From Roseovarius sp. (GTDB lineage Bacteria; Pseudomonadota; Alphaproteobacteria; Rhodobacterales; Rhodobacteraceae): a DNA stretch of 64,000 bases. Both the position numbers and the translations under genes were made by a program. Below are positions 1-64,000 of the stretch, one piece after another. The stretch is taken from positions 186,001 through 250,000 of the forward strand of contig JACIYT010000001.1 in NCBI GenBank assembly GCA_014359765.1, written 5' to 3'. The notes beneath the pieces were generated by a model. The model did no database searches. It had not been told where the DNA came from and saw only the letters and a program-made list of their open reading frames with translations. Position 1 is the stretch's first letter. Each line of letters begins with the position of its first letter.

Positions 1-1
1 G

Positions 2-97
2 ATCGGGATTCGCGCGATGGAATCACTGCGCCGGATGCCGCTTGAACGCATCCACAGCCGCAAATTGCGCAGCTTCGAGGAGACCGCGTTCCTCTGA
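2..97 (+). CDS. 3' end of an unidentified gene (partial)
   Basis: A reading frame is open from the left edge of the window and ends at a TGA at 95-97, giving 31 residues rich in Arg, Glu and Leu and ending ETAFL. Nothing else explains the stretch before the HU-like gene. The fragment is too short to assign to a family. Arginine-rich antisense-like frames are common in this GC-rich DNA, so it may not be coding. In related genomes the gene expected upstream of rpmC would be rplP, but this tail does not look like L16. Confidence 0.35.
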   Translation: MGIRAMESLRRMPLERIHSRKLRSFEETAFL

Positions 98-244
98 AAG
101 CGTGAAAAAGCGCACAAAATAAGCCGAAAACACTTGCTTTTGACCCCTAGTCGTTGTGTTTGACCACAGCATGACGTTTAATCGCAGTTGCAAGGCCCAA
201 TCAAAGGGCCCCGATATGGCAGTGATACGAAGGAGACCTGTGAA

Positions 245-532
245 ATGACGAAGCCGATGACCAAGACCCAGCTCGTGGCCGCGCTGGCCGACGAGATGGG
301 CAGCGACAGGAAATCCGCAGGCGCCGCGCTCGACGCGGTGGTGGCGATCATCACCCGCGAGGTGGCCGCGGGCGGGGCGGTGACGCTTCCCGGCGTGGGC
401 AAGTTCTACTGCCGCGAGCGCCCCGAGCGCATGGTGCGCAACCCCGCCACCGGCGAGCAGATGAAGAAGCCCGCCGACAAGCAGGTGAAAGTGACTGTCG
501 CCAAGGCGCTCAAGGACAGCGTGAACGGCTGA
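245..532 (+). CDS. HU/IHF-family DNA-binding protein
   Basis: This 95-residue protein of the bacterial histone-like family would act as a dimer that bends DNA in the nucleoid. The N-terminal helical half ([20 protein letters not shown]) is followed by the beta-arm region, seen as [24 protein letters not shown], which carries the family's RNPATG-type arm. HU signature positions are recognisable, though the body is more divergent than canonical HupB, so it may be a paralogue. The ATG at 245 is chosen because AGGAGA lies 9 bases upstream; a longer frame to 188 has no such site. It is followed by a strong hairpin and sits directly upstream of rpmC, where rplP would be expected. Confidence 0.85.
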
Positions 533-540
533 GACCCGGC

Positions 541-563
541 GCCGCCCGGCCGGACCGGGCGGC
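541..563 (+). terminator. Hairpin after the HU-like gene
   Basis: A perfect 9-bp stem GCCGCCCGG / CCGGGCGGC with loop CCGGA starts a few bases after the stop codon. No T-run follows, so it is either a weak intrinsic terminator or an mRNA-stabilising stem. It separates the HU gene from the promoter of the ribosomal operon. Confidence 0.55.
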
Positions 564-591
564 CCGTCTCGCGGGGGGCGCAAATCTGTGC

Positions 592-620
592 TTGCCCTTC
601 GCGGCCCCCTCTCTTATAGA
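592..620 (+). promoter_or_regulatory. Predicted sigma-70 promoter of the rpmC-rpmD operon
   Basis: TTGCCC (592-597) and TATAGA (615-620) are separated by exactly 17 bases and lie about 125 bases before rpmC, after the hairpin that closes the previous gene. An independent promoter here fits the fact that this ribosomal block is detached from rplP. Prediction only. Confidence 0.5.
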
Positions 621-744
621 ACCGCAATCCGCGCTCCCCCGATTGTCGGGGGATTCGCGTATTGGAAAACCCATCCACCGGGCAGCGGGTGACCCTGAGC
701 CAACCGTCAGGGGCTCGCCGGTGTTGCGAGAAAGGACAAGGGCG

Positions 745-954
745 ATGAACGCCAGCGAACTGCGTGACAAGACGCCGGACCAGCTCCGCGAAGAGCTTGT
801 CCGCCTCAAGAAAGAGCAATTCAACCTGCGCTTCCAGGCGGCCACCGGGCAGCTCGAGAATCACGCGCAGATGCGCCGCGCCCGCCGCGATGCCGCGCGC
901 GTCAAGACGATCCTGAATGAAAAGGCCCGCATGGCCGCCGAGCAGGGAGCCTGA
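745..954 (+). CDS. rpmC: Ribosomal protein uL29
   Basis: A 69-residue large-subunit protein that sits near the peptide exit tunnel and contributes to the trigger factor/SRP docking site. The N-terminal [18 protein letters not shown] and the central [19 protein letters not shown] match the uL29 pattern, and the length is normal. The start at 745 is preceded by AAGGAC-type purines. It is the first gene of the operon and is followed after 4 bases by rpsQ. The oddity is its upstream neighbour: rplP normally precedes rpmC, but here an HU-like gene does. Confidence 0.97.
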
Positions 955-958
955 GACC

Positions 959-1189
959 ATGCCCAAACGTATCCTGCAAGGCACCGTCACCTCGGATGCC
1001 AACGCCCAGACCGTCACCGTCTCGGTCGAGCGCCGCTTCAAGCATCCCGTGCTTCAGAAGACGATCCGCAAGTCCAAGAAATACCGGGCCCATGACGAGA
1101 ACAACGCCTACAAGAAGGGCGATGTGGTGCGCATCATCGAATGTGCGCCGAAATCCAGGACGAAACGCTGGGAGGTGCTGGAGGCCTGA
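959..1189 (+). CDS. rpsQ: Ribosomal protein uS17
   Basis: A 76-residue 16S rRNA-binding protein of the small subunit. It begins [21 protein letters not shown] and carries the conserved [19 protein letters not shown] and [20 protein letters not shown] segments of the OB-fold. The ATG at 959 directly follows the rpmC stop; a longer frame starting at 917 lies inside rpmC and is ignored. About 75 non-coding bases separate it from rplN. Confidence 0.97.
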
Positions 1190-1265
1190 GCCTTTGCACC
1201 ATCCGGTTTGATCGAAACCCTGGGGGATAGAGCTAGAACAGCCCCCACAGGTCGGGAGAAACCAA

Positions 1266-1634
1266 ATGATCCAGATGCAGACCAATCTGGATGTCGCTGA
1301 CAACTCCGGCGCGCGCCGGGTGCAGTGCATCAAGGTTCTGGGCGGCTCGCATCGCCGCTACGCCTCGGTCGGCGACATCATCGTGGTGTCAGTGAAGGAG
1401 GCGATTCCGCGCGGCCGCGTCAAGAAGGGCGACGTGCGCAAGGCCGTCGTCGTGCGCACCGCCAAGGAAGTGCGCCGCGAGGATGGCACCGCCATCCGCT
1501 TTGATCGCAACGCCGCCGTGATCCTCAACAACGCGGGCGAGCCCGTCGGCACCCGGATCTTCGGGCCGGTCGTGCGCGAACTGCGCGCCAAGAACTTCAT
1601 GAAGATCATCTCGCTCGCCCCGGAGGTGCTGTAA
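1266..1634 (+). CDS. rplN: Ribosomal protein uL14
   Basis: A 122-residue protein of the large subunit that forms part of the inter-subunit bridge region with 16S r[23 protein letters not shown] is the canonical uL14 start, and [10 protein letters not shown] and [12 protein letters not shown] at the end are also typical. Length is the family norm. GGGAGA precedes the ATG. rplX begins 1 base after its stop, so the two are probably translationally coupled. Confidence 0.98.
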
Positions 1635-1635
1635 G

Positions 1636-1947
1636 ATGGCTGCCAAGTTGAAAAAGGGCGACAAGGTGATCGTGCTCGCCGGCAAGGACAAGGGCCAGAA
1701 GGGCACCATCCTGAGCGTTGACCCCAAGGCCGGAAAGGCCGTGGTCGAGGGCGTGAACATGGCCATCCGCCATACCCGCCAGAGCCAGACGAGCCAGGGC
1801 GGCCGCATCCCCAAGGCGATGCCGATCGACCTCTCCAACCTCGCCATGCTCGACAAGAACGGCAAACCCACGCGCGTCGGCTTCAGGATCGAGGGCGACA
1901 GGAAGGTGCGTTTCGCCAAGACCACGGGGGACGTGATCGATGCTTGA
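1636..1947 (+). CDS. rplX: Ribosomal protein uL24
   Basis: A 103-residue assembly-initiator protein of the 50S subunit that binds the 5' region of 23S rRNA. The KOW motif is visible as [20 protein letters not shown], followed by [16 protein letters not shown] and the internal [17 protein letters not shown]. It overlaps the start of rplE by 8 bases, consistent with coupled translation in the spc-type gene string. Confidence 0.98.
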
Positions 1948-2503
1948 TACCGCAACCTATACCCCGCGCCTCAAGACGCAGTATCGCGAGGTCATCAAGC
2001 CCGCTCTGAAGGAAGAGTTCGGCTACAGGAACGACATGCAGATCCCGCGCCTGGACAAGATCGTGCTCAATATCGGCTGCGGTGCCGAGGCGGTGCGCGA
2101 TTCGAAGAAGGCCAAGTCGGCGCAGGAAGATCTCAGCACCATCGCCGGCCAGAAGGCCGTGACCACGATCGCGCGCAACTCCATCGCCGGTTTCCGCGTC
2201 CGCGAGGGGATGCCGATGGGGGCCAAGGTCACGCTGCGCGGCGACCGGATGTATGACTTCCTCGACCGCCTGATCACCGTGGCCATGCCGCGCATCCGCG
2301 ACTTCCGCGGCGTGTCGGGCAAGTCCTTCGACGGGCGGGGCAACTATGCCATGGGCCTCAAGGAACACATCGTTTTCCCCGAAATCAACTTCGACAAGGT
2401 CGACGAAGTCTGGGGGATGGATATCATCATCGCAACCACGGCGCAGACCGACGCTGAAGCCAAGGCGCTGTTGAAGCATTTCAACATGCCCTTCAACAGC
2501 TGA
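1940..2503 (+). CDS. rplE: Ribosomal protein uL5
   Basis: A 187-residue 5S rRNA-binding protein of the 50S central protuberance. [40 protein letters not shown] and [20 protein letters not shown] are characteristic. The C-terminus [15 protein letters not shown] is typical of alphaproteobacterial L5. It starts inside the end of rplX and is followed by rpsN after 17 bases. Confidence 0.98.
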
Positions 2504-2520
2504 GCCGGGGAGGAGAGACA

Positions 2521-2826
2521 ATGGCCAAGAAATCCATGGTCGAGCGCGAGAAGAAGCGCCAGAAACTCGTGGCGCGCGACGCCGCCAAGCGGGCCGCCCT
2601 CAAGGCGATCATCAGTGACCAGTCCAAACCGATGGAAGAGCGTTTCCGCGCCTCGCTGAAGCTCGCGCAACTGCCGCGCAACGGCTCGGCCACGCGGTTG
2701 CACAACCGCTGCCAGCTGACGGGTCGTCCGCACGCCTATTATCGCAAGCTCAAGATCAGCCGCATCATGCTGCGCGAGCTGGGTTCCGCCGGGCAACTGC
2801 CCGGTGTCGTGAAATCGAGCTGGTAA
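2521..2826 (+). CDS. rpsN: Ribosomal protein uS14 (zinc-free long form)
   Basis: A 101-residue protein of the small-subunit head. It is the long form without CxxC zinc motifs, with [16 protein letters not shown] at the N-terminus and [19 protein letters not shown] and [18 protein letters not shown] at the C-terminus. GGAGAGAC precedes the ATG. The neighbours rplE and rpsH are in canonical order. Confidence 0.98.
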
Positions 2827-2839
2827 GGAGGGCTGGGAC

Positions 2840-3232
2840 ATGAACGATCCGATCGGCGATATGCTCACCCGTATCCGCAACGCGCAGATGCGCGGCAAGT
2901 CCACCGTGCGCACGCCCGCCTCGAAGATGCGCGTGCGCGTGCTCGATGTGCTGGCCTCCGAGGGCTATATTCGCGGCTATGAGGCCGTGACCGGCGAGAC
3001 GGGACACCCCGAGCTCGAGATCAGCCTCAAGTATTACGAGGGTGCGCCCGTGATCCGCGAGATGAAGCGCGTCTCCAAGCCCGGCCGCCGCGTCTATATG
3101 GGCGTGCGTGACATTCCGCAGGTCCGTCAGGGCCTCGGCGTGTCGATTGTCTCCACCCCCAAGGGTGTGATGTCGGATGCAGCAGCCCGCGCCGCCAATG
3201 TCGGCGGCGAAGTGCTCTGCACGGTATTCTGA
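2840..3232 (+). CDS. rpsH: Ribosomal protein uS8
   Basis: A 130-residue primary 16S rRNA-binding protein. In other bacteria S8 represses translation of the spc operon at rplE mRNA; whether that happens here cannot be read from the sequence. [20 protein letters not shown] and the C-terminal [20 protein letters not shown] are diagnostic. AAGGAGGG lies upstream of the ATG. Confidence 0.98.
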
Positions 3233-3245
3233 GGAGGCGCTGCAA

Positions 3246-3779
3246 ATGTCTCGTATCGGCAAGAAACCCGTGGACCTGCCCGATGGCGTCACCGCCTCGC
3301 TTTCAGGCCAGACCATCGAGGTCAAGGGCCCCAAGGGCAGCAAGAGCTTTACCGCCACCGACGATGTGACGATCACCATCGCCGATGGCCAGATCGCCGT
3401 GACCCCGCGCGGCAAGTCCAAGCGCGCGCGTCAGCAATGGGGCATGACCCGCACGGTCATCGCCAACATGGTGCACGGCGCGCGCGACGTGTTCCGCAAG
3501 GAGCTCGAGATTCGCGGCGTGGGCTACCGTGCCGCGATCCAGGGCAACGTGCTCAAGCTCAACCTCGGCTATTCGCATGACGTGGATTTCGCGATCCCCG
3601 AAGGCGTGAGCGTCACGGCGCCCAAGCAGACCGAACTCGTGGTCGAGGGCACCGACAAGCAGCTCGTCGGACAGGTCGCGGCCAATATCCGCGACTGGCG
3701 CCGCCCCGAGCCCTACAAGGGCAAGGGCATCCGCTACAAGGGCGAGTATATCTTCCAGAAGGAAGGCAAGAAGAAATAA
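3246..3779 (+). CDS. rplF: Ribosomal protein uL6
   Basis: A 177-residue protein near the GTPase-associated centre of the 50S subunit. The start [17 protein letters not shown] at 3246 follows GGAGG at an appropriate distance; a longer frame from 3177 overlaps rpsH and is not used. [20 protein letters not shown] and [17 protein letters not shown] mark the two repeats of the L6 fold. Confidence 0.98.
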
Positions 3780-3790
3780 GGACGCGACAG

Positions 3791-4150
3791 ATGGCAAACA
3801 GCAAGCGAAAACTGTTCCTCAAACGCCGCCTGCGCGTTCGGAGCAAACTGCGGCAGGTGAATGCCGGGCGCGTGCGCCTCTCGGTTCACCGGTCGAACAA
3901 GAATATCAGCGCGCAGCTCATCGACGATGTGCAGGGCGTGACGCTGGCGGCGGCCTCGACCCTCGAAAAGGATCTGGGCTTTGTCGGCAAATGCACCGTC
4001 GAGGCGGCGGCCAGGGTGGGCGAGGTGATCGCCGAGCGTGCGAAGAAGGCCGGGGTGACCGAGGCCTATTTCGACCGTGGCGGGTTCATCTTCCATGGCC
4101 GGGTCAAGGCCGTGGCCGATGCCGCGCGCGATGCCGGCCTGAAGATCTGA
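3791..4150 (+). CDS. rplR: Ribosomal protein uL18
   Basis: A 119-residue 5S rRNA-binding protein with the basic N-terminus [17 protein letters not shown], then [17 protein letters not shown], and the C-terminal [20 protein letters not shown]. Normal length and operon position between rplF and rpsE. Confidence 0.98.
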
Positions 4151-4163
4151 GGAGACGAGAGCA

Positions 4164-4733
4164 ATGGCAAGAGAAGACAACCGCCGCGACCGCCGCGACC
4201 GCGACGAAACGCCGGAATTCGCCGATCGTCTCGTCGCGATCAACCGCGTGTCCAAGACGGTGAAGGGCGGCAAGCGCTTCGGCTTTGCGGCGCTCGTCGT
4301 CGTGGGCGACCAGAAGGGCCGCGTGGGCTTTGGCAAGGGCAAGGCCAAGGAGGTCCCCGAGGCGATCCGCAAGGCGACCGAGGCGGCCAAGCGCGGCATG
4401 ATGCGCGTGCCGCTGCGCGAGGGGCGCACGCTGCATCACGACATGGAGGGCCGCCACGGCGCGGGCCGGGTGGTGATGCGCACCGCCCCGCAGGGGACCG
4501 GCATCATCGCCGGCGGTCCGATGCGCGCGGTGTTCGAGATGCTGGGCGTTCAGGACGTGGTGGCGAAATCCACCGGCTCGCAGAACCCCTACAACATGAT
4601 CCGCGCCACGCTGGATGGTCTGCGCAAGGAAACGAGCCCCCGCATGGTCGCGCAGCGCCGCGGCAAGAAGGTGGCCGACATCCTCAAGCGCGGCGACGAG
4701 ACCCCCGCCGCCGCCGAAACGGCCGACGCGTAA
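4164..4733 (+). CDS. rpsE: Ribosomal protein uS5
   Basis: A 189-residue small-subunit protein involved in decoding fidelity. The segment [20 protein letters not shown] and the loop [20 protein letters not shown] are conserved, and the rest of the S5 double-stranded RNA-binding fold follows. The N-terminus carries an extra Arg/Asp-rich stretch ([13 protein letters not shown]), which is common in alphaproteobacteria. It precedes rpmD by 13 bases. Confidence 0.98.
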
Positions 4734-4746
4734 GGAGAGCTGAGAC

Positions 4747-4935
4747 ATGGCAAAAACCATCGTGGTCAAGCAGATCGGCTCGCCGATCCGTCGCCCCGAC
4801 GTGCAGCGCCGCACGCTGATCGGGCTCGGCCTCAACAAGATGCACAAGACCCGCGAGCTCGAGGATACGCCCTCGGTGCGCGGCATGATCAACAAGATCC
4901 CGCATCTGGTGCAGATCGTCGAGGAAAAAGGCTGA
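4747..4935 (+). CDS. rpmD: Ribosomal protein uL30
   Basis: A 62-residue protein beginning [20 protein letters not shown] and ending [14 protein letters not shown], typical of bacterial uL30. In most bacteria rplO, secY and adk follow. Here a hairpin follows and the next genes are rpmI-rplT, so the spc string is interrupted at this point. Confidence 0.97.
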
Positions 4936-4961
4936 GCCGGACCCCTCCGGCAGGCTCGATT

Positions 4962-4986
4962 CGCCCCGGTCCACAAGGCCGGGGCG
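4962..4986 (+). terminator. Hairpin ending the rpmC-rpmD operon
   Basis: The 8-bp perfect stem CGCCCCGG / CCGGGGCG has a 9-base loop and lies 27 bases after the rpmD stop. Only a short T-containing tail follows, so termination may need Rho or be partial. Its position at the end of the ribosomal block supports a real transcript end. The rest of the gap up to rpmI (about 190 bases) is GC-rich with no recognisable gene. Confidence 0.55.
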
Positions 4987-5174
4987 TCTCGCGTTTCGGC
5001 CTCGCGGCCCTGGCGCCCGACGGGCAGGGGCGGCCGGCGCCGCGGCGCGAAAACATCGACGCGCCGCCCCTTGCGCGAGGGGCAAGAGGCGTGTAAAGAG
5101 CGCGCTCAACCCGCCGGTCCGGCCATAGCGGCATGCCGAGGCCGGCGATTCGACCGACCAAAGAGGAGCCGGAA

Positions 5175-5375
5175 ATGCCCAAGCTGAAGACCAAGTCGAG
5201 CTGCAAGAAGCGGTTCAAGGTGTCCGCCACCGGAAAGATCATCACCGCCCAGGCCGGCAAGCGCCACGGCATGATCAAGCGGACCAACAAATTCATCCGC
5301 AACGCCCGCGGCACCACCACGCTCAGCAAGGCCGATGAGCAGATCATCAAGCCGATGATGCCCTACGCGCGCTAA
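5175..5375 (+). CDS. rpmI: Ribosomal protein bL35
   Basis: A 66-residue, very basic 50S protein: [21 protein letters not shown], then [20 protein letters not shown]. The ATG at 5175 is preceded by GAGGAGCCGG; an upstream in-frame start at 5133 has no comparable site. In most bacteria infC lies immediately upstream, but it is absent here. rplT follows after 14 bases with an AAGGAGG ribosome-binding site. Confidence 0.97.
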
Positions 5376-5389
5376 GGAGGATTTGAGAG

Positions 5390-5755
5390 ATGTCACGCGT
5401 CAAAGGTGGGACCGTCACCCACGCCCGTCACAAGAAAGTCCTCGACGCCGCCAAGGGCTACTATGGCCGCCGCAAGAACACCTTCAAGGTGGCCGCGCAG
5501 GCGGTGGACAAGGCCAATCAATACGCCACGCGCGACCGCAAGAACCGCAAGCGCAATTTCCGCGCCCTGTGGATCCAGCGGATCAACGCCGCCGTGCGCG
5601 CCCATGACGAGGGGCTGACCTATTCGCGCTTCATCAACGGCCTCGCGCTCGCGGGGGTCGAGGTGGATCGCAAGGTGCTGGCCGATCTGGCCGTGCACGA
5701 ACCGGCCGCCTTCAGCGCCATCGTCGATCAGGCCAGGCAGGCGCTGGCCGCCTGA
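5390..5755 (+). CDS. rplT: Ribosomal protein bL20
   Basis: A 121-residue early 50S assembly protein: [40 protein letters not shown] and [16 protein letters not shown] are canonical. L20 represses its own operon in some bacteria by binding leader RNA. A leader of about 190 bases without a gene precedes rpmI, but no specific L20 site could be recognised. A strong intrinsic terminator follows. Confidence 0.98.
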
Positions 5756-5783
5756 GGCCAGTCGCACACGAGGGACAAGGATG

Positions 5784-5814
5784 CGCCGCCCGGGCCGGAC
5801 CCGGGCGGCGTTTT
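5784..5814 (+). terminator. Intrinsic terminator of rpmI-rplT
   Basis: An 11-bp perfect stem CGCCGCCCGGG / CCCGGGCGGCG with loop CCGGA is followed directly by TTTT. It lies between rplT and the convergent end of thiC, so it may act on both transcripts. Confidence 0.85.
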
Positions 5815-5819
5815 CCGTC

Positions 5820-7868
<2,049 letters not shown>

Positions 7869-8004
7869 TCCGGTGACCGGCCCGGTGCAAGGAGGGATGA
7901 CGACGTTTCGACGTTTCAAGGGGCGGCTCCCTTGTCGGGGGCGGCGATTGATTGGTAGAGGGGGCGAGGCGACGGCGGGCCTGACCCGGGGAAGAGGGCG
8001 AAGG

Positions 8005-8868
8005 ATGAAAGACAAGGCGCGCGGACCGGTTCTCCTGGTCGGAGCCTCGGGGCGGGTCGGGCGGATGGTGTTGCGGCACTGGCCGGTGGCGCGCGTGGCG
8101 GTCGTGCCGCAGTATCGCCAGGACGCGCCGCGGGGTGCGCTGCTATGGGTGCCGTTCGAGGGGCCGGGCGCGCTGCTGGAGCATCAGGCCAGGGCCGCCG
8201 CGCCGGTCCGGGCGCTGGTGATGATGGCAGGGGTCACGCCCGGGCCCGGACGGGATGTCCGGGAGAACCGCGCCATCGCCGACGCCACCCTCGCCGCAGC
8301 GCAGGCCGCCGGGATCGGGCGGGTTCTGGTGGCATCGTCCTCGGCGGTCTATGGCGCGGGCGAGGCCTTCGATGAGGATGCGCCTTGTGCGCCGGTCAAC
8401 GCCTATGGCGCGGCCAAGCTCGAGATGGAGGCCGCCTGTGACGCCTGGCGCGACCGCGGGCTCGATGTCTGTGCGCTCCGGATCGGCAATGTTGCAGGGG
8501 CGGATGCGCTGTTGCAGAACGTGGCGAATGGCGGGGCGGAGGTTGCGCTCGACATGTTCGGCGACGGGTCGGGGCCGGTGCGCTCCTATATCGGGCCGCG
8601 CTCGCTGGCGGAGGTTCTGGCCACGCTCAGCCTGCACGAGGGCAGCCTGCCCGCGCGTCTCAACATCGCGGCGCCGGTCCCGGTGACCATGGCCGCGCTT
8701 GCGCGGGCCGCCGGGGCGCGGATCCGGCCATGCCCGGCCCCTCCGGGGGCATATCAGCGCATCACCCTCGATTGCGGGCGTCTTGCCGCGCTCCGGGCCT
8801 TTGCCGCCGAGGAGAGCGACCCTGCGGAGATGGTGCGCCAGTGGCGGGCCGCGGCGGCGCAGGGATGA
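8005..8868 (+). CDS. NAD-dependent epimerase/dehydratase family protein
   Basis: A 287-residue extended short-chain dehydrogenase. The Rossmann motif GASGRVGR is near the N-terminus. The catalytic YxxxK appears as YGAAK, preceded by the SSSAVYGAGEAFDEDAP segment typical of UDP-sugar epimerase relatives, and a C-terminal substrate-binding half follows. Substrate cannot be assigned: there are no sugar-pathway neighbours, and the gene stands alone between thiC and the agmatinase-like gene. The ATG at 8005 is preceded by AAGG. It is diverged from thiC. Confidence 0.8.
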   Translation: MKDKARGPVLLVGASGRVGRMVLRHWPVARVAVVPQYRQDAPRGALLWVPFEGPGALLEHQARAAAPVRALVMMAGVTPGPGRDVRENRAIADATLAAAQAAGIGRVLVASSSAVYGAGEAFDEDAPCAPVNAYGAAKLEMEAACDAWRDRGLDVCALRIGNVAGADALLQNVANGGAEVALDMFGDGSGPVRSYIGPRSLAEVLATLSLHEGSLPARLNIAAPVPVTMAALARAAGARIRPCPAPPGAYQRITLDCGRLAALRAFAAEESDPAEMVRQWRAAAAQG

Positions 8869-8968
8869 GCCCTGCGCGCCTGTGCCCTGCTGCGATCCGC
8901 CCCGGGCCGGGCGCACCCCATCCCCGACCGCGTGATCGCTGGCATCGCGTCCGGGCGATCGGGCGGGT

Positions 8969-9928
8969 TCAGCGTCCCGCCGCATGGAGCGCGAGCAGGT
9001 CGCAGGCCAGCGTCGCCGCCGCCAGCGCGGTGATTTCCGACACGTCATGCGCGGGGGCCACCTCGACCACGTCCATGCCCCGCAGCGCGATCCCCTCCAG
9101 CCCGCGCAGGATCTCCTGCGCCTGGAATGTCGTAAGCCCGCCAATCACCGGCGTGCCGGTGCCGGGCGCCATCGACGGGTCGAGCGCGTCGATGTCGAAG
9201 GTGAGGTAGCAGGGCCGGTCGCCGACGATGGCGCGCACACGTTCGGCCACTGCCACCGGCCCGCTCAGATGCACCTCGCGCGCGTCGATGACATGCACGC
9301 CCAGGGGGTCGGGATTATGGGTGCGGATGCCCACCTGCACCGAGGCCTCGGGGATCACCAGCCCTTCGCGCACCGCGTGCCAGAGCATCGTGCCGTGGTC
9401 GATGCGCCCCGGCGCATCCTCCCAGGTGTCGGAATGGGCGTCGATCTGGATCAGGGCGAGGGGGCCGTGGCGCTCGGCATGGGCCTTCAGCAGCGGCCAG
9501 GTGATGAAATGATCGCCGCCAAGCGTGAGCAGCGCGGTATCGGTGGCCAGCACCGCGCGCGCGGCCTCGGCGATGGCCTCGGGGATGGCGGCGGGATAGC
9601 CCGGATCGAAGAAGCAATCGCCGTAATCGACCACGGCCAGCCGCTCGAACGGATCAAGAGCCCAGGGCCAGGGCGCCGACCAGGCGATATGGCTGGACGC
9701 CGCGCGGATCGCGCGCGGGCCCAGCCGCGCGCCCGACCGCCCCGACACCGCCAGATCGAAGGGCACCCCCATCACCGCCACATCCACCCCCGCCAGATCG
9801 CGGCTGTAGCGGCGGCGCATGAAGCTGAGCGCGCCGGCATAGGCGGGCTCCGCGATCGTGCCGCGCAGGTCGCGGCGGGTGAAGGCCAGATCGCTCTGGG
9901 TCGGGGTGACGCTGGTCGAGTCGGTCAT
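8969..9928 (-). CDS. speB: Agmatinase-type ureohydrolase
   Basis: This 319-residue member of the arginase/agmatinase family would hydrolyse a guanidino compound to urea plus an amine. All dimanganese ligand motifs are present: GGDH (137-140), DAHSD (163-167) and FDIDALDP (244-251), followed by PGTGTP. The N-terminal MGVPFDLAVSGRSGARLGPRAIR matches agmatinases. Related enzymes use guanidinobutyrate or guanidinopropionate, and the context does not discriminate, so the symbol is tentative. It is monocistronic, with 465 bases upstream before the next gene. Confidence 0.85.
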   Translation of the reverse strand: MTDSTSVTPTQSDLAFTRRDLRGTIAEPAYAGALSFMRRRYSRDLAGVDVAVMGVPFDLAVSGRSGARLGPRAIRAASSHIAWSAPWPWALDPFERLAVVDYGDCFFDPGYPAAIPEAIAEAARAVLATDTALLTLGGDHFITWPLLKAHAERHGPLALIQIDAHSDTWEDAPGRIDHGTMLWHAVREGLVIPEASVQVGIRTHNPDPLGVHVIDAREVHLSGPVAVAERVRAIVGDRPCYLTFDIDALDPSMAPGTGTPVIGGLTTFQAQEILRGLEGIALRGMDVVEVAPAHDVSEITALAAATLACDLLALHAAGR

Positions 9929-10393
9929 CGGGGGGCCTTTTGGAAACTGCGCTGGCCGGGAGAGTGCCTTCGGGTTTGACGGGTGTAAACCTCAAGTGGC
10001 GCCTGACGCCCGCCCCGAGGGGTATTTCCGATCGGACGCGCCGAGGGCATGTCGGGGCCTGTGCCTCGAGCGGACGCTGACGGCAAAGCCCCCTTGCGCG
10101 GAATCGAGGCGCGCCCTGGCACGCCGCCGCGCATTGCCGGGCCGCCCCCCGGCACGGTGATTTTGCTGCCGCTTGCACGATGCCCTGAGGTTTTTCGGAC
10201 TTGGCGAGGTAAAGCGCTGCCAAACTGACGTTGGAACGCCGCACCGCGGCCCGTCGATGCGCGGCCTTGGCACATGGCCGCATCAAACCACACCTGCCCT
10301 GTCTTGCGGATTTACGCTTGCCCTCGCCCGCCCCCTGCGGTCATTTGCGCCCGAAACCCGACCTGCCCGAGATCCCAACAGACCGGAGTGCCC
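9929..10393. other. Intergenic region with a dispersed-repeat copy
   Basis: No convincing gene lies in these 465 bases between the divergent speB-like and xth genes. The stretch 10068-10160 contains GAGCGGACGCTGAC (10068-10081) and GCGCGGAATCGAGGCGCG (10096-10113). It then continues with a GCACGC-rich segment. Close relatives of both blocks recur at 26.1-26.3 kb, which suggests a dispersed non-coding repeat. The remainder should hold the two divergent promoters, but no clear -35/-10 pair was recognised. Confidence 0.5.
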
Positions 10394-11182
10394 ATGCCCT
10401 TTACCCTCGCCACCTGGAACATCAATTCGGTGCGGCTGCGCGCGCCGCTCGTGGCGCGGCTCCTGCGCGAGGAGGGGCCCGATATCCTGTGCCTCCAGGA
10501 ATGCAAGAGCCCGGTCGAGAAGATCCCCGCCGAGATCTTTGCCGGTCTCGGCTATCCCTTCATGATCGCGCGCGGCGAGAAGGGATATAACGGCGTGGCG
10601 ATCGTCTCGCGCCTGCCCATCAAGGAGGCGGGCGCGCTCGATTTCGCGGGGCTGGGCCATGCGCGCCATATCGCCGGGCGGCTGGAAAATGGCGTGACGA
10701 TCCACAATTTCTACGTGCCTGCCGGCGGCGACGTGCCCGACCGCGAGGTGAACGACAAGTTCGGCCAGAAGCTCGATTACCTCACCGACATGCGCGATTT
10801 CTTCCATGAGAACGCGCCGGAGCGGGCGATCCTCGTGGGCGATCTCAACATCGCGCCCCGCGAGGATGACGTGTGGTCGCACAGGCAGCTCCTGAAGATC
10901 GTGAGCCACACGCCGGTGGAGGTGGACCATCTCTGCGATGCGATGGAGGCGGGCGGCTGGTGCGACATCACCCGCCAGGACATCCCCGAGGGGCGGCTCT
11001 ACAGCTGGTGGAGCTACCGCGCCCGCGACTGGGACGCCGCCGACAAGGGCCGGCGCCTCGATCATGTCTGGGCCAGCCGCGACATCGCCTCGGCGGGCCA
11101 CGAATCGCGCATCCTGCGCGCCGCGCGCGGCTGGGAGCAGCCCTCCGATCACGCGCCGGTTTTCGCGACATTTGATCTTTGA
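10394..11182 (+). CDS. xth: Exodeoxyribonuclease III (AP endonuclease)
   Basis: A 262-residue Mg-dependent 3'-5' exonuclease and apurinic-site endonuclease of base-excision repair, in the EEP superfamily. Catalytic motifs are visible in order: TWNINSVR, LCLQECKSP (metal-binding Glu), YNGVAIVSR, LVGDLNIAPRE (Asp/Asn), RLDHVWAS and the terminal SDHAPVF (catalytic Asp-His). Length matches the ExoIII type. The ATG at 10394 begins MPFTLATWN. The thioredoxin-like gene follows 55 bases later on the same strand. Confidence 0.95.
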   Translation: MPFTLATWNINSVRLRAPLVARLLREEGPDILCLQECKSPVEKIPAEIFAGLGYPFMIARGEKGYNGVAIVSRLPIKEAGALDFAGLGHARHIAGRLENGVTIHNFYVPAGGDVPDREVNDKFGQKLDYLTDMRDFFHENAPERAILVGDLNIAPREDDVWSHRQLLKIVSHTPVEVDHLCDAMEAGGWCDITRQDIPEGRLYSWWSYRARDWDAADKGRRLDHVWASRDIASAGHESRILRAARGWEQPSDHAPVFATFDL

Positions 11183-11237
11183 CAGGCCCTGCGCCACACA
11201 CATATTAGCGGCAAACCGCAGGAATGGGAGAGACGAG

Positions 11238-12152
11238 ATGCTGGAACTGGGCAAGACGAACGGCCCCGCCGCAGACGATCCGGTGCGCGACGTGACCGAG
11301 GCGAATTTCATGGCCGAGGTGGTCGATGCCTCGATGAAGGTGCCGGTGATCGTCGATTTCTGGGCGCCATGGTGCGGCCCGTGCAAGACGCTCGGTCCCG
11401 CGCTCGAGGCGGCGGTGCGCAAGGCCAGGGGCGCGGTGCGCATGGCCAAGGTCGATGTCGATCAGAACCAGATGATCGCCGGCCAGCTTCGGGTGCAGTC
11501 GATCCCCACGGTCTATGCCTTCTGGCAGGGCCAGCCGATCGACGGATTCCAGGGCGCGCTGCCGCCCTCGGAGGTGGAGGCCTTTGTCGCCCGCGTGGTG
11601 GCGGCGGCGGGGGGCGATGCGTCGGGCGGGCTCGACGAGGCGCTCGACGCGGCCGACGAGATGCTCGAGGCCGGTGCGCTCTCGGACGCGATGCAGACCT
11701 ATGCGGCGGTGGTGCAGGAAGACCCGGAGAACGTGCGCGGCTATGCCGGCATGGCGCGGGTGCAGGTGGCGCTTGGCGATCTCGACCAGGCCGAGGCGGT
11801 GCTCAACGGCGCGCCCGCGGCGATTGCCGACAAGGCCGAGATCGAGGCGGTCCATGCCCAGATCGCCCTTGCACGGCAGGCCCGGAATGCGGGGCCGGCC
11901 GATGCGCTGCGCGCTGCGGTTGCGGCCGATCCGGATAACCACCAGGCGCGGTTCGATCTGGCGCTTGCGCTCCATGCCGCAGGCGACGTGCAGGGGGCGG
12001 TGGACGAATTGCTCGAACTGTTCCGCCGCGACCGCGAGTGGAACGACGGTGCCGCGCGAACACAGCTTTTCACCATATTTGACGCGCTCAAGCCGAACGA
12101 TCCCGTGCTGCTCAACGGGCGGCGGAAACTGTCGTCGATGATATTTGCCTGA
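11238..12152 (+). CDS. Thioredoxin-domain co-chaperone, YbbN/CnoX family
   Basis: A 304-residue protein with an N-terminal thioredoxin domain (about 15-125) and a C-terminal TPR-like region (about 135-304). The active site WCGPC is intact (Cys 46 and Cys 49), whereas E. coli CnoX lacks a redox-active pair; alphaproteobacterial members often keep it. Repeated Ala/Leu/Asp-rich helices with ALGDLDQAEAVL-type motifs support the TPR part. CnoX proteins hold unfolded, oxidised clients for transfer to GroEL. GGGAG precedes the ATG at 11238. The Lon-N gene follows after 26 bases and is probably cotranscribed. Confidence 0.9.
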   Translation: MLELGKTNGPAADDPVRDVTEANFMAEVVDASMKVPVIVDFWAPWCGPCKTLGPALEAAVRKARGAVRMAKVDVDQNQMIAGQLRVQSIPTVYAFWQGQPIDGFQGALPPSEVEAFVARVVAAAGGDASGGLDEALDAADEMLEAGALSDAMQTYAAVVQEDPENVRGYAGMARVQVALGDLDQAEAVLNGAPAAIADKAEIEAVHAQIALARQARNAGPADALRAAVAADPDNHQARFDLALALHAAGDVQGAVDELLELFRRDREWNDGAARTQLFTIFDALKPNDPVLLNGRRKLSSMIFA

Positions 12153-12178
12153 GCCCCGCGGCGGGCTAGGTGAGAGGC

Positions 12179-12826
12179 ATGACACGCAAGCTCGATCTGC
12201 CGGAGATCATTCCGGTTTTTCCGCTGCCCGGCGCGCTCCTGCTGCCGCGTGCGCGGCTGCCGCTGCATATCTTCGAGCCGCGCTATCTGGCGATGCTCGA
12301 CGATGCGCTCCGGACGCCCGGGCGGCTGATCGGCATGATCCAGCCCAACCGCGTGCCGGGGCGCGATGGCGGGCCCGGCTGGCAGGTGATCGGCTGCGCC
12401 GGGCGGGTGACGCAATTCTCCGAGACCGAGGACGGGCGCTACATGATCACGCTCACCGGTCTGTCGCGCTACCGGGTGATCGCGGAGGTGGAGGGCTTCA
12501 TGCCCTATCGCCGCGCGCGGGTGAGCTGGCAGGGATTCGAGCGCGACCTCGGGTCGCCCGAGACGGATGCCGGATTCGACCGTGCGGCCTTCATGGCGCT
12601 GCTGGCGCGCTACTTCGAGGCGCGGGGGCTTCAGACCGACTGGACCACGCTCGGAGAGGCCGAGGACGAGCTTCGGATCAATTCGCTCTCGATGCTTCTC
12701 GACTTTGCGCCCGAGGAAAAACAGGCCCTCCTGGAGGCGCCGTCGCTCGGCACCCGGCGCGAGACGCTGGTCACGCTGATCGAATACGCGCTGCGCGGGG
12801 GCGCAAGTGAGGACATCATGCAATGA
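12179..12826 (+). CDS. LON substrate-binding (N-terminal) domain protein
   Basis: A 215-residue stand-alone Lon-N (PUA-like) domain without the protease AAA+ module. [27 protein letters not shown] is the signature opening, then LIGMIQP and a C-terminal helical part with [20 protein letters not shown]. Members of this family are thought to bind protein substrates, but their role is unresolved. Start chosen at ATG 12179 just after AGGTGAGAGG; a GTG at 12170 is an alternative. The stop overlaps the start of the Trm112-like gene (ATGA), indicating coupling. Confidence 0.9.
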
Positions 12827-13014
12827 CCGAAGCAACCCCGACCGCCGCCTTCGACCGCCGGATGCTGGAGGCGCTCGTCTGCCCGCAGACCCATGGACCG
12901 CTCGAATATGACGCGGCGCGCCAGGAGCTGATCAGCCGTCGGGCGGGCCTTGCCTTTCCGATCCGCAACGGCATTCCGGTGATGCTGATCGACGAGGCGC
13001 GCGCGCTCGACTGA
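12823..13014 (+). CDS. Trm112/YcaR-family small protein
   Basis: A 63-residue protein of the UPF0434/Trm112 family. [16 protein letters not shown] and [18 protein letters not shown] are the conserved elements. Only one Cys is present (CPQT), so the zinc-binding set of eukaryotic Trm112 is incomplete, as in many bacterial members. Some bacterial relatives activate methyltransferases; no partner is identifiable here. It begins inside the stop codon of the Lon-N gene and is the last gene of the xth-ybbN-lonN group. Confidence 0.88.
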
Positions 13015-13063
13015 GCGGGGCGCGCGGCGCGGGGGCGGCGGCGCTCACAGGGTGGTCAAGGCG

Positions 13064-13885
13064 TCATCGCTCAGCTTTTTCGGCGACCTTGGCCGCGTTC
13101 CAGAGCGCGTCCATCTCGGCGAGGTCGCTGTCCTCGGGGCGGCGGCCGGTCTCGGCGAGGCGGGCCTCGATCCACGCGAAGCGGCGGGTGAACTTGGCGT
13201 TGGCGCGGCGCAGCGCGGCCTCCGGGCAGATCTTCATGTGCCGCGCGAGATTGGCCATGACGAACAGGAGATCGCCGAATTCCTCCTCGATATGGTCGGG
13301 ATCGCCGCTGGCGGCGGCTGCGTGCAGCTCTGCGGTCTCCTCGCGCAGCTTGTCGAGCACTTGCGCGCTCTCCGGCCAGTCAAAGCCCACGCGCGCCGCC
13401 CGCTTCTGGAGCTTGACCGCGCGCAGGAGCGCCGGCAGGCCGAGCGCCACGTCCGCCAGCGTGCCGCCCCGACCGCGCGCCGCGCGCTCGGCGGCCTTGA
13501 CCCTCTCCCAGTCGCGGGTCTGCTGTTCGGCGGTCTTGTCGCGGCTCTCCGGCCCGAAGACATGCGGGTGGCGCGCCACCATCTTGTCGGAGATCGCATT
13601 GGCGACATCGTGAATGTCGAAAAGCCCGCGATCCTGCGCGATCTGCGCGTGAAAGACCGCCTGCAGCAGCAGGTCGCCGAGCTCGGCGCGCAGCTCCTCC
13701 CAGTCCTGCCGCTCGATCGCGTCGGCGACCTCGTAGGCCTCCTCGATCGTGTAGGGGGCGATGGTGGCGAAATCCTGCGCGATGTCCCAGGGGCAGCCCG
13801 CCTCGGGATCGCGCAGCCGCGCCATGATCGCGATGAGCCGGGCCAGCCCGCCCTCGGGATCGTGAATGAGGGTGTCATCGGCCAT
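13064..13885 (-). CDS. mazG: Nucleoside triphosphate pyrophosphohydrolase MazG
   Basis: A 273-residue protein with two MazG-type helical domains that hydrolyses NTPs and dNTPs to monophosphates (house-cleaning of non-canonical or stress nucleotides). The metal-binding EExxE pattern appears in the first half as TIEEAYEVADAIERQDWEELRAELGDLL. The second half has LREETAELHAAAASGDPDHIEEEFGDLLF. The ATG at 13885 begins MADDTLIHDPEGGLARL. The gene converges on the Trm112-like gene with only about 50 bases between them. Confidence 0.95.
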   Translation of the reverse strand: MADDTLIHDPEGGLARLIAIMARLRDPEAGCPWDIAQDFATIAPYTIEEAYEVADAIERQDWEELRAELGDLLLQAVFHAQIAQDRGLFDIHDVANAISDKMVARHPHVFGPESRDKTAEQQTRDWERVKAAERAARGRGGTLADVALGLPALLRAVKLQKRAARVGFDWPESAQVLDKLREETAELHAAAASGDPDHIEEEFGDLLFVMANLARHMKICPEAALRRANAKFTRRFAWIEARLAETGRRPEDSDLAEMDALWNAAKVAEKAER

Positions 13886-14093
13886 TGCAGATTCCCGGTC
13901 CTTGCACGCGCGGCTACCCTGCCCCGACTGCGCGCAGAGAGTCCAGCCATGGCGGCGCGTCCGGCCGCCGGAAGGGGGGCTGCGGGGCATTTCTCAAACC
14001 TGCGTGAGGGGGGCTGTCGGGGCTTGTTGCGGGGAGGTCTCGCGCGTATCACCCGGCCCGGATCGCATTTTCCCGCGCGAAAGGAGACCTCGC

Positions 14094-15032
14094 ATGTTCA
14101 CCCGTCTTGGCCGTCCGCTTCTGGCGCTTGCGCTGGCCGTCTTTCCGATGGCGGCGCAGGCGCTCGGGCCGCTTGTCGATGTGGCCGGGCTGCGCGCGGC
14201 GCAGGGCGAGGGCGGCGCGGTGGTGCTCGATATCCGTTCCGAAGATGCCTATCGGGAGGGCCATGTGCCCGGCGCGCGCAACGCGCCTTACGGGCGGTTT
14301 CGCGGCCCTGCCGAGAACCCCGGCCAGCTCGTCACCGAGGCGCATCTGACCGAGGTGCTCCGCGGTCTCGGGCTTGAGACCGACACGCCGGTGGTGGTGG
14401 TGCATCAGGGCAGCAACCAGACCGATTTCGGGGCTGCCGCGCGGGTTTACTGGACGCTGAAATCGAGCGGGTTCGGCAATCTGGCGATCCTCAACGGCGG
14501 CATGAACGCCTGGGCTGCCGCCAACGCGCCGCAAGAGACGGGCCCCGCGCCGCAGGTCGCGCCCTCGGGCATCACGGTGCAGTTTTCCGACCGGTGGCTC
14601 GCCACGCGCGAGGATGTGCAGGCGATCGTGGACGGGCGCGACAACGCGCAGCTCATCGACGCGCGCCCCGAGGCGTTCTGGAAGGGCGAGACCAAGCACG
14701 CCGCCGCCGCCCGGCCCGGCACGATCCCGCAATCGCGCTATTTCACCCATGACCGCTGGTTCGGCAGCGATGAGCCGTCGCTGATCAAGCCCGATCTGGT
14801 GCGGCTGCTGGCCGAGGCGAACGGCTTCGGCGCCGAGGACCGGCTGGTGAGCTTCTGCAACACCGGGCATTGGGCGGCGACCAACTGGTTCGCGTTGAGC
14901 GAACTGGCGGGGATCGAGGAGGTGCGGCTTTACCCGGAATCGGTGGTCGGCTGGTCCAATGCCGGGATGGAGATGGCCAATGTGCCGGGCCTCCTGCAGA
15001 ACCTGCTCGACAAGATCATGGGCAGGAACTGA
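14094..15032 (+). CDS. Exported tandem-rhodanese sulfurtransferase
   Basis: A 312-residue protein with an N-terminal signal peptide (LLALALAVFPMAAQA) and two rhodanese domains. The first carries VVLDIRSEDAYREGHVPGAR, but where the catalytic Cys should be it reads VVVVHQGSNQTD, with no Cys. The second has LVSFCNTGHWAAT with an intact Cys loop, so activity should reside in the C-terminal domain, as in classic thiosulfate sulfurtransferases. It is immediately followed by a YeeE/YedE-type transporter, which suggests periplasmic sulfur transfer linked to thiosulfate uptake. AAGGAG precedes the ATG. Confidence 0.9.
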   Translation: MFTRLGRPLLALALAVFPMAAQALGPLVDVAGLRAAQGEGGAVVLDIRSEDAYREGHVPGARNAPYGRFRGPAENPGQLVTEAHLTEVLRGLGLETDTPVVVVHQGSNQTDFGAAARVYWTLKSSGFGNLAILNGGMNAWAAANAPQETGPAPQVAPSGITVQFSDRWLATREDVQAIVDGRDNAQLIDARPEAFWKGETKHAAAARPGTIPQSRYFTHDRWFGSDEPSLIKPDLVRLLAEANGFGAEDRLVSFCNTGHWAATNWFALSELAGIEEVRLYPESVVGWSNAGMEMANVPGLLQNLLDKIMGRN

Positions 15033-15036
15033 GGCG

Positions 15037-16146
15037 ATGGTGGCGGTTGGCGCGCCGGGGCCTGTCGCGCGGGCGGCGGTGCTCGGGCTGGTGGCGGCGG
15101 CGGTGTTTGCCGTGGCGCTTTTCGCCGGGCCGCGCTCGGGCGCGGTGCTGCTGATCGGGCTGGGCTTTGGCCTGACGCTCGAAGGGTTCCGCTTCGGCTT
15201 TACGGGCCCGTGGCGGCGGATGATCCTCGAACGTGACGCCTCGGGGCTTCTGGCGCAGCTTCTGGCCATCGGCATCGTCGCCTGCGCGGCACTGCCGCTG
15301 CTGGCCGTGAGCGGGGCCGAGTTGAAGGGCGCGCACGCGCCGATCGGTCTGGCGATGATCGGCGGGGCCTTTGTCTTTGGTGCGGCGATGCAGATCGTGC
15401 TGGGCTGCGGCTCGGGGACGCTGGTCAATGCCGGCAGTGGCAATGCCGTGGGCGCGGTGGCGCTGCCCTTTTTCGCCATCGGCAGTTTCGCGGGCGCGTA
15501 TCACCTGAGCTGGTGGACCGCGCTCGGCAGCCTGCCGGTCATGGCGCTGGAGGGGGCGGGCGGGCTTGGCGTGACGCTGCTTGGCCTTGCGGCAATTGCC
15601 GCGCTGGCGCTGGCGCTGGGGCGCCGTGGCAGCCACCGGCTGCCTGCGCGGCTCTGGGGGGCGCTGCTGGTGCTGGCCGGGCTCGCGATCCTGCACCTGA
15701 TGATCGCCGGGCAGCCCTGGGGCGTGGTCTATGGCCTTGGCCTCTGGGTGGCGAAGGGCGTTGTGGTGCTGGGCGGCGATCTCTCGGGATCGGTGTTCTG
15801 GTCGGCCCCGGCCAATGCCGCGCAGGTGGAGGCGAGCCTGTTGCTCGATATCACCTCGCTCACCGATCTGGGGCTCATTGGCGGCGCCGCGCTGGTGGTG
15901 TGGTGGCGCGGGGGGCTTGTCCTGCCCGCGGGCGCATTGCCGGCGCGCGGCTGGGTGGCGGTGATCGTGGCGGGGCTGGTGCTGGGCTACAGCTCGCGGC
16001 TGGCGTTTGGCTGCAATATCGGCGCATTCTTCAGCGGCATCGCCACCGGTTCGGCGCATGGCTGGGTGTGGTTCGCGGCGGCCTTTGCCGGGTCCTGGGT
16101 GGGGATCAGGCTGCGGCCCGCGCTGGGGCTGGAGGCGCGGCGATGA
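15037..16146 (+). CDS. YeeE/YedE-family (TsuA-like) thiosulfate permease
   Basis: A 369-residue inner-membrane protein with about nine or ten hydrophobic segments. It has the two Cys-containing signature loops of the family: VLGCGSGTLVNAGSGN in the first half and LAFGCNIGAFFSGIATGSAHGWVW near the C-terminus. In TsuA these conserved Cys residues relay thiosulfate through the membrane. Start at 15037 (GTG/ATG-context MVAVGAPG), 4 bases after the rhodanese gene, so the two form an operon. The stop overlaps the next small gene. Confidence 0.9.
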   Translation: MVAVGAPGPVARAAVLGLVAAAVFAVALFAGPRSGAVLLIGLGFGLTLEGFRFGFTGPWRRMILERDASGLLAQLLAIGIVACAALPLLAVSGAELKGAHAPIGLAMIGGAFVFGAAMQIVLGCGSGTLVNAGSGNAVGAVALPFFAIGSFAGAYHLSWWTALGSLPVMALEGAGGLGVTLLGLAAIAALALALGRRGSHRLPARLWGALLVLAGLAILHLMIAGQPWGVVYGLGLWVAKGVVVLGGDLSGSVFWSAPANAAQVEASLLLDITSLTDLGLIGGAALVVWWRGGLVLPAGALPARGWVAVIVAGLVLGYSSRLAFGCNIGAFFSGIATGSAHGWVWFAAAFAGSWVGIRLRPALGLEARR

Positions 16147-16349
16147 GGCGGGGGCATGTCACGGCGCTGATGGCGATCGGGGTGGCGGGGCTCCTGGCGC
16201 TCGATCATGTGCAGTCGCAGCCGCTCAATCCCTATGACGCGCCGCCGATGATCGCGCTCGGCTCTGGCCTGGCTGCGACGGGCGGGCATTGCGCCGCACC
16301 GCCGCCGGGCGCGGACCGCCTTGCCCCGCCATCTCGCGACCGGCGCTGA
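16143..16349 (+). CDS. Small protein with one N-terminal hydrophobic segment
   Basis: A 68-residue frame beginning MRRGHVTALMAIGVAGLLAL, which could be a signal peptide or a single membrane anchor. A Pro/Gly/Ala-rich tail follows, with no recognised domain. Its ATG overlaps the stop codon of the permease gene (ATGA), which is the main reason to accept it. It could be an exported accessory to the thiosulfate system. The remote alternative is a chance frame. Confidence 0.5.
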   Translation: MRRGHVTALMAIGVAGLLALDHVQSQPLNPYDAPPMIALGSGLAATGGHCAAPPPGADRLAPPSRDRR

Positions 16350-16376
16350 GAACGCGCGCCCCGCCCGCGCCCGTGC

Positions 16377-17075
16377 TCAGATCTCTGCGCGCGCGGGCAC
16401 GAGCTGCTGCACGATGCCCGCGAGGAGCAGGTAGATGCTCGTCACCACCAGCCCCCAATGCGCCCAGCTCTGCGGCTCGAAATGCATCCAGACCGCCCAG
16501 CCCGCGAAGAACGTCCAGCCAAGTGCCACAGGCAGCGACAGCCGCCGCCAGCGCCGCGTGCGCACCGGGTGGATGAACCTCAGCGGCAGGAACATCGCCA
16601 GCGAGAGCGCCGCCGCCAGCGCCAGGGTGATCCGGGCATTCGGCTCCAGCGCGAAGAGAACCAGCACCACCATGTTCCAGCAGCCGGGAAAGCCGGAAAA
16701 GGAATTGTCGAGCGTCTTCATCCGCGTATCGGCGAAATACAGGGCGCTGGCAAAGGTGATGAGGAGGATCGCCACCCAGCCGGTCCAGCCCGGCAGAAGG
16801 TCTGAACGGAACAGGGCAAAGGCCGGGATGAACACATAGGTGAGGTAGTCGATGATCAGGTCGAGCCGCTCGCCGTCGAACTCAGGCGCGTGTGTCTTGA
16901 CGTGATAGCGCCGGGCCAGCGGCCCGTCGATGCCATCGACGGCAAAGGCCACCACCAGCCAAAGAAACATCAGCTCCCAATCCCGCTCGATCGCGGCGAG
17001 CATGGCCAGCGTGGCGAGGACGGCGCCGGTCGCGGTGAGGAGATGAACGAGCAGGGCAATCATGCGCGGGGTCAT
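16377..17075 (-). CDS. pcs: Phosphatidylcholine synthase
   Basis: Condenses CDP-diacylglycerol with choline to make phosphatidylcholine in the inner membrane, a pathway typical of alphaproteobacteria. The 232-residue protein has several membrane segments and the CDP-alcohol phosphotransferase motif DG-x2-AR-x8-G-x3-D-x3-D. That motif is visible as DGIDGPLARR followed by DGERLDLIIDYLTY. LTYVFIPAFALFRSDLLPG is typical of Pcs. Start ATG 17075 (MTPRMIALLVHLLT); an upstream in-frame start at 17147 would add a non-hydrophobic extension. Confidence 0.92.
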   Translation of the reverse strand: MTPRMIALLVHLLTATGAVLATLAMLAAIERDWELMFLWLVVAFAVDGIDGPLARRYHVKTHAPEFDGERLDLIIDYLTYVFIPAFALFRSDLLPGWTGWVAILLITFASALYFADTRMKTLDNSFSGFPGCWNMVVLVLFALEPNARITLALAAALSLAMFLPLRFIHPVRTRRWRRLSLPVALGWTFFAGWAVWMHFEPQSWAHWGLVVTSIYLLLAGIVQQLVPARAEI

Positions 17076-17163
17076 GCCCGCCTCATGCCGCAAGGGGCGC
17101 CGATTTGCAAAGCCAAACCCGGCCCCTTTGCGGAGGCCGGGCGGCATGGCGCACGGGCGCGGA

Positions 17164-17766
17164 TCAGTTGGAAAGGCGCACCTCTTCCATCGGATAGGCC
17201 ATCATGTCCTGCGCTTCCCAGGCGATGTGGCAATCATGGCAGAAGCTCTGGGCGAACTTCATCGGCTTGCCGTTGGGCTGGATGCCGGCATAGGTCCAGT
17301 CGCCGGTCTCGGGCGCCGAACCCGCCTCGCCCTTGGTCATGATGAAGAGCGGGCCGACACGTGCTTCCTGGTTTTTCGTGGAAATGGTGATGCTCTCCTT
17401 GGCCAGCACCGATCCTGCGGGCATGGTCACGTCCTCTTCGGCGAATTCGAGATACTGCCCGGCGGCGGCATCGTTGGCGAAGGTCAGCAGCAGCCGGCTG
17501 CCATGCGAACCCTGCACCGCGGGGCGGCTGGCGGTCACCGTCCACGAGCGATAGGCGGCGGCGACCGCATCGCCCCCCTGCGCGTAGGCCTCGGGCATCC
17601 GGTCCTGGATGCAGGCGTAGATTTCGGCGATCGCGGCCTCGTCGAGATCGAAGGCATCCTCGACATTCGCGGCGCAGGTCTGTGCCGCGGCCTGCTGGCC
17701 AGGCAGGAGGGCAAGGGCAAGGGCAAGGGGAAGGGCGGCGGCGGCAAGAAGCTGGGGTTTCATCAT
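17164..17766 (-). CDS. Exported cytochrome P460-like haem protein
   Basis: A 200-residue protein with an N-terminal signal peptide ending near QQAAAQ and one CxxCH haem-attachment site, CHDCH, close to the C-terminus. The preceding blocks GSRLLLTFANDAAAGQYLEF, AGSVLAKESI and TGDWTYAGIQPNGKPM match the cytochrome P460 domain as I recall it. Relatives oxidise hydroxylamine or bind NO, but most family members have unknown roles, and the crosslinking Lys cannot be assigned by eye. It is flanked by pcs and xerC with no evident operon partner. Confidence 0.75.
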   Translation of the reverse strand: MMKPQLLAAAALPLALALALLPGQQAAAQTCAANVEDAFDLDEAAIAEIYACIQDRMPEAYAQGGDAVAAAYRSWTVTASRPAVQGSHGSRLLLTFANDAAAGQYLEFAEEDVTMPAGSVLAKESITISTKNQEARVGPLFIMTKGEAGSAPETGDWTYAGIQPNGKPMKFAQSFCHDCHIAWEAQDMMAYPMEEVRLSN

Positions 17767-17876
17767 GATGGTCAGGCTCCGTTCTCAGGCTGGTGCGCGG
17801 CGCGCGCGGTATCGTCCTGAACCGAGCCTTGCACGGTTCGGCTGAAATGGGGCCTGAACATTTCGTGAGACGGGCG

Positions 17877-18806
17877 TTAGCGGTCCCGGTCGTCGCCCTG
17901 CGGGTGGGCGCGGGCATAGACCTCCATCAGGCGGGCGGTATCGACGCCGGTATAGGCCTCCGTGGTCGAGAGCGAGGCATGGCCGAGCAGCTCCTGAATG
18001 GCGCGCAGATCGCCGCCGGCATTGAGCAGATGCGTGGCAAAGCTGTGGCGCAGCGCGTGGGGCGTGGCGCTGGCAGGCAGGCCAAGCTGCGCGCGGGCGC
18101 GCGCCATCGCCTTCTGCACCGGGCGCGGCCCGAGCGCGCCGCCCCGCGCGCCGAAAAAGAGCGGCCCCGCAGGCGTGATGGCAAAGGGGCAGAGCCGCGC
18201 ATAGGCGGCGACGGCCGCGCGGGCGGGGGCGATCACCGGGACGATGCGCTCCTTGCCGCCCTTGCCGGTGATGCGCAGCACCTCCGCCATCGGCAGCGCC
18301 GCGCCGCCCAGCCCGAGCGCCTCGGAGATGCGCAGCCCGCAGCCATAGAGCAGCGTGATCACCGCCGCGTCGCGGGCGGCGATCCATGGCACGGGCGCTT
18401 GCGCGGCGGTGAGGTCGAGCATGTCGCGGGCGGCTTCCTCGCTCAGCGGGCGCGGCAGCTTGCGGGTGAATCTGGGGCTGCGGGCCGAGAGGACGGCGGT
18501 CGGCTCGAATCCCTCGCGCTCGGACAGCCAGCGATAGAAGCTCCGCACCGCCGAGAGACGCCGCGCGAGCGAGCGCGCGCCGAGCCCCGCGCCGCGTTCA
18601 TGCGCCATGAAGGCGCGCATGTCGGCCGTGGTCACGCGGGCGAGCGCACCGAGCCCCTGCGCCTCCCCGTGATGGGCGGTCATGAACCCGAGAAAGGCGC
18701 GCAGGTCACGGGCATAGGCGTCGATGGTGTGATCGGAGGCGCCTTCGAGCGCCTTTCGCGAGGCGAGCCAGCCGGCGAGCGCGTCGCGAGCCGCCTCGCT
18801 GATCAC
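17877..18806 (-). CDS. xerC: Tyrosine recombinase XerC
   Basis: A 309-residue recombinase that acts with XerD at dif to resolve chromosome dimers. The N-terminal SAM-like domain (SDHTIDAYARDLRAFLGFM) is followed by the catalytic domain with GCGLRISEALGL (Arg), GKGGKERIVPV (Lys) and HALRHSFATHLL (His-x-x-Arg). LLGHASLSTTEAYTGVD supplies the second His and the nucleophilic Tyr. The GTG start at 18806 overlaps the stop of the DUF484 gene (GTGA), and this DUF484-xerC arrangement is common in proteobacteria. A longer frame exists but lacks that coupling logic. Confidence 0.93.
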   Translation of the reverse strand: MISEAARDALAGWLASRKALEGASDHTIDAYARDLRAFLGFMTAHHGEAQGLGALARVTTADMRAFMAHERGAGLGARSLARRLSAVRSFYRWLSEREGFEPTAVLSARSPRFTRKLPRPLSEEAARDMLDLTAAQAPVPWIAARDAAVITLLYGCGLRISEALGLGGAALPMAEVLRITGKGGKERIVPVIAPARAAVAAYARLCPFAITPAGPLFFGARGGALGPRPVQKAMARARAQLGLPASATPHALRHSFATHLLNAGGDLRAIQELLGHASLSTTEAYTGVDTARLMEVYARAHPQGDDRDR

Positions 18807-19510
18807 GACAGCCAGCGGCGCATCACCCTCTCGAACACGCCGCCGAAGAAGGCGAGAAGGTCGGTGCCCTGCTGCGGGCCGAATTGCTGCGGATCCTCCG
18901 CCCCCATCAGCAGCATTCCCGGCAGGCGGTCGGCGCCGAAATCGAGCAGCAGGCACGCCTCGGAGCGCATCCGCGGCGCGGCCGGCCCATAGACGCGCGC
19001 GCAGCCCTCCGCGATCCGGCGCAGCGTGACCTGACGCGCCGGCACGTCGCGCCCGTTGTTCAGATAGCCCCGGATGAAACCCGGCTCGGCCACTGCCAGC
19101 AGCCCCTCCAGCCGGTGCAGCGCCGGGTCGGCCGCGTCCTGCGCCGTCTCGAGCACCAGCCGAATCGCATCCACCCGCAGGATATGCGCCACCTCGCCAT
19201 CGAGATCGCGCAGGAAGGTCTCGAACGTCATCGGTTCGAGCATCCGCAGAATGGCGCGATGCACCTGGTTGGTGCCGGCGAGGTTCTCGTAGGCGGCCGC
19301 GATGACCGACCGATGCGTATCCTCGAGCCGGTCGAGCCGCGCCTCGAGCCGCTCCATCGCGATGCCGCGCAGGTCCACGATATTGTCGCCCATGGCGGCC
19401 TCATTGGCGGCGACAAGGGCGCGCATGAGCTCCTTGTCCTCGAGGATCAGGTCGGGCCGCGCGATGATATGCGCGCGCAACGAATCGGTCATCTGGTGGG
19501 GGCTGCTCAT
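18803..19510 (-). CDS. DUF484 family protein
   Basis: A 235-residue cytoplasmic protein related to the GAF-like DUF484 family that often precedes xerC. Recognisable parts are LRAHIIARPDLILEDKELMRAL, DLRGIAMERLEARLDRLEDTH, and a later GAF-like region ending VFERVMRRWLS. No catalytic residues are known for the family. Start ATG 19510 (MSSPHQMTDSL). Its stop overlaps the xerC start, so the two are translationally coupled. Confidence 0.88.
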   Translation of the reverse strand: MSSPHQMTDSLRAHIIARPDLILEDKELMRALVAANEAAMGDNIVDLRGIAMERLEARLDRLEDTHRSVIAAAYENLAGTNQVHRAILRMLEPMTFETFLRDLDGEVAHILRVDAIRLVLETAQDAADPALHRLEGLLAVAEPGFIRGYLNNGRDVPARQVTLRRIAEGCARVYGPAAPRMRSEACLLLDFGADRLPGMLLMGAEDPQQFGPQQGTDLLAFFGGVFERVMRRWLS

Positions 19511-19607
19511 TCCGGACCTCTGGTTTTTTGTGTCCTTGTAACAGGAATCGGCCGCAAATGCCGCAAGAAATTCGCGCGCCGCCCCGGAAAACCGTCCGCG
19601 CCGCCTG

Positions 19608-20294
19608 TCACAGCCCGAGATGGCGCGCGCCTGCATCGGCGCTGAGATCGGCGAGGGCGCCGGTCCAGACGCTGCGCCCGCGCTCGAGGATCACCGCGCG
19701 GTCGGCGACGCCGGCAAGCTCGCGCAGCGACTTGTCGATGATGAGGATGGCGAGGCCGGTGTCGCGCCTGAGCGCGGCGATCGCCGCCCAGATTTCCCCG
19801 CGCACGATGGGAGCGAGGCCCTCGGTCGCCTCGTCGAGGATGAGCAGGCGCGGATTGGTCATGAGCGCGCGCCCGATGGCCAGCATCTGCTGCTCCCCCC
19901 CCGAGAGCGAGGCGGCGCGCTGCGCGAGCCGCTCGCCCAGGCGCGGGAAAAGCGCGGTCACCCGCGCCTGTGTCCAGTCGCCGGGGCGCGCGGCGGCGAT
20001 CAGGTTCTCCTCCACCGTGAGCGCCCCGAAACAGCGCCGCCCCTCCGGCACCAGCCCCACGCCGAGCCGCGCGACGCGGTGGCTCGGCAGCGGGTGGAGG
20101 TCGCGCCCGTCGAGGCGCAGCAGTCCCTCGGACGGGATCATCCGGCAGATCGCCTTGACGGTGGTGGTCTTGCCCATGCCGTTGCGCCCCATCAGCGCCA
20201 CCACCTCGCCGGCCGCGATTTCCAGATCGACGCCGAACAGCGCCTGCGAGGCGCCGTAGCTGGCGGTCAGCCCCCGGAGCGTGAGCAGGCTCAT
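19608..20294 (-). CDS. livF: Branched-chain amino acid-type ABC transporter ATPase (LivF)
   Basis: A 228-residue ATPase of a high-affinity importer. Walker A is GRNGMGKTT, the signature is LSGGEQQMLAIGRAL, and Walker B is LLILDEATEGLAP. The last is the LivF-type variant. It is the last gene of a five-gene importer (binding protein, LivH, LivM, LivG, LivF), overlapping livG by four bases. Family relatives transport Leu/Ile/Val, urea or short amides, and the substrate is not evident here. Confidence 0.92.
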   Translation of the reverse strand: MSLLTLRGLTASYGASQALFGVDLEIAAGEVVALMGRNGMGKTTTVKAICRMIPSEGLLRLDGRDLHPLPSHRVARLGVGLVPEGRRCFGALTVEENLIAAARPGDWTQARVTALFPRLGERLAQRAASLSGGEQQMLAIGRALMTNPRLLILDEATEGLAPIVRGEIWAAIAALRRDTGLAILIIDKSLRELAGVADRAVILERGRSVWTGALADLSADAGARHLGL

Positions 20295-21040
20295 GCGCCC
20301 TCTCCCAGATAGGCCGCGCGCACCGCGCGATCGGCGCGGATCTCGGCGACGGTGCCGGAGGCGATCACGCGCCCCGAGGCCAGCACGCTGATCCGGTCGG
20401 CCAGGGCAAAGACCGCGTCCATGTCGTGCTCCACCAGCAGGATCGGTGCCTCGGCGCGCAGCCCGTCGAGAAAACCGGTGAGCCGGCGCGAGCCGTCCGC
20501 GCCGAGGCCCGCCATGGGCTCGTCCATGAGAAAGGCGCGCGGGCCGAGCGTGAGCGCCACGGCCACCTCGAGCTGGCGGCGCTGCCCGTGGCTCAGCTCG
20601 GCGGTGCGGCGGTCGCGCTCATCGGCGAGGCCGACGCGCGCCAGCGCCTCCATGGCGCGGGCCTCGAGCTCCGCGTCGGCACTCACGGGCGACCAGAACC
20701 GCCAGGGCCGCCCGCTCGCCCCGAGCGCGCCCAGCAGCACGTTCTCGAACACGCTGTCCTCCATCGCCAGAGCCGAGATCTGGAAGGTCCGCGCAAGCCC
20801 CGCGCGCGCCCGCTCGACCGTGCCCGCCCCGGTCACGTCGCGCCCCAGTAGCATGACCCGCCCCGCATCGGGCCGCAGCCCGCCCGAGATCTGCGCGATG
20901 AGCGTGGATTTGCCCGCGCCATTGGGTCCGATCAGCGCGTGGATCTCGCCCGCGCGCAGCTCGATGGACACGTCGTCGGTGGCGGTGAGCGCGCCGAAGC
21001 GCTTCACGAGGTTGCAGGTGGCGAGGACGATCTCAGACAT
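20291..21040 (-). CDS. livG: Branched-chain amino acid-type ABC transporter ATPase (LivG)
   Basis: A 249-residue ATPase with Walker A GPNGAGKST, signature LSHGQRRQLEVAVAL and Walker B AFLMDEPMAGLG, followed by the LivG-type C-terminal extension. LSHGQ instead of LSGGQ is usual for this subfamily. It overlaps livM at its start (8 bases) and livF at its end, indicating a single operon. Confidence 0.92.
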   Translation of the reverse strand: MSEIVLATCNLVKRFGALTATDDVSIELRAGEIHALIGPNGAGKSTLIAQISGGLRPDAGRVMLLGRDVTGAGTVERARAGLARTFQISALAMEDSVFENVLLGALGASGRPWRFWSPVSADAELEARAMEALARVGLADERDRRTAELSHGQRRQLEVAVALTLGPRAFLMDEPMAGLGADGSRRLTGFLDGLRAEAPILLVEHDMDAVFALADRISVLASGRVIASGTVAEIRADRAVRAAYLGEGA

Positions 21041-22016
21041 GCGGCCCCGCCTTGCCGGTCAGCAGCCCGACGACGCCACCGCGCGCGAAGAGCACGATGC
21101 CCAGCAGGATCACGCCCAGCCAGATGTGCCAGAACTCGGTCAGCGCGCCGAGCCAGTGCTCGAGCAGCACGAAGAGGCAGGCGCCGATCACCGGCCCCAT
21201 CAGCCGCCCGGTGCCGCCCAGCACGATCAGCACGATCAATTCGCCCGAGAGCTGCCAGCTGAACATCGTGGGGCTGACAAAGCGGTTGAGATCGGCGAAA
21301 AGCGCCCCCGCCAGCCCCGTGATCGCGCCCGAGATCACGAAGGCCACGAGCCGCAGCCGCATGGGCGAGAGCCCCACCGCCTCGACCCGCGCGGGCACCT
21401 GCCGCGCGGCATTGAGCGCAAGGCCGAAAGGCGCCGCGCGCAGCCGCGCATGGAGCACGAGCGCCACGCACAGGAGCGCGAAGCAAAGGCCGAAGAACTG
21501 GATCGGATCGAGCGTGTTCAGCCCCGGAAATCCGTTGCGCACATAGATCGACAGCCCGTCCTCGCCGCCATAGGCGGCCCAGGAGATGGCGAAATAATAG
21601 AACATCTGCCCGAAGGCGAGGGTGATCATGATGAAATAGACCCCCGAGGTGCGCAACGACAGCAGCCCGATCAGCAATGCGGCCAGCGCCGAGGTCACGA
21701 CCGCCACCAGCCAGATGAGCGGCATGGACTTGCTCCCCGCGATGGAAAGGGGCCCCAGATCGAGCGTGGTATAGCTCTGCGCGTGATGGGCAAGGATGCC
21801 CATGGCATAGCCGCCCAGCCCGAAGAACACCGCGTGACCGAAGCTCACCAGCCCGCCGATGCCGAGCGCGATGTTGAGCCCGACAGCGGCGAGCGCGAGG
21901 ATCGCGGCGCGGGTGGTCAGCGTGATGGTAAAGGGGGCGTCCACCGCCAGCGCCCAGAGCGCCACCGCCAGCAGCGCGCCCATGACAAGCGGGGCAATGA
22001 GGCGCTCGGGGATCAT
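21033..22016 (-). CDS. livM: Branched-chain amino acid-type ABC transporter permease (LivM)
   Basis: A 327-residue inner-membrane permease with eight or more hydrophobic stretches. GLNIALGIGGLVSFGHAVFFGLGGY is the conserved LivM opening, and GGTGRLMGPVIGACLFVLLE is the cytoplasmic coupling segment. Start ATG 22016 lies within the livH stop (ATGA). The much longer open frame upstream in this phase is a shadow of livH. Confidence 0.92.
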   Translation of the reverse strand: MIPERLIAPLVMGALLAVALWALAVDAPFTITLTTRAAILALAAVGLNIALGIGGLVSFGHAVFFGLGGYAMGILAHHAQSYTTLDLGPLSIAGSKSMPLIWLVAVVTSALAALLIGLLSLRTSGVYFIMITLAFGQMFYYFAISWAAYGGEDGLSIYVRNGFPGLNTLDPIQFFGLCFALLCVALVLHARLRAAPFGLALNAARQVPARVEAVGLSPMRLRLVAFVISGAITGLAGALFADLNRFVSPTMFSWQLSGELIVLIVLGGTGRLMGPVIGACLFVLLEHWLGALTEFWHIWLGVILLGIVLFARGGVVGLLTGKAGPHV

Positions 22017-22933
22017 GCGCGCGCTCCGAAGAGGCCCGAGGGCCGCCAGATCAGCACCAGGCTCATGAGGATGTAGATCGCCATCGAGGCGAGCGAAGCG
22101 CCGGCCCGTGTCGCCACGTCCGGCGCCATGAACAGCTTGAAGAGTTCCGGCAGGAAGATCCCCCCCAGCGTGTCGGTCAGCCCGACCAGCAGCGCCCCCA
22201 CAAAGGCCCCCCGGATCGAGCCGATCCCGCCGATCACGATGACGACGAAGGCAAGGATCAGCACCGGCTCGCCCATGCCGACCTGCACCGACTGGATCGC
22301 CCCCACCAGCGCCCCCGCCAGTCCCGCCAGCGCCGCGCCGAGGGCAAAGACGATCGTGTAGAGCCTGGAGATATCCACGCCGAGCGCCGCGATCATCTCG
22401 CGGTCGTTCTCTCCCGCGCGGATGCGGATGCCGATGCGCGTGCGCACCGTCAGCCACCACAGGAAAACCGCCACCAGAAGCCCCGCGCCGATCAGCGCCA
22501 GCCGGTAGAGCGGATAGCGGATGCCCCCCGGAAGCGTCACCGGCCCCGCAAGCGCCGGGGGAATGTCGAGATAGAGCGGAAAGGAGCCGAAGACGAGGCG
22601 CGTCCCCTCGGACAGGATCAGGATCAGCGCGAAGGTCGCCAGCACCTGGTCGAGATGCGCCGCCCCGTAGAGCCGGCGGATCACCAGAACCTCGATCAGC
22701 ACCCCCGCCAGCGCCGCCCCCGCCAGCGCCGCAATCAGCGCCAGCCCGAAGGATCCGGTCGCCCCCGCCACCCAGGCGGCGGCGAAGGCCCCCAGCATGT
22801 AGAGCGAGCCATGCGCCAGATTGATGAGCCCCATCACGCCAAATATGAGCGTGAGCCCCGCCGCCATGAGAAACAGCATCACCCCGGCCTGAAGGCCGTT
22901 GAGGATCTGCTCGGCGATCAGGATGCCGGACAT
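22013..22933 (-). CDS. livH: Branched-chain amino acid-type ABC transporter permease (LivH)
   Basis: A 306-residue permease partner of LivM. GLTLIFGVMGLINLAHGSLYMLGAF is the LivH hallmark, and GGIGSIRGAFVGALLVGLTDTLG is the coupling loop. A stem-loop sits between the upstream binding-protein gene and this gene, which would allow unequal expression within one operon. Confidence 0.92.
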   Translation of the reverse strand: MSGILIAEQILNGLQAGVMLFLMAAGLTLIFGVMGLINLAHGSLYMLGAFAAAWVAGATGSFGLALIAALAGAALAGVLIEVLVIRRLYGAAHLDQVLATFALILILSEGTRLVFGSFPLYLDIPPALAGPVTLPGGIRYPLYRLALIGAGLLVAVFLWWLTVRTRIGIRIRAGENDREMIAALGVDISRLYTIVFALGAALAGLAGALVGAIQSVQVGMGEPVLILAFVVIVIGGIGSIRGAFVGALLVGLTDTLGGIFLPELFKLFMAPDVATRAGASLASMAIYILMSLVLIWRPSGLFGARA

Positions 22934-22960
22934 GGCGGGCCTCTCCTCGGCGCGTCGGTG

Positions 22961-22982
22961 CCCCGGCCCGGAGGCCGGGGCG
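22961..22982 (-). terminator. Intercistronic stem-loop between binding protein and permease genes
   Basis: A perfect 9-bp stem GCCCCGGCC / GGCCGGGGC with a 4-base loop lies between the stop of the substrate-binding gene (23018) and livH. It lacks a T-run. Such stems after highly expressed periplasmic binding-protein genes usually protect the upstream mRNA or attenuate the permease genes. Confidence 0.6.
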
Positions 22983-23017
22983 TGCGATCGTGCGGGAATC
23001 TGTGTCGGGCGTCGCCC

Positions 23018-24148
23018 TTACATCCTGCACTCGGGCGCGTAGGCGTCGGCGTGATCCTCGAGCGCGACACCGATCACCTTGTTGGTGAACACATCGCCCT
23101 CCCGGATCACCTCGCGGGCATAGATGGTCTGGATCGGGTGGTGGTTCGGCCCGAAGCGGAACGCCCCGCGCGTCGAGGCGAAATCCGCCGCGCGCAGCGC
23201 CTCGCGGAAGGCGTCGGCATCCGACACATCGGCCTTTTCCAGCGCCGAGATGAGCAGGTTCGCCGTGTCAAACCCCTGGCTGGCATAGAGCGAGGGCAGG
23301 CGGCCGTATTTCTCCTGGAAGCTGGCGACAAAGGCCACATTGGCCGGGTTGTCGAGATCCTTCGACCATTGCGAGGTGTTCACCACCCCGAGCGCCGCCG
23401 CGCCGACCGCCTGAAGGATGCCCTGGTCAAAGCTGAATCCGGGGCCCACGACCGGCAGGCCGACGCCCGAATCGGCATATTGCTTGAGGAAGGAAATCCC
23501 CATGCCGCCCGGCAGGAAGAAGAACACCGAATCCGCCCCCGAGGCGCGGATCTGCGCGATCTCGGCGGCATAATCGGTCTGGCCGATCTGGGTGTAGATC
23601 TCACCCGCGAGCGCGCCCTCGTAGAAGCGCTTGTATCCCGTCAGCGCGTCCTGCCCCGCCGGATAGTTCGGCGCAAGGATAAAGCTGTTGCGGTAGCCCG
23701 CCGAATTGGCATAGGCGCCGGCGGCCTCGTGCAGGTTGTCGTTCTGCCAGGCGACGTTGAAATAGTTGGGGTTGCAGCCCTTGCCCGCCAGCGCCGAAGG
23801 CCCGGCATTGGGCGAGAGATAGAACTTGCCCTGCGCCACGGCACCGGGGACCACCGCCATGGCGAGGTTGGACCAGATGATGCCGGTCATCACATCGACC
23901 TTCTCGGACTGGATCATCTTGTCCGAGAGCTGCACGGCGATGTCGGGCTTTTGCTGGTCGTCCTCGATCACCACGGTGATATCGTCGCGGCCCGACTGCT
24001 CGATGGCGAGCAGGAAGCCGTCGCGCACGTCGATGCCAAGCCCCGCGCCGCCGCCCGAGAGCGTGGTGATCATCCCCACCTTGACCTCGGCCATGGCCCC
24101 CGTCGCCGCCAGCGCCAGCGCTGCCGCGCTCATCATCAGTTTTCTCAT
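23018..24148 (-). CDS. Periplasmic substrate-binding protein of the Liv-type importer
   Basis: A 376-residue type I periplasmic binding protein with a clear signal peptide (MRKLMMSAAALALAATGAMA, cleavage before EVKVG). VGMITTLSGGGAGLGIDVRDGF and DDQQKPDIAVQLSDKMI match the Peripla_BP_6 fold. Residues for ligand choice cannot be read with confidence. Relatives near such genes bind amino acids, aromatic acids or amides. It is the first gene of the importer operon. Confidence 0.9.
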   Translation of the reverse strand: MRKLMMSAAALALAATGAMAEVKVGMITTLSGGGAGLGIDVRDGFLLAIEQSGRDDITVVIEDDQQKPDIAVQLSDKMIQSEKVDVMTGIIWSNLAMAVVPGAVAQGKFYLSPNAGPSALAGKGCNPNYFNVAWQNDNLHEAAGAYANSAGYRNSFILAPNYPAGQDALTGYKRFYEGALAGEIYTQIGQTDYAAEIAQIRASGADSVFFFLPGGMGISFLKQYADSGVGLPVVGPGFSFDQGILQAVGAAALGVVNTSQWSKDLDNPANVAFVASFQEKYGRLPSLYASQGFDTANLLISALEKADVSDADAFREALRAADFASTRGAFRFGPNHHPIQTIYAREVIREGDVFTNKVIGVALEDHADAYAPECRM

Positions 24149-24301
24149 TTCCGGTCTCCCTCCTCCTGTGCGGCCTTCGTGTCCGGCCCTTGTGCCTGTC
24201 ATGTCACCGCTCGCGGCCACCGGCGCACCCTTTTATCCCGATGGCTGGCGTCTTGGGTAGCCCCTTCGCGCGGGTCCGCGCGGTCCGCGTCGCGGCGGCG
24301 C

Positions 24302-25276
24302 TCAGGCCACGCCGGCGCGCAGGCAGTCGTGGATATGGACGAGCCCGCAGAGCCGGTCGCCCGCCTCCACCACGAAGAGCGCGCCGATCTTGTGGCGGTT
24401 CATCAGCCCGAGCGCCTCGGACAGCAACATGTCGGGCGCGGCGGTGCGCGGGTTGGGGGTGGCGACCTCGCCCGCGCTCCGGCCCATCAGCCCGTCGAGA
24501 TTGCGCCGCAGGTCGCCATCGGTGATGACCCCGCGCAGCACGTCGCCCGTCGTCACCGCGGCGATGCCGAAGCCCTTGGCGCTCATCTCGATGAGGGTCT
24601 CGCCCATGGATGTCGCGGGCGCGACCACCGGCAATGCCGCGCCGGTATGCATCACGTCGCGCACGCGCAGGAACTGTGCCCCGAGCTTGCCGCCGGGGTG
24701 AAAGACGTGGAACGCATCGGCCTTGAATCCGCGCTCTTCCATCAGCGCGACCGCCAGCGCATCGCCAAGCGCCAGCGTGCAGGTGGTCGAGGTGGTGGGC
24801 GCCATGCCGATGGCGCAGGCCTCGGGCTTGTCGGGCAGGATGAGCGCCACATCGGCCTGCCGCGCCAGTGTGCTGCCCGCCACGCGGGTGATCGCGATCA
24901 TCGGGATATCGAAGCGGCGGGTATACTGGATCAGGTCCGACAATTCCCGCGTCTCGCCGGAATTGGACAAGAGGATGCAGACATCGCCGGGCGTGACCAT
25001 GCCCAGATCGCCATGGCTCGCCTCGCCGGGATGCAGGAAGAGGGCGGGCGTGCCGGTGGAGGCGAGCGTCGCGGCGATCTTGCGCGCGATATGGCCTGAC
25101 TTGCCCATGCCCGAGACGACGACGCGGCCCTGCGCGGCGAGGACCATCTGTGTCGCCCGGGCAAAGCCCTCGGGCGGGCAATCGGCCATGGCCAGCAGCG
25201 CCTCCGCCTCGGCGCGCAGCACGCGCGCGGCGCTGTCGCGTATCCTGTCGTGATCCTCGTCGCGCGTTGCGCTCAT
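24302..25276 (-). CDS. kdsD: Arabinose-5-phosphate isomerase (KpsF/GutQ/KdsD family)
   Basis: A 324-residue enzyme interconverting ribulose-5-phosphate and arabinose-5-phosphate, the first step towards KDO of lipopolysaccharide. The SIS domain occupies roughly residues 35-170 with VVSGMGKSGHIARKIAATL, LHPGEASHGDLGM and LSNSGETRELSDLI. Two CBS domains follow (VRDVMHTG and a second pair), then the C-terminal LVHIHDCLRAGVA. Length and layout equal E. coli KdsD. No other KDO genes are in the window. Confidence 0.92.
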   Translation of the reverse strand: MSATRDEDHDRIRDSAARVLRAEAEALLAMADCPPEGFARATQMVLAAQGRVVVSGMGKSGHIARKIAATLASTGTPALFLHPGEASHGDLGMVTPGDVCILLSNSGETRELSDLIQYTRRFDIPMIAITRVAGSTLARQADVALILPDKPEACAIGMAPTTSTTCTLALGDALAVALMEERGFKADAFHVFHPGGKLGAQFLRVRDVMHTGAALPVVAPATSMGETLIEMSAKGFGIAAVTTGDVLRGVITDGDLRRNLDGLMGRSAGEVATPNPRTAAPDMLLSEALGLMNRHKIGALFVVEAGDRLCGLVHIHDCLRAGVA

Positions 25277-25401
25277 GGTCGCATCCTCTCGCTCGGTCCG
25301 TTGCGCCTTGCCTTAGCGCCGCGGCGCGCCGGGGTCCAGCCATGCCCTTGCACTGGCGGGGGGGCGGTCCTAATGGGGGGCCGTGCATTCCCGGAGGCCC
25401 C

Positions 25402-25995
25402 ATGCCGAAACCCCGCGCCTGGCAGAAGATGCTCTCGGGCCGCAGGCTCGACCTGCTGGACCCGACGCCCGTCGATATCGAGATCGAGGACATCGCCCAT
25501 GGTCTCAGCTTCGTCGCGCGCTGGAACGGGCAGACGCTGGGGGATCATCCCTATTCGGTGGCCGAGCATTCGCTGCTGGTGGAGCGGATCTTTGGCCGGC
25601 TGAGCCCCGGTGCGGCGGTGCGCTGGCGGCTTGCGGCGCTGCTGCATGACGCGCCCGAATACGTGATCGGCGACATGATCTCGCCGGTGAAGGCCGCCGT
25701 CGGGCCGGGCTATGAGGCCCTCGACGAGCGGCTGACGGCGGCGATCCATATCCGCTTTGGCCTGCCCGCGACGATCCCCGATGCGGTCCGCAGGCAGATC
25801 AAGCGCGCGGACCGGATCAGCGCCTGGATGGAAGCCACGGAAATCGCCGGGTTCACGGTGGCCGAGGCGGATCGCTTCTTCGGCAAGCCCGACGCGGCCC
25901 TGATCGAGGGGCTGGCGCTCTGTCTGCGCGCGCCCCGCGAGACGCGCACGGCCTTTGTCGCGCGGTTCGGGGCGCTGATGGCCGAGGCCGGCTAG
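25402..25995 (+). CDS. HD-domain phosphohydrolase (YfbR-like)
   Basis: A 197-residue HD-superfamily hydrolase. Metal ligands are visible as HPYSVAEHSLLV (His), ALLHDAPEYVIGDMISPVK (His-Asp) and a later Asp in KRADRISAW. The pattern resembles 5'-deoxynucleotidases of the YfbR type, but the opening IEDIAHGLSFVARWNGQT belongs to a branch of unknown substrate. Start ATG 25402 follows GGAGG. Divergent from kdsD, with about 125 bases between them. Confidence 0.8.
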   Translation: MPKPRAWQKMLSGRRLDLLDPTPVDIEIEDIAHGLSFVARWNGQTLGDHPYSVAEHSLLVERIFGRLSPGAAVRWRLAALLHDAPEYVIGDMISPVKAAVGPGYEALDERLTAAIHIRFGLPATIPDAVRRQIKRADRISAWMEATEIAGFTVAEADRFFGKPDAALIEGLALCLRAPRETRTAFVARFGALMAEAG

Positions 25996-26537
25996 AGTTC
26001 GACATCTGACGGATGGTGCACAATGAAGGCGCCGCATGGGATGCAGCGGGCTGCGGTGCATGAGGCGCTTCGGAATGGCCCGGTGCGGGCGTTCAGGTCT
26101 TGTGCCAAATGCGCGGAATCAAGGCGCGGCACGCGCCGCCGCGCAGCGCCCGACCGCCCGGGTCGCACCGGAGGTGCGCCAATTCAAGCGGCACGCCTTC
26201 GGCGTGACGGGCGGGCGCTTTTGCAAGGTCAACGTCCGCTCAATCGTTGCAGAATCTGGCACCATGAATCGAGGACCACGCGCGTTCTTGCGCCCACCCG
26301 CGGTCGGGCGCTGCGCGGCGTGCCGACCGGCGTGCCGAGTGGCAGCGCGCGGCCACGAAGGGTGAGTGTGCAGAGGCAGGGACGTTGTGTCAGGTGTCGA
26401 ACACTAGAGTATTCGAAAACTGGCAGGCCGTGCCCGATGACGGTGTCACATGGGATATGGCGGGCTGTGGCGCACGAGACGTTGTGAAGGGGCCTGAGCG
26501 CGCGGTGTGCGGACCTGTGTGCCGGATGGCCGTCCTG
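25996..26537. repeat. Structured intergenic region with inverted and dispersed repeats
   Basis: No gene is convincing in these 542 bases. A perfect 21-bp inverted repeat has arms at 26137-26157 and 26300-26320 (142-base spacer), and smaller hairpins lie between: GCACC-GGA-GGTGC near 26165 and CACGCC-TTC-GGCGTG at 26192-26206. GCGCGGAATC at 26111 and GTCAACGTCCGCTC at 26228 resemble blocks at 10.07-10.11 kb, the second in inverted orientation. It could be a miniature mobile element, a set of repeat fragments, or a structured RNA. Open frames here are shadows of low quality. Confidence 0.55.
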
Positions 26538-28733
<2,196 letters not shown>

Positions 28734-29008
28734 GGCGGTCTCCTGTGGCCTGACAGAGTTGTGCCTTTCGCGGGCGGGTTCAAGGGCGCAGCGCGCGTGT
28801 CGGGTCGGTTGGGGGAGGGGGGTGCGAGGCCCGATTGTCAAGTTATTGACATGACTCTGAAGATTCATGTTCCGGATTTTCACAGAAATTCGGTGACATG
28901 GAAGCAAACTGTTAATTTCTTGTCTGATTTGAAATAAAGTTGCCCATGGGAGATTTTAAGGGCGGCGGTCCACTCCGCACGCATGCAAGGGATGGAGGAT
29001 TTTCGGAT

Positions 29009-30943
<1,935 letters not shown>

Positions 30944-30958
30944 GGGGAGGCCATGACC

Positions 30959-31645
30959 ATGGACGGAACCGACAGCCCGCAAGCCGCGATCCATCTCGTC
31001 CTGCTCGGACCTCCGGGCGCGGGCAAGGGCACGCAGGCGCGGTTGCTCGAGGAACGGTTCGGCCTCGTGCAGCTCTCGACCGGGGATATGCTGCGCGCCG
31101 CGGTGGCGGCGGGCACCGAGGCGGGACAACAGGCAAAGGCGGTGATGGAGGCGGGCGATCTCGTCTCCGACGCGATCGTGATCGCCATCCTGCGCGACCG
31201 CCTCGCCGCGCCCGATTGCGCGCGCGGCACCATTCTCGACGGGTTCCCGCGCACCACGGTGCAGGCCGAGGCGCTCGATGCGCTCATGGCCGAGCGTGGC
31301 CAGCGGATCGGCGCGGCGATCAGCCTCGAGGTGGACGACGCGGCGATGGTGGCGCGCATCGCGGGCCGCTACAGCTGCGCGGGCTGCGGCGAGGGCTGGC
31401 ATGACAGCTTCAAGACGCCTGCGAAGGCGGGCGTCTGCGACAAGTGCGGCGGCACCGAGATGACACGGCGCGCCGACGACAATGCCGAGACGGTGGAGCA
31501 ACGCCTGCGCGCCTATCACGCGCAGACCGCCCCCCTGATCGACTATTACGACGCGAAGGGTGTTCTCGCCCGCGTCGATGCGATGGCCGATATCGCGGCC
31601 GTTTCGCATGAACTGAGCGCGATCGTCACCAGGGCGATCGCCTGA
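30959..31645 (+). CDS. adk: Adenylate kinase (zinc-type LID)
   Basis: A 228-residue enzyme catalysing ATP + AMP = 2 ADP. P-loop GPPGAGKGTQ, AMP-binding STGDMLRA and LDGFPRTT are present, and the long LID carries two CxxC pairs (SCAGCGEGW and CDKCGG) for a structural metal ion. ATG 30959 fits the GGGGAGG site (8-base spacing) better than ATG 30953. Usual location in Rhodobacterales is next to secY; here it follows acs, which makes functional sense because acetyl-CoA synthetase releases AMP. Whether a second adk exists elsewhere is unknown. Confidence 0.95.
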   Translation: MDGTDSPQAAIHLVLLGPPGAGKGTQARLLEERFGLVQLSTGDMLRAAVAAGTEAGQQAKAVMEAGDLVSDAIVIAILRDRLAAPDCARGTILDGFPRTTVQAEALDALMAERGQRIGAAISLEVDDAAMVARIAGRYSCAGCGEGWHDSFKTPAKAGVCDKCGGTEMTRRADDNAETVEQRLRAYHAQTAPLIDYYDAKGVLARVDAMADIAAVSHELSAIVTRAIA

Positions 31646-31649
31646 GGAG

Positions 31650-31679
31650 TGCCCGTTCCGGCGCAGGCCGGTGCGGGCA
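31650..31679 (+). terminator. Stem-loop between adk and the DUF4212 gene
   Basis: An extended hairpin with two stacked helices, TGCCCG / CGGGCA and CCGGC / GCCGG, with a 4-base loop GCAG and a symmetric 2-base interior bulge. No T-run follows. It may separate the acs-adk message from the transporter genes or modulate read-through. Confidence 0.5.
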
Positions 31680-31710
31680 GGAGGAAACCACGGCATAGGG
31701 AGGACAGGCT

Positions 31711-31971
31711 TTGTCCGATAATGACTCTGCTACCGCATATTGGAAGGCCAATCTGCGTCTCATCACATGGAGCCTGATCATCTGGGCTCTGGCATCGTTC
31801 GGGTTCGGCATCCTGCTGCGCCCGCTGGTTGCCGGAATCTCCATCGGCGGCACCGATCTGGGATTCTGGTTCGCACAACAGGGCTCGATCCTCGTGTTCC
31901 TGGTGCTGATCTTCTACTACGCCTGGCGCATGAACAGGCTCGACGCCGAACACGGCGTTGACGAGGAATAA
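31711..31971 (+). CDS. DUF4212 small subunit of a sodium:solute (acetate-type) symporter
   Basis: An 86-residue membrane protein with two hydrophobic helices (LITWSLIIWALASFGFGILL and ILVFLVLIFYYAW). DUF4212 proteins are encoded directly before VC_2705-type sodium:solute symporters and are treated as their small subunit. The initiation codon appears to be TTG at 31711, with AGGGAGGA well placed upstream; no ATG fits. Twelve bases separate it from the symporter gene. Confidence 0.9.
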   Translation: MSDNDSATAYWKANLRLITWSLIIWALASFGFGILLRPLVAGISIGGTDLGFWFAQQGSILVFLVLIFYYAWRMNRLDAEHGVDEE

Positions 31972-31983
31972 GGGACGCAGGAC

Positions 31984-33747
31984 ATGGATCAGACGACACT
32001 CAACATCATCGTCGTGGGCCTGAGCTTTGTGCTCTATTTCGGCATCGCGTTCTGGGCCAAGGCCGGCTCGACCTCCGAATTCTATGCCGCGGGCCGCGGT
32101 GTGAACCCGGTGGTCAACGGCATGGCCACGGCGGCCGACTGGATGTCGGCGGCCTCGTTCATCTCGATGGCGGGTCTCATCGCCTTCGTGGGCTACAACA
32201 ACTCGTCCTACCTCATGGGCTGGACCGGCGGCTATGTGCTCATGGCCATGCTGCTCGCGCCCTACCTGCGCAAGTTCGGCAAGTATACCGTGCCGGAATT
32301 CGTGGGCGACCGCTTCTACTCCAACACCGCGCGGGTGGTGGCGGTGATCGCGCTCATCACCATGTCGGTCACCTATGTGATCGGGCAGATGACCGGGGCG
32401 GGCGTGGCCTTTTCGCGCTTTCTCGAGGTCAGCTCGACCAACGGTCTGCTGATCGCCTCGGCGGTGGTCTTCGTCTATGCCGTGCTTGGCGGGATGAAGG
32501 GCATCACCTACACGCAGGTGGCGCAGTATTGCGTGCTGATCATCGCCTACACGATCCCGGCGATCTTCATCTCGATGCAACTGACTGGCAAGTTCCTGCC
32601 GCAGGTCGGCCTGTTCTCCGAGCATACCGCCTCGGGGCAGTATCTGCTGGTGACGCTCGACGGGCTGCTCAACGATCTCGGGTTCAACCAGTATACCACC
32701 GGGTCGAGCCCGTGGTTGATGGCGCTGTTCACGCTGTCGCTGATGATCGGCACGGCGGGTCTGCCGCATGTCATCATCCGCTTCTTCACCGTGCCGCGCG
32801 TGGCCGATGCGCGCTGGTCGGCGGGCTGGGCGCTGGTGTTCATCGCGCTGCTCTATCTCACCGCTCCGGCCGTGGGTGCGATGGCGCGCCTGAACATCAT
32901 GACGACGATGTGGCCCGAGGGTGTGCAGGGCGAGGCCGTGGCGGTCGAGGATCTGCCCGACTGGTTCGAGACCTGGCGCGTGACCGGCCTGCTGGGCGTC
33001 GAGGACAAGAACGGCGACGGCAGGATCCAGTATTACAACGACAAGTCCGCCGCGATGCAGCAGGTGGCCGCCGAGCGTGGCTGGCAAGGGAACGAGCTTG
33101 TCACCTTCAACCAGGACATCCTGGTGCTCGCCAACCCGGAAATCGCCGGTCTGCCGGGCTGGGTCATCGCGCTGATCGCCGCGGGCGGTATCGCGGCGGC
33201 CCTCTCGACGGCTGCGGGCCTGCTCTTGGCCATTTCCTCGGCCATCAGCCACGATCTCATCAAGTCGGTGATCAACCCCAACATCTCGGAAAAGGGCGAG
33301 CTTCTGGCTGCCCGTATCTCGATGGCGGTGGCGATCGTGGTGGCGACCTATCTGGGCCTCAACCCGCCGGGCTTTGCCGCCCAGACGGTGGCGCTGGCCT
33401 TCGGTCTGGCCGCGGCCTCGCTCTTCCCGACGTTGATGATGGGGATCTTCTCCAAGCGCATGAACTCGGCGGGCGCGACGGCGGGGATGCTCGCGGGCCT
33501 GATCTCGACGACGCTCTACCTGTTCCTCTACCTGGGCTGGTTCTTCATCCCCGGCACGAACATGCTGACGGCGGATCAGTATCTGTTCGGCATTCCGCCG
33601 ACGCATTTCGGCCCGGTCGGTGCGGTGCTGAACTTTGCCGCCGCCTATATCGTGTCGAACATGACGGCAGAACCGCCGAAGGAAATCCAGGACCTCGTGG
33701 AAAGCGTGCGCGTGCCTCGCGGCGCCGGCGCGGCCACCGGTCACTGA
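31984..33747 (+). CDS. Sodium:solute symporter, acetate-type (VC_2705 family)
   Basis: A 587-residue SSS-family symporter with about 13 hydrophobic segments, starting with a helix at ILNIIVVGLSFVLYFGIAFWA-like positions 4-24. FYAAGRGVNPVVNGMATAADWMSAASFI is the SSS signature including the sodium-site region. TAGLPHVIIRFFTVPRVADA is the conserved ActP/VC_2705 loop. Linkage to acs and the DUF4212 subunit supports acetate or a similar short-chain monocarboxylate as substrate. A hydrophilic insert (about 300-370) contains an EDKNGDGRIQYYND stretch that resembles an EF-hand loop. Confidence 0.9.
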   Translation: MDQTTLNIIVVGLSFVLYFGIAFWAKAGSTSEFYAAGRGVNPVVNGMATAADWMSAASFISMAGLIAFVGYNNSSYLMGWTGGYVLMAMLLAPYLRKFGKYTVPEFVGDRFYSNTARVVAVIALITMSVTYVIGQMTGAGVAFSRFLEVSSTNGLLIASAVVFVYAVLGGMKGITYTQVAQYCVLIIAYTIPAIFISMQLTGKFLPQVGLFSEHTASGQYLLVTLDGLLNDLGFNQYTTGSSPWLMALFTLSLMIGTAGLPHVIIRFFTVPRVADARWSAGWALVFIALLYLTAPAVGAMARLNIMTTMWPEGVQGEAVAVEDLPDWFETWRVTGLLGVEDKNGDGRIQYYNDKSAAMQQVAAERGWQGNELVTFNQDILVLANPEIAGLPGWVIALIAAGGIAAALSTAAGLLLAISSAISHDLIKSVINPNISEKGELLAARISMAVAIVVATYLGLNPPGFAAQTVALAFGLAAASLFPTLMMGIFSKRMNSAGATAGMLAGLISTTLYLFLYLGWFFIPGTNMLTADQYLFGIPPTHFGPVGAVLNFAAAYIVSNMTAEPPKEIQDLVESVRVPRGAGAATGH

Positions 33748-33856
33748 TATCGACGGGCGGGGGCGGCTCCGGTCGCCCCTGTCTCCTTTCGCCCGCCGGC
33801 ATCTCAGGCATCCGGGGGCGCTTTGAGATTTTCAACCCTGCGAGGAGGTCCGCGCG

Positions 33857-35698
33857 ATGGCCAGGCCCGAGCCCACCCCGATCGAGGTGCTCTGCCGCGC
33901 CGCGCCTTTCGACGCGCTTCCCGAGGCGCTGCGCGCCGATCTCGCCCCCGATCTCGCGCGGGTGGTGCTCGCGCCGGGGGAGGTGCTCTTTGCCACGGGG
34001 GATCGGCTCGGGGGGCTTTACCTGGTCGAAACGGGCGCGCTCGACATCGAGACGGGCGGCCATGAGCCGGTTTCGCGGCGCGGCCCCGGCGACATGATGG
34101 GCGAGCGCGGCCTGCTGCGCGACGGCACGGCCCTGCTCACCGCCCGCGCGGTGGAACCCACCCGCCTCATCCTCGTGCCCGCCGACTGGTTCCGGCGGCT
34201 CATGGACGAGGTGGCGGAGGTGGGCCAGTGGTTTGCCCGCGCGCGCCCCCTGCAACATGCCGAGGACGGCCCCAATGCCACCGGCCTTACCGCGCTTCAG
34301 GTCTCGGACCTGATGGCGAAGACGCCGATCACCTGCACGCCCGATACCACCATCACCGAGGTGGCGCGGCTCATGCGCGATCACGTCATCTCCTCGGTGG
34401 TGGTGATGGAGGGCGCGCGGCTCATCGGGATCGTCACCAGCCACGACCTCATCAACAAGGTGCTGGCCGAGGGGCTGTCGGGCGAGATCCCGGTGGCGCG
34501 GGTCATGACCCCCGATCCGGTGACGATCGCGCCCACGCAGCTTGGCCTCGATGCGCTGATGAAACTCGCCGAACTGGGGGTGAACCATCTGCCGGTGACG
34601 CAGGGCGGGCATGTGGTGGGCATGATCGGCAAGACCGACCTCTTTCGCCAGCAGGCCGCCACTGCGAGCCACATGGTCGCCGAGATCGCCGGCGCGGGCT
34701 CGGCCGGGGACATGGCGCATATCGTGGCGCGCGTGCCGGGCCTTCTGGCGCAGCTGGTGCAGGCGGGGGTCAGGCCGCAGTCGATCACCCGCCGCATGAC
34801 CGACATCACCGATGCAATCACCCGCCGCCTGCTGCACCTCGCCGAGGCCGAGCTCGGCCCTGCGCCGGTGCCCTGGCTCTGGGCCGCCTGCGGCAGCCAG
34901 GGACGGCGCGAGCAGACCGGCATCAGCGATCAGGACAATTGCCTGATCCTCGACGATGCCTTCGAGCCCGAGACGCATGACGGCTATTTCGCGGCGCTGG
35001 CGAAATATGTGAGCGACGGGCTCGACACCTGCGGGTTCTTCTACTGTCCCGGCGACATGATGGCCACCAATCCGCGCTGGCGGCAGCCGCGCCGTGTCTG
35101 GCGGGGCTATTTCGCGGGCTGGATCGCGCAGCCCGATCCCAAGGCGCAGATGCTGGCCTCGGTCATGTTCGACCTGCGCGCCATCGCGGGGGAGACGGCG
35201 CTGTTCGAGAACCTCCAGACCGAGGTGCTGGCGGCGGCGCGCAAGAATTCGATCTTTGTCGCGCACATGATCGCCAATTCGCTCAAGCATACGGTGCCGC
35301 TCGGCCTCTTCCGGGGCTTTGCGCTGATCCGCTCGGGCGAGCACAGGAACACCATCGACCTCAAGCATTCCGGCGTGGTGCCTGTGGTCGATCTGGCGCG
35401 CATCTACGCGCTGCTGGGCGCGATCGAGGTGTCGGGCACGCGCGACCGGATCGAGGCCGGGCGCGCGGCGGGCGTGGTCTCGGAGAGCGGCGCGCATGAC
35501 CTGCTCGACGCCTGGGACCTGATCGCCGAAACCCGCCTGCGCCACCAGGCGCGACAGATCCTGCGTGGCGATTCGCCGGACAATTTCATGAACCCCGCCG
35601 ATCTGTCGGAGCTGGAGCGCAACCACCTGCGCGATGCCTTTATGGTCGTCAAGACGATGCAATCGGCGCTGGGCCAATCCCGAGGGGTGCTGAGCTGA
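33857..35698 (+). CDS. cNMP-binding/CBS/DUF294 nucleotidyltransferase-like protein
   Basis: A 613-residue signalling-type protein. Order: a cyclic-nucleotide-binding-like domain (about 10-130), a CBS pair (about 150-275; VSDLMAKTPITC and VARVMTPDPVTIAP), then a DUF294 nucleotidyltransferase domain with CGSQGRREQTGISDQDNCLI (about 340-365). A helical DUF294 C-terminal domain closes it. The motif GS..RxExxxxSDxD matches the GlnD-like nucleotidyltransferase fold. Such genes recur beside acetate symporters, suggesting control of acetate uptake or carbon metabolism, although the chemistry is unproven. It starts an apparent operon with the next three genes. Confidence 0.88.
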   Translation: MARPEPTPIEVLCRAAPFDALPEALRADLAPDLARVVLAPGEVLFATGDRLGGLYLVETGALDIETGGHEPVSRRGPGDMMGERGLLRDGTALLTARAVEPTRLILVPADWFRRLMDEVAEVGQWFARARPLQHAEDGPNATGLTALQVSDLMAKTPITCTPDTTITEVARLMRDHVISSVVVMEGARLIGIVTSHDLINKVLAEGLSGEIPVARVMTPDPVTIAPTQLGLDALMKLAELGVNHLPVTQGGHVVGMIGKTDLFRQQAATASHMVAEIAGAGSAGDMAHIVARVPGLLAQLVQAGVRPQSITRRMTDITDAITRRLLHLAEAELGPAPVPWLWAACGSQGRREQTGISDQDNCLILDDAFEPETHDGYFAALAKYVSDGLDTCGFFYCPGDMMATNPRWRQPRRVWRGYFAGWIAQPDPKAQMLASVMFDLRAIAGETALFENLQTEVLAAARKNSIFVAHMIANSLKHTVPLGLFRGFALIRSGEHRNTIDLKHSGVVPVVDLARIYALLGAIEVSGTRDRIEAGRAAGVVSESGAHDLLDAWDLIAETRLRHQARQILRGDSPDNFMNPADLSELERNHLRDAFMVVKTMQSALGQSRGVLS

Positions 35699-35701
35699 GC
35701 C

Positions 35702-36208
35702 ATGTTCATTGAACTGATCGCCACATTTGCCATCGGCATCGCCACCGGCGCGCTGGTCTTTGCCACCGCCCAGCTGAGCGGCGGCCGCCTGCCGCGCTAT
35801 GCCGCGCCGGCGGCGGCAGGGATCGCGATGATCGCCTATGCGATCTGGTCGGAATACAGCTGGGCCGCGCGCACGGCGGACACCCTGCCCGAAGGGGTGG
35901 AGGTCATCGCCGAGGTGTCGGAGTCGAAGCTCTGGAAGCCATGGACCCATGCCGTGCCGCAGGTCACGCGCTTTGTGGCGCTCGACCGTGCCGGGGTGCG
36001 GATCAACCCCGAGGCGCCGGGCGTCCTGCTGGCCGATATCTACCTCTTTGCCCGCTGGAGCCCGCCCGCGCGGGTCACGCAATTCGTCGATTGCGCCAAC
36101 AGCGCGCTGGCCGAGGTGTCCGAGGCCGCGCTCGCCGATCTGTCGCAGGCCGCGTGGCGTCCCGCGCCGGAGCACGATCCGCTGATGGAGGCGCTCTGCA
36201 CGTCCTGA
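35702..36208 (+). CDS. Hypothetical membrane-anchored protein
   Basis: A 168-residue protein with two hydrophobic segments in the first 60 residues (LIATFAIGIATGALVFATA and a second around AAPAAAGIAMIAYAIW). A soluble domain follows that I do not recognise, with KLWKPWTHAVPQVTRFVALD and LADIYLFARWSPPARVTQFVD. It begins 3 bases after the DUF294 gene and precedes the receiver gene, so it is probably part of the same acetate-linked regulatory operon. Confidence 0.7.
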   Translation: MFIELIATFAIGIATGALVFATAQLSGGRLPRYAAPAAAGIAMIAYAIWSEYSWAARTADTLPEGVEVIAEVSESKLWKPWTHAVPQVTRFVALDRAGVRINPEAPGVLLADIYLFARWSPPARVTQFVDCANSALAEVSEAALADLSQAAWRPAPEHDPLMEALCTS

Positions 36209-36227
36209 CCGGGAGAGGAGGCCCGCG

Positions 36228-36608
36228 ATGCCGCAAAAGACCGTTCTGCTCGTCGAGGACGAGGACAATATCGCCCTCGCGCTGACCCATCTGATCGGGC
36301 GCGCGGGCTATGCGCTGCACCGTGTGGCCAGCGGCGACGATGCGATGAACGCGCTGGCCGAGGCCCCCCCCGACCTGGTGGTGCTCGACGTGATGCTGCC
36401 GGGCAAGTCGGGCTACGAGATCTGCCAGCACATCCGCCGCGACGCGGGGCTGCGCGGCATCAAGGTGCTGATGATCACCGCCGGTGGCGGCGAGATGGAG
36501 CGGCGCAAGGGCATGGCAGTGGGGGCCGACGCCTTCATGACCAAGCCGTTTTCGACCACCGAGCTGACGCAGAAGGTCCGCGCGCTGCTGGAGGAAGGCA
36601 GCGCATGA
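36228..36608 (+). CDS. Single-domain response regulator (CheY-like)
   Basis: A 126-residue receiver with no output domain. The acidic pocket LLVEDEDNI, phospho-acceptor Asp in VVLDVMLPGKSG, switch Thr in MITAGG and Lys in FMTKPF are all present. Its stop overlaps the start of the kinase-like/exonuclease gene (ATGA), making that protein the obvious candidate partner even though its kinase half looks inactive. Probably signals by protein-protein contact. Confidence 0.92.
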   Translation: MPQKTVLLVEDEDNIALALTHLIGRAGYALHRVASGDDAMNALAEAPPDLVVLDVMLPGKSGYEICQHIRRDAGLRGIKVLMITAGGGEMERRKGMAVGADAFMTKPFSTTELTQKVRALLEEGSA

Positions 36609-38680
36609 TCGACCGTCTGACCCGGCGGCTCGGTCTGCGGCTGCGCTTTGCCCTGTTCTTCGCGGCGCTGGGGCTTGGCGGGGCGGCGCTCATCGGTGGG
36701 GCGCTCTGGTTCGGCTATGTGCGCGGCGGCGGCGGGCCGGTCGATGGCTTCGTGATCGGCGGGATGATCGCGGCGCTTGGCGTGCTGGGCCTGTCGGCCT
36801 GGATCGGGCTGCTGTTCGACGAGAACGTGGCCAGACCGATCCTCGCGCTTGCCTCGGATCTGACCACCCGCGCGCGCGCCGATGTCGATCTCGAGATCGA
36901 CGAGGCCCAGGCGAAACATCTCGGCGCGCTCGCCCCCGCGGCCAATGCGATCAACGCCGCGCTCGCCGAGGCGCGCGCCGCGCGGGCGCGCGCGGTCGCG
37001 CGCGAGACCGCCCGCATCGCCCGCGAGAAGGCGCTGTTCGAGGCGCTGTTTCGTGATCTGGGCGAGGGGGCGGTGGTCGCCACGCCGGACAACCGGGTGA
37101 TGCTCTACAACCGCATGGCGCAGGAGCTGTTGCCGCAGATCGGGCTGGGCCGCCCGCTCGATGCGGTATTGCGCCCCGAGCCGGTCGAGGACGCGCTGCG
37201 CCGGGTGGAGGAGGCGCGCATCGCCGGCAGGATCAGCGCCGAGACCTTTCTCGTCGCCTCGGCCGATGGCCGCCGTTTCCTCCAGGGGCGCGTCACCCCG
37301 ATCCTCTCGGATGAGGAACTCTCGGGCCATGTGCTGATCTTCCGCGACGCCACCGAGGACCTGCGCGCCCATGCCGAACAGGCGCATCTGTTCAACGCGC
37401 TGCTCGAGGGGGTCCGCCGTCCCGCGGGCACCATCGCGGCGCTGCTCGACGTGCTCGAGACCGGCGCCGACCTCCCCCCCGAGGCGCGCGCGAGCCTGCG
37501 CGCGGGCATGGCCGAAGAGGTCGCGCGCCTCGTTGCGGTGATCGACGGCATGGCGCGCGAACAGGCCGCCGCCACTCAGCGCCGCTGGCCGGTTTCTGCC
37601 GTGGCCGCGAGCCATATCTTCGACGCGGTTCGCGCGCGCGAGGCGCTCGAGGTCGCCACCATGCCCTCGGATGCGGTGGTGGCCTGCGACGGATTTGCCA
37701 TCGCCACGCTCCTTGCGCGGCTGATCGCGCGGCTTGGCGAAAGCGGCACGCGCGAGGGCCTTGTCCTCTCCGCCGAGGAGGATGGGGCCGAGACCCGGCT
37801 CATCCTCGGCTGGCGGGGCGAGGCGGTCACCGATGGCGCGCTCATGGGCTGGCTCGAGGCGCCGCTCTCGCCGGCCTATGGCCAGTATTCGGGCCAGGAC
37901 GCGCTCGCGGCGCATCAGACGACGCTCTGGGCGGAGGACGCGGGCGAGGAGGGCGCGCACCGTATCGTGCTGCCACTGGCCAGTGCGAACCCGCCGCTCG
38001 CCCCCGGTGATGCGCGCCCCGAGTTCTACGATTTCAACCTGCCGCCCGCCCCGCGCGCCGAGATGGCCGATCGCGAACTGAGCGAGCTGAGCTTTGTCGT
38101 CTTCGACACGGAGACCACGGGCCTTTCGCCGCGCGGTGGCGACGAGATCGTGCAGATCGCCGGGCTGCGCATCGTCAACGGGCGTATCCTGCGCGGCGAG
38201 ACCTTCGAATCGCTGGTCAATCCCGGCCGCCCGATCCCGCCACCCGCGACCCGCGTGCACCACATCACCGATGCCATGGTCGAGGGCGCGCCCGATATCC
38301 GCGAGGTCGGCCAGCGGTTTCACGATTTCTGCCAGGGCTCGGTCCTTGTGGCGCATAACGCGCCCTTCGATCTGGCCTTTCTGCGGCTCAAGGAAGAGGT
38401 GATCGGGCGGCGCTTCGACAATCCGGTGCTGTGCACGGTGCTGATGTCGGCCGCGCTTTTCGATCATACCGGGCAGCACACGCTCGACGCGCTCTGCGCG
38501 CGCTTTGGCATCACCATCCCGCCCGAGGCGCGCCACACCGCCATGGGCGATACCGTGGCCACGGCGGAGGTCTTCGTGCGGATGCTCGCGCTACTGCGTG
38601 ACAGGGGGGTGACGACGCTTGGCGCCGCCATCGCCGAGGAGGGCAGGATGACGAAGATCCGCAAGGCCCAGACCTATTGA
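36605..38680 (+). CDS. Fusion of degenerate membrane sensor kinase and DnaQ-type 3'-5' exonuclease
   Basis: A 691-residue protein. Two membrane helices lie at about residues 13-35 and 48-72, then a HAMP/coiled-coil-like stretch, then a PAS-like domain (about 145-240; GEGAVVATPDNRVMLYN). A dimerisation-helix-like segment FNALLEGVRRPAGTIAALLDVL follows, in which the phospho-accepting His is absent, and then an ATPase-like region. From about 495 comes a DEDDh exonuclease: VFDTETTGLSPRGGDEIVQIAG, then VAHNAPFDLAFL, and a final HTAMGDTVATAEV. It would be named DNA polymerase III epsilon by similarity, but it is unlikely to be the replicative proofreader. Coupled to the receiver gene upstream. The function of joining a sensor to an exonuclease is unknown. 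Confidence 0.85.
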   Translation: MIDRLTRRLGLRLRFALFFAALGLGGAALIGGALWFGYVRGGGGPVDGFVIGGMIAALGVLGLSAWIGLLFDENVARPILALASDLTTRARADVDLEIDEAQAKHLGALAPAANAINAALAEARAARARAVARETARIAREKALFEALFRDLGEGAVVATPDNRVMLYNRMAQELLPQIGLGRPLDAVLRPEPVEDALRRVEEARIAGRISAETFLVASADGRRFLQGRVTPILSDEELSGHVLIFRDATEDLRAHAEQAHLFNALLEGVRRPAGTIAALLDVLETGADLPPEARASLRAGMAEEVARLVAVIDGMAREQAAATQRRWPVSAVAASHIFDAVRAREALEVATMPSDAVVACDGFAIATLLARLIARLGESGTREGLVLSAEEDGAETRLILGWRGEAVTDGALMGWLEAPLSPAYGQYSGQDALAAHQTTLWAEDAGEEGAHRIVLPLASANPPLAPGDARPEFYDFNLPPAPRAEMADRELSELSFVVFDTETTGLSPRGGDEIVQIAGLRIVNGRILRGETFESLVNPGRPIPPPATRVHHITDAMVEGAPDIREVGQRFHDFCQGSVLVAHNAPFDLAFLRLKEEVIGRRFDNPVLCTVLMSAALFDHTGQHTLDALCARFGITIPPEARHTAMGDTVATAEVFVRMLALLRDRGVTTLGAAIAEEGRMTKIRKAQTY

Positions 38681-38727
38681 GCGGATGGCTTGACCCGCCC
38701 GCGTGGCTGGCCTAATCAGGGCGCGTT

Positions 38728-38801
38728 GCGGGCGTTGTGTAATGGTAAGACCTCAGCCTTCCAAGCTGATGATACGGGTTCGATTCCCGTCGCCCGCTCC
38801 A
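38728..38801 (+). tRNA. tRNA-Gly (TCC anticodon)
   Basis: A 74-base cloverleaf: acceptor GCGGGCG pairs with CGCCCGC and is followed by T and an encoded CCA. The anticodon stem TCAGC/GCTGA encloses loop CTTCCAA with anticodon TCC at 38760-38762. The T-arm is ACGGG-TTCGATT-CCCGT. Confidence 0.95.
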
Positions 38802-38948
38802 TCCCGGACACGAAATTCCGCCGGTCTGCTGCCCGGGCACCCGCGCGCGCGCCATTGAAAGACGCGCCTGTTTGCGGCATTTTCCGCACGCGCGGGCCCT
38901 CGGCGGCACCGGGGCAGGGGCGGGACAGAGGCAGCAGAGGCAGATCCC

Positions 38949-39290
38949 ATGAGACAGATCGCATTTTTTGCGCTGATCCTGACGCTGGCCTCCTGCGGCG
39001 GCGCGAACCGTCTGGACAGGGGGCCCGGTGAGGGCTGGCCGAGGGCCTCGGGGCCGATTTCGGACGCCTGTCTGGCCTCTGATCGCAAGGCACGCTCGCC
39101 TGCCCTGTGCGGGTGTATCCAGGCGGTGGCCAACCAGACCCTGAGCGCCTCCGAACAGCGGCGCGCGGTGCGCTTCTACCGCGATCCGCACGAGGCGCAG
39201 GAGGTGCGCACCTCGCAGCGCCCCGCTGATCAGCGCTTCTGGACCGCCTACAGGGCCTATGCCGACCGCGCCGAAGCGGTCTGCCGCTGA
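38949..39290 (+). CDS. Small putative lipoprotein
   Basis: A 113-residue protein with a lipoprotein signal (MRQIAFFALILTLASCGG, lipobox LASC, Cys 16). The mature part is a short domain with four more Cys (DACLASDRKARSPALCGCIQ and a final VCR), probably disulphide-linked in the periplasm. No family recognised with confidence. It lies alone between tRNA-Gly and the convergent ABC-2 permease gene. Confidence 0.75.
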   Translation: MRQIAFFALILTLASCGGANRLDRGPGEGWPRASGPISDACLASDRKARSPALCGCIQAVANQTLSASEQRRAVRFYRDPHEAQEVRTSQRPADQRFWTAYRAYADRAEAVCR

Positions 39291-39296
39291 GCTGCC

Positions 39297-40109
39297 TCAC
39301 ACCTTGAGCCGGTAGCCCCGCGCCAGCATCGCCCAGGCGATGAGGCAGGCCGCGCCGGTGCTCGCGCCGGCCACCACGAGCCCGAGCGTGGGCGCGCTGT
39401 CCGAAACCCCGATCATGCCGAAGCGCACCCCGTCGATGAGGTAGAAGACCGGGTTCACATGGGTGACGGCATAGAGCGCGGGCGGCAGCGCCGCGACCGA
39501 ATAGAAGGTGCCCGAAAGAAAGGCGAGGGGGGTAACGATGAAATTGGTGATTGCCGCCATCTGGTCGAACTTGTTGGCATGAATCCCGGCGATCAGCCCT
39601 GCCGCGCTCAGCAGTGCCGCGCCCAGGACGACGAACAGCATCAGCCAGAGCGGATGCGCAGGCACGATCCCCTGCACCACCCACACCCCCGCCACCAGCG
39701 CCGCCGCCAGCAGCACCCCGCGCCCGATCCCCCCCGCGAGATAGCCCAGCAACAGCTCGCCCCCGGAGAGCGGCGGCATCAGCGTATCGACGATATTGCC
39801 CTGCACCTTGGAGATCACCAGCGAGGAGGAGGTATTGGCAAAGGCGTTCTGGATCACCGTCATCATCAGGATGCCCGGAGCGATGAAGGTGGTGAAATCC
39901 ACCCCCATGACCAAGCCGCGATGCGGCCCGATGGCGATGGAAAAGATCACCATGAACAGCCCCGCCGTCACCAGCGGCGCCAGCAGCGTCTGCGTCCAGA
40001 CCGCGAGAAAGCGGCGGTTCTCGCGCGCGGCCAGCGTCCACAGGCCGAGCCAGTTGACCCGCCCGAAGCGGCGCTCGCCCATGGGGGGAGGTGCGGGGAT
40101 ATCGGTCAT
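39297..40109 (-). CDS. ABC-2 type transporter permease
   Basis: A 270-residue membrane protein with six hydrophobic segments. The opening RENRRFLAVWTQTLLAPLVTAGLFMVIF and PGILMMTVIQNAFANTSSSLVISKVQG match the ABC-2 permease family (drug, polysaccharide or haem exporters). The partner ATPase is not adjacent: upstream is the divergent gcrA and downstream the convergent lipoprotein gene. Substrate unknown. Start at 40109 (MTDIPAPPPMGERRFG). Confidence 0.85.
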   Translation of the reverse strand: MTDIPAPPPMGERRFGRVNWLGLWTLAARENRRFLAVWTQTLLAPLVTAGLFMVIFSIAIGPHRGLVMGVDFTTFIAPGILMMTVIQNAFANTSSSLVISKVQGNIVDTLMPPLSGGELLLGYLAGGIGRGVLLAAALVAGVWVVQGIVPAHPLWLMLFVVLGAALLSAAGLIAGIHANKFDQMAAITNFIVTPLAFLSGTFYSVAALPPALYAVTHVNPVFYLIDGVRFGMIGVSDSAPTLGLVVAGASTGAACLIAWAMLARGYRLKV

Positions 40110-40249
40110 GGGGGGCTCCTTTGGCGGTCGCGGCGATTCGGTGCCTTGTAACTTGGCGTGGCGTGATTAGAATAGTGCGGTGATCCGAATGACAAGGCGG
40201 CAGGTGCGTTGCGCCCATGGCCGCCTTTCAGCATCAAGGGAAGCCCCGA

Positions 40250-40849
40250 ATGTCGTGGAGCGATGAGCGCGTCGAGCTGTTGAAGAAGATGTGGGCCGAA
40301 GGGCAATCCGCCAGCCAGATCGCCAAGGAACTCGGCGGTGTCACGCGCAACGCGGTGATCGGCAAGGTGCACCGGCTGGGCCTGTCGAACCGCAACGGCG
40401 GCGGCACGTCCGCGCCCGAGGCCCCCGCGCCCGAGGCCGCGAAGGCCCCCGCCGCGCCCGAGGCTGCGCCCCCGCCCGCGCCCGAGGCGGCCGCAGGCGC
40501 CGCGCCCCCGCCGAAGCCTGCCGAGACCGCCGGGGAGGCCCCCGCGCAGACCGTGAGCCAGGCCCGCGCCAGGGCGATCATCCCGGCGGGCCGCCCCCTG
40601 CCGCCGCAGCCCTCGGCCAACGAGATCGACCCCGAGGCGCTCGCCAAGGTTACCGAGATCGAGAAGAAGGCACGACGGCTCACGCTGATGGAACTGACCG
40701 AGCGGACCTGCAAATGGCCGGTGGGCGACCCGGCGACGGCGGATTTCTGGTTCTGTGGCCTTCCCGCCCAGAGCGGCAAGCCCTATTGCGAGGCCCATGT
40801 CGGCGTCGCCTTCCAGCCGATGTCGAGCCGCCGGGACCGCCGGCGTTGA
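40250..40849 (+). CDS. gcrA: Cell-cycle transcription regulator GcrA
   Basis: A 199-residue alphaproteobacterial regulator that binds sigma-70 RNA polymerase at promoters with CcrM-methylated GANTC sites. The N-terminal DNA-binding domain is SWSDERVELLKKMWAEGQSASQIAKELGG followed by TRNAVIGKVHRLGLSNR. A long Ala/Pro-rich linker precedes the C-terminal sigma-binding part with CKWPVGDPATADFWFCGLP and GKPYCEAHVGVAFQP. A GATTC (GANTC) site lies at 40135-40139 in the upstream region. Start ATG 40250; an upstream in-frame ATG at 40217 is less likely. Confidence 0.95.
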   Translation: MSWSDERVELLKKMWAEGQSASQIAKELGGVTRNAVIGKVHRLGLSNRNGGGTSAPEAPAPEAAKAPAAPEAAPPPAPEAAAGAAPPPKPAETAGEAPAQTVSQARARAIIPAGRPLPPQPSANEIDPEALAKVTEIEKKARRLTLMELTERTCKWPVGDPATADFWFCGLPAQSGKPYCEAHVGVAFQPMSSRRDRRR

Positions 40850-40942
40850 ACCTCGGGGCCGGCGCGGCAGCCCCCGCCGCAATGTGCCGGCACCGACGAA
40901 CCCCTTGACCCCCGCCCGCCGCGTGATAGCAGGGACGAGGCC

Positions 40943-41019
40943 GGGCCTGTAGCTCAATTGGTCAGAGCAGGGCGCTCATAACGCCTTGGTTGGGGGTTCG
41001 AGTCCCTCCGGGCCTACCA
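40943..41019 (+). tRNA. tRNA with CAT anticodon (tRNA-Met or tRNA-Ile2), phage integration target
   Basis: A 77-base cloverleaf with encoded CCA. Acceptor GGGCCTG pairs with CGGGCCT, and loop CTCATAA carries anticodon CAT at 40977-40979. It is not an initiator tRNA. An annotation pipeline would probably call it tRNA-Met, but the AGCAG...CTTGGT context resembles tRNA-Ile2, whose C34 is modified to lysidine. The last 17 bases are duplicated at 50636-50652, marking it as the attachment site of the adjacent element. The tRNA remains intact. Confidence 0.9.
41003..41019 (+). repeat. attL core (3' end of the CAT-anticodon tRNA)
   Basis: The 17-base sequence TCCCTCCGGGCCTACCA, covering the T-arm end, acceptor 3' strand and CCA. 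It is an exact match to attR at 50636-50652. The flanking bases differ on both sides, so the identity block is exactly 17 bases. Confidence 0.93.
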
Positions 41020-41028
41020 AACCCCATT

Positions 41029-42147
41029 CTATTTTCCTTTCTTTTCAACAACTTGGCCTGAATTTTTGGCGAACCTAGAGGGTAGGTTCACCACGGTTTG
41101 TTCCCGATTTGGCCGGGTGATCAGCTTGCCAATGGCAGAGTCGGCCAGCCCTTCACGGGTTGCGGCTTCGGTATAGCGTTGCACCTCTGCCAGCGTCTTG
41201 TGTCCAGTGATTGACATGATTTCATGTGCAGAAGCTCCAGCCTCTGCCAGTCGTCGCGCACATGCCTTGCGCAGGCCATGCGACGAACAGGTTGCAAGCC
41301 CCGCCTTGTCGCACCACTCGCGCATTGCATTCCCAAGCCCGTCAGGTGATCGCGGCTGGCCGTAGGCGGTCGCAAGGAATGGCCGGTCATCCGGCAATCC
41401 GTCCAGAACCTCGGCCAAGTCCGGGTGAATTGGGATGCTCACCATAACGCCATTGGCCCGGATCGTCTTTTGCCGCCGATATTCGATCCGATCATTCTTT
41501 ATGCTCCATGGACCCAGCTTTACCGCGTCCACTCGGGCCGCGCCGGTGTAGAGCATAAGTGTCACCGCACGGTGTGCCAGGGTTCCCGGCTCGTGAACCT
41601 CGAAAAAGCGGGCAATCTCGCCCTCGTCCCAAGTGTGGTATCCGCCGCTCTCGATCCTGTAGGGCTTCACCAGCCTCGCAGGGTTGACTTTGATCCAGTC
41701 CAGCGCAATGGCGTGATCCAATAGTTGAGCCAGCCTCTTGCGCAGATTGTTTGCCGCCGCTGGCGTGTCCGCTTTCTCTGCCAGAATGGCCATGACGTGC
41801 TTGCGCTCAAGCTGCACAATGGGCTTGTCGCCATGCATCTTGCGGAGCTTTTCAATCGGCCCCTTGTAGGTGCGTTTTGTGCTTTCGCCGATGCTGCGCC
41901 ACTCGGGCGATTTGTAATAGCTGGCCACAAGATCGGACAAGGAACCGGGGATCGTTCGATCCGCACCGGCCCCGGCCTTGCGACGGCCAAGACATTCGGC
42001 CTCTGCCTCGGCATAGCGCCTCTTGAACTCGTCGCTGCCGTAGTCGGTCCCCAGATCGCGGGAAAAACCCTTGCGGCGATATCGCCACCGGGTGCGCCCG
42101 TGACGGTCTCGATATGACTTCGCCTCGGGAAACTGAGAACGCTTCAC
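41029..42147 (-). CDS. Tyrosine-type integrase of the element
   Basis: A 372-residue site-specific recombinase. The N-terminal part binds arm-type DNA (RDRHGRTRWRYRRKGFSRDL), a SAM-like core-binding domain spans about 65-165, and the catalytic domain has TGAARVDAVKLG (Arg), HGLRKACARRL (His-x-x-Arg), GHKTLAEVQRYTEA (His and nucleophilic Tyr). It starts with GTG at 42147, overlapping the stop of the upstream small gene (GTGA), and ends 9 bases from attL, transcribed towards the tRNA. It probably catalyses integration at the CAT tRNA. Confidence 0.93.
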   Translation of the reverse strand: MKRSQFPEAKSYRDRHGRTRWRYRRKGFSRDLGTDYGSDEFKRRYAEAEAECLGRRKAGAGADRTIPGSLSDLVASYYKSPEWRSIGESTKRTYKGPIEKLRKMHGDKPIVQLERKHVMAILAEKADTPAAANNLRKRLAQLLDHAIALDWIKVNPARLVKPYRIESGGYHTWDEGEIARFFEVHEPGTLAHRAVTLMLYTGAARVDAVKLGPWSIKNDRIEYRRQKTIRANGVMVSIPIHPDLAEVLDGLPDDRPFLATAYGQPRSPDGLGNAMREWCDKAGLATCSSHGLRKACARRLAEAGASAHEIMSITGHKTLAEVQRYTEAATREGLADSAIGKLITRPNREQTVVNLPSRFAKNSGQVVEKKGK

Positions 42148-42326
42148 GGCAGAACCTCATCCCATTCATTGCCGGTGTTCGCACCCGGCCCGCACTCGGA
42201 AAAGATCACGATCTTGCCGGTGCGCTGATCAACCTCGATACGCCCCACCGCCAGACCAGCCGCAACAGCGCCCTTGACGGCGCGGGTCACGTCGATCTGT
42301 TTCACGGTGGCGCGGGTGTTGGACAT
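42144..42326 (-). CDS. Small hypothetical protein of the lysogeny module
   Basis: A 60-residue protein (MSNTRATVKQIDVTRAVKGA at the start, GRIEVDQRTGKIVIFSE in the middle). No family recognised. Its ATG lies 1 base after the stop of the Arc-type gene and its own stop overlaps the integrase GTG, so all three are one coupled transcript. It could be an excisionase-like or integrase-modulating factor, but no DNA-binding motif is evident. Confidence 0.75.
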   Translation of the reverse strand: MSNTRATVKQIDVTRAVKGAVAAGLAVGRIEVDQRTGKIVIFSECGPGANTGNEWDEVLP

Positions 42327-42327
42327 G

Positions 42328-42486
42328 TTACGCGCTCGCACTTTCTTCGGGTTGATAGATGGTGCGCAGGTGCTGGACGATTTGCGCATTCATGGAGCGG
42401 CCCTCGCGCGCCGCCGCGTCCTTTACTTGGTGTTTCAGTTCGTCGGGGATACGCAGCGCAACCTGGGCAATGTTTTTCGTTTTCAT
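42328..42486 (-). CDS. Arc-type ribbon-helix-helix repressor (integrase side)
   Basis: A 52-residue Arc-family protein: NIAQVALRIPDELKHQVKDA forms the beta-strand and first helix, and AREGRSMNAQIVQHLRTIY the rest, closely following the phage P22 Arc pattern. The start MKTKNIAQ at 42486 has AGAGAGG upstream; in-frame upstream Met codons have no such site. Divergent from a second Arc-type gene at 42587, with three palindromes between. Likely controls the integrase transcript and possibly its neighbour. Confidence 0.9.
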   Translation of the reverse strand: MKTKNIAQVALRIPDELKHQVKDAAAREGRSMNAQIVQHLRTIYQPEESASA

Positions 42487-42505
42487 TTCAAAGCCTCTCT
42501 GTCCA

Positions 42506-42567
42506 AGCATGTTGCTATAAAGCACTATGCTTGCCTTGTCGTCAAGGAAAAATTATAGCAAGGTGCT
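42506..42567. promoter_or_regulatory. Three AGCA-N3-TGCT operators between the divergent Arc-type genes
   Basis: Exact copies of AGCA-N3-TGCT occur at 42506-42516 (spacer TGT), 42521-42531 (CTA) and 42557-42567 (AGG), all inside the 100-base divergent promoter region. Centre distances are 15 and 36 bases. They overlap candidate promoters: TTGCCT-N17-TATAGC on the plus strand (42531-42559) and TTGACG with TTTATA on the minus strand. They are the obvious binding sites for one or both Arc-type proteins. Confidence 0.75.
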
Positions 42568-42586
42568 TGCAAAAAGGGTTTCGAGA

Positions 42587-42919
42587 ATGGCCAAGCCTCC
42601 GGTGTCAGAACAAGTGCAGGTCAATTTCCGCATGCCGGTTGATCTGCGTGATCGCATCAAGCGCAAGGCCGAAGAACACGGTCAAAGCATGAACGCTGAA
42701 ATTGTCGAAGCTCTAGAACACATGTTCCCCGCACCGCGCGGTGTAAAGGACGTGCTGGAGGATGTTATTACAGTGCTGATGTATGTGGAACCAGATCTCC
42801 GTGAGCGCGCGATTGAGGCTCTTGTCAAGGAAGCAGATAGCGGCTCGCTCTCGCGATGGGCAGAGGCATATGCGCATGCGGAAAAGGATATGACACACAG
42901 ATTCCCATGGGAGGAATAA
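42587..42919 (+). CDS. Arc-type ribbon-helix-helix regulator with C-terminal extension
   Basis: A 110-residue protein with an N-terminal Arc domain (EQVQVNFRMPVDLRDRIKRK and AEEHGQSMNAEIVEALEHMF) and about 55 extra residues, largely helical and acidic, ending MTHRFPWEE. The extension may mediate oligomerisation or effector binding. ATG 42587 is chosen over an in-frame start at 42527 because AAGGG precedes it and the earlier start would lie inside the operator region. Divergently transcribed from the shorter Arc-type gene. Confidence 0.88.
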   Translation: MAKPPVSEQVQVNFRMPVDLRDRIKRKAEEHGQSMNAEIVEALEHMFPAPRGVKDVLEDVITVLMYVEPDLRERAIEALVKEADSGSLSRWAEAYAHAEKDMTHRFPWEE

Positions 42920-42921
42920 AG

Positions 42922-43197
42922 ATGACTGAACCCACGACCTTCAACGAAACAGATTGGTCAGACTTGACCGGTAACGACAAAAAAACACTGCGTATCTTGT
43001 CGCATGTCGCTCTCAATTTCGAGCCTTTAGCAAAGTCCACAGGCGTTGGTCAGAAAAGCATGGACTCGCTTATCGAAAAAGGACTGGCGGTAGAAGGTGA
43101 GCCCTCCATGCATGGGCGAACTTTCAAGCTCACGGATAAGGGTTGGCTGGCCGTCGAATGGTTGCACGGTAGGAAAACTAGGGTCTATCCCTCATAA
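42922..43197 (+). CDS. Small winged-helix-like protein
   Basis: A 91-residue protein with a predicted helix-turn-helix/winged pattern: LRILSHVALNFEPLAKSTGV, then MDSLIEKGLAVEG and FKLTDKGWLAVEWL resemble the recognition helix and wing of small phage or MarR-like regulators. GGAGGA lies 8 bases before the ATG, 2 bases after the upstream Arc-type gene, so they are cotranscribed. Could be an antirepressor or second regulator. No family assigned. Confidence 0.75.
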   Translation: MTEPTTFNETDWSDLTGNDKKTLRILSHVALNFEPLAKSTGVGQKSMDSLIEKGLAVEGEPSMHGRTFKLTDKGWLAVEWLHGRKTRVYPS

Positions 43198-43201
43198 CCC
43201 C

Positions 43202-43228
43202 GCGCGCGGACGAGTCAGGCCCGCGCGC
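43202..43228. terminator. Hairpin between convergent transcripts of the element
   Basis: An 8-bp stem GCGCGCGG / CCGCGCGC with an 11-base loop, placed between the stop of the rightward regulator operon (43197) and the stop of the leftward head operon (43234). It may serve as a bidirectional terminator, though it lacks T-runs. Confidence 0.5.
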
Positions 43229-43233
43229 AGGAA

Positions 43234-43650
43234 TCAGCCCTTGGCCCGCCAGCGCCGGTTACGGTGAATGTTGCCGCAGCTCTTGGAGCAATAGAGCTTG
43301 TCCTTGCGCCTCGGCTGAAACGTCTCGCCGCACGCGATACAGGGCCGGGGTGCTGGTGGGGGTTTGGCTCGGCTTGGCCTCGGAACCCGTCGCCGGTAAT
43401 TGCGAAGTGTGCAGGCATTGGAACAGAACCGGGTGCCGCGCCGCTTCCAGAACTCGGCCCCGCACTCGACACACTCACCCCGCGTCGGCCCGATCTGTGG
43501 CGCGTTTACATCATGCCAGTGCGCTGATCTGCAAACGACAGAACAAAAACGCTGGCTCGGTTTCCGCTCCTCTGGCTCGGGCAGGGGATCGCCGCACCAG
43601 GCGCACCACGCGTCCGGCTCGATCTCAAGCGGCTCAAGCCGCCTCGGCAT
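43234..43650 (-). CDS. Triple zinc-knuckle protein of the element
   Basis: A 138-residue basic protein with three successive CxxCG...(F/Y)CSxxC knuckles: CAWCGDPL...RFCSVVC, CVECGAEF...RFCSNAC and CIACGETF...LYCSKSC. The pattern resembles FCS/MYM-type zinc fingers. The linker RRRVPRPSRAKPPPAPRP is basic and could contact nucleic acid. The start at 43650 lies within the end of the previous gene (17-base overlap); the longer frame to 43848 overlaps that gene fully. Last gene of the head operon. Role unknown; DNA recognition for packaging or host takeover are possibilities. Confidence 0.78.
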   Translation of the reverse strand: MPRRLEPLEIEPDAWCAWCGDPLPEPEERKPSQRFCSVVCRSAHWHDVNAPQIGPTRGECVECGAEFWKRRGTRFCSNACTLRNYRRRVPRPSRAKPPPAPRPCIACGETFQPRRKDKLYCSKSCGNIHRNRRWRAKG

Positions 43651-44029
43651 TGAAAGCTCTATTCCACTTTTGCGCGCAGCTGGCCGAACAGTAGTGAACT
43701 TGCCGCTCGCGCAACGGGATACCGCAATTCCTGCACCAGGCCTCGCGCACCAGCAGCCCGGTGGCCGCGTGCTGCCCCTCGGCCCATGTCGGCCTGACTG
43801 CCCGCGCCAGCCGCAGGGCCTCGCGCACCACGTCGCGCGCCGCCTCATCGGCCACCGGCCAGGACCAGCCGGTGAGGCACAGGCTTGATCTCAATTCGGC
43901 GATGAACACTCCTTCATAAGCAAACTTCGACGGGATGGTGCCATCCTCGAAATCGCGCCAGATAACACCAGCCATGACCTTCGCCATCCGCTCCGCTGAC
44001 CTGACCTTGTGCTTATGCCTCCGGGCCAT
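43634..44029 (-). CDS. Single zinc-knuckle protein of the element
   Basis: A 131-residue protein. The N-terminal 100 residues (opening MARRHKHKVRSAERMAKVMA, then GVFIAELRSSLCLTGWSWPV) have no recognised family. The C-terminus carries one CRNCGIPL...HYCSASC knuckle, the same type that is repeated three times in the next protein. It overlaps portal by 17 bases at its start and the triple-knuckle gene by 17 bases at its end, implying tight coupling. The shared motif suggests the two proteins work on the same target or derive from duplication. Confidence 0.75.
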   Translation of the reverse strand: MARRHKHKVRSAERMAKVMAGVIWRDFEDGTIPSKFAYEGVFIAELRSSLCLTGWSWPVADEAARDVVREALRLARAVRPTWAEGQHAATGLLVREAWCRNCGIPLRERQVHYCSASCAQKWNRAFNAEAA

Positions 44030-45077
44030 CGGCCCAGCCCACCAGCCGCATTGCCGCCTCGGGGTCGATGCCAGCCTCTTTCGCCTCGGCCATGCTCTTG
44101 ATGATCGCGCTCATGGCCCGCGCCCGCCCGCCAGTGTCATAGGCCTGGGTCGGGGTTTCAACGTCGATCTGGACGGCACCTCCCAGCTTCATGCTGGCCT
44201 CGTCGCTGATCAGCTTTGCAATGGGCGAAAGCGTGTATTGGACAAGATGACGTTGCACCTCACGAAACACTGGCCCGGTGCTGGCCGGGTTGAAGAACGC
44301 CGCCGGGACGCCGAAAACCTCGGCCACCGCGCCACGCGCCTGCGCCCATATCTGCGCCGCCTCGGCCTTGCCCAAGTCGGGGGTCAGATCGTCACGCCGC
44401 TGGCCCAGCTGGGGGTTCATGCCCGCCGCCGTCGCTTGCGCCACGCCTTCGATAATCAACGTCTGCCCTTGCTTGCCCCGGATCGCGCCGCGCATCGCTT
44501 CCATATCCTCGGGCGAACTATCGGGCAAAGGCAACACCTGCGAACCGATCGGTGCATCCCGAAACGTATCGCGCAAAGCGGACTCGATCTCGTGCAGCAG
44601 GTTTGCCGACAATGCCGCGCGCCGCAGGGGTGACGTGCCGGTCCATGGCGCCACGGGATCGGACCCGATACGGACATGCAGAACCTCTTGGGCCAGCGCC
44701 GTCATGCTGCGCCCGCCGCCCGCCTCGGGGATCGAAACCCGGTATGCCACGGGCCTGCCGCCTCTGGTGGAAACGTCCCAGTCGCTGGCCGGGATAATAT
44801 GCTCGCCAATGACGCCGACGAACTCGCCACGCAGGGCCAGAGACCGCCCGATCAGGGCCATGGTGGCCCGGTCCAATAGATCAGTGCCGATCACGTCAGC
44901 GCCGCTTAGAACGCCCTCCCAGAGGCTGATGCAGGCCTGCGCGGCCGATGTCACCTCGGCCACGTCGGACCCGCCGCTGATGTAGCTGGCCCGTGCCGCC
45001 ATGATCGCCGCCGTGTAACCGGGTCCGGTGGCGCGGGTCTCGATAGGCTTGCGCCGGAAAATGTCCATGATACCCAT
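44013..45077 (-). CDS. HK97-family portal protein
   Basis: A 354-residue protein forming the dodecameric portal through which DNA enters the capsid. MGIMDIFRRKP and SYISGGSDVAEVTSAAQACI at the N-terminus, WTGTSPLRRAALSANLLHEI in the stem region, and FGVPAAFFNPASTGPVFREV near the clip are typical of Phage_portal (PF04860-like) proteins. Length is at the short end for the family. Its ATG overlaps the stop of the sigma-4 gene by one base (TGATG). Confidence 0.9.
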   Translation of the reverse strand: MGIMDIFRRKPIETRATGPGYTAAIMAARASYISGGSDVAEVTSAAQACISLWEGVLSGADVIGTDLLDRATMALIGRSLALRGEFVGVIGEHIIPASDWDVSTRGGRPVAYRVSIPEAGGGRSMTALAQEVLHVRIGSDPVAPWTGTSPLRRAALSANLLHEIESALRDTFRDAPIGSQVLPLPDSSPEDMEAMRGAIRGKQGQTLIIEGVAQATAAGMNPQLGQRRDDLTPDLGKAEAAQIWAQARGAVAEVFGVPAAFFNPASTGPVFREVQRHLVQYTLSPIAKLISDEASMKLGGAVQIDVETPTQAYDTGGRARAMSAIIKSMAEAKEAGIDPEAAMRLVGWADGPEA

Positions 45078-45289
45078 CAGACCACCCCACGATTGAGGGG
45101 GTGTTTCAGCTTGCGAAGTGCTTCGTTTTCGATCCTCTCCACCTGATCGGGGGCAACGCCGATCGCCTGCGCCGTCTCCTCGATCGTGTGATCGGTGGGC
45201 ATGCCTATCCCGAACCGCAGGCGCAACACGCGCTCCTCCATAGGGGGCAGGATCGCCATTGCGTCCTTGGTGATTGAGTGCATGTCCAT
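45077..45289 (-). CDS. Stand-alone sigma-70 region 4-like protein
   Basis: A 70-residue protein whose residues 14-64 follow RpoD region 4 closely: LPPMEERVLRLRFGIGMPTD, then HTIEETAQAIGV and NEALRKLKHPLNRG. The parts that contact the RNA polymerase beta-flap and the HTH scaffold are kept. In the recognition helix the RpoD residues that read the -35 box (TRERIRQ) are replaced by APDQVER. It could be a flap-binding modulator of host RNA polymerase, a regulator with altered specificity, or an HTH recruited for packaging. GGAGG lies 8 bases before ATG 45289; encoded between protease and portal. Confidence 0.88.
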   Translation of the reverse strand: MDMHSITKDAMAILPPMEERVLRLRFGIGMPTDHTIEETAQAIGVAPDQVERIENEALRKLKHPLNRGVV

Positions 45290-45291
45290 TG

Positions 45292-45837
45292 TTACAGCCT
45301 CCAGCGTTTGAGGGGGTGATCCGTTACGCGCGTAACGGTTTCAGCCTGCCAGCACCGCGCCTCGACTTGCGCCGCCTCGAACGCTGGCCGGGTGACGGTG
45401 CTCAATTCAAACAGCTCGGCACGGGTGACACGCCGCAGCAGCCCATTGCCCCGCCGCTCGATCGTCTCGCCACCGGACGGAACCCTGAAACCCGGTGACA
45501 AGCCCCGGATAAGCCCCGCGCGATGTGCTGCAAGGAAGTCTTGCGCCCAGCTGGTGCCGCCCTCGATGCGCGCCTCGAACTCCAGCGCCTGGTCGGTTTC
45601 CCTGATCTCCAGAGACCCCGCCTGCCGGCTGGCCAATGGCCTGTTGAAGTCGTGGCCCGATAGCAGATGAACGTCGTCTCCCGCCTCGATCCGGCCAGCG
45701 AACGCGCGCGCCTCGAACAGCTCGAACCGCCCAGGCACAAGCTCGGTTTCGACGTTGTAGGGGAAGCGCCCGGAAACCCGGACGCCCCCATCTGTTGCGC
45801 GCAGCTCCAGCGCGCCGGATGCTACGCCATGGAGCAT
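45292..45837 (-). CDS. HK97-family prohead protease
   Basis: A 181-residue serine protease that matures the capsid. LLSGHDFNRPLASRQAGSLE carries the catalytic His, GLIRGLSPGFRVP the Ser, and ELFELSTVTRPAFEAAQVEA is the conserved C-terminal strand of the family. The gene begins with an ATG that shares one base with the capsid stop (TAATG). The order capsid-protease-portal is reversed relative to phage HK97. Confidence 0.92.
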   Translation of the reverse strand: MLHGVASGALELRATDGGVRVSGRFPYNVETELVPGRFELFEARAFAGRIEAGDDVHLLSGHDFNRPLASRQAGSLEIRETDQALEFEARIEGGTSWAQDFLAAHRAGLIRGLSPGFRVPSGGETIERRGNGLLRRVTRAELFELSTVTRPAFEAAQVEARCWQAETVTRVTDHPLKRWRL

Positions 45838-47099
45838 TAGGCAAGCTCCAGACCGGTCAGGACGCGCAGCTGCACGGGCCGCGCTACGGTAACGTCCATT
45901 GTGGCCAGCGCCGTCAGCCGCAGCCCGCCGGATGCCGCATCCGAGAACGGATCGCGGATCACGTCAACCGCGCCCCATGCCCCGATAAAGAACGGTGCCA
46001 CGCCGCCCGTGGTGGTGGTCAACAGCGCCGTGGTAGCGGCCGGGGTGCCGCTCGGTGCCGCCAGCCCGTTGGACGTGGTGCTGATCTGCCCCAGAAGCGC
46101 CGCCAGCTTGTCCCACTCGGTCAGACCGGACCCAGCATCAAACATTTTGCCGTCAAGGAAAGCCCAAAGCTCGGGACGGATCATCGCCCGCACGGCGCTG
46201 CCACCGGATGCCGCGTTGTCTGCCATGAAGGCCGCCACAGCCGCCCGGAACGCCGCCACGCTGGCCGTGGCCGCAACTGCCGTCTCAACGATGCCGTAGG
46301 TCGCTGCGCCGCTGATGACGCCAAGCGGCTCACCAGACGCGCCCGCGCCGTTGAACACTGCCGCGTCCATGGCCTGCCCGATAGCGCCTGCCATGTCGCG
46401 CCGCACTGCCTGCTCCAGCGCCGAACCGGACTGTTTCAGGGACCGCCGGGTGATCTTCATCTGGACGCCCAGAGTATTGGCCGGGGTCATGGCCCGGTCG
46501 GTTGTGGCGTATGCCGCCGGGGCCGCAACGTCTCCGGTCTCGGAGGCCTGCCAGCCTGCCGACACGCTCGACGTCACAACGGGCCATTCTGCCGCGCCCT
46601 GGTCGATCGCAATCATTTGCCCGCCCATGGCGCTGGCCATGCTATCGGGAAACAGCCGGTCGATGATCGGGCGGGTGCTTACAGGTGCCGGGGTGCCGGT
46701 GCTGATCGTCTCGCCCGCGCGCTGTTCCAGCGCCTGCCACGGAACCGGGATACCGCGAAACCCGCCCTGACTGCGCAGCTCCTGAACGATCTCGCCCGTC
46801 TGCCCGTCGATCTGCCGCCCCTCGTCCAGGTGCAGCGCAACCTGCCGCATCTCGAACCCGGCCATCATCTCGGCCCACTCGCGGCTGGAACGGGTTTCAA
46901 GCTCGCCCTTGGCCGCTTGGCGCTGCTCGTCCTCATTGATCAGGGCCGCGCGGAACCTGCGCTCATTGTCCTGATATTCGCGGTCCATCGCGTCCATCTT
47001 GGACCGGGTTTCGTCGGTCAGGGTTTCAGCCCCGGCCAGCTCAGCCAGCGCCTGCCGGATTTCCGACTGCCGACGCTGGATTTTCACGGAATCAAGCAT
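45837..47099 (-). CDS. HK97-fold major capsid protein
   Basis: A 420-residue capsid precursor. Residues 1 to about 110 form a helical delta/scaffold domain (RRQSEIRQALAELAGAETLT and EYQDNERRFRAALINEDEQR) that the adjacent protease would remove. The HK97 core follows, with TPANTLGVQMKITRRSLKQS, AVFNGAGASGEPLGVI (the A-loop region) and FIGAWGAVDVIRDPFSDAA. AAGGAG precedes ATG 47099; upstream in-frame codons belong to a shadow frame. Having its own complete capsid gene separates this element from satellites that only remodel helper capsids. Confidence 0.93.
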   Translation of the reverse strand: MLDSVKIQRRQSEIRQALAELAGAETLTDETRSKMDAMDREYQDNERRFRAALINEDEQRQAAKGELETRSSREWAEMMAGFEMRQVALHLDEGRQIDGQTGEIVQELRSQGGFRGIPVPWQALEQRAGETISTGTPAPVSTRPIIDRLFPDSMASAMGGQMIAIDQGAAEWPVVTSSVSAGWQASETGDVAAPAAYATTDRAMTPANTLGVQMKITRRSLKQSGSALEQAVRRDMAGAIGQAMDAAVFNGAGASGEPLGVISGAATYGIVETAVAATASVAAFRAAVAAFMADNAASGGSAVRAMIRPELWAFLDGKMFDAGSGLTEWDKLAALLGQISTTSNGLAAPSGTPAATTALLTTTTGGVAPFFIGAWGAVDVIRDPFSDAASGGLRLTALATMDVTVARPVQLRVLTGLELA

Positions 47100-47415
47100 T
47101 GATTTCTCCTTTGTGCTCGATAGGTTTCGCCGCCAATTCAGCGACAGCTTTGCGCCACGCTTGGCGCTTCGGATCAGGGACGCGCCCCAATTCCTTGTTG
47201 GTCTCCTTGGTATGACAGGGACCGCACAGTGTGACGCAATTCGACGGATCGAACGCCAGCTCGGGGTGATCGGCCACGCGCTTGACGTGATGCACCTCCA
47301 GCCGCCGCCGCGCGCCACAGTGCTGGCATTGCCAATTGTCCCTCTCCAGGACGCCGTGCCGCACCGCTGGCCATTGTTTGGACGTCAACGCCCATCTGCC
47401 CGGTCGCTTGGTCAT
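47092..47415 (-). CDS. HNH endonuclease of the packaging module
   Basis: A 107-residue HNH nuclease. The zinc pair CQHC, the HNH core LEVHHVKRVADHPELAFDPS, and the second pair LCGPCHTKE are all present. HNH proteins encoded next to terminases stimulate terminase cutting at cos sites in HK97-like phages. This suggests a cos-type packaging mechanism. It overlaps the capsid start by 8 bases and the head-closure stop by 4. Confidence 0.92.
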   Translation of the reverse strand: MTKRPGRWALTSKQWPAVRHGVLERDNWQCQHCGARRRLEVHHVKRVADHPELAFDPSNCVTLCGPCHTKETNKELGRVPDPKRQAWRKAVAELAAKPIEHKGEINA

Positions 47416-47759
47416 GTCAGCGGCCCCTCGACGGTGAACTCCAAGAGCTGCCGCCGCTGGCCTGCTTGCGGCTCCTTGACGCCGACAATGCCCCAGAGCT
47501 GGCCCTCGTGTTTGATCCGATCATCTGCCGTGATGCCGCGCGTGAACGCCGTGCTGCGCACCTGAAACCGGATCATTGACCGCTCGCGGAACACGCCTGC
47601 CGCCACGGTTTCGGTATCGCTCACGTCCATGCGCAGCGCCGGGATAACCTCGCCAAGATCAGACCAGACCAGGGTGGCCCCGCCGAATGGGTCGCTCGCC
47701 TCGGTGGCCCGCTGGAACTGAATTTGCCGGTCCAGTGCCGACCCGATAGCCCTTGTCAT
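47412..47759 (-). CDS. Head closure/head-tail joining protein
   Basis: A protein of 115-117 residues of the phage head-closure type (SPP1 gp16-like, PF05521-like): LDRQIQFQRATEASDPFGGA, SDLGEVIPALRMDV, FRERSMIRFQVRST and GQLWGIVGVKEPQAGQRRQL form the small beta-barrel pattern. ATG 47759 overlaps the terminase stop (ATGA); ATG 47765 is the alternative start. It would seal the filled head and provide the docking surface for a helper tail. Confidence 0.85.
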   Translation of the reverse strand: MTRAIGSALDRQIQFQRATEASDPFGGATLVWSDLGEVIPALRMDVSDTETVAAGVFRERSMIRFQVRSTAFTRGITADDRIKHEGQLWGIVGVKEPQAGQRRQLLEFTVEGPLT

Positions 47760-49285
47760 GCCCATGCCAGCCTCGCCTTGCTTTCAGGTTGCCCCTGCAT
47801 CCGAACGCCTTGCGCCACAGCAATGACGGTTGCCGCCGCCGCGTCGATCCGGCCCGTCGATCGGCCTCGGGCCAGCTTGTGGTTGCCTGCCGGATCCACG
47901 AGCGTGATCGCGTCAGAGAACGCTGATCGCAGCAGAAGGGACGGGGTGGTTTTCACGCGCCCCTCGAACAGCGCCCTCCGGAACCTCTCGCAATCTTCAC
48001 TGCCATCGCGCCAGCCCATGCCGCGCCAGACGCATGGAACGCGGTCCAGACTTGCCCCGCGCAGCGCCTCGACAAATTCGGCATGGCGGAACCGATCGCC
48101 CACGATTGCCGCCGGTGCCTGCCCGTCCAGCAAGGCCACGACATTGGCAAGGAAACGATCCACCGGAACCGTGGTGTCGCCCATTGTGATCAGCTCGCCC
48201 CGATCGGCCATCTCGGTGTAACGCCCTCCCACGCCATCAGCCGCGCCACGATCGGCCAGCCCCGGGTTGGTGGGGAACGCCGCGACACATTCCAGCCGCC
48301 CGGTGGTGGGCCAGAACAGCGCCGCCGCCGACATGCTGCGCGAACCGCCAAGATCAACGCCCAGGACAACCGGCCCGTCACGCGGTGGCAGGGCCTCGGG
48401 GGAAACCTCAGCCGCAAGCCATTCGTCTATGGTGATCAGAACCGACCTGTCATCGGACGCGACACGCTCATTGCGATTGAGATTGCGAAAGCTCGACAGG
48501 GCCGATCCGCCGCGCGCAATGGCCCTCTTGGCCTGCGCCACAAGCCACTCGGGTGTCGCCCCGATGCCTTGCTGCGCGCCGGGGTTGGCCACCAGCAGCG
48601 ACTCAAGATCGTCAGGTGGCAGGCCCGGCTCGGGGCGATGCTCCTGCACGTAAGAACCCGGTGGCGGTTCATCCAGCCAGCGGGAAAAGGTGTTGGTGTC
48701 GTCGGGTGCGCTCGTGCTGATAATCAGCGCCCGGCCATCCCTCTTGCCCAGACCGGACAAGATAGCGTTCTCCAGGTTGTCGCCCTTCTCGCGCTCCCAT
48801 GCCGCCCGCTCATCGAGGATCGCCATTGTCGGTGCGCCGCCCAGAATAGACCGCCCGTCTGCCGGGATAACACGGGCCAGCCCGCCGCCGTTCAAGTCGG
48901 TTTCCACCTCCAGCCGGGACCCGCGCCGGATGGTGAACGCCTCTTGCTCATCCTCGGGCAGGCCCTGAATGAACCCCACCAGGAACCCGAACGCCGTCTT
49001 TGCCTGGTCACGATTGCGGGCCGCGAAGATAATCTCGCGCTTGGGCTGGTGCGCTATTTCGCCCACCAGATGCCCCAGAGCCAAGCCCGCGCTCAAAGCC
49101 GTCTTGGCATTGCCGCGCCCGATCGAAAGCAAGGCAACCGCGCAGTCCTTGGCGAAAGCGCCGCGCACAAATTCCTTCTGGAACTTGGCAAGCCGCATGG
49201 GTTTGCCTGCCAAGCGCCCCTCGGGGATGGTCAGCTGCGACAGAAACCGCAGCGCCGCAACAGCGTCCTTAGAGGCGCGGGCCAT
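47756..49285 (-). CDS. Terminase large subunit
   Basis: The 509-residue packaging motor. Walker A-like LLSIGRGNAKTALSAG and Walker B MAILDERAAW define the ATPase half. The nuclease half has RNase H-like acidic positions in VVLGVDLGGSRSMSAAALFW and GRSTGRIDAAAATVIA. GGGGAGGGG precedes ATG 49285, whereas the longer frame to 49384 has no site. No adjacent small-terminase gene is recognisable, which is unusual for this family. About 150 bases upstream separate it from the connector gene and include a 10-base direct repeat CTACACGCCT at 49438 and 49452. Confidence 0.93.
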   Translation of the reverse strand: MARASKDAVAALRFLSQLTIPEGRLAGKPMRLAKFQKEFVRGAFAKDCAVALLSIGRGNAKTALSAGLALGHLVGEIAHQPKREIIFAARNRDQAKTAFGFLVGFIQGLPEDEQEAFTIRRGSRLEVETDLNGGGLARVIPADGRSILGGAPTMAILDERAAWEREKGDNLENAILSGLGKRDGRALIISTSAPDDTNTFSRWLDEPPPGSYVQEHRPEPGLPPDDLESLLVANPGAQQGIGATPEWLVAQAKRAIARGGSALSSFRNLNRNERVASDDRSVLITIDEWLAAEVSPEALPPRDGPVVLGVDLGGSRSMSAAALFWPTTGRLECVAAFPTNPGLADRGAADGVGGRYTEMADRGELITMGDTTVPVDRFLANVVALLDGQAPAAIVGDRFRHAEFVEALRGASLDRVPCVWRGMGWRDGSEDCERFRRALFEGRVKTTPSLLLRSAFSDAITLVDPAGNHKLARGRSTGRIDAAAATVIAVAQGVRMQGQPESKARLAWA

Positions 49286-49436
49286 TATCCCCTCCCCGGA
49301 ATTTTTTGGGAAAGAGAAAAGAACACTCCACCACCGGTTACTGTCTGTGAGAAAAACGTCGGCATTGGGACCGCCAGCGCCCACAGGGCCCCAGAGCGCC
49401 TCACACAGTGCTGTTGAGCGTGTGCCATGTGTCCCC

Positions 49437-49985
49437 CTACACGCCTATCGCTACACGCCTGTAGCGCGCGCATATGCGGGCCGTTGAGGGTGCCAGTCGT
49501 GGGTTGTCGTCCATGTCGCCGCGCCTGTCGTAAAGCCGGATCGCCTGATCCAGGATCGCAAGGGACAGGTCGCGGGGCAGGGCTTCATAGTCAGTGCCAT
49601 AGCCTGCCGTGTATGTGACGCGCAGCTCGGCCTCGGGGGCCACGTCGAAGCGTAGGCTTGGATAGCGCCCGTGTATCAGGTGCCAGCCCGAGGCGATCGG
49701 TGTGGTGCTGCCATCCTCCTCGATCCGCTCAACCGTGACAAGCGCACCGGCTTGGACAGGGCCGATCGGCAATGACGCGACGGTGCCGATAGCTGATCCG
49801 GTGGCCACGATCTCTTGCGTCAACAGGGCCAGCGCCGTGTGGTGCTCGATCTCGTCTGCCGCCGCTCTTGCGTAGCGCATGGCGCTCATTGCCTCGGCCA
49901 GCTCGACGCGCAGGTGGTCGGCCAGATCGGGCACGTTGACCGGGTCGTTAGTCGCGGTGGGGTTTCGCTCGATCAGCTGCAACAT
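49437..49985 (-). CDS. Head-tail connector (gp6/phiE125 gp8-like)
   Basis: A 182-residue protein of the connector family that binds beneath the portal. VNVPDLADHLRVELAEAMSA opens the helical part, LRVTYTAGYGTDYEALPRDL and LAILDQAIRLYDRRGD are conserved, and the ending ARICARYRRVAIG is typical. It is the first clear gene of the leftward head operon, before the terminase, and its promoter-proximal DNA holds two tandem operator-like repeats. Confidence 0.85.
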   Translation of the reverse strand: MLQLIERNPTATNDPVNVPDLADHLRVELAEAMSAMRYARAAADEIEHHTALALLTQEIVATGSAIGTVASLPIGPVQAGALVTVERIEEDGSTTPIASGWHLIHGRYPSLRFDVAPEAELRVTYTAGYGTDYEALPRDLSLAILDQAIRLYDRRGDMDDNPRLAPSTARICARYRRVAIGV

Positions 49986-49997
49986 GGTGTGGCCCTA

Positions 49998-50057
49998 ATA
50001 GGTCAGCGTTGCTTACCGATACCACAGATGGGATAGGTCAGCAAGGTTTACCTATCC
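49998..50057 (-). promoter_or_regulatory. Tandem operator-like repeats before the head operon
   Basis: On the minus strand GGTAAACCTTGCTGACCTAT (50052-50033) and GGTAAGCAACGCTGACCTAT (50017-49998) match at 16 of 20 positions and are spaced 35 bases apart. The distal copy is also embedded in a perfect 8-bp inverted repeat GGATAGGT / ACCTATCC (50031-50038 and 50050-50057). They sit 13-72 bases before the connector start codon. They may bind an activator or repressor that times head-gene expression, or serve as iterons. Confidence 0.6.
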
Positions 50058-50262
50058 TCTCAGGACACACTCCCGCACCCGCTACTTCCCCCCGCCTAAG
50101 GCATGCAGGCCAGTGCGGCCCGACTTGGGGAAGTCCCTGCGCCTCCTCGATCCGTATCCACGCGATGCCCGTATCGTGGGCCAGCCGCTTCCCCCTGAGC
50201 TTTTCACTCAGCCCGCCCTTTGCAGCTCTGCGCCGGTGCGGTCCCCGATCAGTCAGGGCCAT
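50038..50262 (-). CDS. Possible small gene at the head of the capsid operon
   Basis: A 74-residue frame (MALTDRGPHRRRAAKGGLSE at the start, IAWIRIEEAQGLPQVGPHWP in the middle). AAGG precedes its ATG, and the composition is less Arg/Ala-biased than the shadow frames around it. It lies where a small terminase or regulator would be expected, but no such domain is recognised. Its stop falls within the distal operator repeat. Treat as tentative. Confidence 0.4.
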   Translation of the reverse strand: MALTDRGPHRRRAAKGGLSEKLRGKRLAHDTGIAWIRIEEAQGLPQVGPHWPACLRRGEVAGAGVCPERIGKPC

Positions 50263-50370
50263 ATTCTGGCCTTCACCCGCCGGTGGGTTTTAGTCGTCGC
50301 GTTTCTGAGCGGGCCTAGCAGGAGCCGGTGCCGCTCGGGGTGGGTTAAAAGTCCCCGGATCGTCATAAGC

Positions 50371-50394
50371 CCGTTGATGTCGCTCAACGGTCAA
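50371..50394 (-). promoter_or_regulatory. Palindrome overlapping a candidate -35 box
   Basis: CCGTTGA-N6-TCAACGG (50371-50390) is a perfect 7-bp inverted repeat. On the minus strand TTGACC (50394-50389) overlaps its edge and could be a -35 element for the leftward head operon, but the -10 (TTATGA or GCTTAT) is at suboptimal spacing. A repressor site over a promoter is the simplest reading. The rest of 50263-50635 has no recognisable gene; a packaging start site might lie here. Confidence 0.4.
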
Positions 50395-50635
50395 AGGCTA
50401 GGGCGGGTTGAAGGGATATGCCCGGTCTGGCCGGTTTGCTCCGATGGATTGACGCTCCAGCACCACGCCCATGATGCTGGGGCGCGGTGGCGTTATTCCG
50501 CTCGTAAAAGCGGCTCGGTTCTGCTATCAATGGGTTGGGAAAGGTTCACCAAACGGTGATTTTTGCCAATGTTTTCAATGGCAGGGAATGAACGTGTCGC
50601 CAGCGCAAGCGATTGATTGTGCTGGATATGTTCAA

Positions 50636-50652
50636 TCCCTCCGGGCCTACCA
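50636..50652 (+). repeat. attR core
   Basis: TCCCTCCGGGCCTACCA, identical to the 3' end of the CAT-anticodon tRNA at 41003-41019. It defines the right end of the element. The sequence beyond it (from 50653) is host DNA leading to the alpha/beta hydrolase gene. Confidence 0.93.
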
Positions 50653-50791
50653 TTCGGGCCGGGCAGTGCTGCCTCGCGCAGCGGTGTGTCTGTGTGCCAC
50701 TGCGCGCGGTGGGATGGCGCAAACCGGTTTGCGGGCGGGCGCGCGGCGGTGCATGATCGCCGCGAAAACCCGGAAGAGCCCCGGAGGAGCC

Positions 50792-51550
50792 ATGCCCGCA
50801 CCATCCTTTCACGAGACCGCCACTGGCCACCGCCTGGCCTATCACCGGATTGCGGGCGCGGGGCCGGGGGTGATCTTTCTCGGCGGGCTCCGCTCCGACA
50901 TGGAGGGCACCAAGGCGCTGTGGCTCGAGGGCTGGGCGCGGGCGCGCGGGCGGGCCTTTCTGCGGTTCGACTATTCCGGGCATGGCCAGTCCTCCAGGAT
51001 ATTCACCGAGGGCTGTATCGGCGACTGGGCGGCGGATGCGCGCGCGGTGTTCGAGGCGCTGAGCGAAGGGCCGCAGATCCTCGTGGGCTCGTCCATGGGC
51101 GGCTGGATCGCGCTGTTGCTGGCGCGGGCCATGCCGGCACGGGTGGCGGGTCTCGTCACCATCGCCGCCGCGCCCGATTTTACCGAGGATTCGATGTGGG
51201 CCGGGTTCGATGCGGCGCAGCGCGCGGCGCTGATGGCCGAGGGGCAGGTGGCGCTGCCTTCGGAATATGGCGCGCCCTACATCATCACCCGCCACCTGAT
51301 CGAGGAGGGGCGCGCGCATCTCGTGTTGCGCACGCCGCTCGATCTGCCCTTTCCGGTGCGTTTCCTGCAAGGCACCGCCGATCGCGATGTCGATCCTGCC
51401 GTCGCCTTGCGGCTTCTCGATCATGCGCGCGGGTCCGATATCCGCCTGACGCTGGTCAAGGGGGCCGATCACCGCTTTTCCGATCCCGACTGCCTCGGGC
51501 TCATCGGCGCTGCGCTCGACGAGGTGAGCGCGCGCCGCGCTGTGGTGTGA
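50792..51550 (+). CDS. Alpha/beta hydrolase (ABHD10-like)
   Basis: A 252-residue alpha/beta hydrolase. The oxyanion region is GVIFLGGLRSDMEGTKALWL, the nucleophile elbow LVGSSMGGWIALL, the acid Asp probably in GTADRDVDP, and the His in GADHRFSDPD. The pattern resembles the bacterial relatives of ABHD10-type thioesterases. Start ATG 50792 follows GGAGGAG. It is the first host gene to the right of the integrated element, so in the uninterrupted chromosome it follows the tRNA. Substrate unknown. Confidence 0.82.
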   Translation: MPAPSFHETATGHRLAYHRIAGAGPGVIFLGGLRSDMEGTKALWLEGWARARGRAFLRFDYSGHGQSSRIFTEGCIGDWAADARAVFEALSEGPQILVGSSMGGWIALLLARAMPARVAGLVTIAAAPDFTEDSMWAGFDAAQRAALMAEGQVALPSEYGAPYIITRHLIEEGRAHLVLRTPLDLPFPVRFLQGTADRDVDPAVALRLLDHARGSDIRLTLVKGADHRFSDPDCLGLIGAALDEVSARRAVV

Positions 51551-51661
51551 GGTGCGCCGAGCGGGGCGGATCGTGCTTGCCTCCGGTCGCGGGCGGGTGT
51601 CATTCTGGGGCATATGCGCAGGCAGGGCAGAACGCGAGGCAGGAGGGCAGGAGGAATGTCG

Positions 51662-52363
51662 ATGAGCAGCGATCCGGTGGTGTTTCTTCCCGGCATGATG
51701 TGCGACGCGCGGCTGTTCGCGCCGCAGATCGCCGATCTGAGCCGGGACATGGTGGTGGCCGTCGCGCCGATCACGTGCGGCGCGCGGATCGAGGAAATCG
51801 CCGAGAACCTTCTCGAATCGCTGCCCGCGCGCTTTGCGCTGGCGGGGCTGTCGATGGGCGGGATCGTCGCCATGGAAGCCCTGCGCCGCGCCCCCGGGCG
51901 GGTGACGCGGCTGGCGCTGATGGATACCAACCCGATGCCCGAGACCGAGCAATCCGCCGAAGGCTATGCGCCGCTCATCGAGAGCCTGCGCAACGGGCGG
52001 ATCGCCGAGGCGGTGGAGATGCTGCTCGGTGGGGAGGTGCTGGCGCCGGGGCCGGCGCGGGCCGGGGTCCTGGCGCTGGCCGGGGAGATGGCGCATGGGC
52101 TGGGGGCCGAGACCATCATCGCGCAGGTGCACGCCCTCAAGGCGCGGCGCGATTATCAGCCGGTGCTGAGCGGCTGCGAGATTCCCACGCTCCTGCTGTG
52201 CGGGGCGGAGGACCGGCTCACGCCGCCGCGCCGCCACGAACGCATGGCCGCTGTGATGCCGCGGTCGCGGCTCGTGATCGTCGAGGGGGCCGGGCACCTG
52301 CCGGTGCTCGAGCAGCCGCAGGCGGTCACGGCGGCGCTGCGCGACTGGCTCAGCCGCGGCTGA
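51662..52363 (+). CDS. Alpha/beta hydrolase
   Basis: A 233-residue alpha/beta hydrolase: VVFLPGMMCDARLFAPQIAD near the N-terminus, nucleophile elbow LAGLSMGGIVAMEAL, acid region LLCGAEDRLTPPRR and catalytic His in VEGAGHLPVLEQP. Start at 51662 fits the GGAGG site (7-base spacing); ATG 51656 is an alternative. It converges on phaZ with a 14-base overlap of the coding ends. Beyond carboxylester or thioester hydrolysis nothing specific can be said. Confidence 0.82.
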   Translation: MSSDPVVFLPGMMCDARLFAPQIADLSRDMVVAVAPITCGARIEEIAENLLESLPARFALAGLSMGGIVAMEALRRAPGRVTRLALMDTNPMPETEQSAEGYAPLIESLRNGRIAEAVEMLLGGEVLAPGPARAGVLALAGEMAHGLGAETIIAQVHALKARRDYQPVLSGCEIPTLLLCGAEDRLTPPRRHERMAAVMPRSRLVIVEGAGHLPVLEQPQAVTAALRDWLSRG

Positions 52364-53627
52364 CGGCGTTGCGGTTGGCGGGCCGGGGCGCGGCCGCGGG
52401 GATGTTCGAATCGATGAAGTCGAGCACCAGCGGGCGGATGTTGTCACGCCAGGAGCGGCCCGCGAAGATGCCGTAATGGCCTGCGTTCGGCTCGATGTAA
52501 TTGGCCTTCATGTGATCGGGCACGCCGGTGCACAGATCGAGTGCGGCGACGCATTGGCCGGGGGCCGAGATATCGTCCTTGCCGCCCTCCACCGTCTTGA
52601 TCGCGACGCGGGTGATCTTGCCCATATCGACGCGGTGGCCATTTACCACGAAGCGGTTCTGCGCGACCTCGAGCCCCTTGAAGATGCGCTCCACCGTCGA
52701 GAGGTAGAATTCGGCGGTCATGTCCATCACCGCGAGATATTCGTCGTAGAAGCGGTTATGCGCGTCATTGTCGCTGGCCTCGTCGCGGGCTGCGCGGATG
52801 ATCTGGTCGGTAAAGGCCTTGGCGTGGCGTTCGGCGTTCATCGACATGAAGGAGGCCAGCTGGAGAAGGCCGGGATAGACCTTGCGGCCGACGCCCTTGT
52901 ATTTGAAGCCGACCCGCTGGATCATCAGGCGCTCGAGCTGGCCCATGGTCACGCGGCGGCCGAAATCGGTCACGTCGGTGGCGGCGGCATCGGGATCGAC
53001 CGGCCCGCCGATGAGGGTGAGGGTGCGCGGCTGTGCCTCGGGCTCGATCTCGGCGAGATAGGCGGTGGCGGCGAGCGTCAGCGGCGCGGGCTGGCAGACC
53101 GCGATCACGTTGATATCGGGGCCGAGCGCCTTCATGAAATCGACAAGGTAGAGCGTGTAATCCTCGATGTCGAACTTGCCCTGCGAGACGGGAATATCGC
53201 GCGCGTTATGCCAATCGGTGACATAGACCTCGCAGTTGACGATGAGCGATTTGACGGTGGAGCGCAGCAGCGTGGCATAATGTCCCGACATGGGCGCCAC
53301 CAGCAGGATCTTGCGCTTCTGCTCCTCGCGACCGGCGACGTTGAAATGGATGAGATCGCCGAAGGGGCGCGAGACGATCGTTTCGATATTCACCAGATGG
53401 TCGCGCCCGTCTTCATGGGTAAAGGTGCGGATGCCCCAGTCGGGCTTGGCCACCATGCGCTCGAAGGTGCGTTCCGTGACCTGACCCCAGGCTGCCATCC
53501 ATTGAAATGCGGGGTTTGGCACCATCGCGAAAACCGGATAGGATGCAAAGGAAAGCGCGGATGCCCCCAGCCACTGGTTCGTGTTGCGGATGGATTCCAT
53601 CACGTCATAGGGTGCCATCTCATACAT
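52350..53627 (-). CDS. phaZ: Intracellular polyhydroxyalkanoate depolymerase
   Basis: A 425-residue enzyme that degrades native PHB granules. MYEMAPYDVMESIRNTNQW is the family start. APMSGHYATLLRSTVKSL is the oxyanion part, the nucleophile lies in the lipase-box-like AVCQPAP (Cys 178), and NAGHYGIFAGRSWRDNIRP contains the catalytic His. A Cys nucleophile is characteristic of intracellular PhaZ. AAGGAG precedes ATG 53627. Divergent from phaC across a 95-base region with a PhaR-type box, so synthesis and degradation genes may be co-controlled. Confidence 0.95.
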   Translation of the reverse strand: MYEMAPYDVMESIRNTNQWLGASALSFASYPVFAMVPNPAFQWMAAWGQVTERTFERMVAKPDWGIRTFTHEDGRDHLVNIETIVSRPFGDLIHFNVAGREEQKRKILLVAPMSGHYATLLRSTVKSLIVNCEVYVTDWHNARDIPVSQGKFDIEDYTLYLVDFMKALGPDINVIAVCQPAPLTLAATAYLAEIEPEAQPRTLTLIGGPVDPDAAATDVTDFGRRVTMGQLERLMIQRVGFKYKGVGRKVYPGLLQLASFMSMNAERHAKAFTDQIIRAARDEASDNDAHNRFYDEYLAVMDMTAEFYLSTVERIFKGLEVAQNRFVVNGHRVDMGKITRVAIKTVEGGKDDISAPGQCVAALDLCTGVPDHMKANYIEPNAGHYGIFAGRSWRDNIRPLVLDFIDSNIPAAAPRPANRNAVSRG

Positions 53628-53695
53628 GGTCGTCTCCTTGGGCGGGGGTGGCGCAAGATTGAACACGGTCGAATCTCCCTCGGGAGAACGCTATG

Positions 53696-53706
53696 CTGCA
53701 TGGCAG
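53696..53706. promoter_or_regulatory. PhaR-type box in the phaZ/phaC divergent region
   Basis: CTGC-ATG-GCAG matches the CTGC-N3-GCAG operator described for Paracoccus PhaR. It is 17 bases before the upstream candidate phaC start and 69 bases before phaZ. Two more copies lie before phaP, and phaR itself is encoded at 56289. Confidence 0.7.
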
Positions 53707-53731
53707 AATTTGTTAAGGGGAAATGCAGGGA

Positions 53732-55549
53732 ATGACAACCGAGAGCGATGTCGCAGGCAGCAATGTCGAGAAACTCAATGAAAACCTTGCCAAAGTCGAG
53801 GAGCTGTCGCAGCGCCTCATCAAGGCGCTGGCCGCGCGCACGCCGGCGAATCCGACGCTGAACGCCCCTTCGCCCGAACTTTTTGTCAAGGCGGCGCAGT
53901 CCTACTGGTCGGAAATCCTCGAAAATCCGGGCCGGATCTACGAGAAGCAGCTCGAATACTGGGGCAAGTCGGTGCGCCATTTTCTCGATGCGCAACAGAT
54001 GATGCTGCGCGGCGCGCCGCTGACGGAGGAGGAGGAGGCGGAAGCGGGTCCCGATCCGCTGGCCGGGGACAAGCGGTTCGCCAATCCGCTGTGGAAAAGT
54101 CACCCCTATTTCCGCTACATCAAGAGCCAATACGCCCTCAACGTGCAGGCCATCGAGAACACGCTCGCGGAGATTGACGAGGACCTGTCGCCGAAGGACC
54201 GCAAGCGGCTTGATTATTTCGTTCACCAGGTCATCGACATGATGTCGCCGACGAATTTCCTCGGCACGAACCCGGACGCGCTCGAACGGGCGGTGGCGAC
54301 CGAGGGCGAGAGCCTCGTGAAGGGGCTGGAGAACCTGATCGCCGATCTGGAGGCCAACAATGGCGAGCTGGTCGTGCGTCTGGCCGATGACACGGCGTTC
54401 GAGCTGGGCCGGAACATCGCCACCACGCCTGGCGAGGTGGTCTATCGCAACCGCCTGATGGAGCTGATCCAGTATGCGCCCGCGACCGAAGAGGTCCACG
54501 CCACGCCGATCGTGATCTTTCCGCCCTGGATCAACAAGTTCTACATCCTCGATCTCAAGCCCGAGAACAGCCTGATCAAGTGGATCACCGAACAGGGCTA
54601 CACGCTTTTCGTCGTGAGCTGGGTCAATCCCGATCCGTCCCATGCCGATATCGGCCTCGAGGACTATATCGAGGAGGGGTTCCTCACGGCGATCCGCGAG
54701 GCCAAGGCGATCACCGGCGAGAAACAGGTCAATGCGGTGGGCTATTGCATCGCCGGCACCACGCTGCACCTGACGCTGGCGCTGATGGCGAAGCGCGGCG
54801 ACAGGTCGGTGAAATCGGCGACCTTCTTCACCGCGCTCACGGATTTCTCCGAACAGGGCGAATTCACCCCCTTCCTGCAGGACGATTTCATCGACGGGAT
54901 CGAGAAGGAAGTCGCGGCGCAGGGCATCTTGCGCGGCTTCATCATGGGGCGCACCATGTCCTTTCTGCGCGCGCGCGATCTGGTCTATCAGCCCGCCGTG
55001 CGCCACTACATGATGGGCGAGACACCGCCGGCCTTTGATCTGCTCTACTGGAATGGCGACAGCACGAACCTGCCGGGGCGGATGGCGATGCAGTATCTGC
55101 GCGGCCTCTGTCAGGCCAACGCCTTTGTCGATGGCGGGATCGAGCTCTGCGGCGAGCGGCTGCACATCTCCGATGTCAAGGTGCCGCTGATGTCGATCAC
55201 CTGCGAGAACGACCACATCGCCGCCTGGAAGGATTGCTATCGCGGCTTCCGGCAGACCGGCGCGAAGGACCGCACCTTCATCGTGTCGGAATCGGGCCAT
55301 ATCGCGGGGATCGTGAACCCGCCTGCCAAGAAGAAATACGGCCATTACACCAATGATGACCTGAGCAATGATGCCGAGACCTGGATGGCGGGGGCCACGC
55401 GGCACGAGGGCTCGTGGTGGCCGCGCTGGGAGGCATGGCTCGCCGGGCGCTCGGGGGCGATGGTGCCGGCGCGCGCCCCCGGTGATTCGGCGCACAAGCC
55501 GCTCGCCCCGGCCCCGGGAACCTATGTCAGGAAGAAGTCAACATCCTGA
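53732..55549 (+). CDS. phaC: Class I poly(3-hydroxyalkanoate) synthase
   Basis: A 605-residue polymerase of 3-hydroxybutyryl-CoA on PHB granules. The lipase-like box is GYCIAG with nucleophilic Cys 339. The catalytic His lies in SESGHIAGIVNPPA, and the Asp in the ITCENDHIAAWKD region. IIFPPWINKFYILDLKPENS-like residues before the box are class I hallmarks. Start at ATG 53732, with ATG 53723 as alternative. PhaE/PhaR-type partner subunits of classes III and IV are not present, supporting class I. Confidence 0.96.
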   Translation: MTTESDVAGSNVEKLNENLAKVEELSQRLIKALAARTPANPTLNAPSPELFVKAAQSYWSEILENPGRIYEKQLEYWGKSVRHFLDAQQMMLRGAPLTEEEEAEAGPDPLAGDKRFANPLWKSHPYFRYIKSQYALNVQAIENTLAEIDEDLSPKDRKRLDYFVHQVIDMMSPTNFLGTNPDALERAVATEGESLVKGLENLIADLEANNGELVVRLADDTAFELGRNIATTPGEVVYRNRLMELIQYAPATEEVHATPIVIFPPWINKFYILDLKPENSLIKWITEQGYTLFVVSWVNPDPSHADIGLEDYIEEGFLTAIREAKAITGEKQVNAVGYCIAGTTLHLTLALMAKRGDRSVKSATFFTALTDFSEQGEFTPFLQDDFIDGIEKEVAAQGILRGFIMGRTMSFLRARDLVYQPAVRHYMMGETPPAFDLLYWNGDSTNLPGRMAMQYLRGLCQANAFVDGGIELCGERLHISDVKVPLMSITCENDHIAAWKDCYRGFRQTGAKDRTFIVSESGHIAGIVNPPAKKKYGHYTNDDLSNDAETWMAGATRHEGSWWPRWEAWLAGRSGAMVPARAPGDSAHKPLAPAPGTYVRKKSTS

Positions 55550-55584
55550 CAGGAAAGAAGGAAAATCCCTTCATGACAGTTTTG

Positions 55585-55623
55585 CTGCACCGCAGAAAAA
55601 ACACTTGAAATGCTGCGGTGCAG
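55585..55623 (+). promoter_or_regulatory. Two PhaR-type boxes in the phaP promoter
   Basis: CTGC-ACC-GCAG (55585-55595) and CTGC-GGT-GCAG (55613-55623) match the CTGC-N3-GCAG consensus, with centres 28 bases apart, 65-105 bases before phaP. In Paracoccus, PhaR represses phaP until PHB granules titrate it away, and the same logic is likely here. Confidence 0.8.
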
Positions 55624-55688
55624 CGCGTATGTTCCTCTCAGTTGCAAAGACCAGCGGATGCTCCGCTCCAACTGAAAGGATGACTGCA

Positions 55689-56138
55689 ATGGCCAAGACC
55701 CAGGACTTCACCGCCGTTTTCAAGGATTTCCTCGGCGCCTTCCCCGTGGACACCAAGGCGATGGAAAACACCTTCAAGAACCAGGCCGCGCTCAGCGAGA
55801 AGCTGTCGGGCGTCGCGCTCTCGGCTGCCGAGCAGTCCGCCGAGATCTCGAACAAGTGGACCAGGGAAACCCTCGCCAAGCTGAGCGAAATGTCGAAGGC
55901 CCGCCCCGAGCCTGCCGATTACGCCAAGGCGATGACCGATTTCGCCTCGGCCAATGCCGAAGTGGCCGCCGAGCACCTCGCCGCCTATGCCGAAGTGGCG
56001 AAAAAGGTCCAGGCCGAGACCGTCGAGCTGCTCCTCGCCGCCGGCAAGTCGCTCCAGGAAGACGCCGCGACCGCCGTCAAGAAAGCCGCTGACGACGTGA
56101 CCGCCGCGACCAAGAAGGCGACCACCGCCGCCAACTGA
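55689..56138 (+). CDS. phaP: Phasin (PHB granule-associated protein)
   Basis: A 149-residue amphipathic helical protein that coats PHB granules. FTAVFKDFLGAFPVDTKAME, VALSAAEQSAEISNKWTRET, YAEVAKKVQAETVELLLAAG and the Ala/Lys-rich tail TAATKKATTAAN are typical of the phasin_2 family. ATG 55689 is 9 bases after AAGGA; ATG 55680 would be too close. Preceded by two PhaR boxes and followed by a strong terminator. Confidence 0.94.
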   Translation: MAKTQDFTAVFKDFLGAFPVDTKAMENTFKNQAALSEKLSGVALSAAEQSAEISNKWTRETLAKLSEMSKARPEPADYAKAMTDFASANAEVAAEHLAAYAEVAKKVQAETVELLLAAGKSLQEDAATAVKKAADDVTAATKKATTAAN

Positions 56139-56201
56139 TCGGCGCGGACCACGAATGCCGGATTGTCCCCCTTCCCTCCCGGGCGGGACAGGTTCCGTGC
56201 A

Positions 56202-56233
56202 GGGCGAGCCATCGCGGCTCGCCCTTTCTTTTT
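56202..56233 (+). terminator. Intrinsic terminator after phaP
   Basis: A 9-bp perfect stem GGGCGAGCC / GGCTCGCCC with loop ATCGC is followed by TTTCTTTTT, 63 bases after the phaP stop. It separates the phasin transcript from phaR. Confidence 0.92.
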
Positions 56234-56288
56234 GGCGCGCGGGCGTTTACTCTGCGCCATCGCACCGCAGTTCCCGGGAGGGTCCCCC

Positions 56289-56867
56289 TTGGCCGAAACG
56301 AAAGACACCCGATCGCAGGACACGAAGAAGCCGCTGCTCATCAAGCGCTACGCCAGCCGCCGCCTCTACAATACCGAGACATCGGATTACGTCACGCTCG
56401 AGGATATCGCCCGCTTCATCCGCGAGGGGCGCGAGGTCCAGATCATCGACCTGAAATCCGGCGACGACCTCACCCGCCAATACCTGCTCCAGATCATTGC
56501 CGAACACGAGAGCCGCGGCGAAAGCGTGCTGCCGATCGACGTGCTCACCGATCTGGTGCGCAGCTACACCAGTCAGGCCAGCAGTATCGTGCCCGATTTC
56601 CTCGCCGCCAGCTTCGAGATGCTGCGCGACGGGCAATCCAAGATGCTCGAGAACATGACCCGCGCGAACCCGCTCGCGGCGATGCCGGGCATGGAGGCGA
56701 TGCGCGCCCAGCAGAAGGCGTTCATGAAGGCGATGACCGGCGGCTTTGGCGGGCTGGCCGGGACCGGACCGAAAAAGGTGGCCGATGACGAGGGGGCCGA
56801 GGATCTCGACGAGATCCGCAAGCAACTGGCGGAGTTGCAGGCCAAATTGTCGAAACTCGGCAAATAG
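56289..56867 (+). CDS. phaR: Polyhydroxyalkanoate synthesis repressor PhaR
   Basis: A 192-residue PHB-sensing repressor. The N-terminal DNA-binding part is LIKRYASRRLYNTETSDYVT followed by LEDIARFIREGREVQIIDLK. The PHB_acc domain follows with EHESRGESVLPIDVLTDLVR, and the C-terminus is a coiled coil (LDEIRKQLAELQAKLSKLGK). The start codon appears to be TTG at 56289 with GGGAGG 8 bases upstream; no ATG is available. It should act at the three CTGC-N3-GCAG boxes in this locus. Confidence 0.94.
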   Translation: MAETKDTRSQDTKKPLLIKRYASRRLYNTETSDYVTLEDIARFIREGREVQIIDLKSGDDLTRQYLLQIIAEHESRGESVLPIDVLTDLVRSYTSQASSIVPDFLAASFEMLRDGQSKMLENMTRANPLAAMPGMEAMRAQQKAFMKAMTGGFGGLAGTGPKKVADDEGAEDLDEIRKQLAELQAKLSKLGK

Positions 56868-56870
56868 GCG

Positions 56871-57836
56871 ATGGCCGAGGGCCCGGGACGGATCACCCTC
56901 TGGGGGATCGAGGTGTTCATGGCCGCCGCCGACGAGCGGTCGATCTCGGCCGCCGCCCGCCGCCTCGGCGCGAGCCCCTCATCCGTGAGCCAGCAGCTCA
57001 CCAATCTCGAGGGCGCGGTCGGCGCGACGCTCCTGCAACGTAACGCGCGCCCCATCCGCCTCACGCCCGCGGGCGAGATCATGCACCGCCGCGCCCGGGC
57101 GATCCTCAACGAGGCCGCGCAGGCCCGCGCCGAGCTGGCCATGGCGCATCTCTCGACGCTGACGCGGTTTCGCCTCGGCACGATCGAGGATCTGGAGGCC
57201 GATGTGACGCCGCATCTGCTGACCCTCATGGCGGAGGAGTTGAAGGGCTGCCAGTTCCTGCTCGAAACCGGGGCGAGCCATGACCTCCACGATCAGCTCG
57301 ACGCGCGCGCGCTCGACATCATCGTGGCCTCCGAACTGGGCGAGGGCGCCGACTGGACCGAGGTGCACCCGGTGCTGCGCGAATGCTTCGTCGTTGTCGC
57401 GCCCCGCGGCGCGATCCGCACCGGGCGGGATCTGCTGGACGAGCTCAAGCGCCTGCCGCTCATCCAATACACCCAGCGCCATTACATGGGCCGCCTCATC
57501 GCGGCCCATCTGGCGCGCGAAGGGTTGAGCCTGCCTTCCCGGTTCGAGCTCGACAGCTACCATTCCATCCTGGCGCTGGTGGGGCAGGGGGTGGGCTGGT
57601 CGATCCTGACGCCGCTCGCGCTGATGCGCGGGCGCCGTTATGCCGATCAGCTCGACGTGCGCGAATTGCCGCTCGCGCCGCTCTCGCGCACGATCAGCGT
57701 GACCGCGCGCAAGGGCCACCTTCAGGACATGCCCGCCACCCTCGCCGCGCGGCTCAAGCCGGTGCTGTCGGAGATGCTCGTCGCTCCGGCCGTCGCGCGC
57801 TATCCGTTCCTCGCCGCGGGCCTCACGCTGCTATGA
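56871..57836 (+). CDS. LysR-family transcription regulator
   Basis: A 321-residue LysR protein. The winged-HTH occupies about 10-68 (VFMAAADERSISAAARRLGA, SSVSQQLTNLEGAVGATLLQ), and the two-lobed effector domain follows with FRLGTIEDLEADVTPHLLTL and ALVGQGVGWSILTPLALMRG. It begins 3 bases after phaR on the same strand. The effector is unknown; the usual divergent target gene is absent, and the convergent tadA ends within its last codons. Confidence 0.9.
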   Translation: MAEGPGRITLWGIEVFMAAADERSISAAARRLGASPSSVSQQLTNLEGAVGATLLQRNARPIRLTPAGEIMHRRARAILNEAAQARAELAMAHLSTLTRFRLGTIEDLEADVTPHLLTLMAEELKGCQFLLETGASHDLHDQLDARALDIIVASELGEGADWTEVHPVLRECFVVVAPRGAIRTGRDLLDELKRLPLIQYTQRHYMGRLIAAHLAREGLSLPSRFELDSYHSILALVGQGVGWSILTPLALMRGRRYADQLDVRELPLAPLSRTISVTARKGHLQDMPATLAARLKPVLSEMLVAPAVARYPFLAAGLTLL

Positions 57837-58286
57837 GCCACGCCGCGCGGCAAAGAACCCGCTGAGCAGCGCCTCCGCCGCCCCCGCGCCGATCCCGTCA
57901 TAGATCTCGGGCACATGGTGGCATTGCGGATGGGCAAAGACCCGCGCGCCTTGCGCCACGCCCCCCGACTTGGGATCGGCGGCCCCATAGTAGAGCCGCG
58001 CGATCCGCGCCGCCGCGATCGCCGCCGCGCACATCGCGCAGGGCTCGAGCGTCACATAGAGATCATGCCCCACCAGCCGCTCGGACCCTGCCCGCGCACA
58101 GGCCAGCCGCAGCGCGAGGATCTCGGCATGGGCGGTCGGATCGCGCATCTCCCGCGTGCGGTTGCCCGCCCGCGCCACGATCTCGCCCGAGGGCGCGACG
58201 ACGACCGCGCCCACGGGCACCTCGCCGCGCCCGGCGGCGGCCTGCGCCTCGGCGAGGGCGGCCTGCATGTGGCTGCGAAACTCCAT
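57831..58286 (-). CDS. tadA: tRNA-specific adenosine deaminase
   Basis: A 151-residue deaminase that makes inosine at position 34 of tRNA-Arg(ACG). The zinc site is complete: HAEI (with catalytic Glu) in DPTAHAEILALRLAC and PCAMC in TLEPCAMCAAAI. YYGAADPKSGGVAQGARVF is the TadA-type C-terminal segment. Start ATG 58286 (MEFRSHMQAALAEAQ); the second Met is an alternative. It converges on the LysR gene with a 6-base overlap. Confidence 0.93.
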   Translation of the reverse strand: MEFRSHMQAALAEAQAAAGRGEVPVGAVVVAPSGEIVARAGNRTREMRDPTAHAEILALRLACARAGSERLVGHDLYVTLEPCAMCAAAIAAARIARLYYGAADPKSGGVAQGARVFAHPQCHHVPEIYDGIGAGAAEALLSGFFAARRGS

Positions 58287-58350
58287 CCCGCGCTTGTCGC
58301 CCGCGCACGGCCCTTTCGCAAGCCCCGGCTTTGCGCTATGGCCGCGCCCC

Positions 58351-59148
58351 ATGAGCACCACATCCCCAGAGGGCGAGCGCATCGCCAAGGTCATCGCCCG
58401 CGCGGGCCTCGCCAGCCGCCGCGAGGCCGAACGCCTGATCGAGGCGGGCCGCGTCACCGTGAACGGGGCGCGGATCACCTCGCCCGCGCTCAACGTCACC
58501 GCCGCCGACCGCATCGTGGTCGATGGCCGCGCGGTCGAGGCCCCCGAACCCGCCCGCCTCTGGCTCTATCACAAGCCCAGGGGCCTCGTGACCACCACCC
58601 GCGACGAAAAGGGCCGGCCGACCATCTACGACGCCCTGCCCGCCGATCTGCCGCGGGTGATGAGCGTGGGTCGGCTCGACCTCAACTCCGAGGGGCTGCT
58701 TCTTCTGACCAATGACGGTGAACTCAAGCGGCGGCTGGAACTGCCCTCGACCGGCTGGCTGCGCCGCTACCGCGTGCGGATGAACGGTATGCCCTCGGAT
58801 GCCACGTTTGATCCGCTGCGCAAGGGGCTGACCGTGGAGGGCGAGCGGTTCCAGCCGATGACCGTCACGCTCGACCGCCAGAAGGGCGCCAACGCCTGGG
58901 CCACCGTGTCCCTGCGCGAGGGCAGGAATCGCGAGATCCGCCGAGCGATGGAGGCGCTCGGCCTCACCGTCAACCGTCTGATCCGCCTCTCCTACGGGCC
59001 GTTCCAGCTTGGCAAGCTCGCCCCCGGCGCGGTCGAGGAGGTGCGCCCGCGTGTGCTGCGCGACCAGCTGGGCCTCGACGCGCCCGACGCGCCCGCACCG
59101 CTCAAGCCCAAACCGAAACCCCGGCGCAGCCGCCGCCCGCGCCCCTGA
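58351..59148 (+). CDS. RsuA/RluB-family rRNA pseudouridine synthase
   Basis: A 265-residue enzyme with an N-terminal S4 RNA-binding domain (RIAKVIARAGLASRREAERL) and a catalytic domain with the nucleophilic Asp in GRLDLNSEGLLLLTNDGEL. Lys/Arg-rich LREGRNREIRRAMEALGLTV is the conserved motif that follows. The C-terminal tail is basic. The RluB and RsuA types are hard to separate by eye; as a single alphaproteobacterial copy RluB-like is more likely. Divergent from tadA by about 65 bases. Confidence 0.9.
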   Translation: MSTTSPEGERIAKVIARAGLASRREAERLIEAGRVTVNGARITSPALNVTAADRIVVDGRAVEAPEPARLWLYHKPRGLVTTTRDEKGRPTIYDALPADLPRVMSVGRLDLNSEGLLLLTNDGELKRRLELPSTGWLRRYRVRMNGMPSDATFDPLRKGLTVEGERFQPMTVTLDRQKGANAWATVSLREGRNREIRRAMEALGLTVNRLIRLSYGPFQLGKLAPGAVEEVRPRVLRDQLGLDAPDAPAPLKPKPKPRRSRRPRP

Positions 59149-59215
59149 CTTCACCTTTCCCAAATACTCCGGGGGTGTCGCCCACCGGGCGACGGGGGCA
59201 GCGCCCCCCGCACCC

Positions 59216-59908
59216 TCAGGGTTCGATCGCCTCCATCACCTCGGGCGCGATCACCCGGACGCCCGGCAGGGCCTCCACCAGCGCCGCCGCCGATTGCTCG
59301 AGGGCCGGGAAGGTGCGGTAATGGCAGGGAATCACCACCTTGAAATCGAAGAAGGTCTTCGCCGCATAGGCCGCCCGCGCCATGTCCATGGTGTAAAGGC
59401 CGCCCGCGCAGAGAATGCCGATATCGGGCCGGTGCAGGTCGTTGAACACCTTCATGTCCGCCATCACGTCGGTATCGCCCGAAACATAGATCACCCGGCC
59501 CTCGCCCGCGATCATGTAGCCGCATTCGCTGCCGGTGACCTGCGGCCCCTCCGGCGTGGCGATCGAGGTGGAATGGGTGGCGTGCACCATCGTGACCTTG
59601 ACACCGCCCAGATCGACGGTGCCCCCCTTGTTGAAGCCGATCGTCTCGATGGCCTCCTTCTCCGCCCAGAAGGACATGAGATCGTATTGCCCGACCACCG
59701 GCACTGCGAGGCGCCTGGCCAGCGGCAGCGCATCGGCGATATGGTCGAAATGCGCGTGCGTGACGAGAATATGCGTGGCCCCCTCGGTCGCCGATGCGTG
59801 GCTGTCCTCGGGCAGCATCGGATTGCCGTTGAGCCAGGGGTCGATCAGCAGAACCTGCCCGCCGATCTCGATACGAAACGAACTGTGTCCAAGCCATGTG
59901 ATACGCAT
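59216..59908 (-). CDS. UPF0173 metallo-beta-lactamase-fold hydrolase
   Basis: A 230-residue metal-dependent hydrolase: MRITWLGHSSFRIEIGGQVL opens the fold, the di-metal motif is VTHAHFDHIAD, further ligands are in HATHSTSI and VSGDTDVMADMKV, and the last in IPCHYRTFP. This matches the YtkL/UPF0173 family of unassigned activity. It stands alone on the minus strand; an upstream GC-rich gap separates it from gatC. Confidence 0.9.
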   Translation of the reverse strand: MRITWLGHSSFRIEIGGQVLLIDPWLNGNPMLPEDSHASATEGATHILVTHAHFDHIADALPLARRLAVPVVGQYDLMSFWAEKEAIETIGFNKGGTVDLGGVKVTMVHATHSTSIATPEGPQVTGSECGYMIAGEGRVIYVSGDTDVMADMKVFNDLHRPDIGILCAGGLYTMDMARAAYAAKTFFDFKVVIPCHYRTFPALEQSAAALVEALPGVRVIAPEVMEAIEP

Positions 59909-60069
59909 TCGGGGTCTCCCTTCGGATGTGCTGGCCCGAGCCTAGCCCGGCGCGGATCGGCTGCGCAACCTCCGAAGGAGGGGCGGGCCGGGCGCGACCC
60001 CCGCTTGCCTCTGGCGGGCTGCGCGGGTAAACGCTTGCCACCCGAGACCTGCCGATCATGGAGGGCTGC

Positions 60070-60357
60070 ATGTCCATCGACCTTGAGACCGCCGCCCGCG
60101 TGGCGCGCCTTGCCCGTATCCGCGTGGACGCGGATGCGCTGCCCGCGCTCGCGCAGGAATTCAACACCATCCTCGGCTTCATCGAGCAGCTGAACGAGGT
60201 CGATGTCGAGGGGGTCGCGCCGATGACCTCGGTCACGCCGATGCGCCTCAAGCGCCGCGCCGATGTCGTCACCGACGGCAACTGCCAGGGCGCGATCCTG
60301 TCGAACGCGCCCGACGCGCGCGAGGGCTTCTTTGTCGTGCCGAAGGTGGTGGAATGA
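60070..60357 (+). CDS. gatC: Asp/Glu-tRNA amidotransferase subunit C
   Basis: A 95-residue stabilising subunit of GatCAB, which amidates misacylated Glu-tRNA(Gln) and Asp-tRNA(Asn). [20 protein letters not shown] and [20 protein letters not shown] are typical, as is the ending [14 protein letters not shown]. The start at 60070 follows GGAGGG. Its stop overlaps the gatA start (ATGA). gatB is not in the window. Confidence 0.95.
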
Positions 60358-61847
60358 GCATGACCGATCTCAACACCCTGACCATCGCCGAGGCCCGCGA
60401 CGCCCTGCGCCGGGGCGAGGTGACAAGCCTCGATCTGACCGAGGCCTGCCTTGCCGCCATCGAGGGCGCGGGCGCGCTGGGGGCCTTTGTCCATGTCACC
60501 GCCGATCTCGCGCGCGATCAGGCGCGCGCCGCGGATGCGCGGATCGCGGCGGGCGACGCGCCCGCGATGTGCGGCATCCCTCTGGGCATCAAGGATCTTT
60601 TCTGCACGCGCGGCGTGCCGAGCCAGGCCGCCAGCCGCATTTTGCAAGGCTTCAGGCCCGAATACGAATCGACCGTCACGCAGAACCTTTTTGACGCGGG
60701 CGCGGTCATGCTGGGCAAGCTCAACATGGACGAGTTTGCCATGGGCTCCTCGAACGAGACCTCCTGCTACGGCGCCGCGGTCAATCCGTGGCGGCGCGGC
60801 AATGACGCCACCCCCCTCACGCCCGGCGGCTCTTCGGGCGGATCGGCGAGCGCCGTGGCCGCCGATCTCTGCCTTGCCGCGACCGGCACCGATACCGGCG
60901 GTTCGATCCGCCAGCCTGCGGCCTTTGCCGGGATCACGGGGATCAAGCCCACCTACGGGCGCTGCTCGCGCTGGGGGATCGTGGCCTTTGCCTCCTCGCT
61001 CGATCAGGCCGGGCCGATGACCAAATCGGTGCGCGACGCGGCGATCATGCTGGGCGCGATGTGCGGCCATGACCCGAAGGATTCGACCTCCGCCGACCTG
61101 CCCGTGCCCGATTTCGAGGCGCTGCTCACCGGCGACATTCGCGGCAAGGTGATCGGCATCCCCCGCGAATACCGCATGGACGGGATGCCCGCCGAGATCG
61201 AGGCGCTGTGGTCGGAGGGCGCGGCGATGCTGCGCGATGCGGGTGCCGAGATCCGCGACATCTCGCTGCCGCACACGAAATACGCGCTGCCCGCCTATTA
61301 CGTGATTGCCCCCGCCGAGGCGTCGTCGAACCTCGCGCGCTATGACGGGGTGCGCTATGGCCACCGCGCGAAACTGGCGCCGGGCGACGGCATCACCGAG
61401 ATGTATGAAAAGACCCGCGCCGAGGGCTTTGGCCCCGAGGTGCAGCGCCGCGTGATGGTCGGCACCTATGTGCTCTCGGCGGGGTTCTATGATGCCTATT
61501 ACAACCGCGCGCGCCGTGTGCGCACCCTCATCAAGCGCGATTTCGAGGAGGTGTTCGCCGCCGGTGTCGATGCGATCCTGACGCCCGCCACGCCCTCGGC
61601 CGCCTTCGGTCTGGGCGAGATGGCCGAGGCCGACCCGGTGCAGATGTATCTCAACGACGTGTTCACCGTCACGGTGAACCTCGCCGGGCTGCCCGGCATC
61701 GCGGTGCCTGCGGGGCTCGACCGGCAGGGGCTGCCGCTCGGGCTGCAACTCATCGGGCGGCCCTGGGAAGAGGGCGACCTGCTGAACACCGCTCATGTGC
61801 TAGAAGACGCGGCGGGATTTGTGGCCAAGCCCGCGAAATGGTGGTAA
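60354..61847 (+). CDS. gatA: Asp/Glu-tRNA amidotransferase subunit A
   Basis: The 497-residue amidase subunit. The catalytic Lys is in [14 protein letters not shown] (Lys 80), the cis-Ser in [14 protein letters not shown] (Ser 160) and the nucleophile Ser in [13 protein letters not shown] (Ser 184). [20 protein letters not shown] completes the signature. It releases ammonia from glutamine for GatB. Start ATG 60354 inside the gatC stop; ATG 60360 is possible. Confidence 0.97.
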
Positions 61848-61884
61848 GCGGCAAGCGATCAGTTCCGTTTTCAGGACCCCGGAC

Positions 61885-62655
61885 ATGCGCATAGCCCTGA
61901 TCCTTGTCGCTCTCACGGCGCTTGCCGCCTGCGGCCCGGCGATCCCCGACAGCGGGGCGCGGGTCGATCCCGGCACCGGCGTGGGCCTCGCCAGCGCCCA
62001 GGAGTATGAGCGTCAGAAGGCCGCGCGCGAGGCGGCGCTTGCCGGTGCGTCGCTGCCGCCGCCGAGCGGCATTGTCGCCACGCCGATGGGCGGAGGAGCG
62101 GCTGCGGCTGCGCCGGATGCCGCGCCTGCCCCGACCTCCGAGGCCGAGCAGATCGCCGCCGACACCCGCGCCGCCCTCGGGGTGGCGGCGCCTGCCACGG
62201 GCCGCGAGGCGGTGCAGGCCAGCCCGTCGAACCCGCCGCCGGCGGTGGTCGATTCGGCGGGGATCTCGCGCGAGAACAGTTTCGACGCCGTCGATGCCGA
62301 GCGCACCATCGAGGAGGATGCCGCGCGCATCGCCAGCAACCGCGCACGATACCAGGTGTTCGAGCCCGAGGCGATCGGCCCGCGTCCCGGCGATGTCGGG
62401 CCCAATATCGTCGCCTACGCGCTTGGCACGCGCCACCCGCGCGGCACCCAGCTCTATCGGCGCATCGGCGTCAACCTCGAGACGAAGGCCGCGCGCGCCT
62501 GCCGCGCCTACCCGTCGGCGGATCAGGCGCAGATCGATTTCCTGCGCCGGGGCGGGCCGGAGCGCGACCGGCTCGGGCTCGACCCCGATGGCGACGGCTA
62601 TGCCTGCGACTGGGATCCGGCGCCGTTCCGCCGCGCGGTGCAGAAAGGGCAGTGA
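61885..62655 (+). CDS. Lipoprotein with C-terminal excalibur-like domain
   Basis: A 256-residue putative lipoprotein (MRIALILVALTALAACGPAI, lipobox LAAC). A long low-complexity Ala/Pro-rich region is followed by a conserved part with NIVAYALGTRHPRGTQLYRR. The C-terminus has GLDPDGDGYACDWDPAPFR, an excalibur-type calcium-binding loop with its paired Cys in ACRAYPS and ACDW. Excalibur domains are linked to cell-surface or nuclease proteins; no activity is identifiable here. The next gene starts within its stop codon. Confidence 0.8.
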   Translation: MRIALILVALTALAACGPAIPDSGARVDPGTGVGLASAQEYERQKAAREAALAGASLPPPSGIVATPMGGGAAAAAPDAAPAPTSEAEQIAADTRAALGVAAPATGREAVQASPSNPPPAVVDSAGISRENSFDAVDAERTIEEDAARIASNRARYQVFEPEAIGPRPGDVGPNIVAYALGTRHPRGTQLYRRIGVNLETKAARACRAYPSADQAQIDFLRRGGPERDRLGLDPDGDGYACDWDPAPFRRAVQKGQ

Positions 62656-63350
62656 GCGGGGCGATCCGCAACTGCCCCTCGCCGAACCACGGCCCGCGCC
62701 GGGGCGGGGCTCTTCCCGACATGATCGTGCTGCACCACACCGCCATGGACAGCGCCGAGGCCGCGCTCGCGCGGCTGTGCGACAGGGGGGCGGAGGTCTC
62801 GGCGCATTACCTCATCTGCGCGCGCGGCACGGTCTGGCGGCTCGTGCCGGAGGCATTGCGCGCCTGGCATGCGGGGGCCGGGCGATGGGGCAGGGTGGGC
62901 GATGTCAACTCGCGCTCCATCGGGATCGAACTGGCCAACACCGGCACCCATCCCTATTGCGCGCCGCAGATGGCGGCGCTGCGCGGGCTCATGGTGGGGA
63001 TCATGGCGCGCTGGCAGATCCCGCCCGAACGGGTCATCGCCCATTCCGACATGGCGCCTGCGCGAAAATCCGATCCGGGGCCGCGCTTCGACTGGCGGGC
63101 GCTCGCGCGCGAGGGGCTCTCGGTCTGGTCGGAGGCCACGGTACAGGGGGCGGGCACATGGGGCGCGTTCCTGCGCGATGCCGGGCGGTTCGGCTATGAC
63201 ATCGGCGCCAACCGCCCCGAGACGGTGCTGGCCGCCTTTCGCCTGCGCTTTCGACCGCATGTGTCCGGCCCGCTCGATGGCACCGATTGCGCGCGCATCG
63301 CCGATCTTGCGGCGCGCTTTCCCGTTGACCGGGGCCCGTCGAGCCCCTAA
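62652..63350 (+). CDS. N-acetylmuramoyl-L-alanine amidase (AmpD/AmiD type)
   Basis: A 232-residue amidase_2-family enzyme that cleaves the MurNAc-L-Ala bond. Zinc ligands: His in DMIVLHHTAMDSAEAALARL, His in VIAHSDMAPARKSDPGPRFD and the Asp of the latter. VSAHYLICARGTVWRLVPEA and RSIGIELANTGTHPY are conserved. The C-terminal part resembles a peptidoglycan-binding-type fold. GTG start at 62652 overlaps the upstream stop (GTGA). No signal peptide, so it probably recycles wall fragments in the cytoplasm. Confidence 0.9.
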   Translation: MSGAIRNCPSPNHGPRRGGALPDMIVLHHTAMDSAEAALARLCDRGAEVSAHYLICARGTVWRLVPEALRAWHAGAGRWGRVGDVNSRSIGIELANTGTHPYCAPQMAALRGLMVGIMARWQIPPERVIAHSDMAPARKSDPGPRFDWRALAREGLSVWSEATVQGAGTWGAFLRDAGRFGYDIGANRPETVLAAFRLRFRPHVSGPLDGTDCARIADLAARFPVDRGPSSP

Positions 63351-63360
63351 GTCATCGGGC

Positions 63361-63770
63361 GCGCGGAGGGCCGGATGACCGCGACACCCCGGCAACGGGG
63401 TGGCGAGGAAAGTCCGGACTCCACAAGACAACGGTGCCGGGTAACGCCCGGCCGGGGCAACCCGAGGGAAAGCGCCACAGAAAACAGACCGCCCCGGCAT
63501 GTCCGGGGCAAGGGTGAAACGGTGAGGCAAGAGCTCACCGCGGGACGGGCAACCGGACCGGCACGGCAAGCCCCACCGGGAGCAATGCCGAATAGGGATC
63601 GCGCGCGGGGTCCGGTCGGGAAACCGATACCGCCCGCAGGCCATGTCTTGGCCCGGCGATCCGGGTAGGCAGCTTCAGGCGCGCGGGCAACCGCGCGTCG
63701 AGACGAATGGTCATCCGACGGGGGTGCGGCGCATCCCCTGGACAGAATCCGGCTTACAGGCCCTCCGCGC
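63361..63770 (+). ncRNA. rnpB: RNase P RNA
   Basis: The catalytic RNA that matures tRNA 5' ends. Terminal helix P1 pairs GCGCGGAGGGCC (63361-63372) with GGCCCTCCGCGC (63759-63770). The conserved CR-I block GAGGAAAGTCCGGACTCC and the CR-V block ACAGAATCCGGCTTACA are present, with GC-rich helices of bacterial type A between. The end coordinates follow the P1 pairing. Open frames across it are artefacts. Confidence 0.95.
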
Positions 63771-63807
63771 AGCCGAGATCGCCGCCCGACAGACCGGGAA
63801 TGACGCC

Positions 63808-64000
63808 ATGCCGTATCACTGGAGCACCCCGCCCGAGGGGGCCGGGGAAGAGACCACGCTGACGCTCTGGCCGCACCGCTCGCTGCCGCGGCGCGGCTTT
63901 GCGGCCTTCGTTCTGGCGACCTTTGCGCTGATCTGCATCCCGCTGCTGCCGCTTCTGGGCACGGTGGTTCTCTGGGGGATGCTGCCCTTTTTGCTGCTGA
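63808..64000 (+). CDS. DUF2244 membrane protein (5' part, runs off the window)
   Basis: From ATG 63808, 64 codons are open to the right edge: MPYHWSTPPEGAGEETTLTL, then WPHRSLPRRGFAAFVLATFA and a second hydrophobic run. HRSLPRRGF followed by two hydrophobic helices is the DUF2244 opening, a small inner-membrane family often found beside cytochrome oxidase genes. Only the beginning is visible, so length and partners cannot be judged. Confidence 0.75.
   Translation, partial: MPYHWSTPPEGAGEETTLTLWPHRSLPRRGFAAFVLATFALICIPLLPLLGTVVLWGMLPFLLL

Follow-up and report, generated by a model that had tools for sequence, protein, structure and literature searches.

What kind of element carries a compact set of genes for an HK97-type phage head, with an integrase and repressors, inside a tRNA gene of Roseovarius sp.? 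We analyzed a 64,000-nt stretch of the genome, hereafter the window (assembly GCA_014359765.1, contig JACIYT010000001.1, positions 186,001-250,000, forward strand). Our results indicate that the locus is very probably an integrated alphaproteobacterial phage satellite that functions like a capsid-forming phage-inducible chromosomal island (cf-PICI).

A bounded element at tRNA-Met

The element is delimited by two copies of a 17-bp att core, TCCCTCCGGGCCTACCA, at 41003-41019 and 50636-50652, and this core has no further copy on either strand of the whole window. Besides this pair, a search of positions 40001-52000 returned no exact direct repeats of at least 15 bp. The att-to-att element measures 9,650 bp, and the coordinates given in a first-pass annotation of this DNA, 41003-50652, were exact. 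In a congener (L260) we found the tRNA with one att copy and no element; this was one of eight fetched loci, the other seven being stretches without the tRNA. A relative in another genus (L234) also sits at tRNA-Met and shares 16 of the 17 att bases. The features are as follows.

40943-41019, plus: tRNA-Met (cat), integration target (ARAGORN; Rfam tRNA)
41003-41019, unstranded: att core copy 1, 17 bp, 3' end of tRNA-Met (exact repeat)
41029-42147, minus: tyrosine recombinase/integrase (PF00589, 6e-13)
42144-42389, minus: 81-aa protein, adjoining the integrase in several relatives too (no Pfam/PHROG match)
42328-42525, minus: Arc/RHH-type regulator (PF03869, 2e-7)
42527-42919, plus: divergent Arc-type regulator (PF03869, 3e-11)
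42919-43197, plus: small protein (ORF; no family above its cut-off)
43234-43848, minus: Cys-rich protein, probable zinc binding (weak zf-FCS, 5e-5; relatives)
43634-44029, minus: Cys-rich protein, probable zinc binding (weak match; downstream of portal in relatives)
44013-45077, minus: portal protein (PF04860, 3e-12)
45077-45289, minus: stand-alone sigma-70 region 4 protein, Sigma70_r4 (PF04545, 7e-10)
45292-45837, minus: prohead protease (PF04586, 8e-21)
45837-47099, minus: HK97-fold major capsid protein (PF05065, 5e-19)
47092-47415, minus: HNH endonuclease (PF01844, 3e-9)
47412-47765, minus: head closure protein (stopper) Hc1, tail-facing neck protein (PF05521, 5e-11)
47756-49285, minus: large terminase TerL (phrog_9, 5e-57)
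49437-49985, minus: head-tail adaptor of Rcc01688 (RcGTA) type (phrog_442, 1e-11)
49999-50054, unstranded: pair of operator-like palindromes (49999-50019, 50034-50054) preceding the head operon (pattern search)
50074-50363, minus: structured RNA, ~260 nt in the consensus and pseudoknotted, reading in the sense of the head operon
50636-50652, unstranded: att core copy 2, 17 bp (exact repeat)

Repeat searches and Pfam/PHROGs profiles confirmed the att repeats, integrase, repressors and HK97-type head set of the first-pass annotation. They also found no tail, lysis or replication family among the ORFs scanned (not every small ORF was included), as it had claimed. The same profiles detected no AlpA-like activator and no primase or replication gene in the window copy, and a small terminase, already reported as unrecognizable, was not recognized here either. 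One PHROG labeled small terminase matches the HNH domain only. TerL probably starts at ATG 49285 and not at the upstream GTG 49384, because the TerL proteins of relatives begin MARASK.

Two further kinds of protein had been singled out as marks of the lineage. The zinc-knuckle proteins correspond to two Cys-rich proteins that are indeed present, although their matches to zinc-binding families are weak, and the sigma-4 protein is present here but is not a lineage feature, since the other loci compared gave no tblastn match. The operator-like pattern, which was chosen after the sites were seen, occurred in 0 of 100 shuffles; by eye, some relatives carry resembling motifs. A gene transfer agent (GTA), previously judged unlikely, is excluded for the element itself because it has an integrase and att sites and no tail family.

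A lineage of small elements in six tRNA types

The lack of tail, lysis and replication genes is also what deletions in an ordinary prophage of HK97 type would leave, and the window copy is the shortest of 16, with early genes missing. Degenerate relatives do occur, including one of 6.6 kb without protease and portal (L094) and four matches in the genus whose TerL has an internal stop. The wider family nevertheless has a common size and gene order. The 16 intact att-bounded elements, window copy included, span 9.65-11.4 kb (10.0-11.4 kb for the 15 relatives) and occupy six types of tRNA gene (tRNA-Met, Glu, Cys, Asn, Phe and Arg), in line with the earlier suggestion to look for the same gene set beside other tRNAs. 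Relatives keep the order TerL-HNH-capsid-protease-portal, and two Mesorhizobium contigs that start inside the capsid gene keep capsid-protease-portal. The head genes are under purifying selection (dN 0.07-0.28, dS 0.28-1.43, for pairs of at least 66 percent identity). Phage TerL proteins reach at best 29 percent identity (among the best 20 of 74 records), and the portal has no phage match.

Gene calling in the relatives was home-made and may have missed genes. A Pfam scan of 132 non-core ORFs from the 15 relatives yielded 23 families, among them integrase, AlpA, Prim-Pol, AAA_25, D5 and head-tail connector and none of tail or lysis type; by PHROGs, no tail or lysis family appeared among the matches listed (25 of 85). 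Because these att-bounded relatives share size, order and the lack of any tail or lysis Pfam family, we consider a deletion remnant very unlikely. We also looked for these genes inside a longer tailed prophage at a tRNA, and came upon no such case. Among IMG/VR contigs with this TerL, 61 of 62 are at most 13.6 kb long. In a long record, of which 40 of 53 kb were read, the satellite adjoins its own integrase and, judged by eye, a type I restriction locus, and a tail-gene panel gave no match in those 40 kb.

Within the element's genus, 11 of 84 genomes carry the lineage. Tail genes are not wholly absent from it, as two relatives (L052 and L087) have a tape-measure gene after the portal. Nor is it a lineage lacking the usual primase, as had been proposed: relatives often encode Prim-Pol/PriCT_2, AAA_25 or D5/DUF5906 replication-type proteins, and the window copy is without them. 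This copy may be minimal or defective: it lacks a replication gene, and the space from the RNA to att, which holds additional genes in relatives, is only ~290 bp long. The first-pass reading of a satellite with its own head gains good support from relatives that are bounded by att, nearly constant in size, inserted at various tRNAs and without tail families.

Neck proteins and the putative source of tails

The stopper profile aligned with that of Agrobacterium phage Rivra at 99.8 percent (E 1e-28, hhalign), and Hc1 is 37-42 percent identical to the stoppers of phages RcapNL, Rivra, Pthi1 and Shpa, with matches from phages of Agrobacterium, Paracoccus and Rhodobacter. The capsid, compared with the Rivra capsid in the same way, scored 0.4 percent, and we found no close phage relatives of capsid or portal. 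A phage-like stopper together with a capsid and portal without close phage kin is what one would expect if the element made heads and took its tails from others.

These tails could come from the host GTA. With E values up to 1 allowed, the family adaptor profile matched one PDB entry, Rcc01688 of RcGTA (6tba, 5e-17), and it fits the GTA-type adaptor of this genome (98.4 percent, 5e-15) better than either phage adaptor tested (RcapNL 3e-11, Rivra 1e-9). The separate GTA-type locus (L106 on contig C38), named by gene order and adaptor, is also the only other portal-bearing locus found in the genome. The stopper, however, is the protein that touches the tail, and it fits Rivra far better than the GTA-type stopper (1e-5) or Rcc01689 from the PDB (0.68). 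In RcapNL, the genes for an adaptor and a stopper of these two kinds are neighbors, so both can be accounted for by a phage. GTA-producing cells lyse rarely, which also counts against a GTA helper, and we regard this source of tails as unlikely. The helper prophage whose presence the first-pass annotation proposed to check was not seen in this genome: PF04860 portals occur in the element and the GTA-type locus, and TMP_3 was absent (these being the families searched).

The complete head set, along with small metagenomic contigs without a called integrase (L034, L087), might instead suggest a very small autonomous virus that would spread with no tail from another phage. The adaptor and stopper genes have been kept and vary from member to member as modules, for which an element with no tail would have no need, and no lysis family was found. 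Circularity of the viral contigs was rejected, as terminal repeats of at least 12 bp were absent from those tested, and we find such a virus extremely improbable. F7, a protein whose gene separates protease from portal in other members, scored 26 percent against the adaptor with hhalign, and the PDB returned nothing useful for it.

For the phage satellite that we favor, helper infection or induction would relieve repression and the integrase would excise the element at tRNA-Met. In this copy, if active, helper or host functions would copy the DNA in place of the replication genes of relatives. Expression of the head operon would then yield a small prohead of HK97 type, equipped with the element's own portal, protease, TerL and HNH nuclease, and the ~10-kb genome would be packaged into it. 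Adaptor and stopper would close the head and accept the tails of a phage with an RcapNL-, Rivra- or Paracoccus-phage-like neck, and the putative helper would lyse the cell.

A structured RNA shared by mobile elements

The block upstream of the head operon (50074-50363) appears to encode an RNA of ~260 nt with strong covariation and a predicted pseudoknot that pairs alignment columns 44-48 with 254-258. It has no Rfam 15 match at E up to 10 for the window copy or up to 3 for five relatives. Covariation and an excess of G-U over A-C cells in the alignment (49 versus 11) point to an RNA made in one sense. They also disfavor a cos site, as does the same structure in elements with a different or no recognized large terminase. 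A protein reading (ORFs u74 and 50113-50559) was rejected because the indels are not multiples of three. A general role as head-operon leader is weakened, as downstream genes run the opposite way in several islands and, here, the operator-like sites separate the RNA from the adaptor.

Of 390 genomes in the order, 31 have the RNA, which was found almost only in this one bacterial order. Its carriers include satellites of several types, contigs that are probably from phages, and recombinase islands with defense (restriction) cargo. We lean towards a new class, a common control device of Rhodobacterales mobile elements of different ancestry. Because the carriers' terminases differ and the RNA is nearly confined to one order, its most likely point of action would be host transcription or a helper or host step common to them. 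As a covariation-supported class, its role would show what satellites, probable phages and defense islands share. GOLLD, ROOL and HEARO are large structured RNAs of phages and mobile elements, of the same broad kind; the RNA here differs from them in having no counterpart in Rfam 15.

Comparison with known systems

No title or abstract retrieved describes the lineage or the RNA, which is weak evidence of novelty as the key papers on cf-PICIs and on SatelliteFinder lay outside the search. With a separate lineage of 10-11 kb in alphaproteobacteria, the cf-PICI life-style would have a wider range, and the neck proteins of natural elements would point to candidate helpers. The element very probably works like a cf-PICI, and any kinship with EcCIEDL933 of E. 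coli appears remote. We compared a stretch of E. coli O157:H7 EDL933, which we take to be the element of that name; kinship was judged against this element only. Both encode their own capsid, protease, portal, neck proteins, HNH and TerL, in the order capsid-protease-portal, with an integrase, and EcCIEDL933 has an AlpA-type regulator and primase (here found in relatives) and no annotated tail or lysis genes. Its head module is permuted, whereas here the terminase comes first, and it has a P27-type TerS, whereas none is recognized in our element. Protein similarity is slight (protease 33 percent, 6e-14; TerL 25 percent, 5e-7; portal 0.003; capsid none), and EcCIEDL933 (CP-933C) is given as ~14.9 kb, against 9.65-11.4 kb here.

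Published papers describe three radiations of cf-PICI capsid clades (PMC11389934) and place cf-PICIs, averaging 14 kb, mainly in Enterobacteriaceae, Pasteurella, Morganellaceae and Firmicutes (PMC10803314). Some carry putative tape-measure genes, according to the legend of Extended Data Fig. 10 in PMC12987554; L052 and L087 resemble these, unlike the window element, which has no tape-measure gene. Charybdis, going by the part consulted of a preprint (PMC12324425), is unrelated.

RcGTA of Rhodobacter capsulatus shares the homologous adaptor Rcc01688, but the element here has an integrase, att sites, regulators and a tRNA site and no tail genes; its capsid has no detectable likeness to this genome's GTA-type capsid. 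RcapNL, Rivra, Pthi1 and Shpa are full tailed phages of 38-44 kb; RcapNL has the order terminase-portal-protease-capsid, and the Rivra capsid is unrelated at the sensitivity used, but the adaptors of RcapNL and Rivra are remotely related to that of the element.

A tail-less head-gene element and its relatives

The host genome is 97 percent complete, in 41 contigs totalling 2.65 Mb. The first-pass annotation had described a tail-less element carrying head genes between att repeats at a tRNA, and the gene content together with an exact 17-bp repeat confirmed this description. The features referred to below are:

41003-41019: 17-bp att core
41019: 3' end of tRNA-Met, the integration target
49285-49473: 62-aa small ORF overlapping the end of the adaptor gene and the start of the large terminase (TerL) gene
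50074-50363, minus strand: predicted structured RNA upstream of the head operon
50636-50652: exact copy of the 17-bp core, the second att repeat

No other exact direct repeat of at least 15 bp was found in 40001-52000, and GC content is 63.1 percent within the element versus 68.0 percent for the remaining window. We identified an empty site, a tRNA-Met with one core copy and the same downstream gene but without the element, in one of eight congener loci examined; in the other seven the stretch examined contains no tRNA. By eye, ORFs resembling the 62-aa ORF occur in seven loci, two of them identical in sequence.

Within the genus, 11 of 84 genomes, the window genome included, have a TerL match of at least 53 percent identity, two of these matches being partial. 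IMG/VR yielded 62 loci via TerL and 36 via the capsid, in partly overlapping sets; 61 of the 62 TerL contigs are at most 13.6 kb long and many are fragments. Gene order is conserved among relatives as adaptor-TerL-(stopper)-HNH-capsid-protease-portal, with the stopper and adaptor variable. A tRNA-anchored repeat of at least 15 bp was detected in 12 of 59 loci tested, including a degenerate one of only 6.6 kb (L094), and in four of six additional family members; it is undetectable in most IMG/VR contigs because these end at provirus boundaries. The 15 intact relatives span 9,981 to 11,417 bp and occupy tRNAs for Glu, Cys, Asn, Phe, Arg and Met, and locus L234, at tRNA-Met, has 16 of the 17 att bases in common with the window element. 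In the head and neck genes dN is well below dS. Three loci (L112, L111 and L132) have capsids 87 percent identical to that of the window element and TerL only 55-57 percent identical, and judging from such sequences members seem to recombine head and terminase genes between them.

Tail, lysis and replication genes

Genes of the 15 intact relatives were called with a home-made gene finder, ORFs matching the window TerL, capsid, portal, protease, HNH and integrase were set aside, and the remaining 132 ORFs, each of at least 60 aa, were scanned. The 23 Pfam families they matched include none for tails or lysis, although one concerns head-tail attachment and two lack an assigned function. Among the first 25 of the 85 PHROGs matched there was likewise no tail or lysis family. 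Among the relatives there are members with AlpA and with the replication proteins Prim-Pol, PriCT_2, AAA_25, D5 and DUF5906. In the longest record with this TerL (53 kb, of which 40 kb were examined with a protein panel instead of a family scan) the satellite lies at one end, adjoining its own integrase and, by eye, a type I restriction locus. The possibility that the element is the remnant of a longer prophage is made very unlikely by the near-constant size and order of its relatives at varied tRNAs, the lack of tail and lysis families in those scanned, and dN below dS. The window copy itself is possibly minimal or defective.

Two relatives, L052 and L087, count against a strictly tail-less lineage, as each has a tape-measure gene (547 and 584 aa) immediately after the portal. 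Putative tape-measure genes in capsid-forming phage-inducible chromosomal islands (cf-PICIs) are already noted in the legend of Extended Data Fig. 10 of PMC12987554, so these are a further instance and no novelty.

Five other loci (L108, L109, L158, L183 and L229) place portal, protease, capsid and TerS/TerL beside satellite-type regulators, with tail-tube-like and long tape-measure-like proteins by eye, and look intermediate between phage and satellite. Other satellite-like types (L156, L176, L171, L220 and L230) have capsid, TerS-like and/or tape-measure-like genes by eye and no large terminase that we recognised; L220 has repeats in tRNA-Leu 10.4 kb apart and L230 in tRNA-Cys 9.1 kb apart.

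Neck kinship and helpers

The capsid has only three phage matches, weak ones at 25-26 percent, the best phage identity of TerL is 29 percent among the matches listed, and the portal and adaptor have no phage match. The stopper, the tail-facing neck protein, matched nine phage records: six come from four phages whose hosts are Paracoccus, Rhodobacter and Agrobacterium (37-42 percent) and three are records of Tetraselmis viridis viruses (32 percent). Profile comparison by hhalign scored it at 99.8 percent (E 1e-28) against the stopper of the tailed phage Rivra. A single PDB entry, RcGTA Rcc01688, matched the adaptor profile, which is also related to the adaptor of the gene transfer agent (GTA)-type locus in the same genome and more weakly to those of the tailed phages RcapNL and Rivra. 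The tail-facing part is thus common to tailed phages of related hosts whereas the head is not, as tail borrowing predicts, and from these sequences we infer that the element may borrow tails. Some members lack the window-type stopper or have a different kind in its place (phrog_161), as expected if separate members fit separate helpers.

No helper was seen in the genome by capsid, PF04860 portal or TMP_3 content. Its three HK97-type capsids belong to the window element, to the GTA-type locus and to another element that resembles a satellite; PF04860 portals number two, and no protein of the TMP_3 family was found. The second element (contig C12, L107:2885-11952) is flanked by 50-bp repeats that resemble tRNA-Asn and lie 9.0 kb from each other. 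It has an integrase, an HK97 capsid gene matched by the capsid of the cf-PICI EcCIEDL933 at 4e-54 and, by eye, replication-like ORFs (Toprim/DUF3987) and a P27-like small terminase ORF; neither a portal nor the structured RNA was found in it.

Together, the att-bounded relatives, their gene order, the absence of tail and lysis families and the stopper kinship support the proposed satellite. By mode of life it would count as a cf-PICI; any tie of descent to EcCIEDL933, the cf-PICI compared, is remote.

A conserved, putative pseudoknotted RNA

The more surprising part of the element is the predicted RNA of ~260 nt. The block upstream of the adaptor is 72-88 percent conserved in relatives, the lengths of its indels are not divisible by three, and pattern and profile searches recovered full-length homologues in other loci. 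Rfam 15 gave no match over the RNA. We aligned 32 distinct sequences, which average 74 percent identity, with MAFFT, and the RNAalifold consensus plus a pseudoknot comprises 51 pairs, with 98.0 percent of 1,620 cells pairing. The covariation score is 0.359; 500 shuffles gave 0.120 (sd 0.006), and sliding gave no more than 0.060. Although the alignment took no account of the structure, the structure came from the alignment, which gives it an advantage in the slid control. Scanning all column pairs gave 14 with high mutual information and more than 90 percent pairing, of which 11 fall within predicted helices and two outside any assigned helix. The last, 47-255 (mutual information 1.51, standard pairs throughout), exposed a pseudoknot of CCTNC with GNAGG, whose five pairs are 99.4 percent paired, three having changed on both sides. 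There are 49 G-U cells and only 11 A-C cells, an excess that fits an RNA in the head-operon sense.

Within the order, 31 of 390 genomes carry the RNA, and they represent 23 of 139 genera. Under stricter filters, with weak matches lost, the class sample gave 2 of 385 genomes (the window genome and a marginal match, E 2e-4) and the phylum sample 1 of 398, the window genome. Its presence in 8 of 85 loci searched, mostly the TerL family plus six comparison loci, marks it as an accessory of that family rather than a constant part.

Contexts were examined for 20 of the 38 listed order-level matches, almost all top-ranked. Six are the same satellite type as the window element, three represent further types of satellite or small phage (L220, L229 and L230), six are recombinase islands (L224-L227, L231 and L233; L184, outside the 20, is a seventh) and five are others (L217, with an MmeI-type restriction gene; L228, with Cas3 nearby; L236, with a methylase gene beside the RNA; L219; and L232). 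Each of the seven islands carries some or all of four genes, for one large serine recombinase, a pair of tyrosine recombinases (~347 and 565-620 aa) and a protein of 215-417 aa. The RNA comes next, and beyond it lies variable cargo, which in L184 includes HsdRMS-like genes by eye. By eye, L154, L173 and L182 look like one phage.

Near-restriction to one order and a position before cargo fit a putative host-linked transcription role for this RNA, such as put-like antitermination, but the genes that follow it point the opposite way in several islands.
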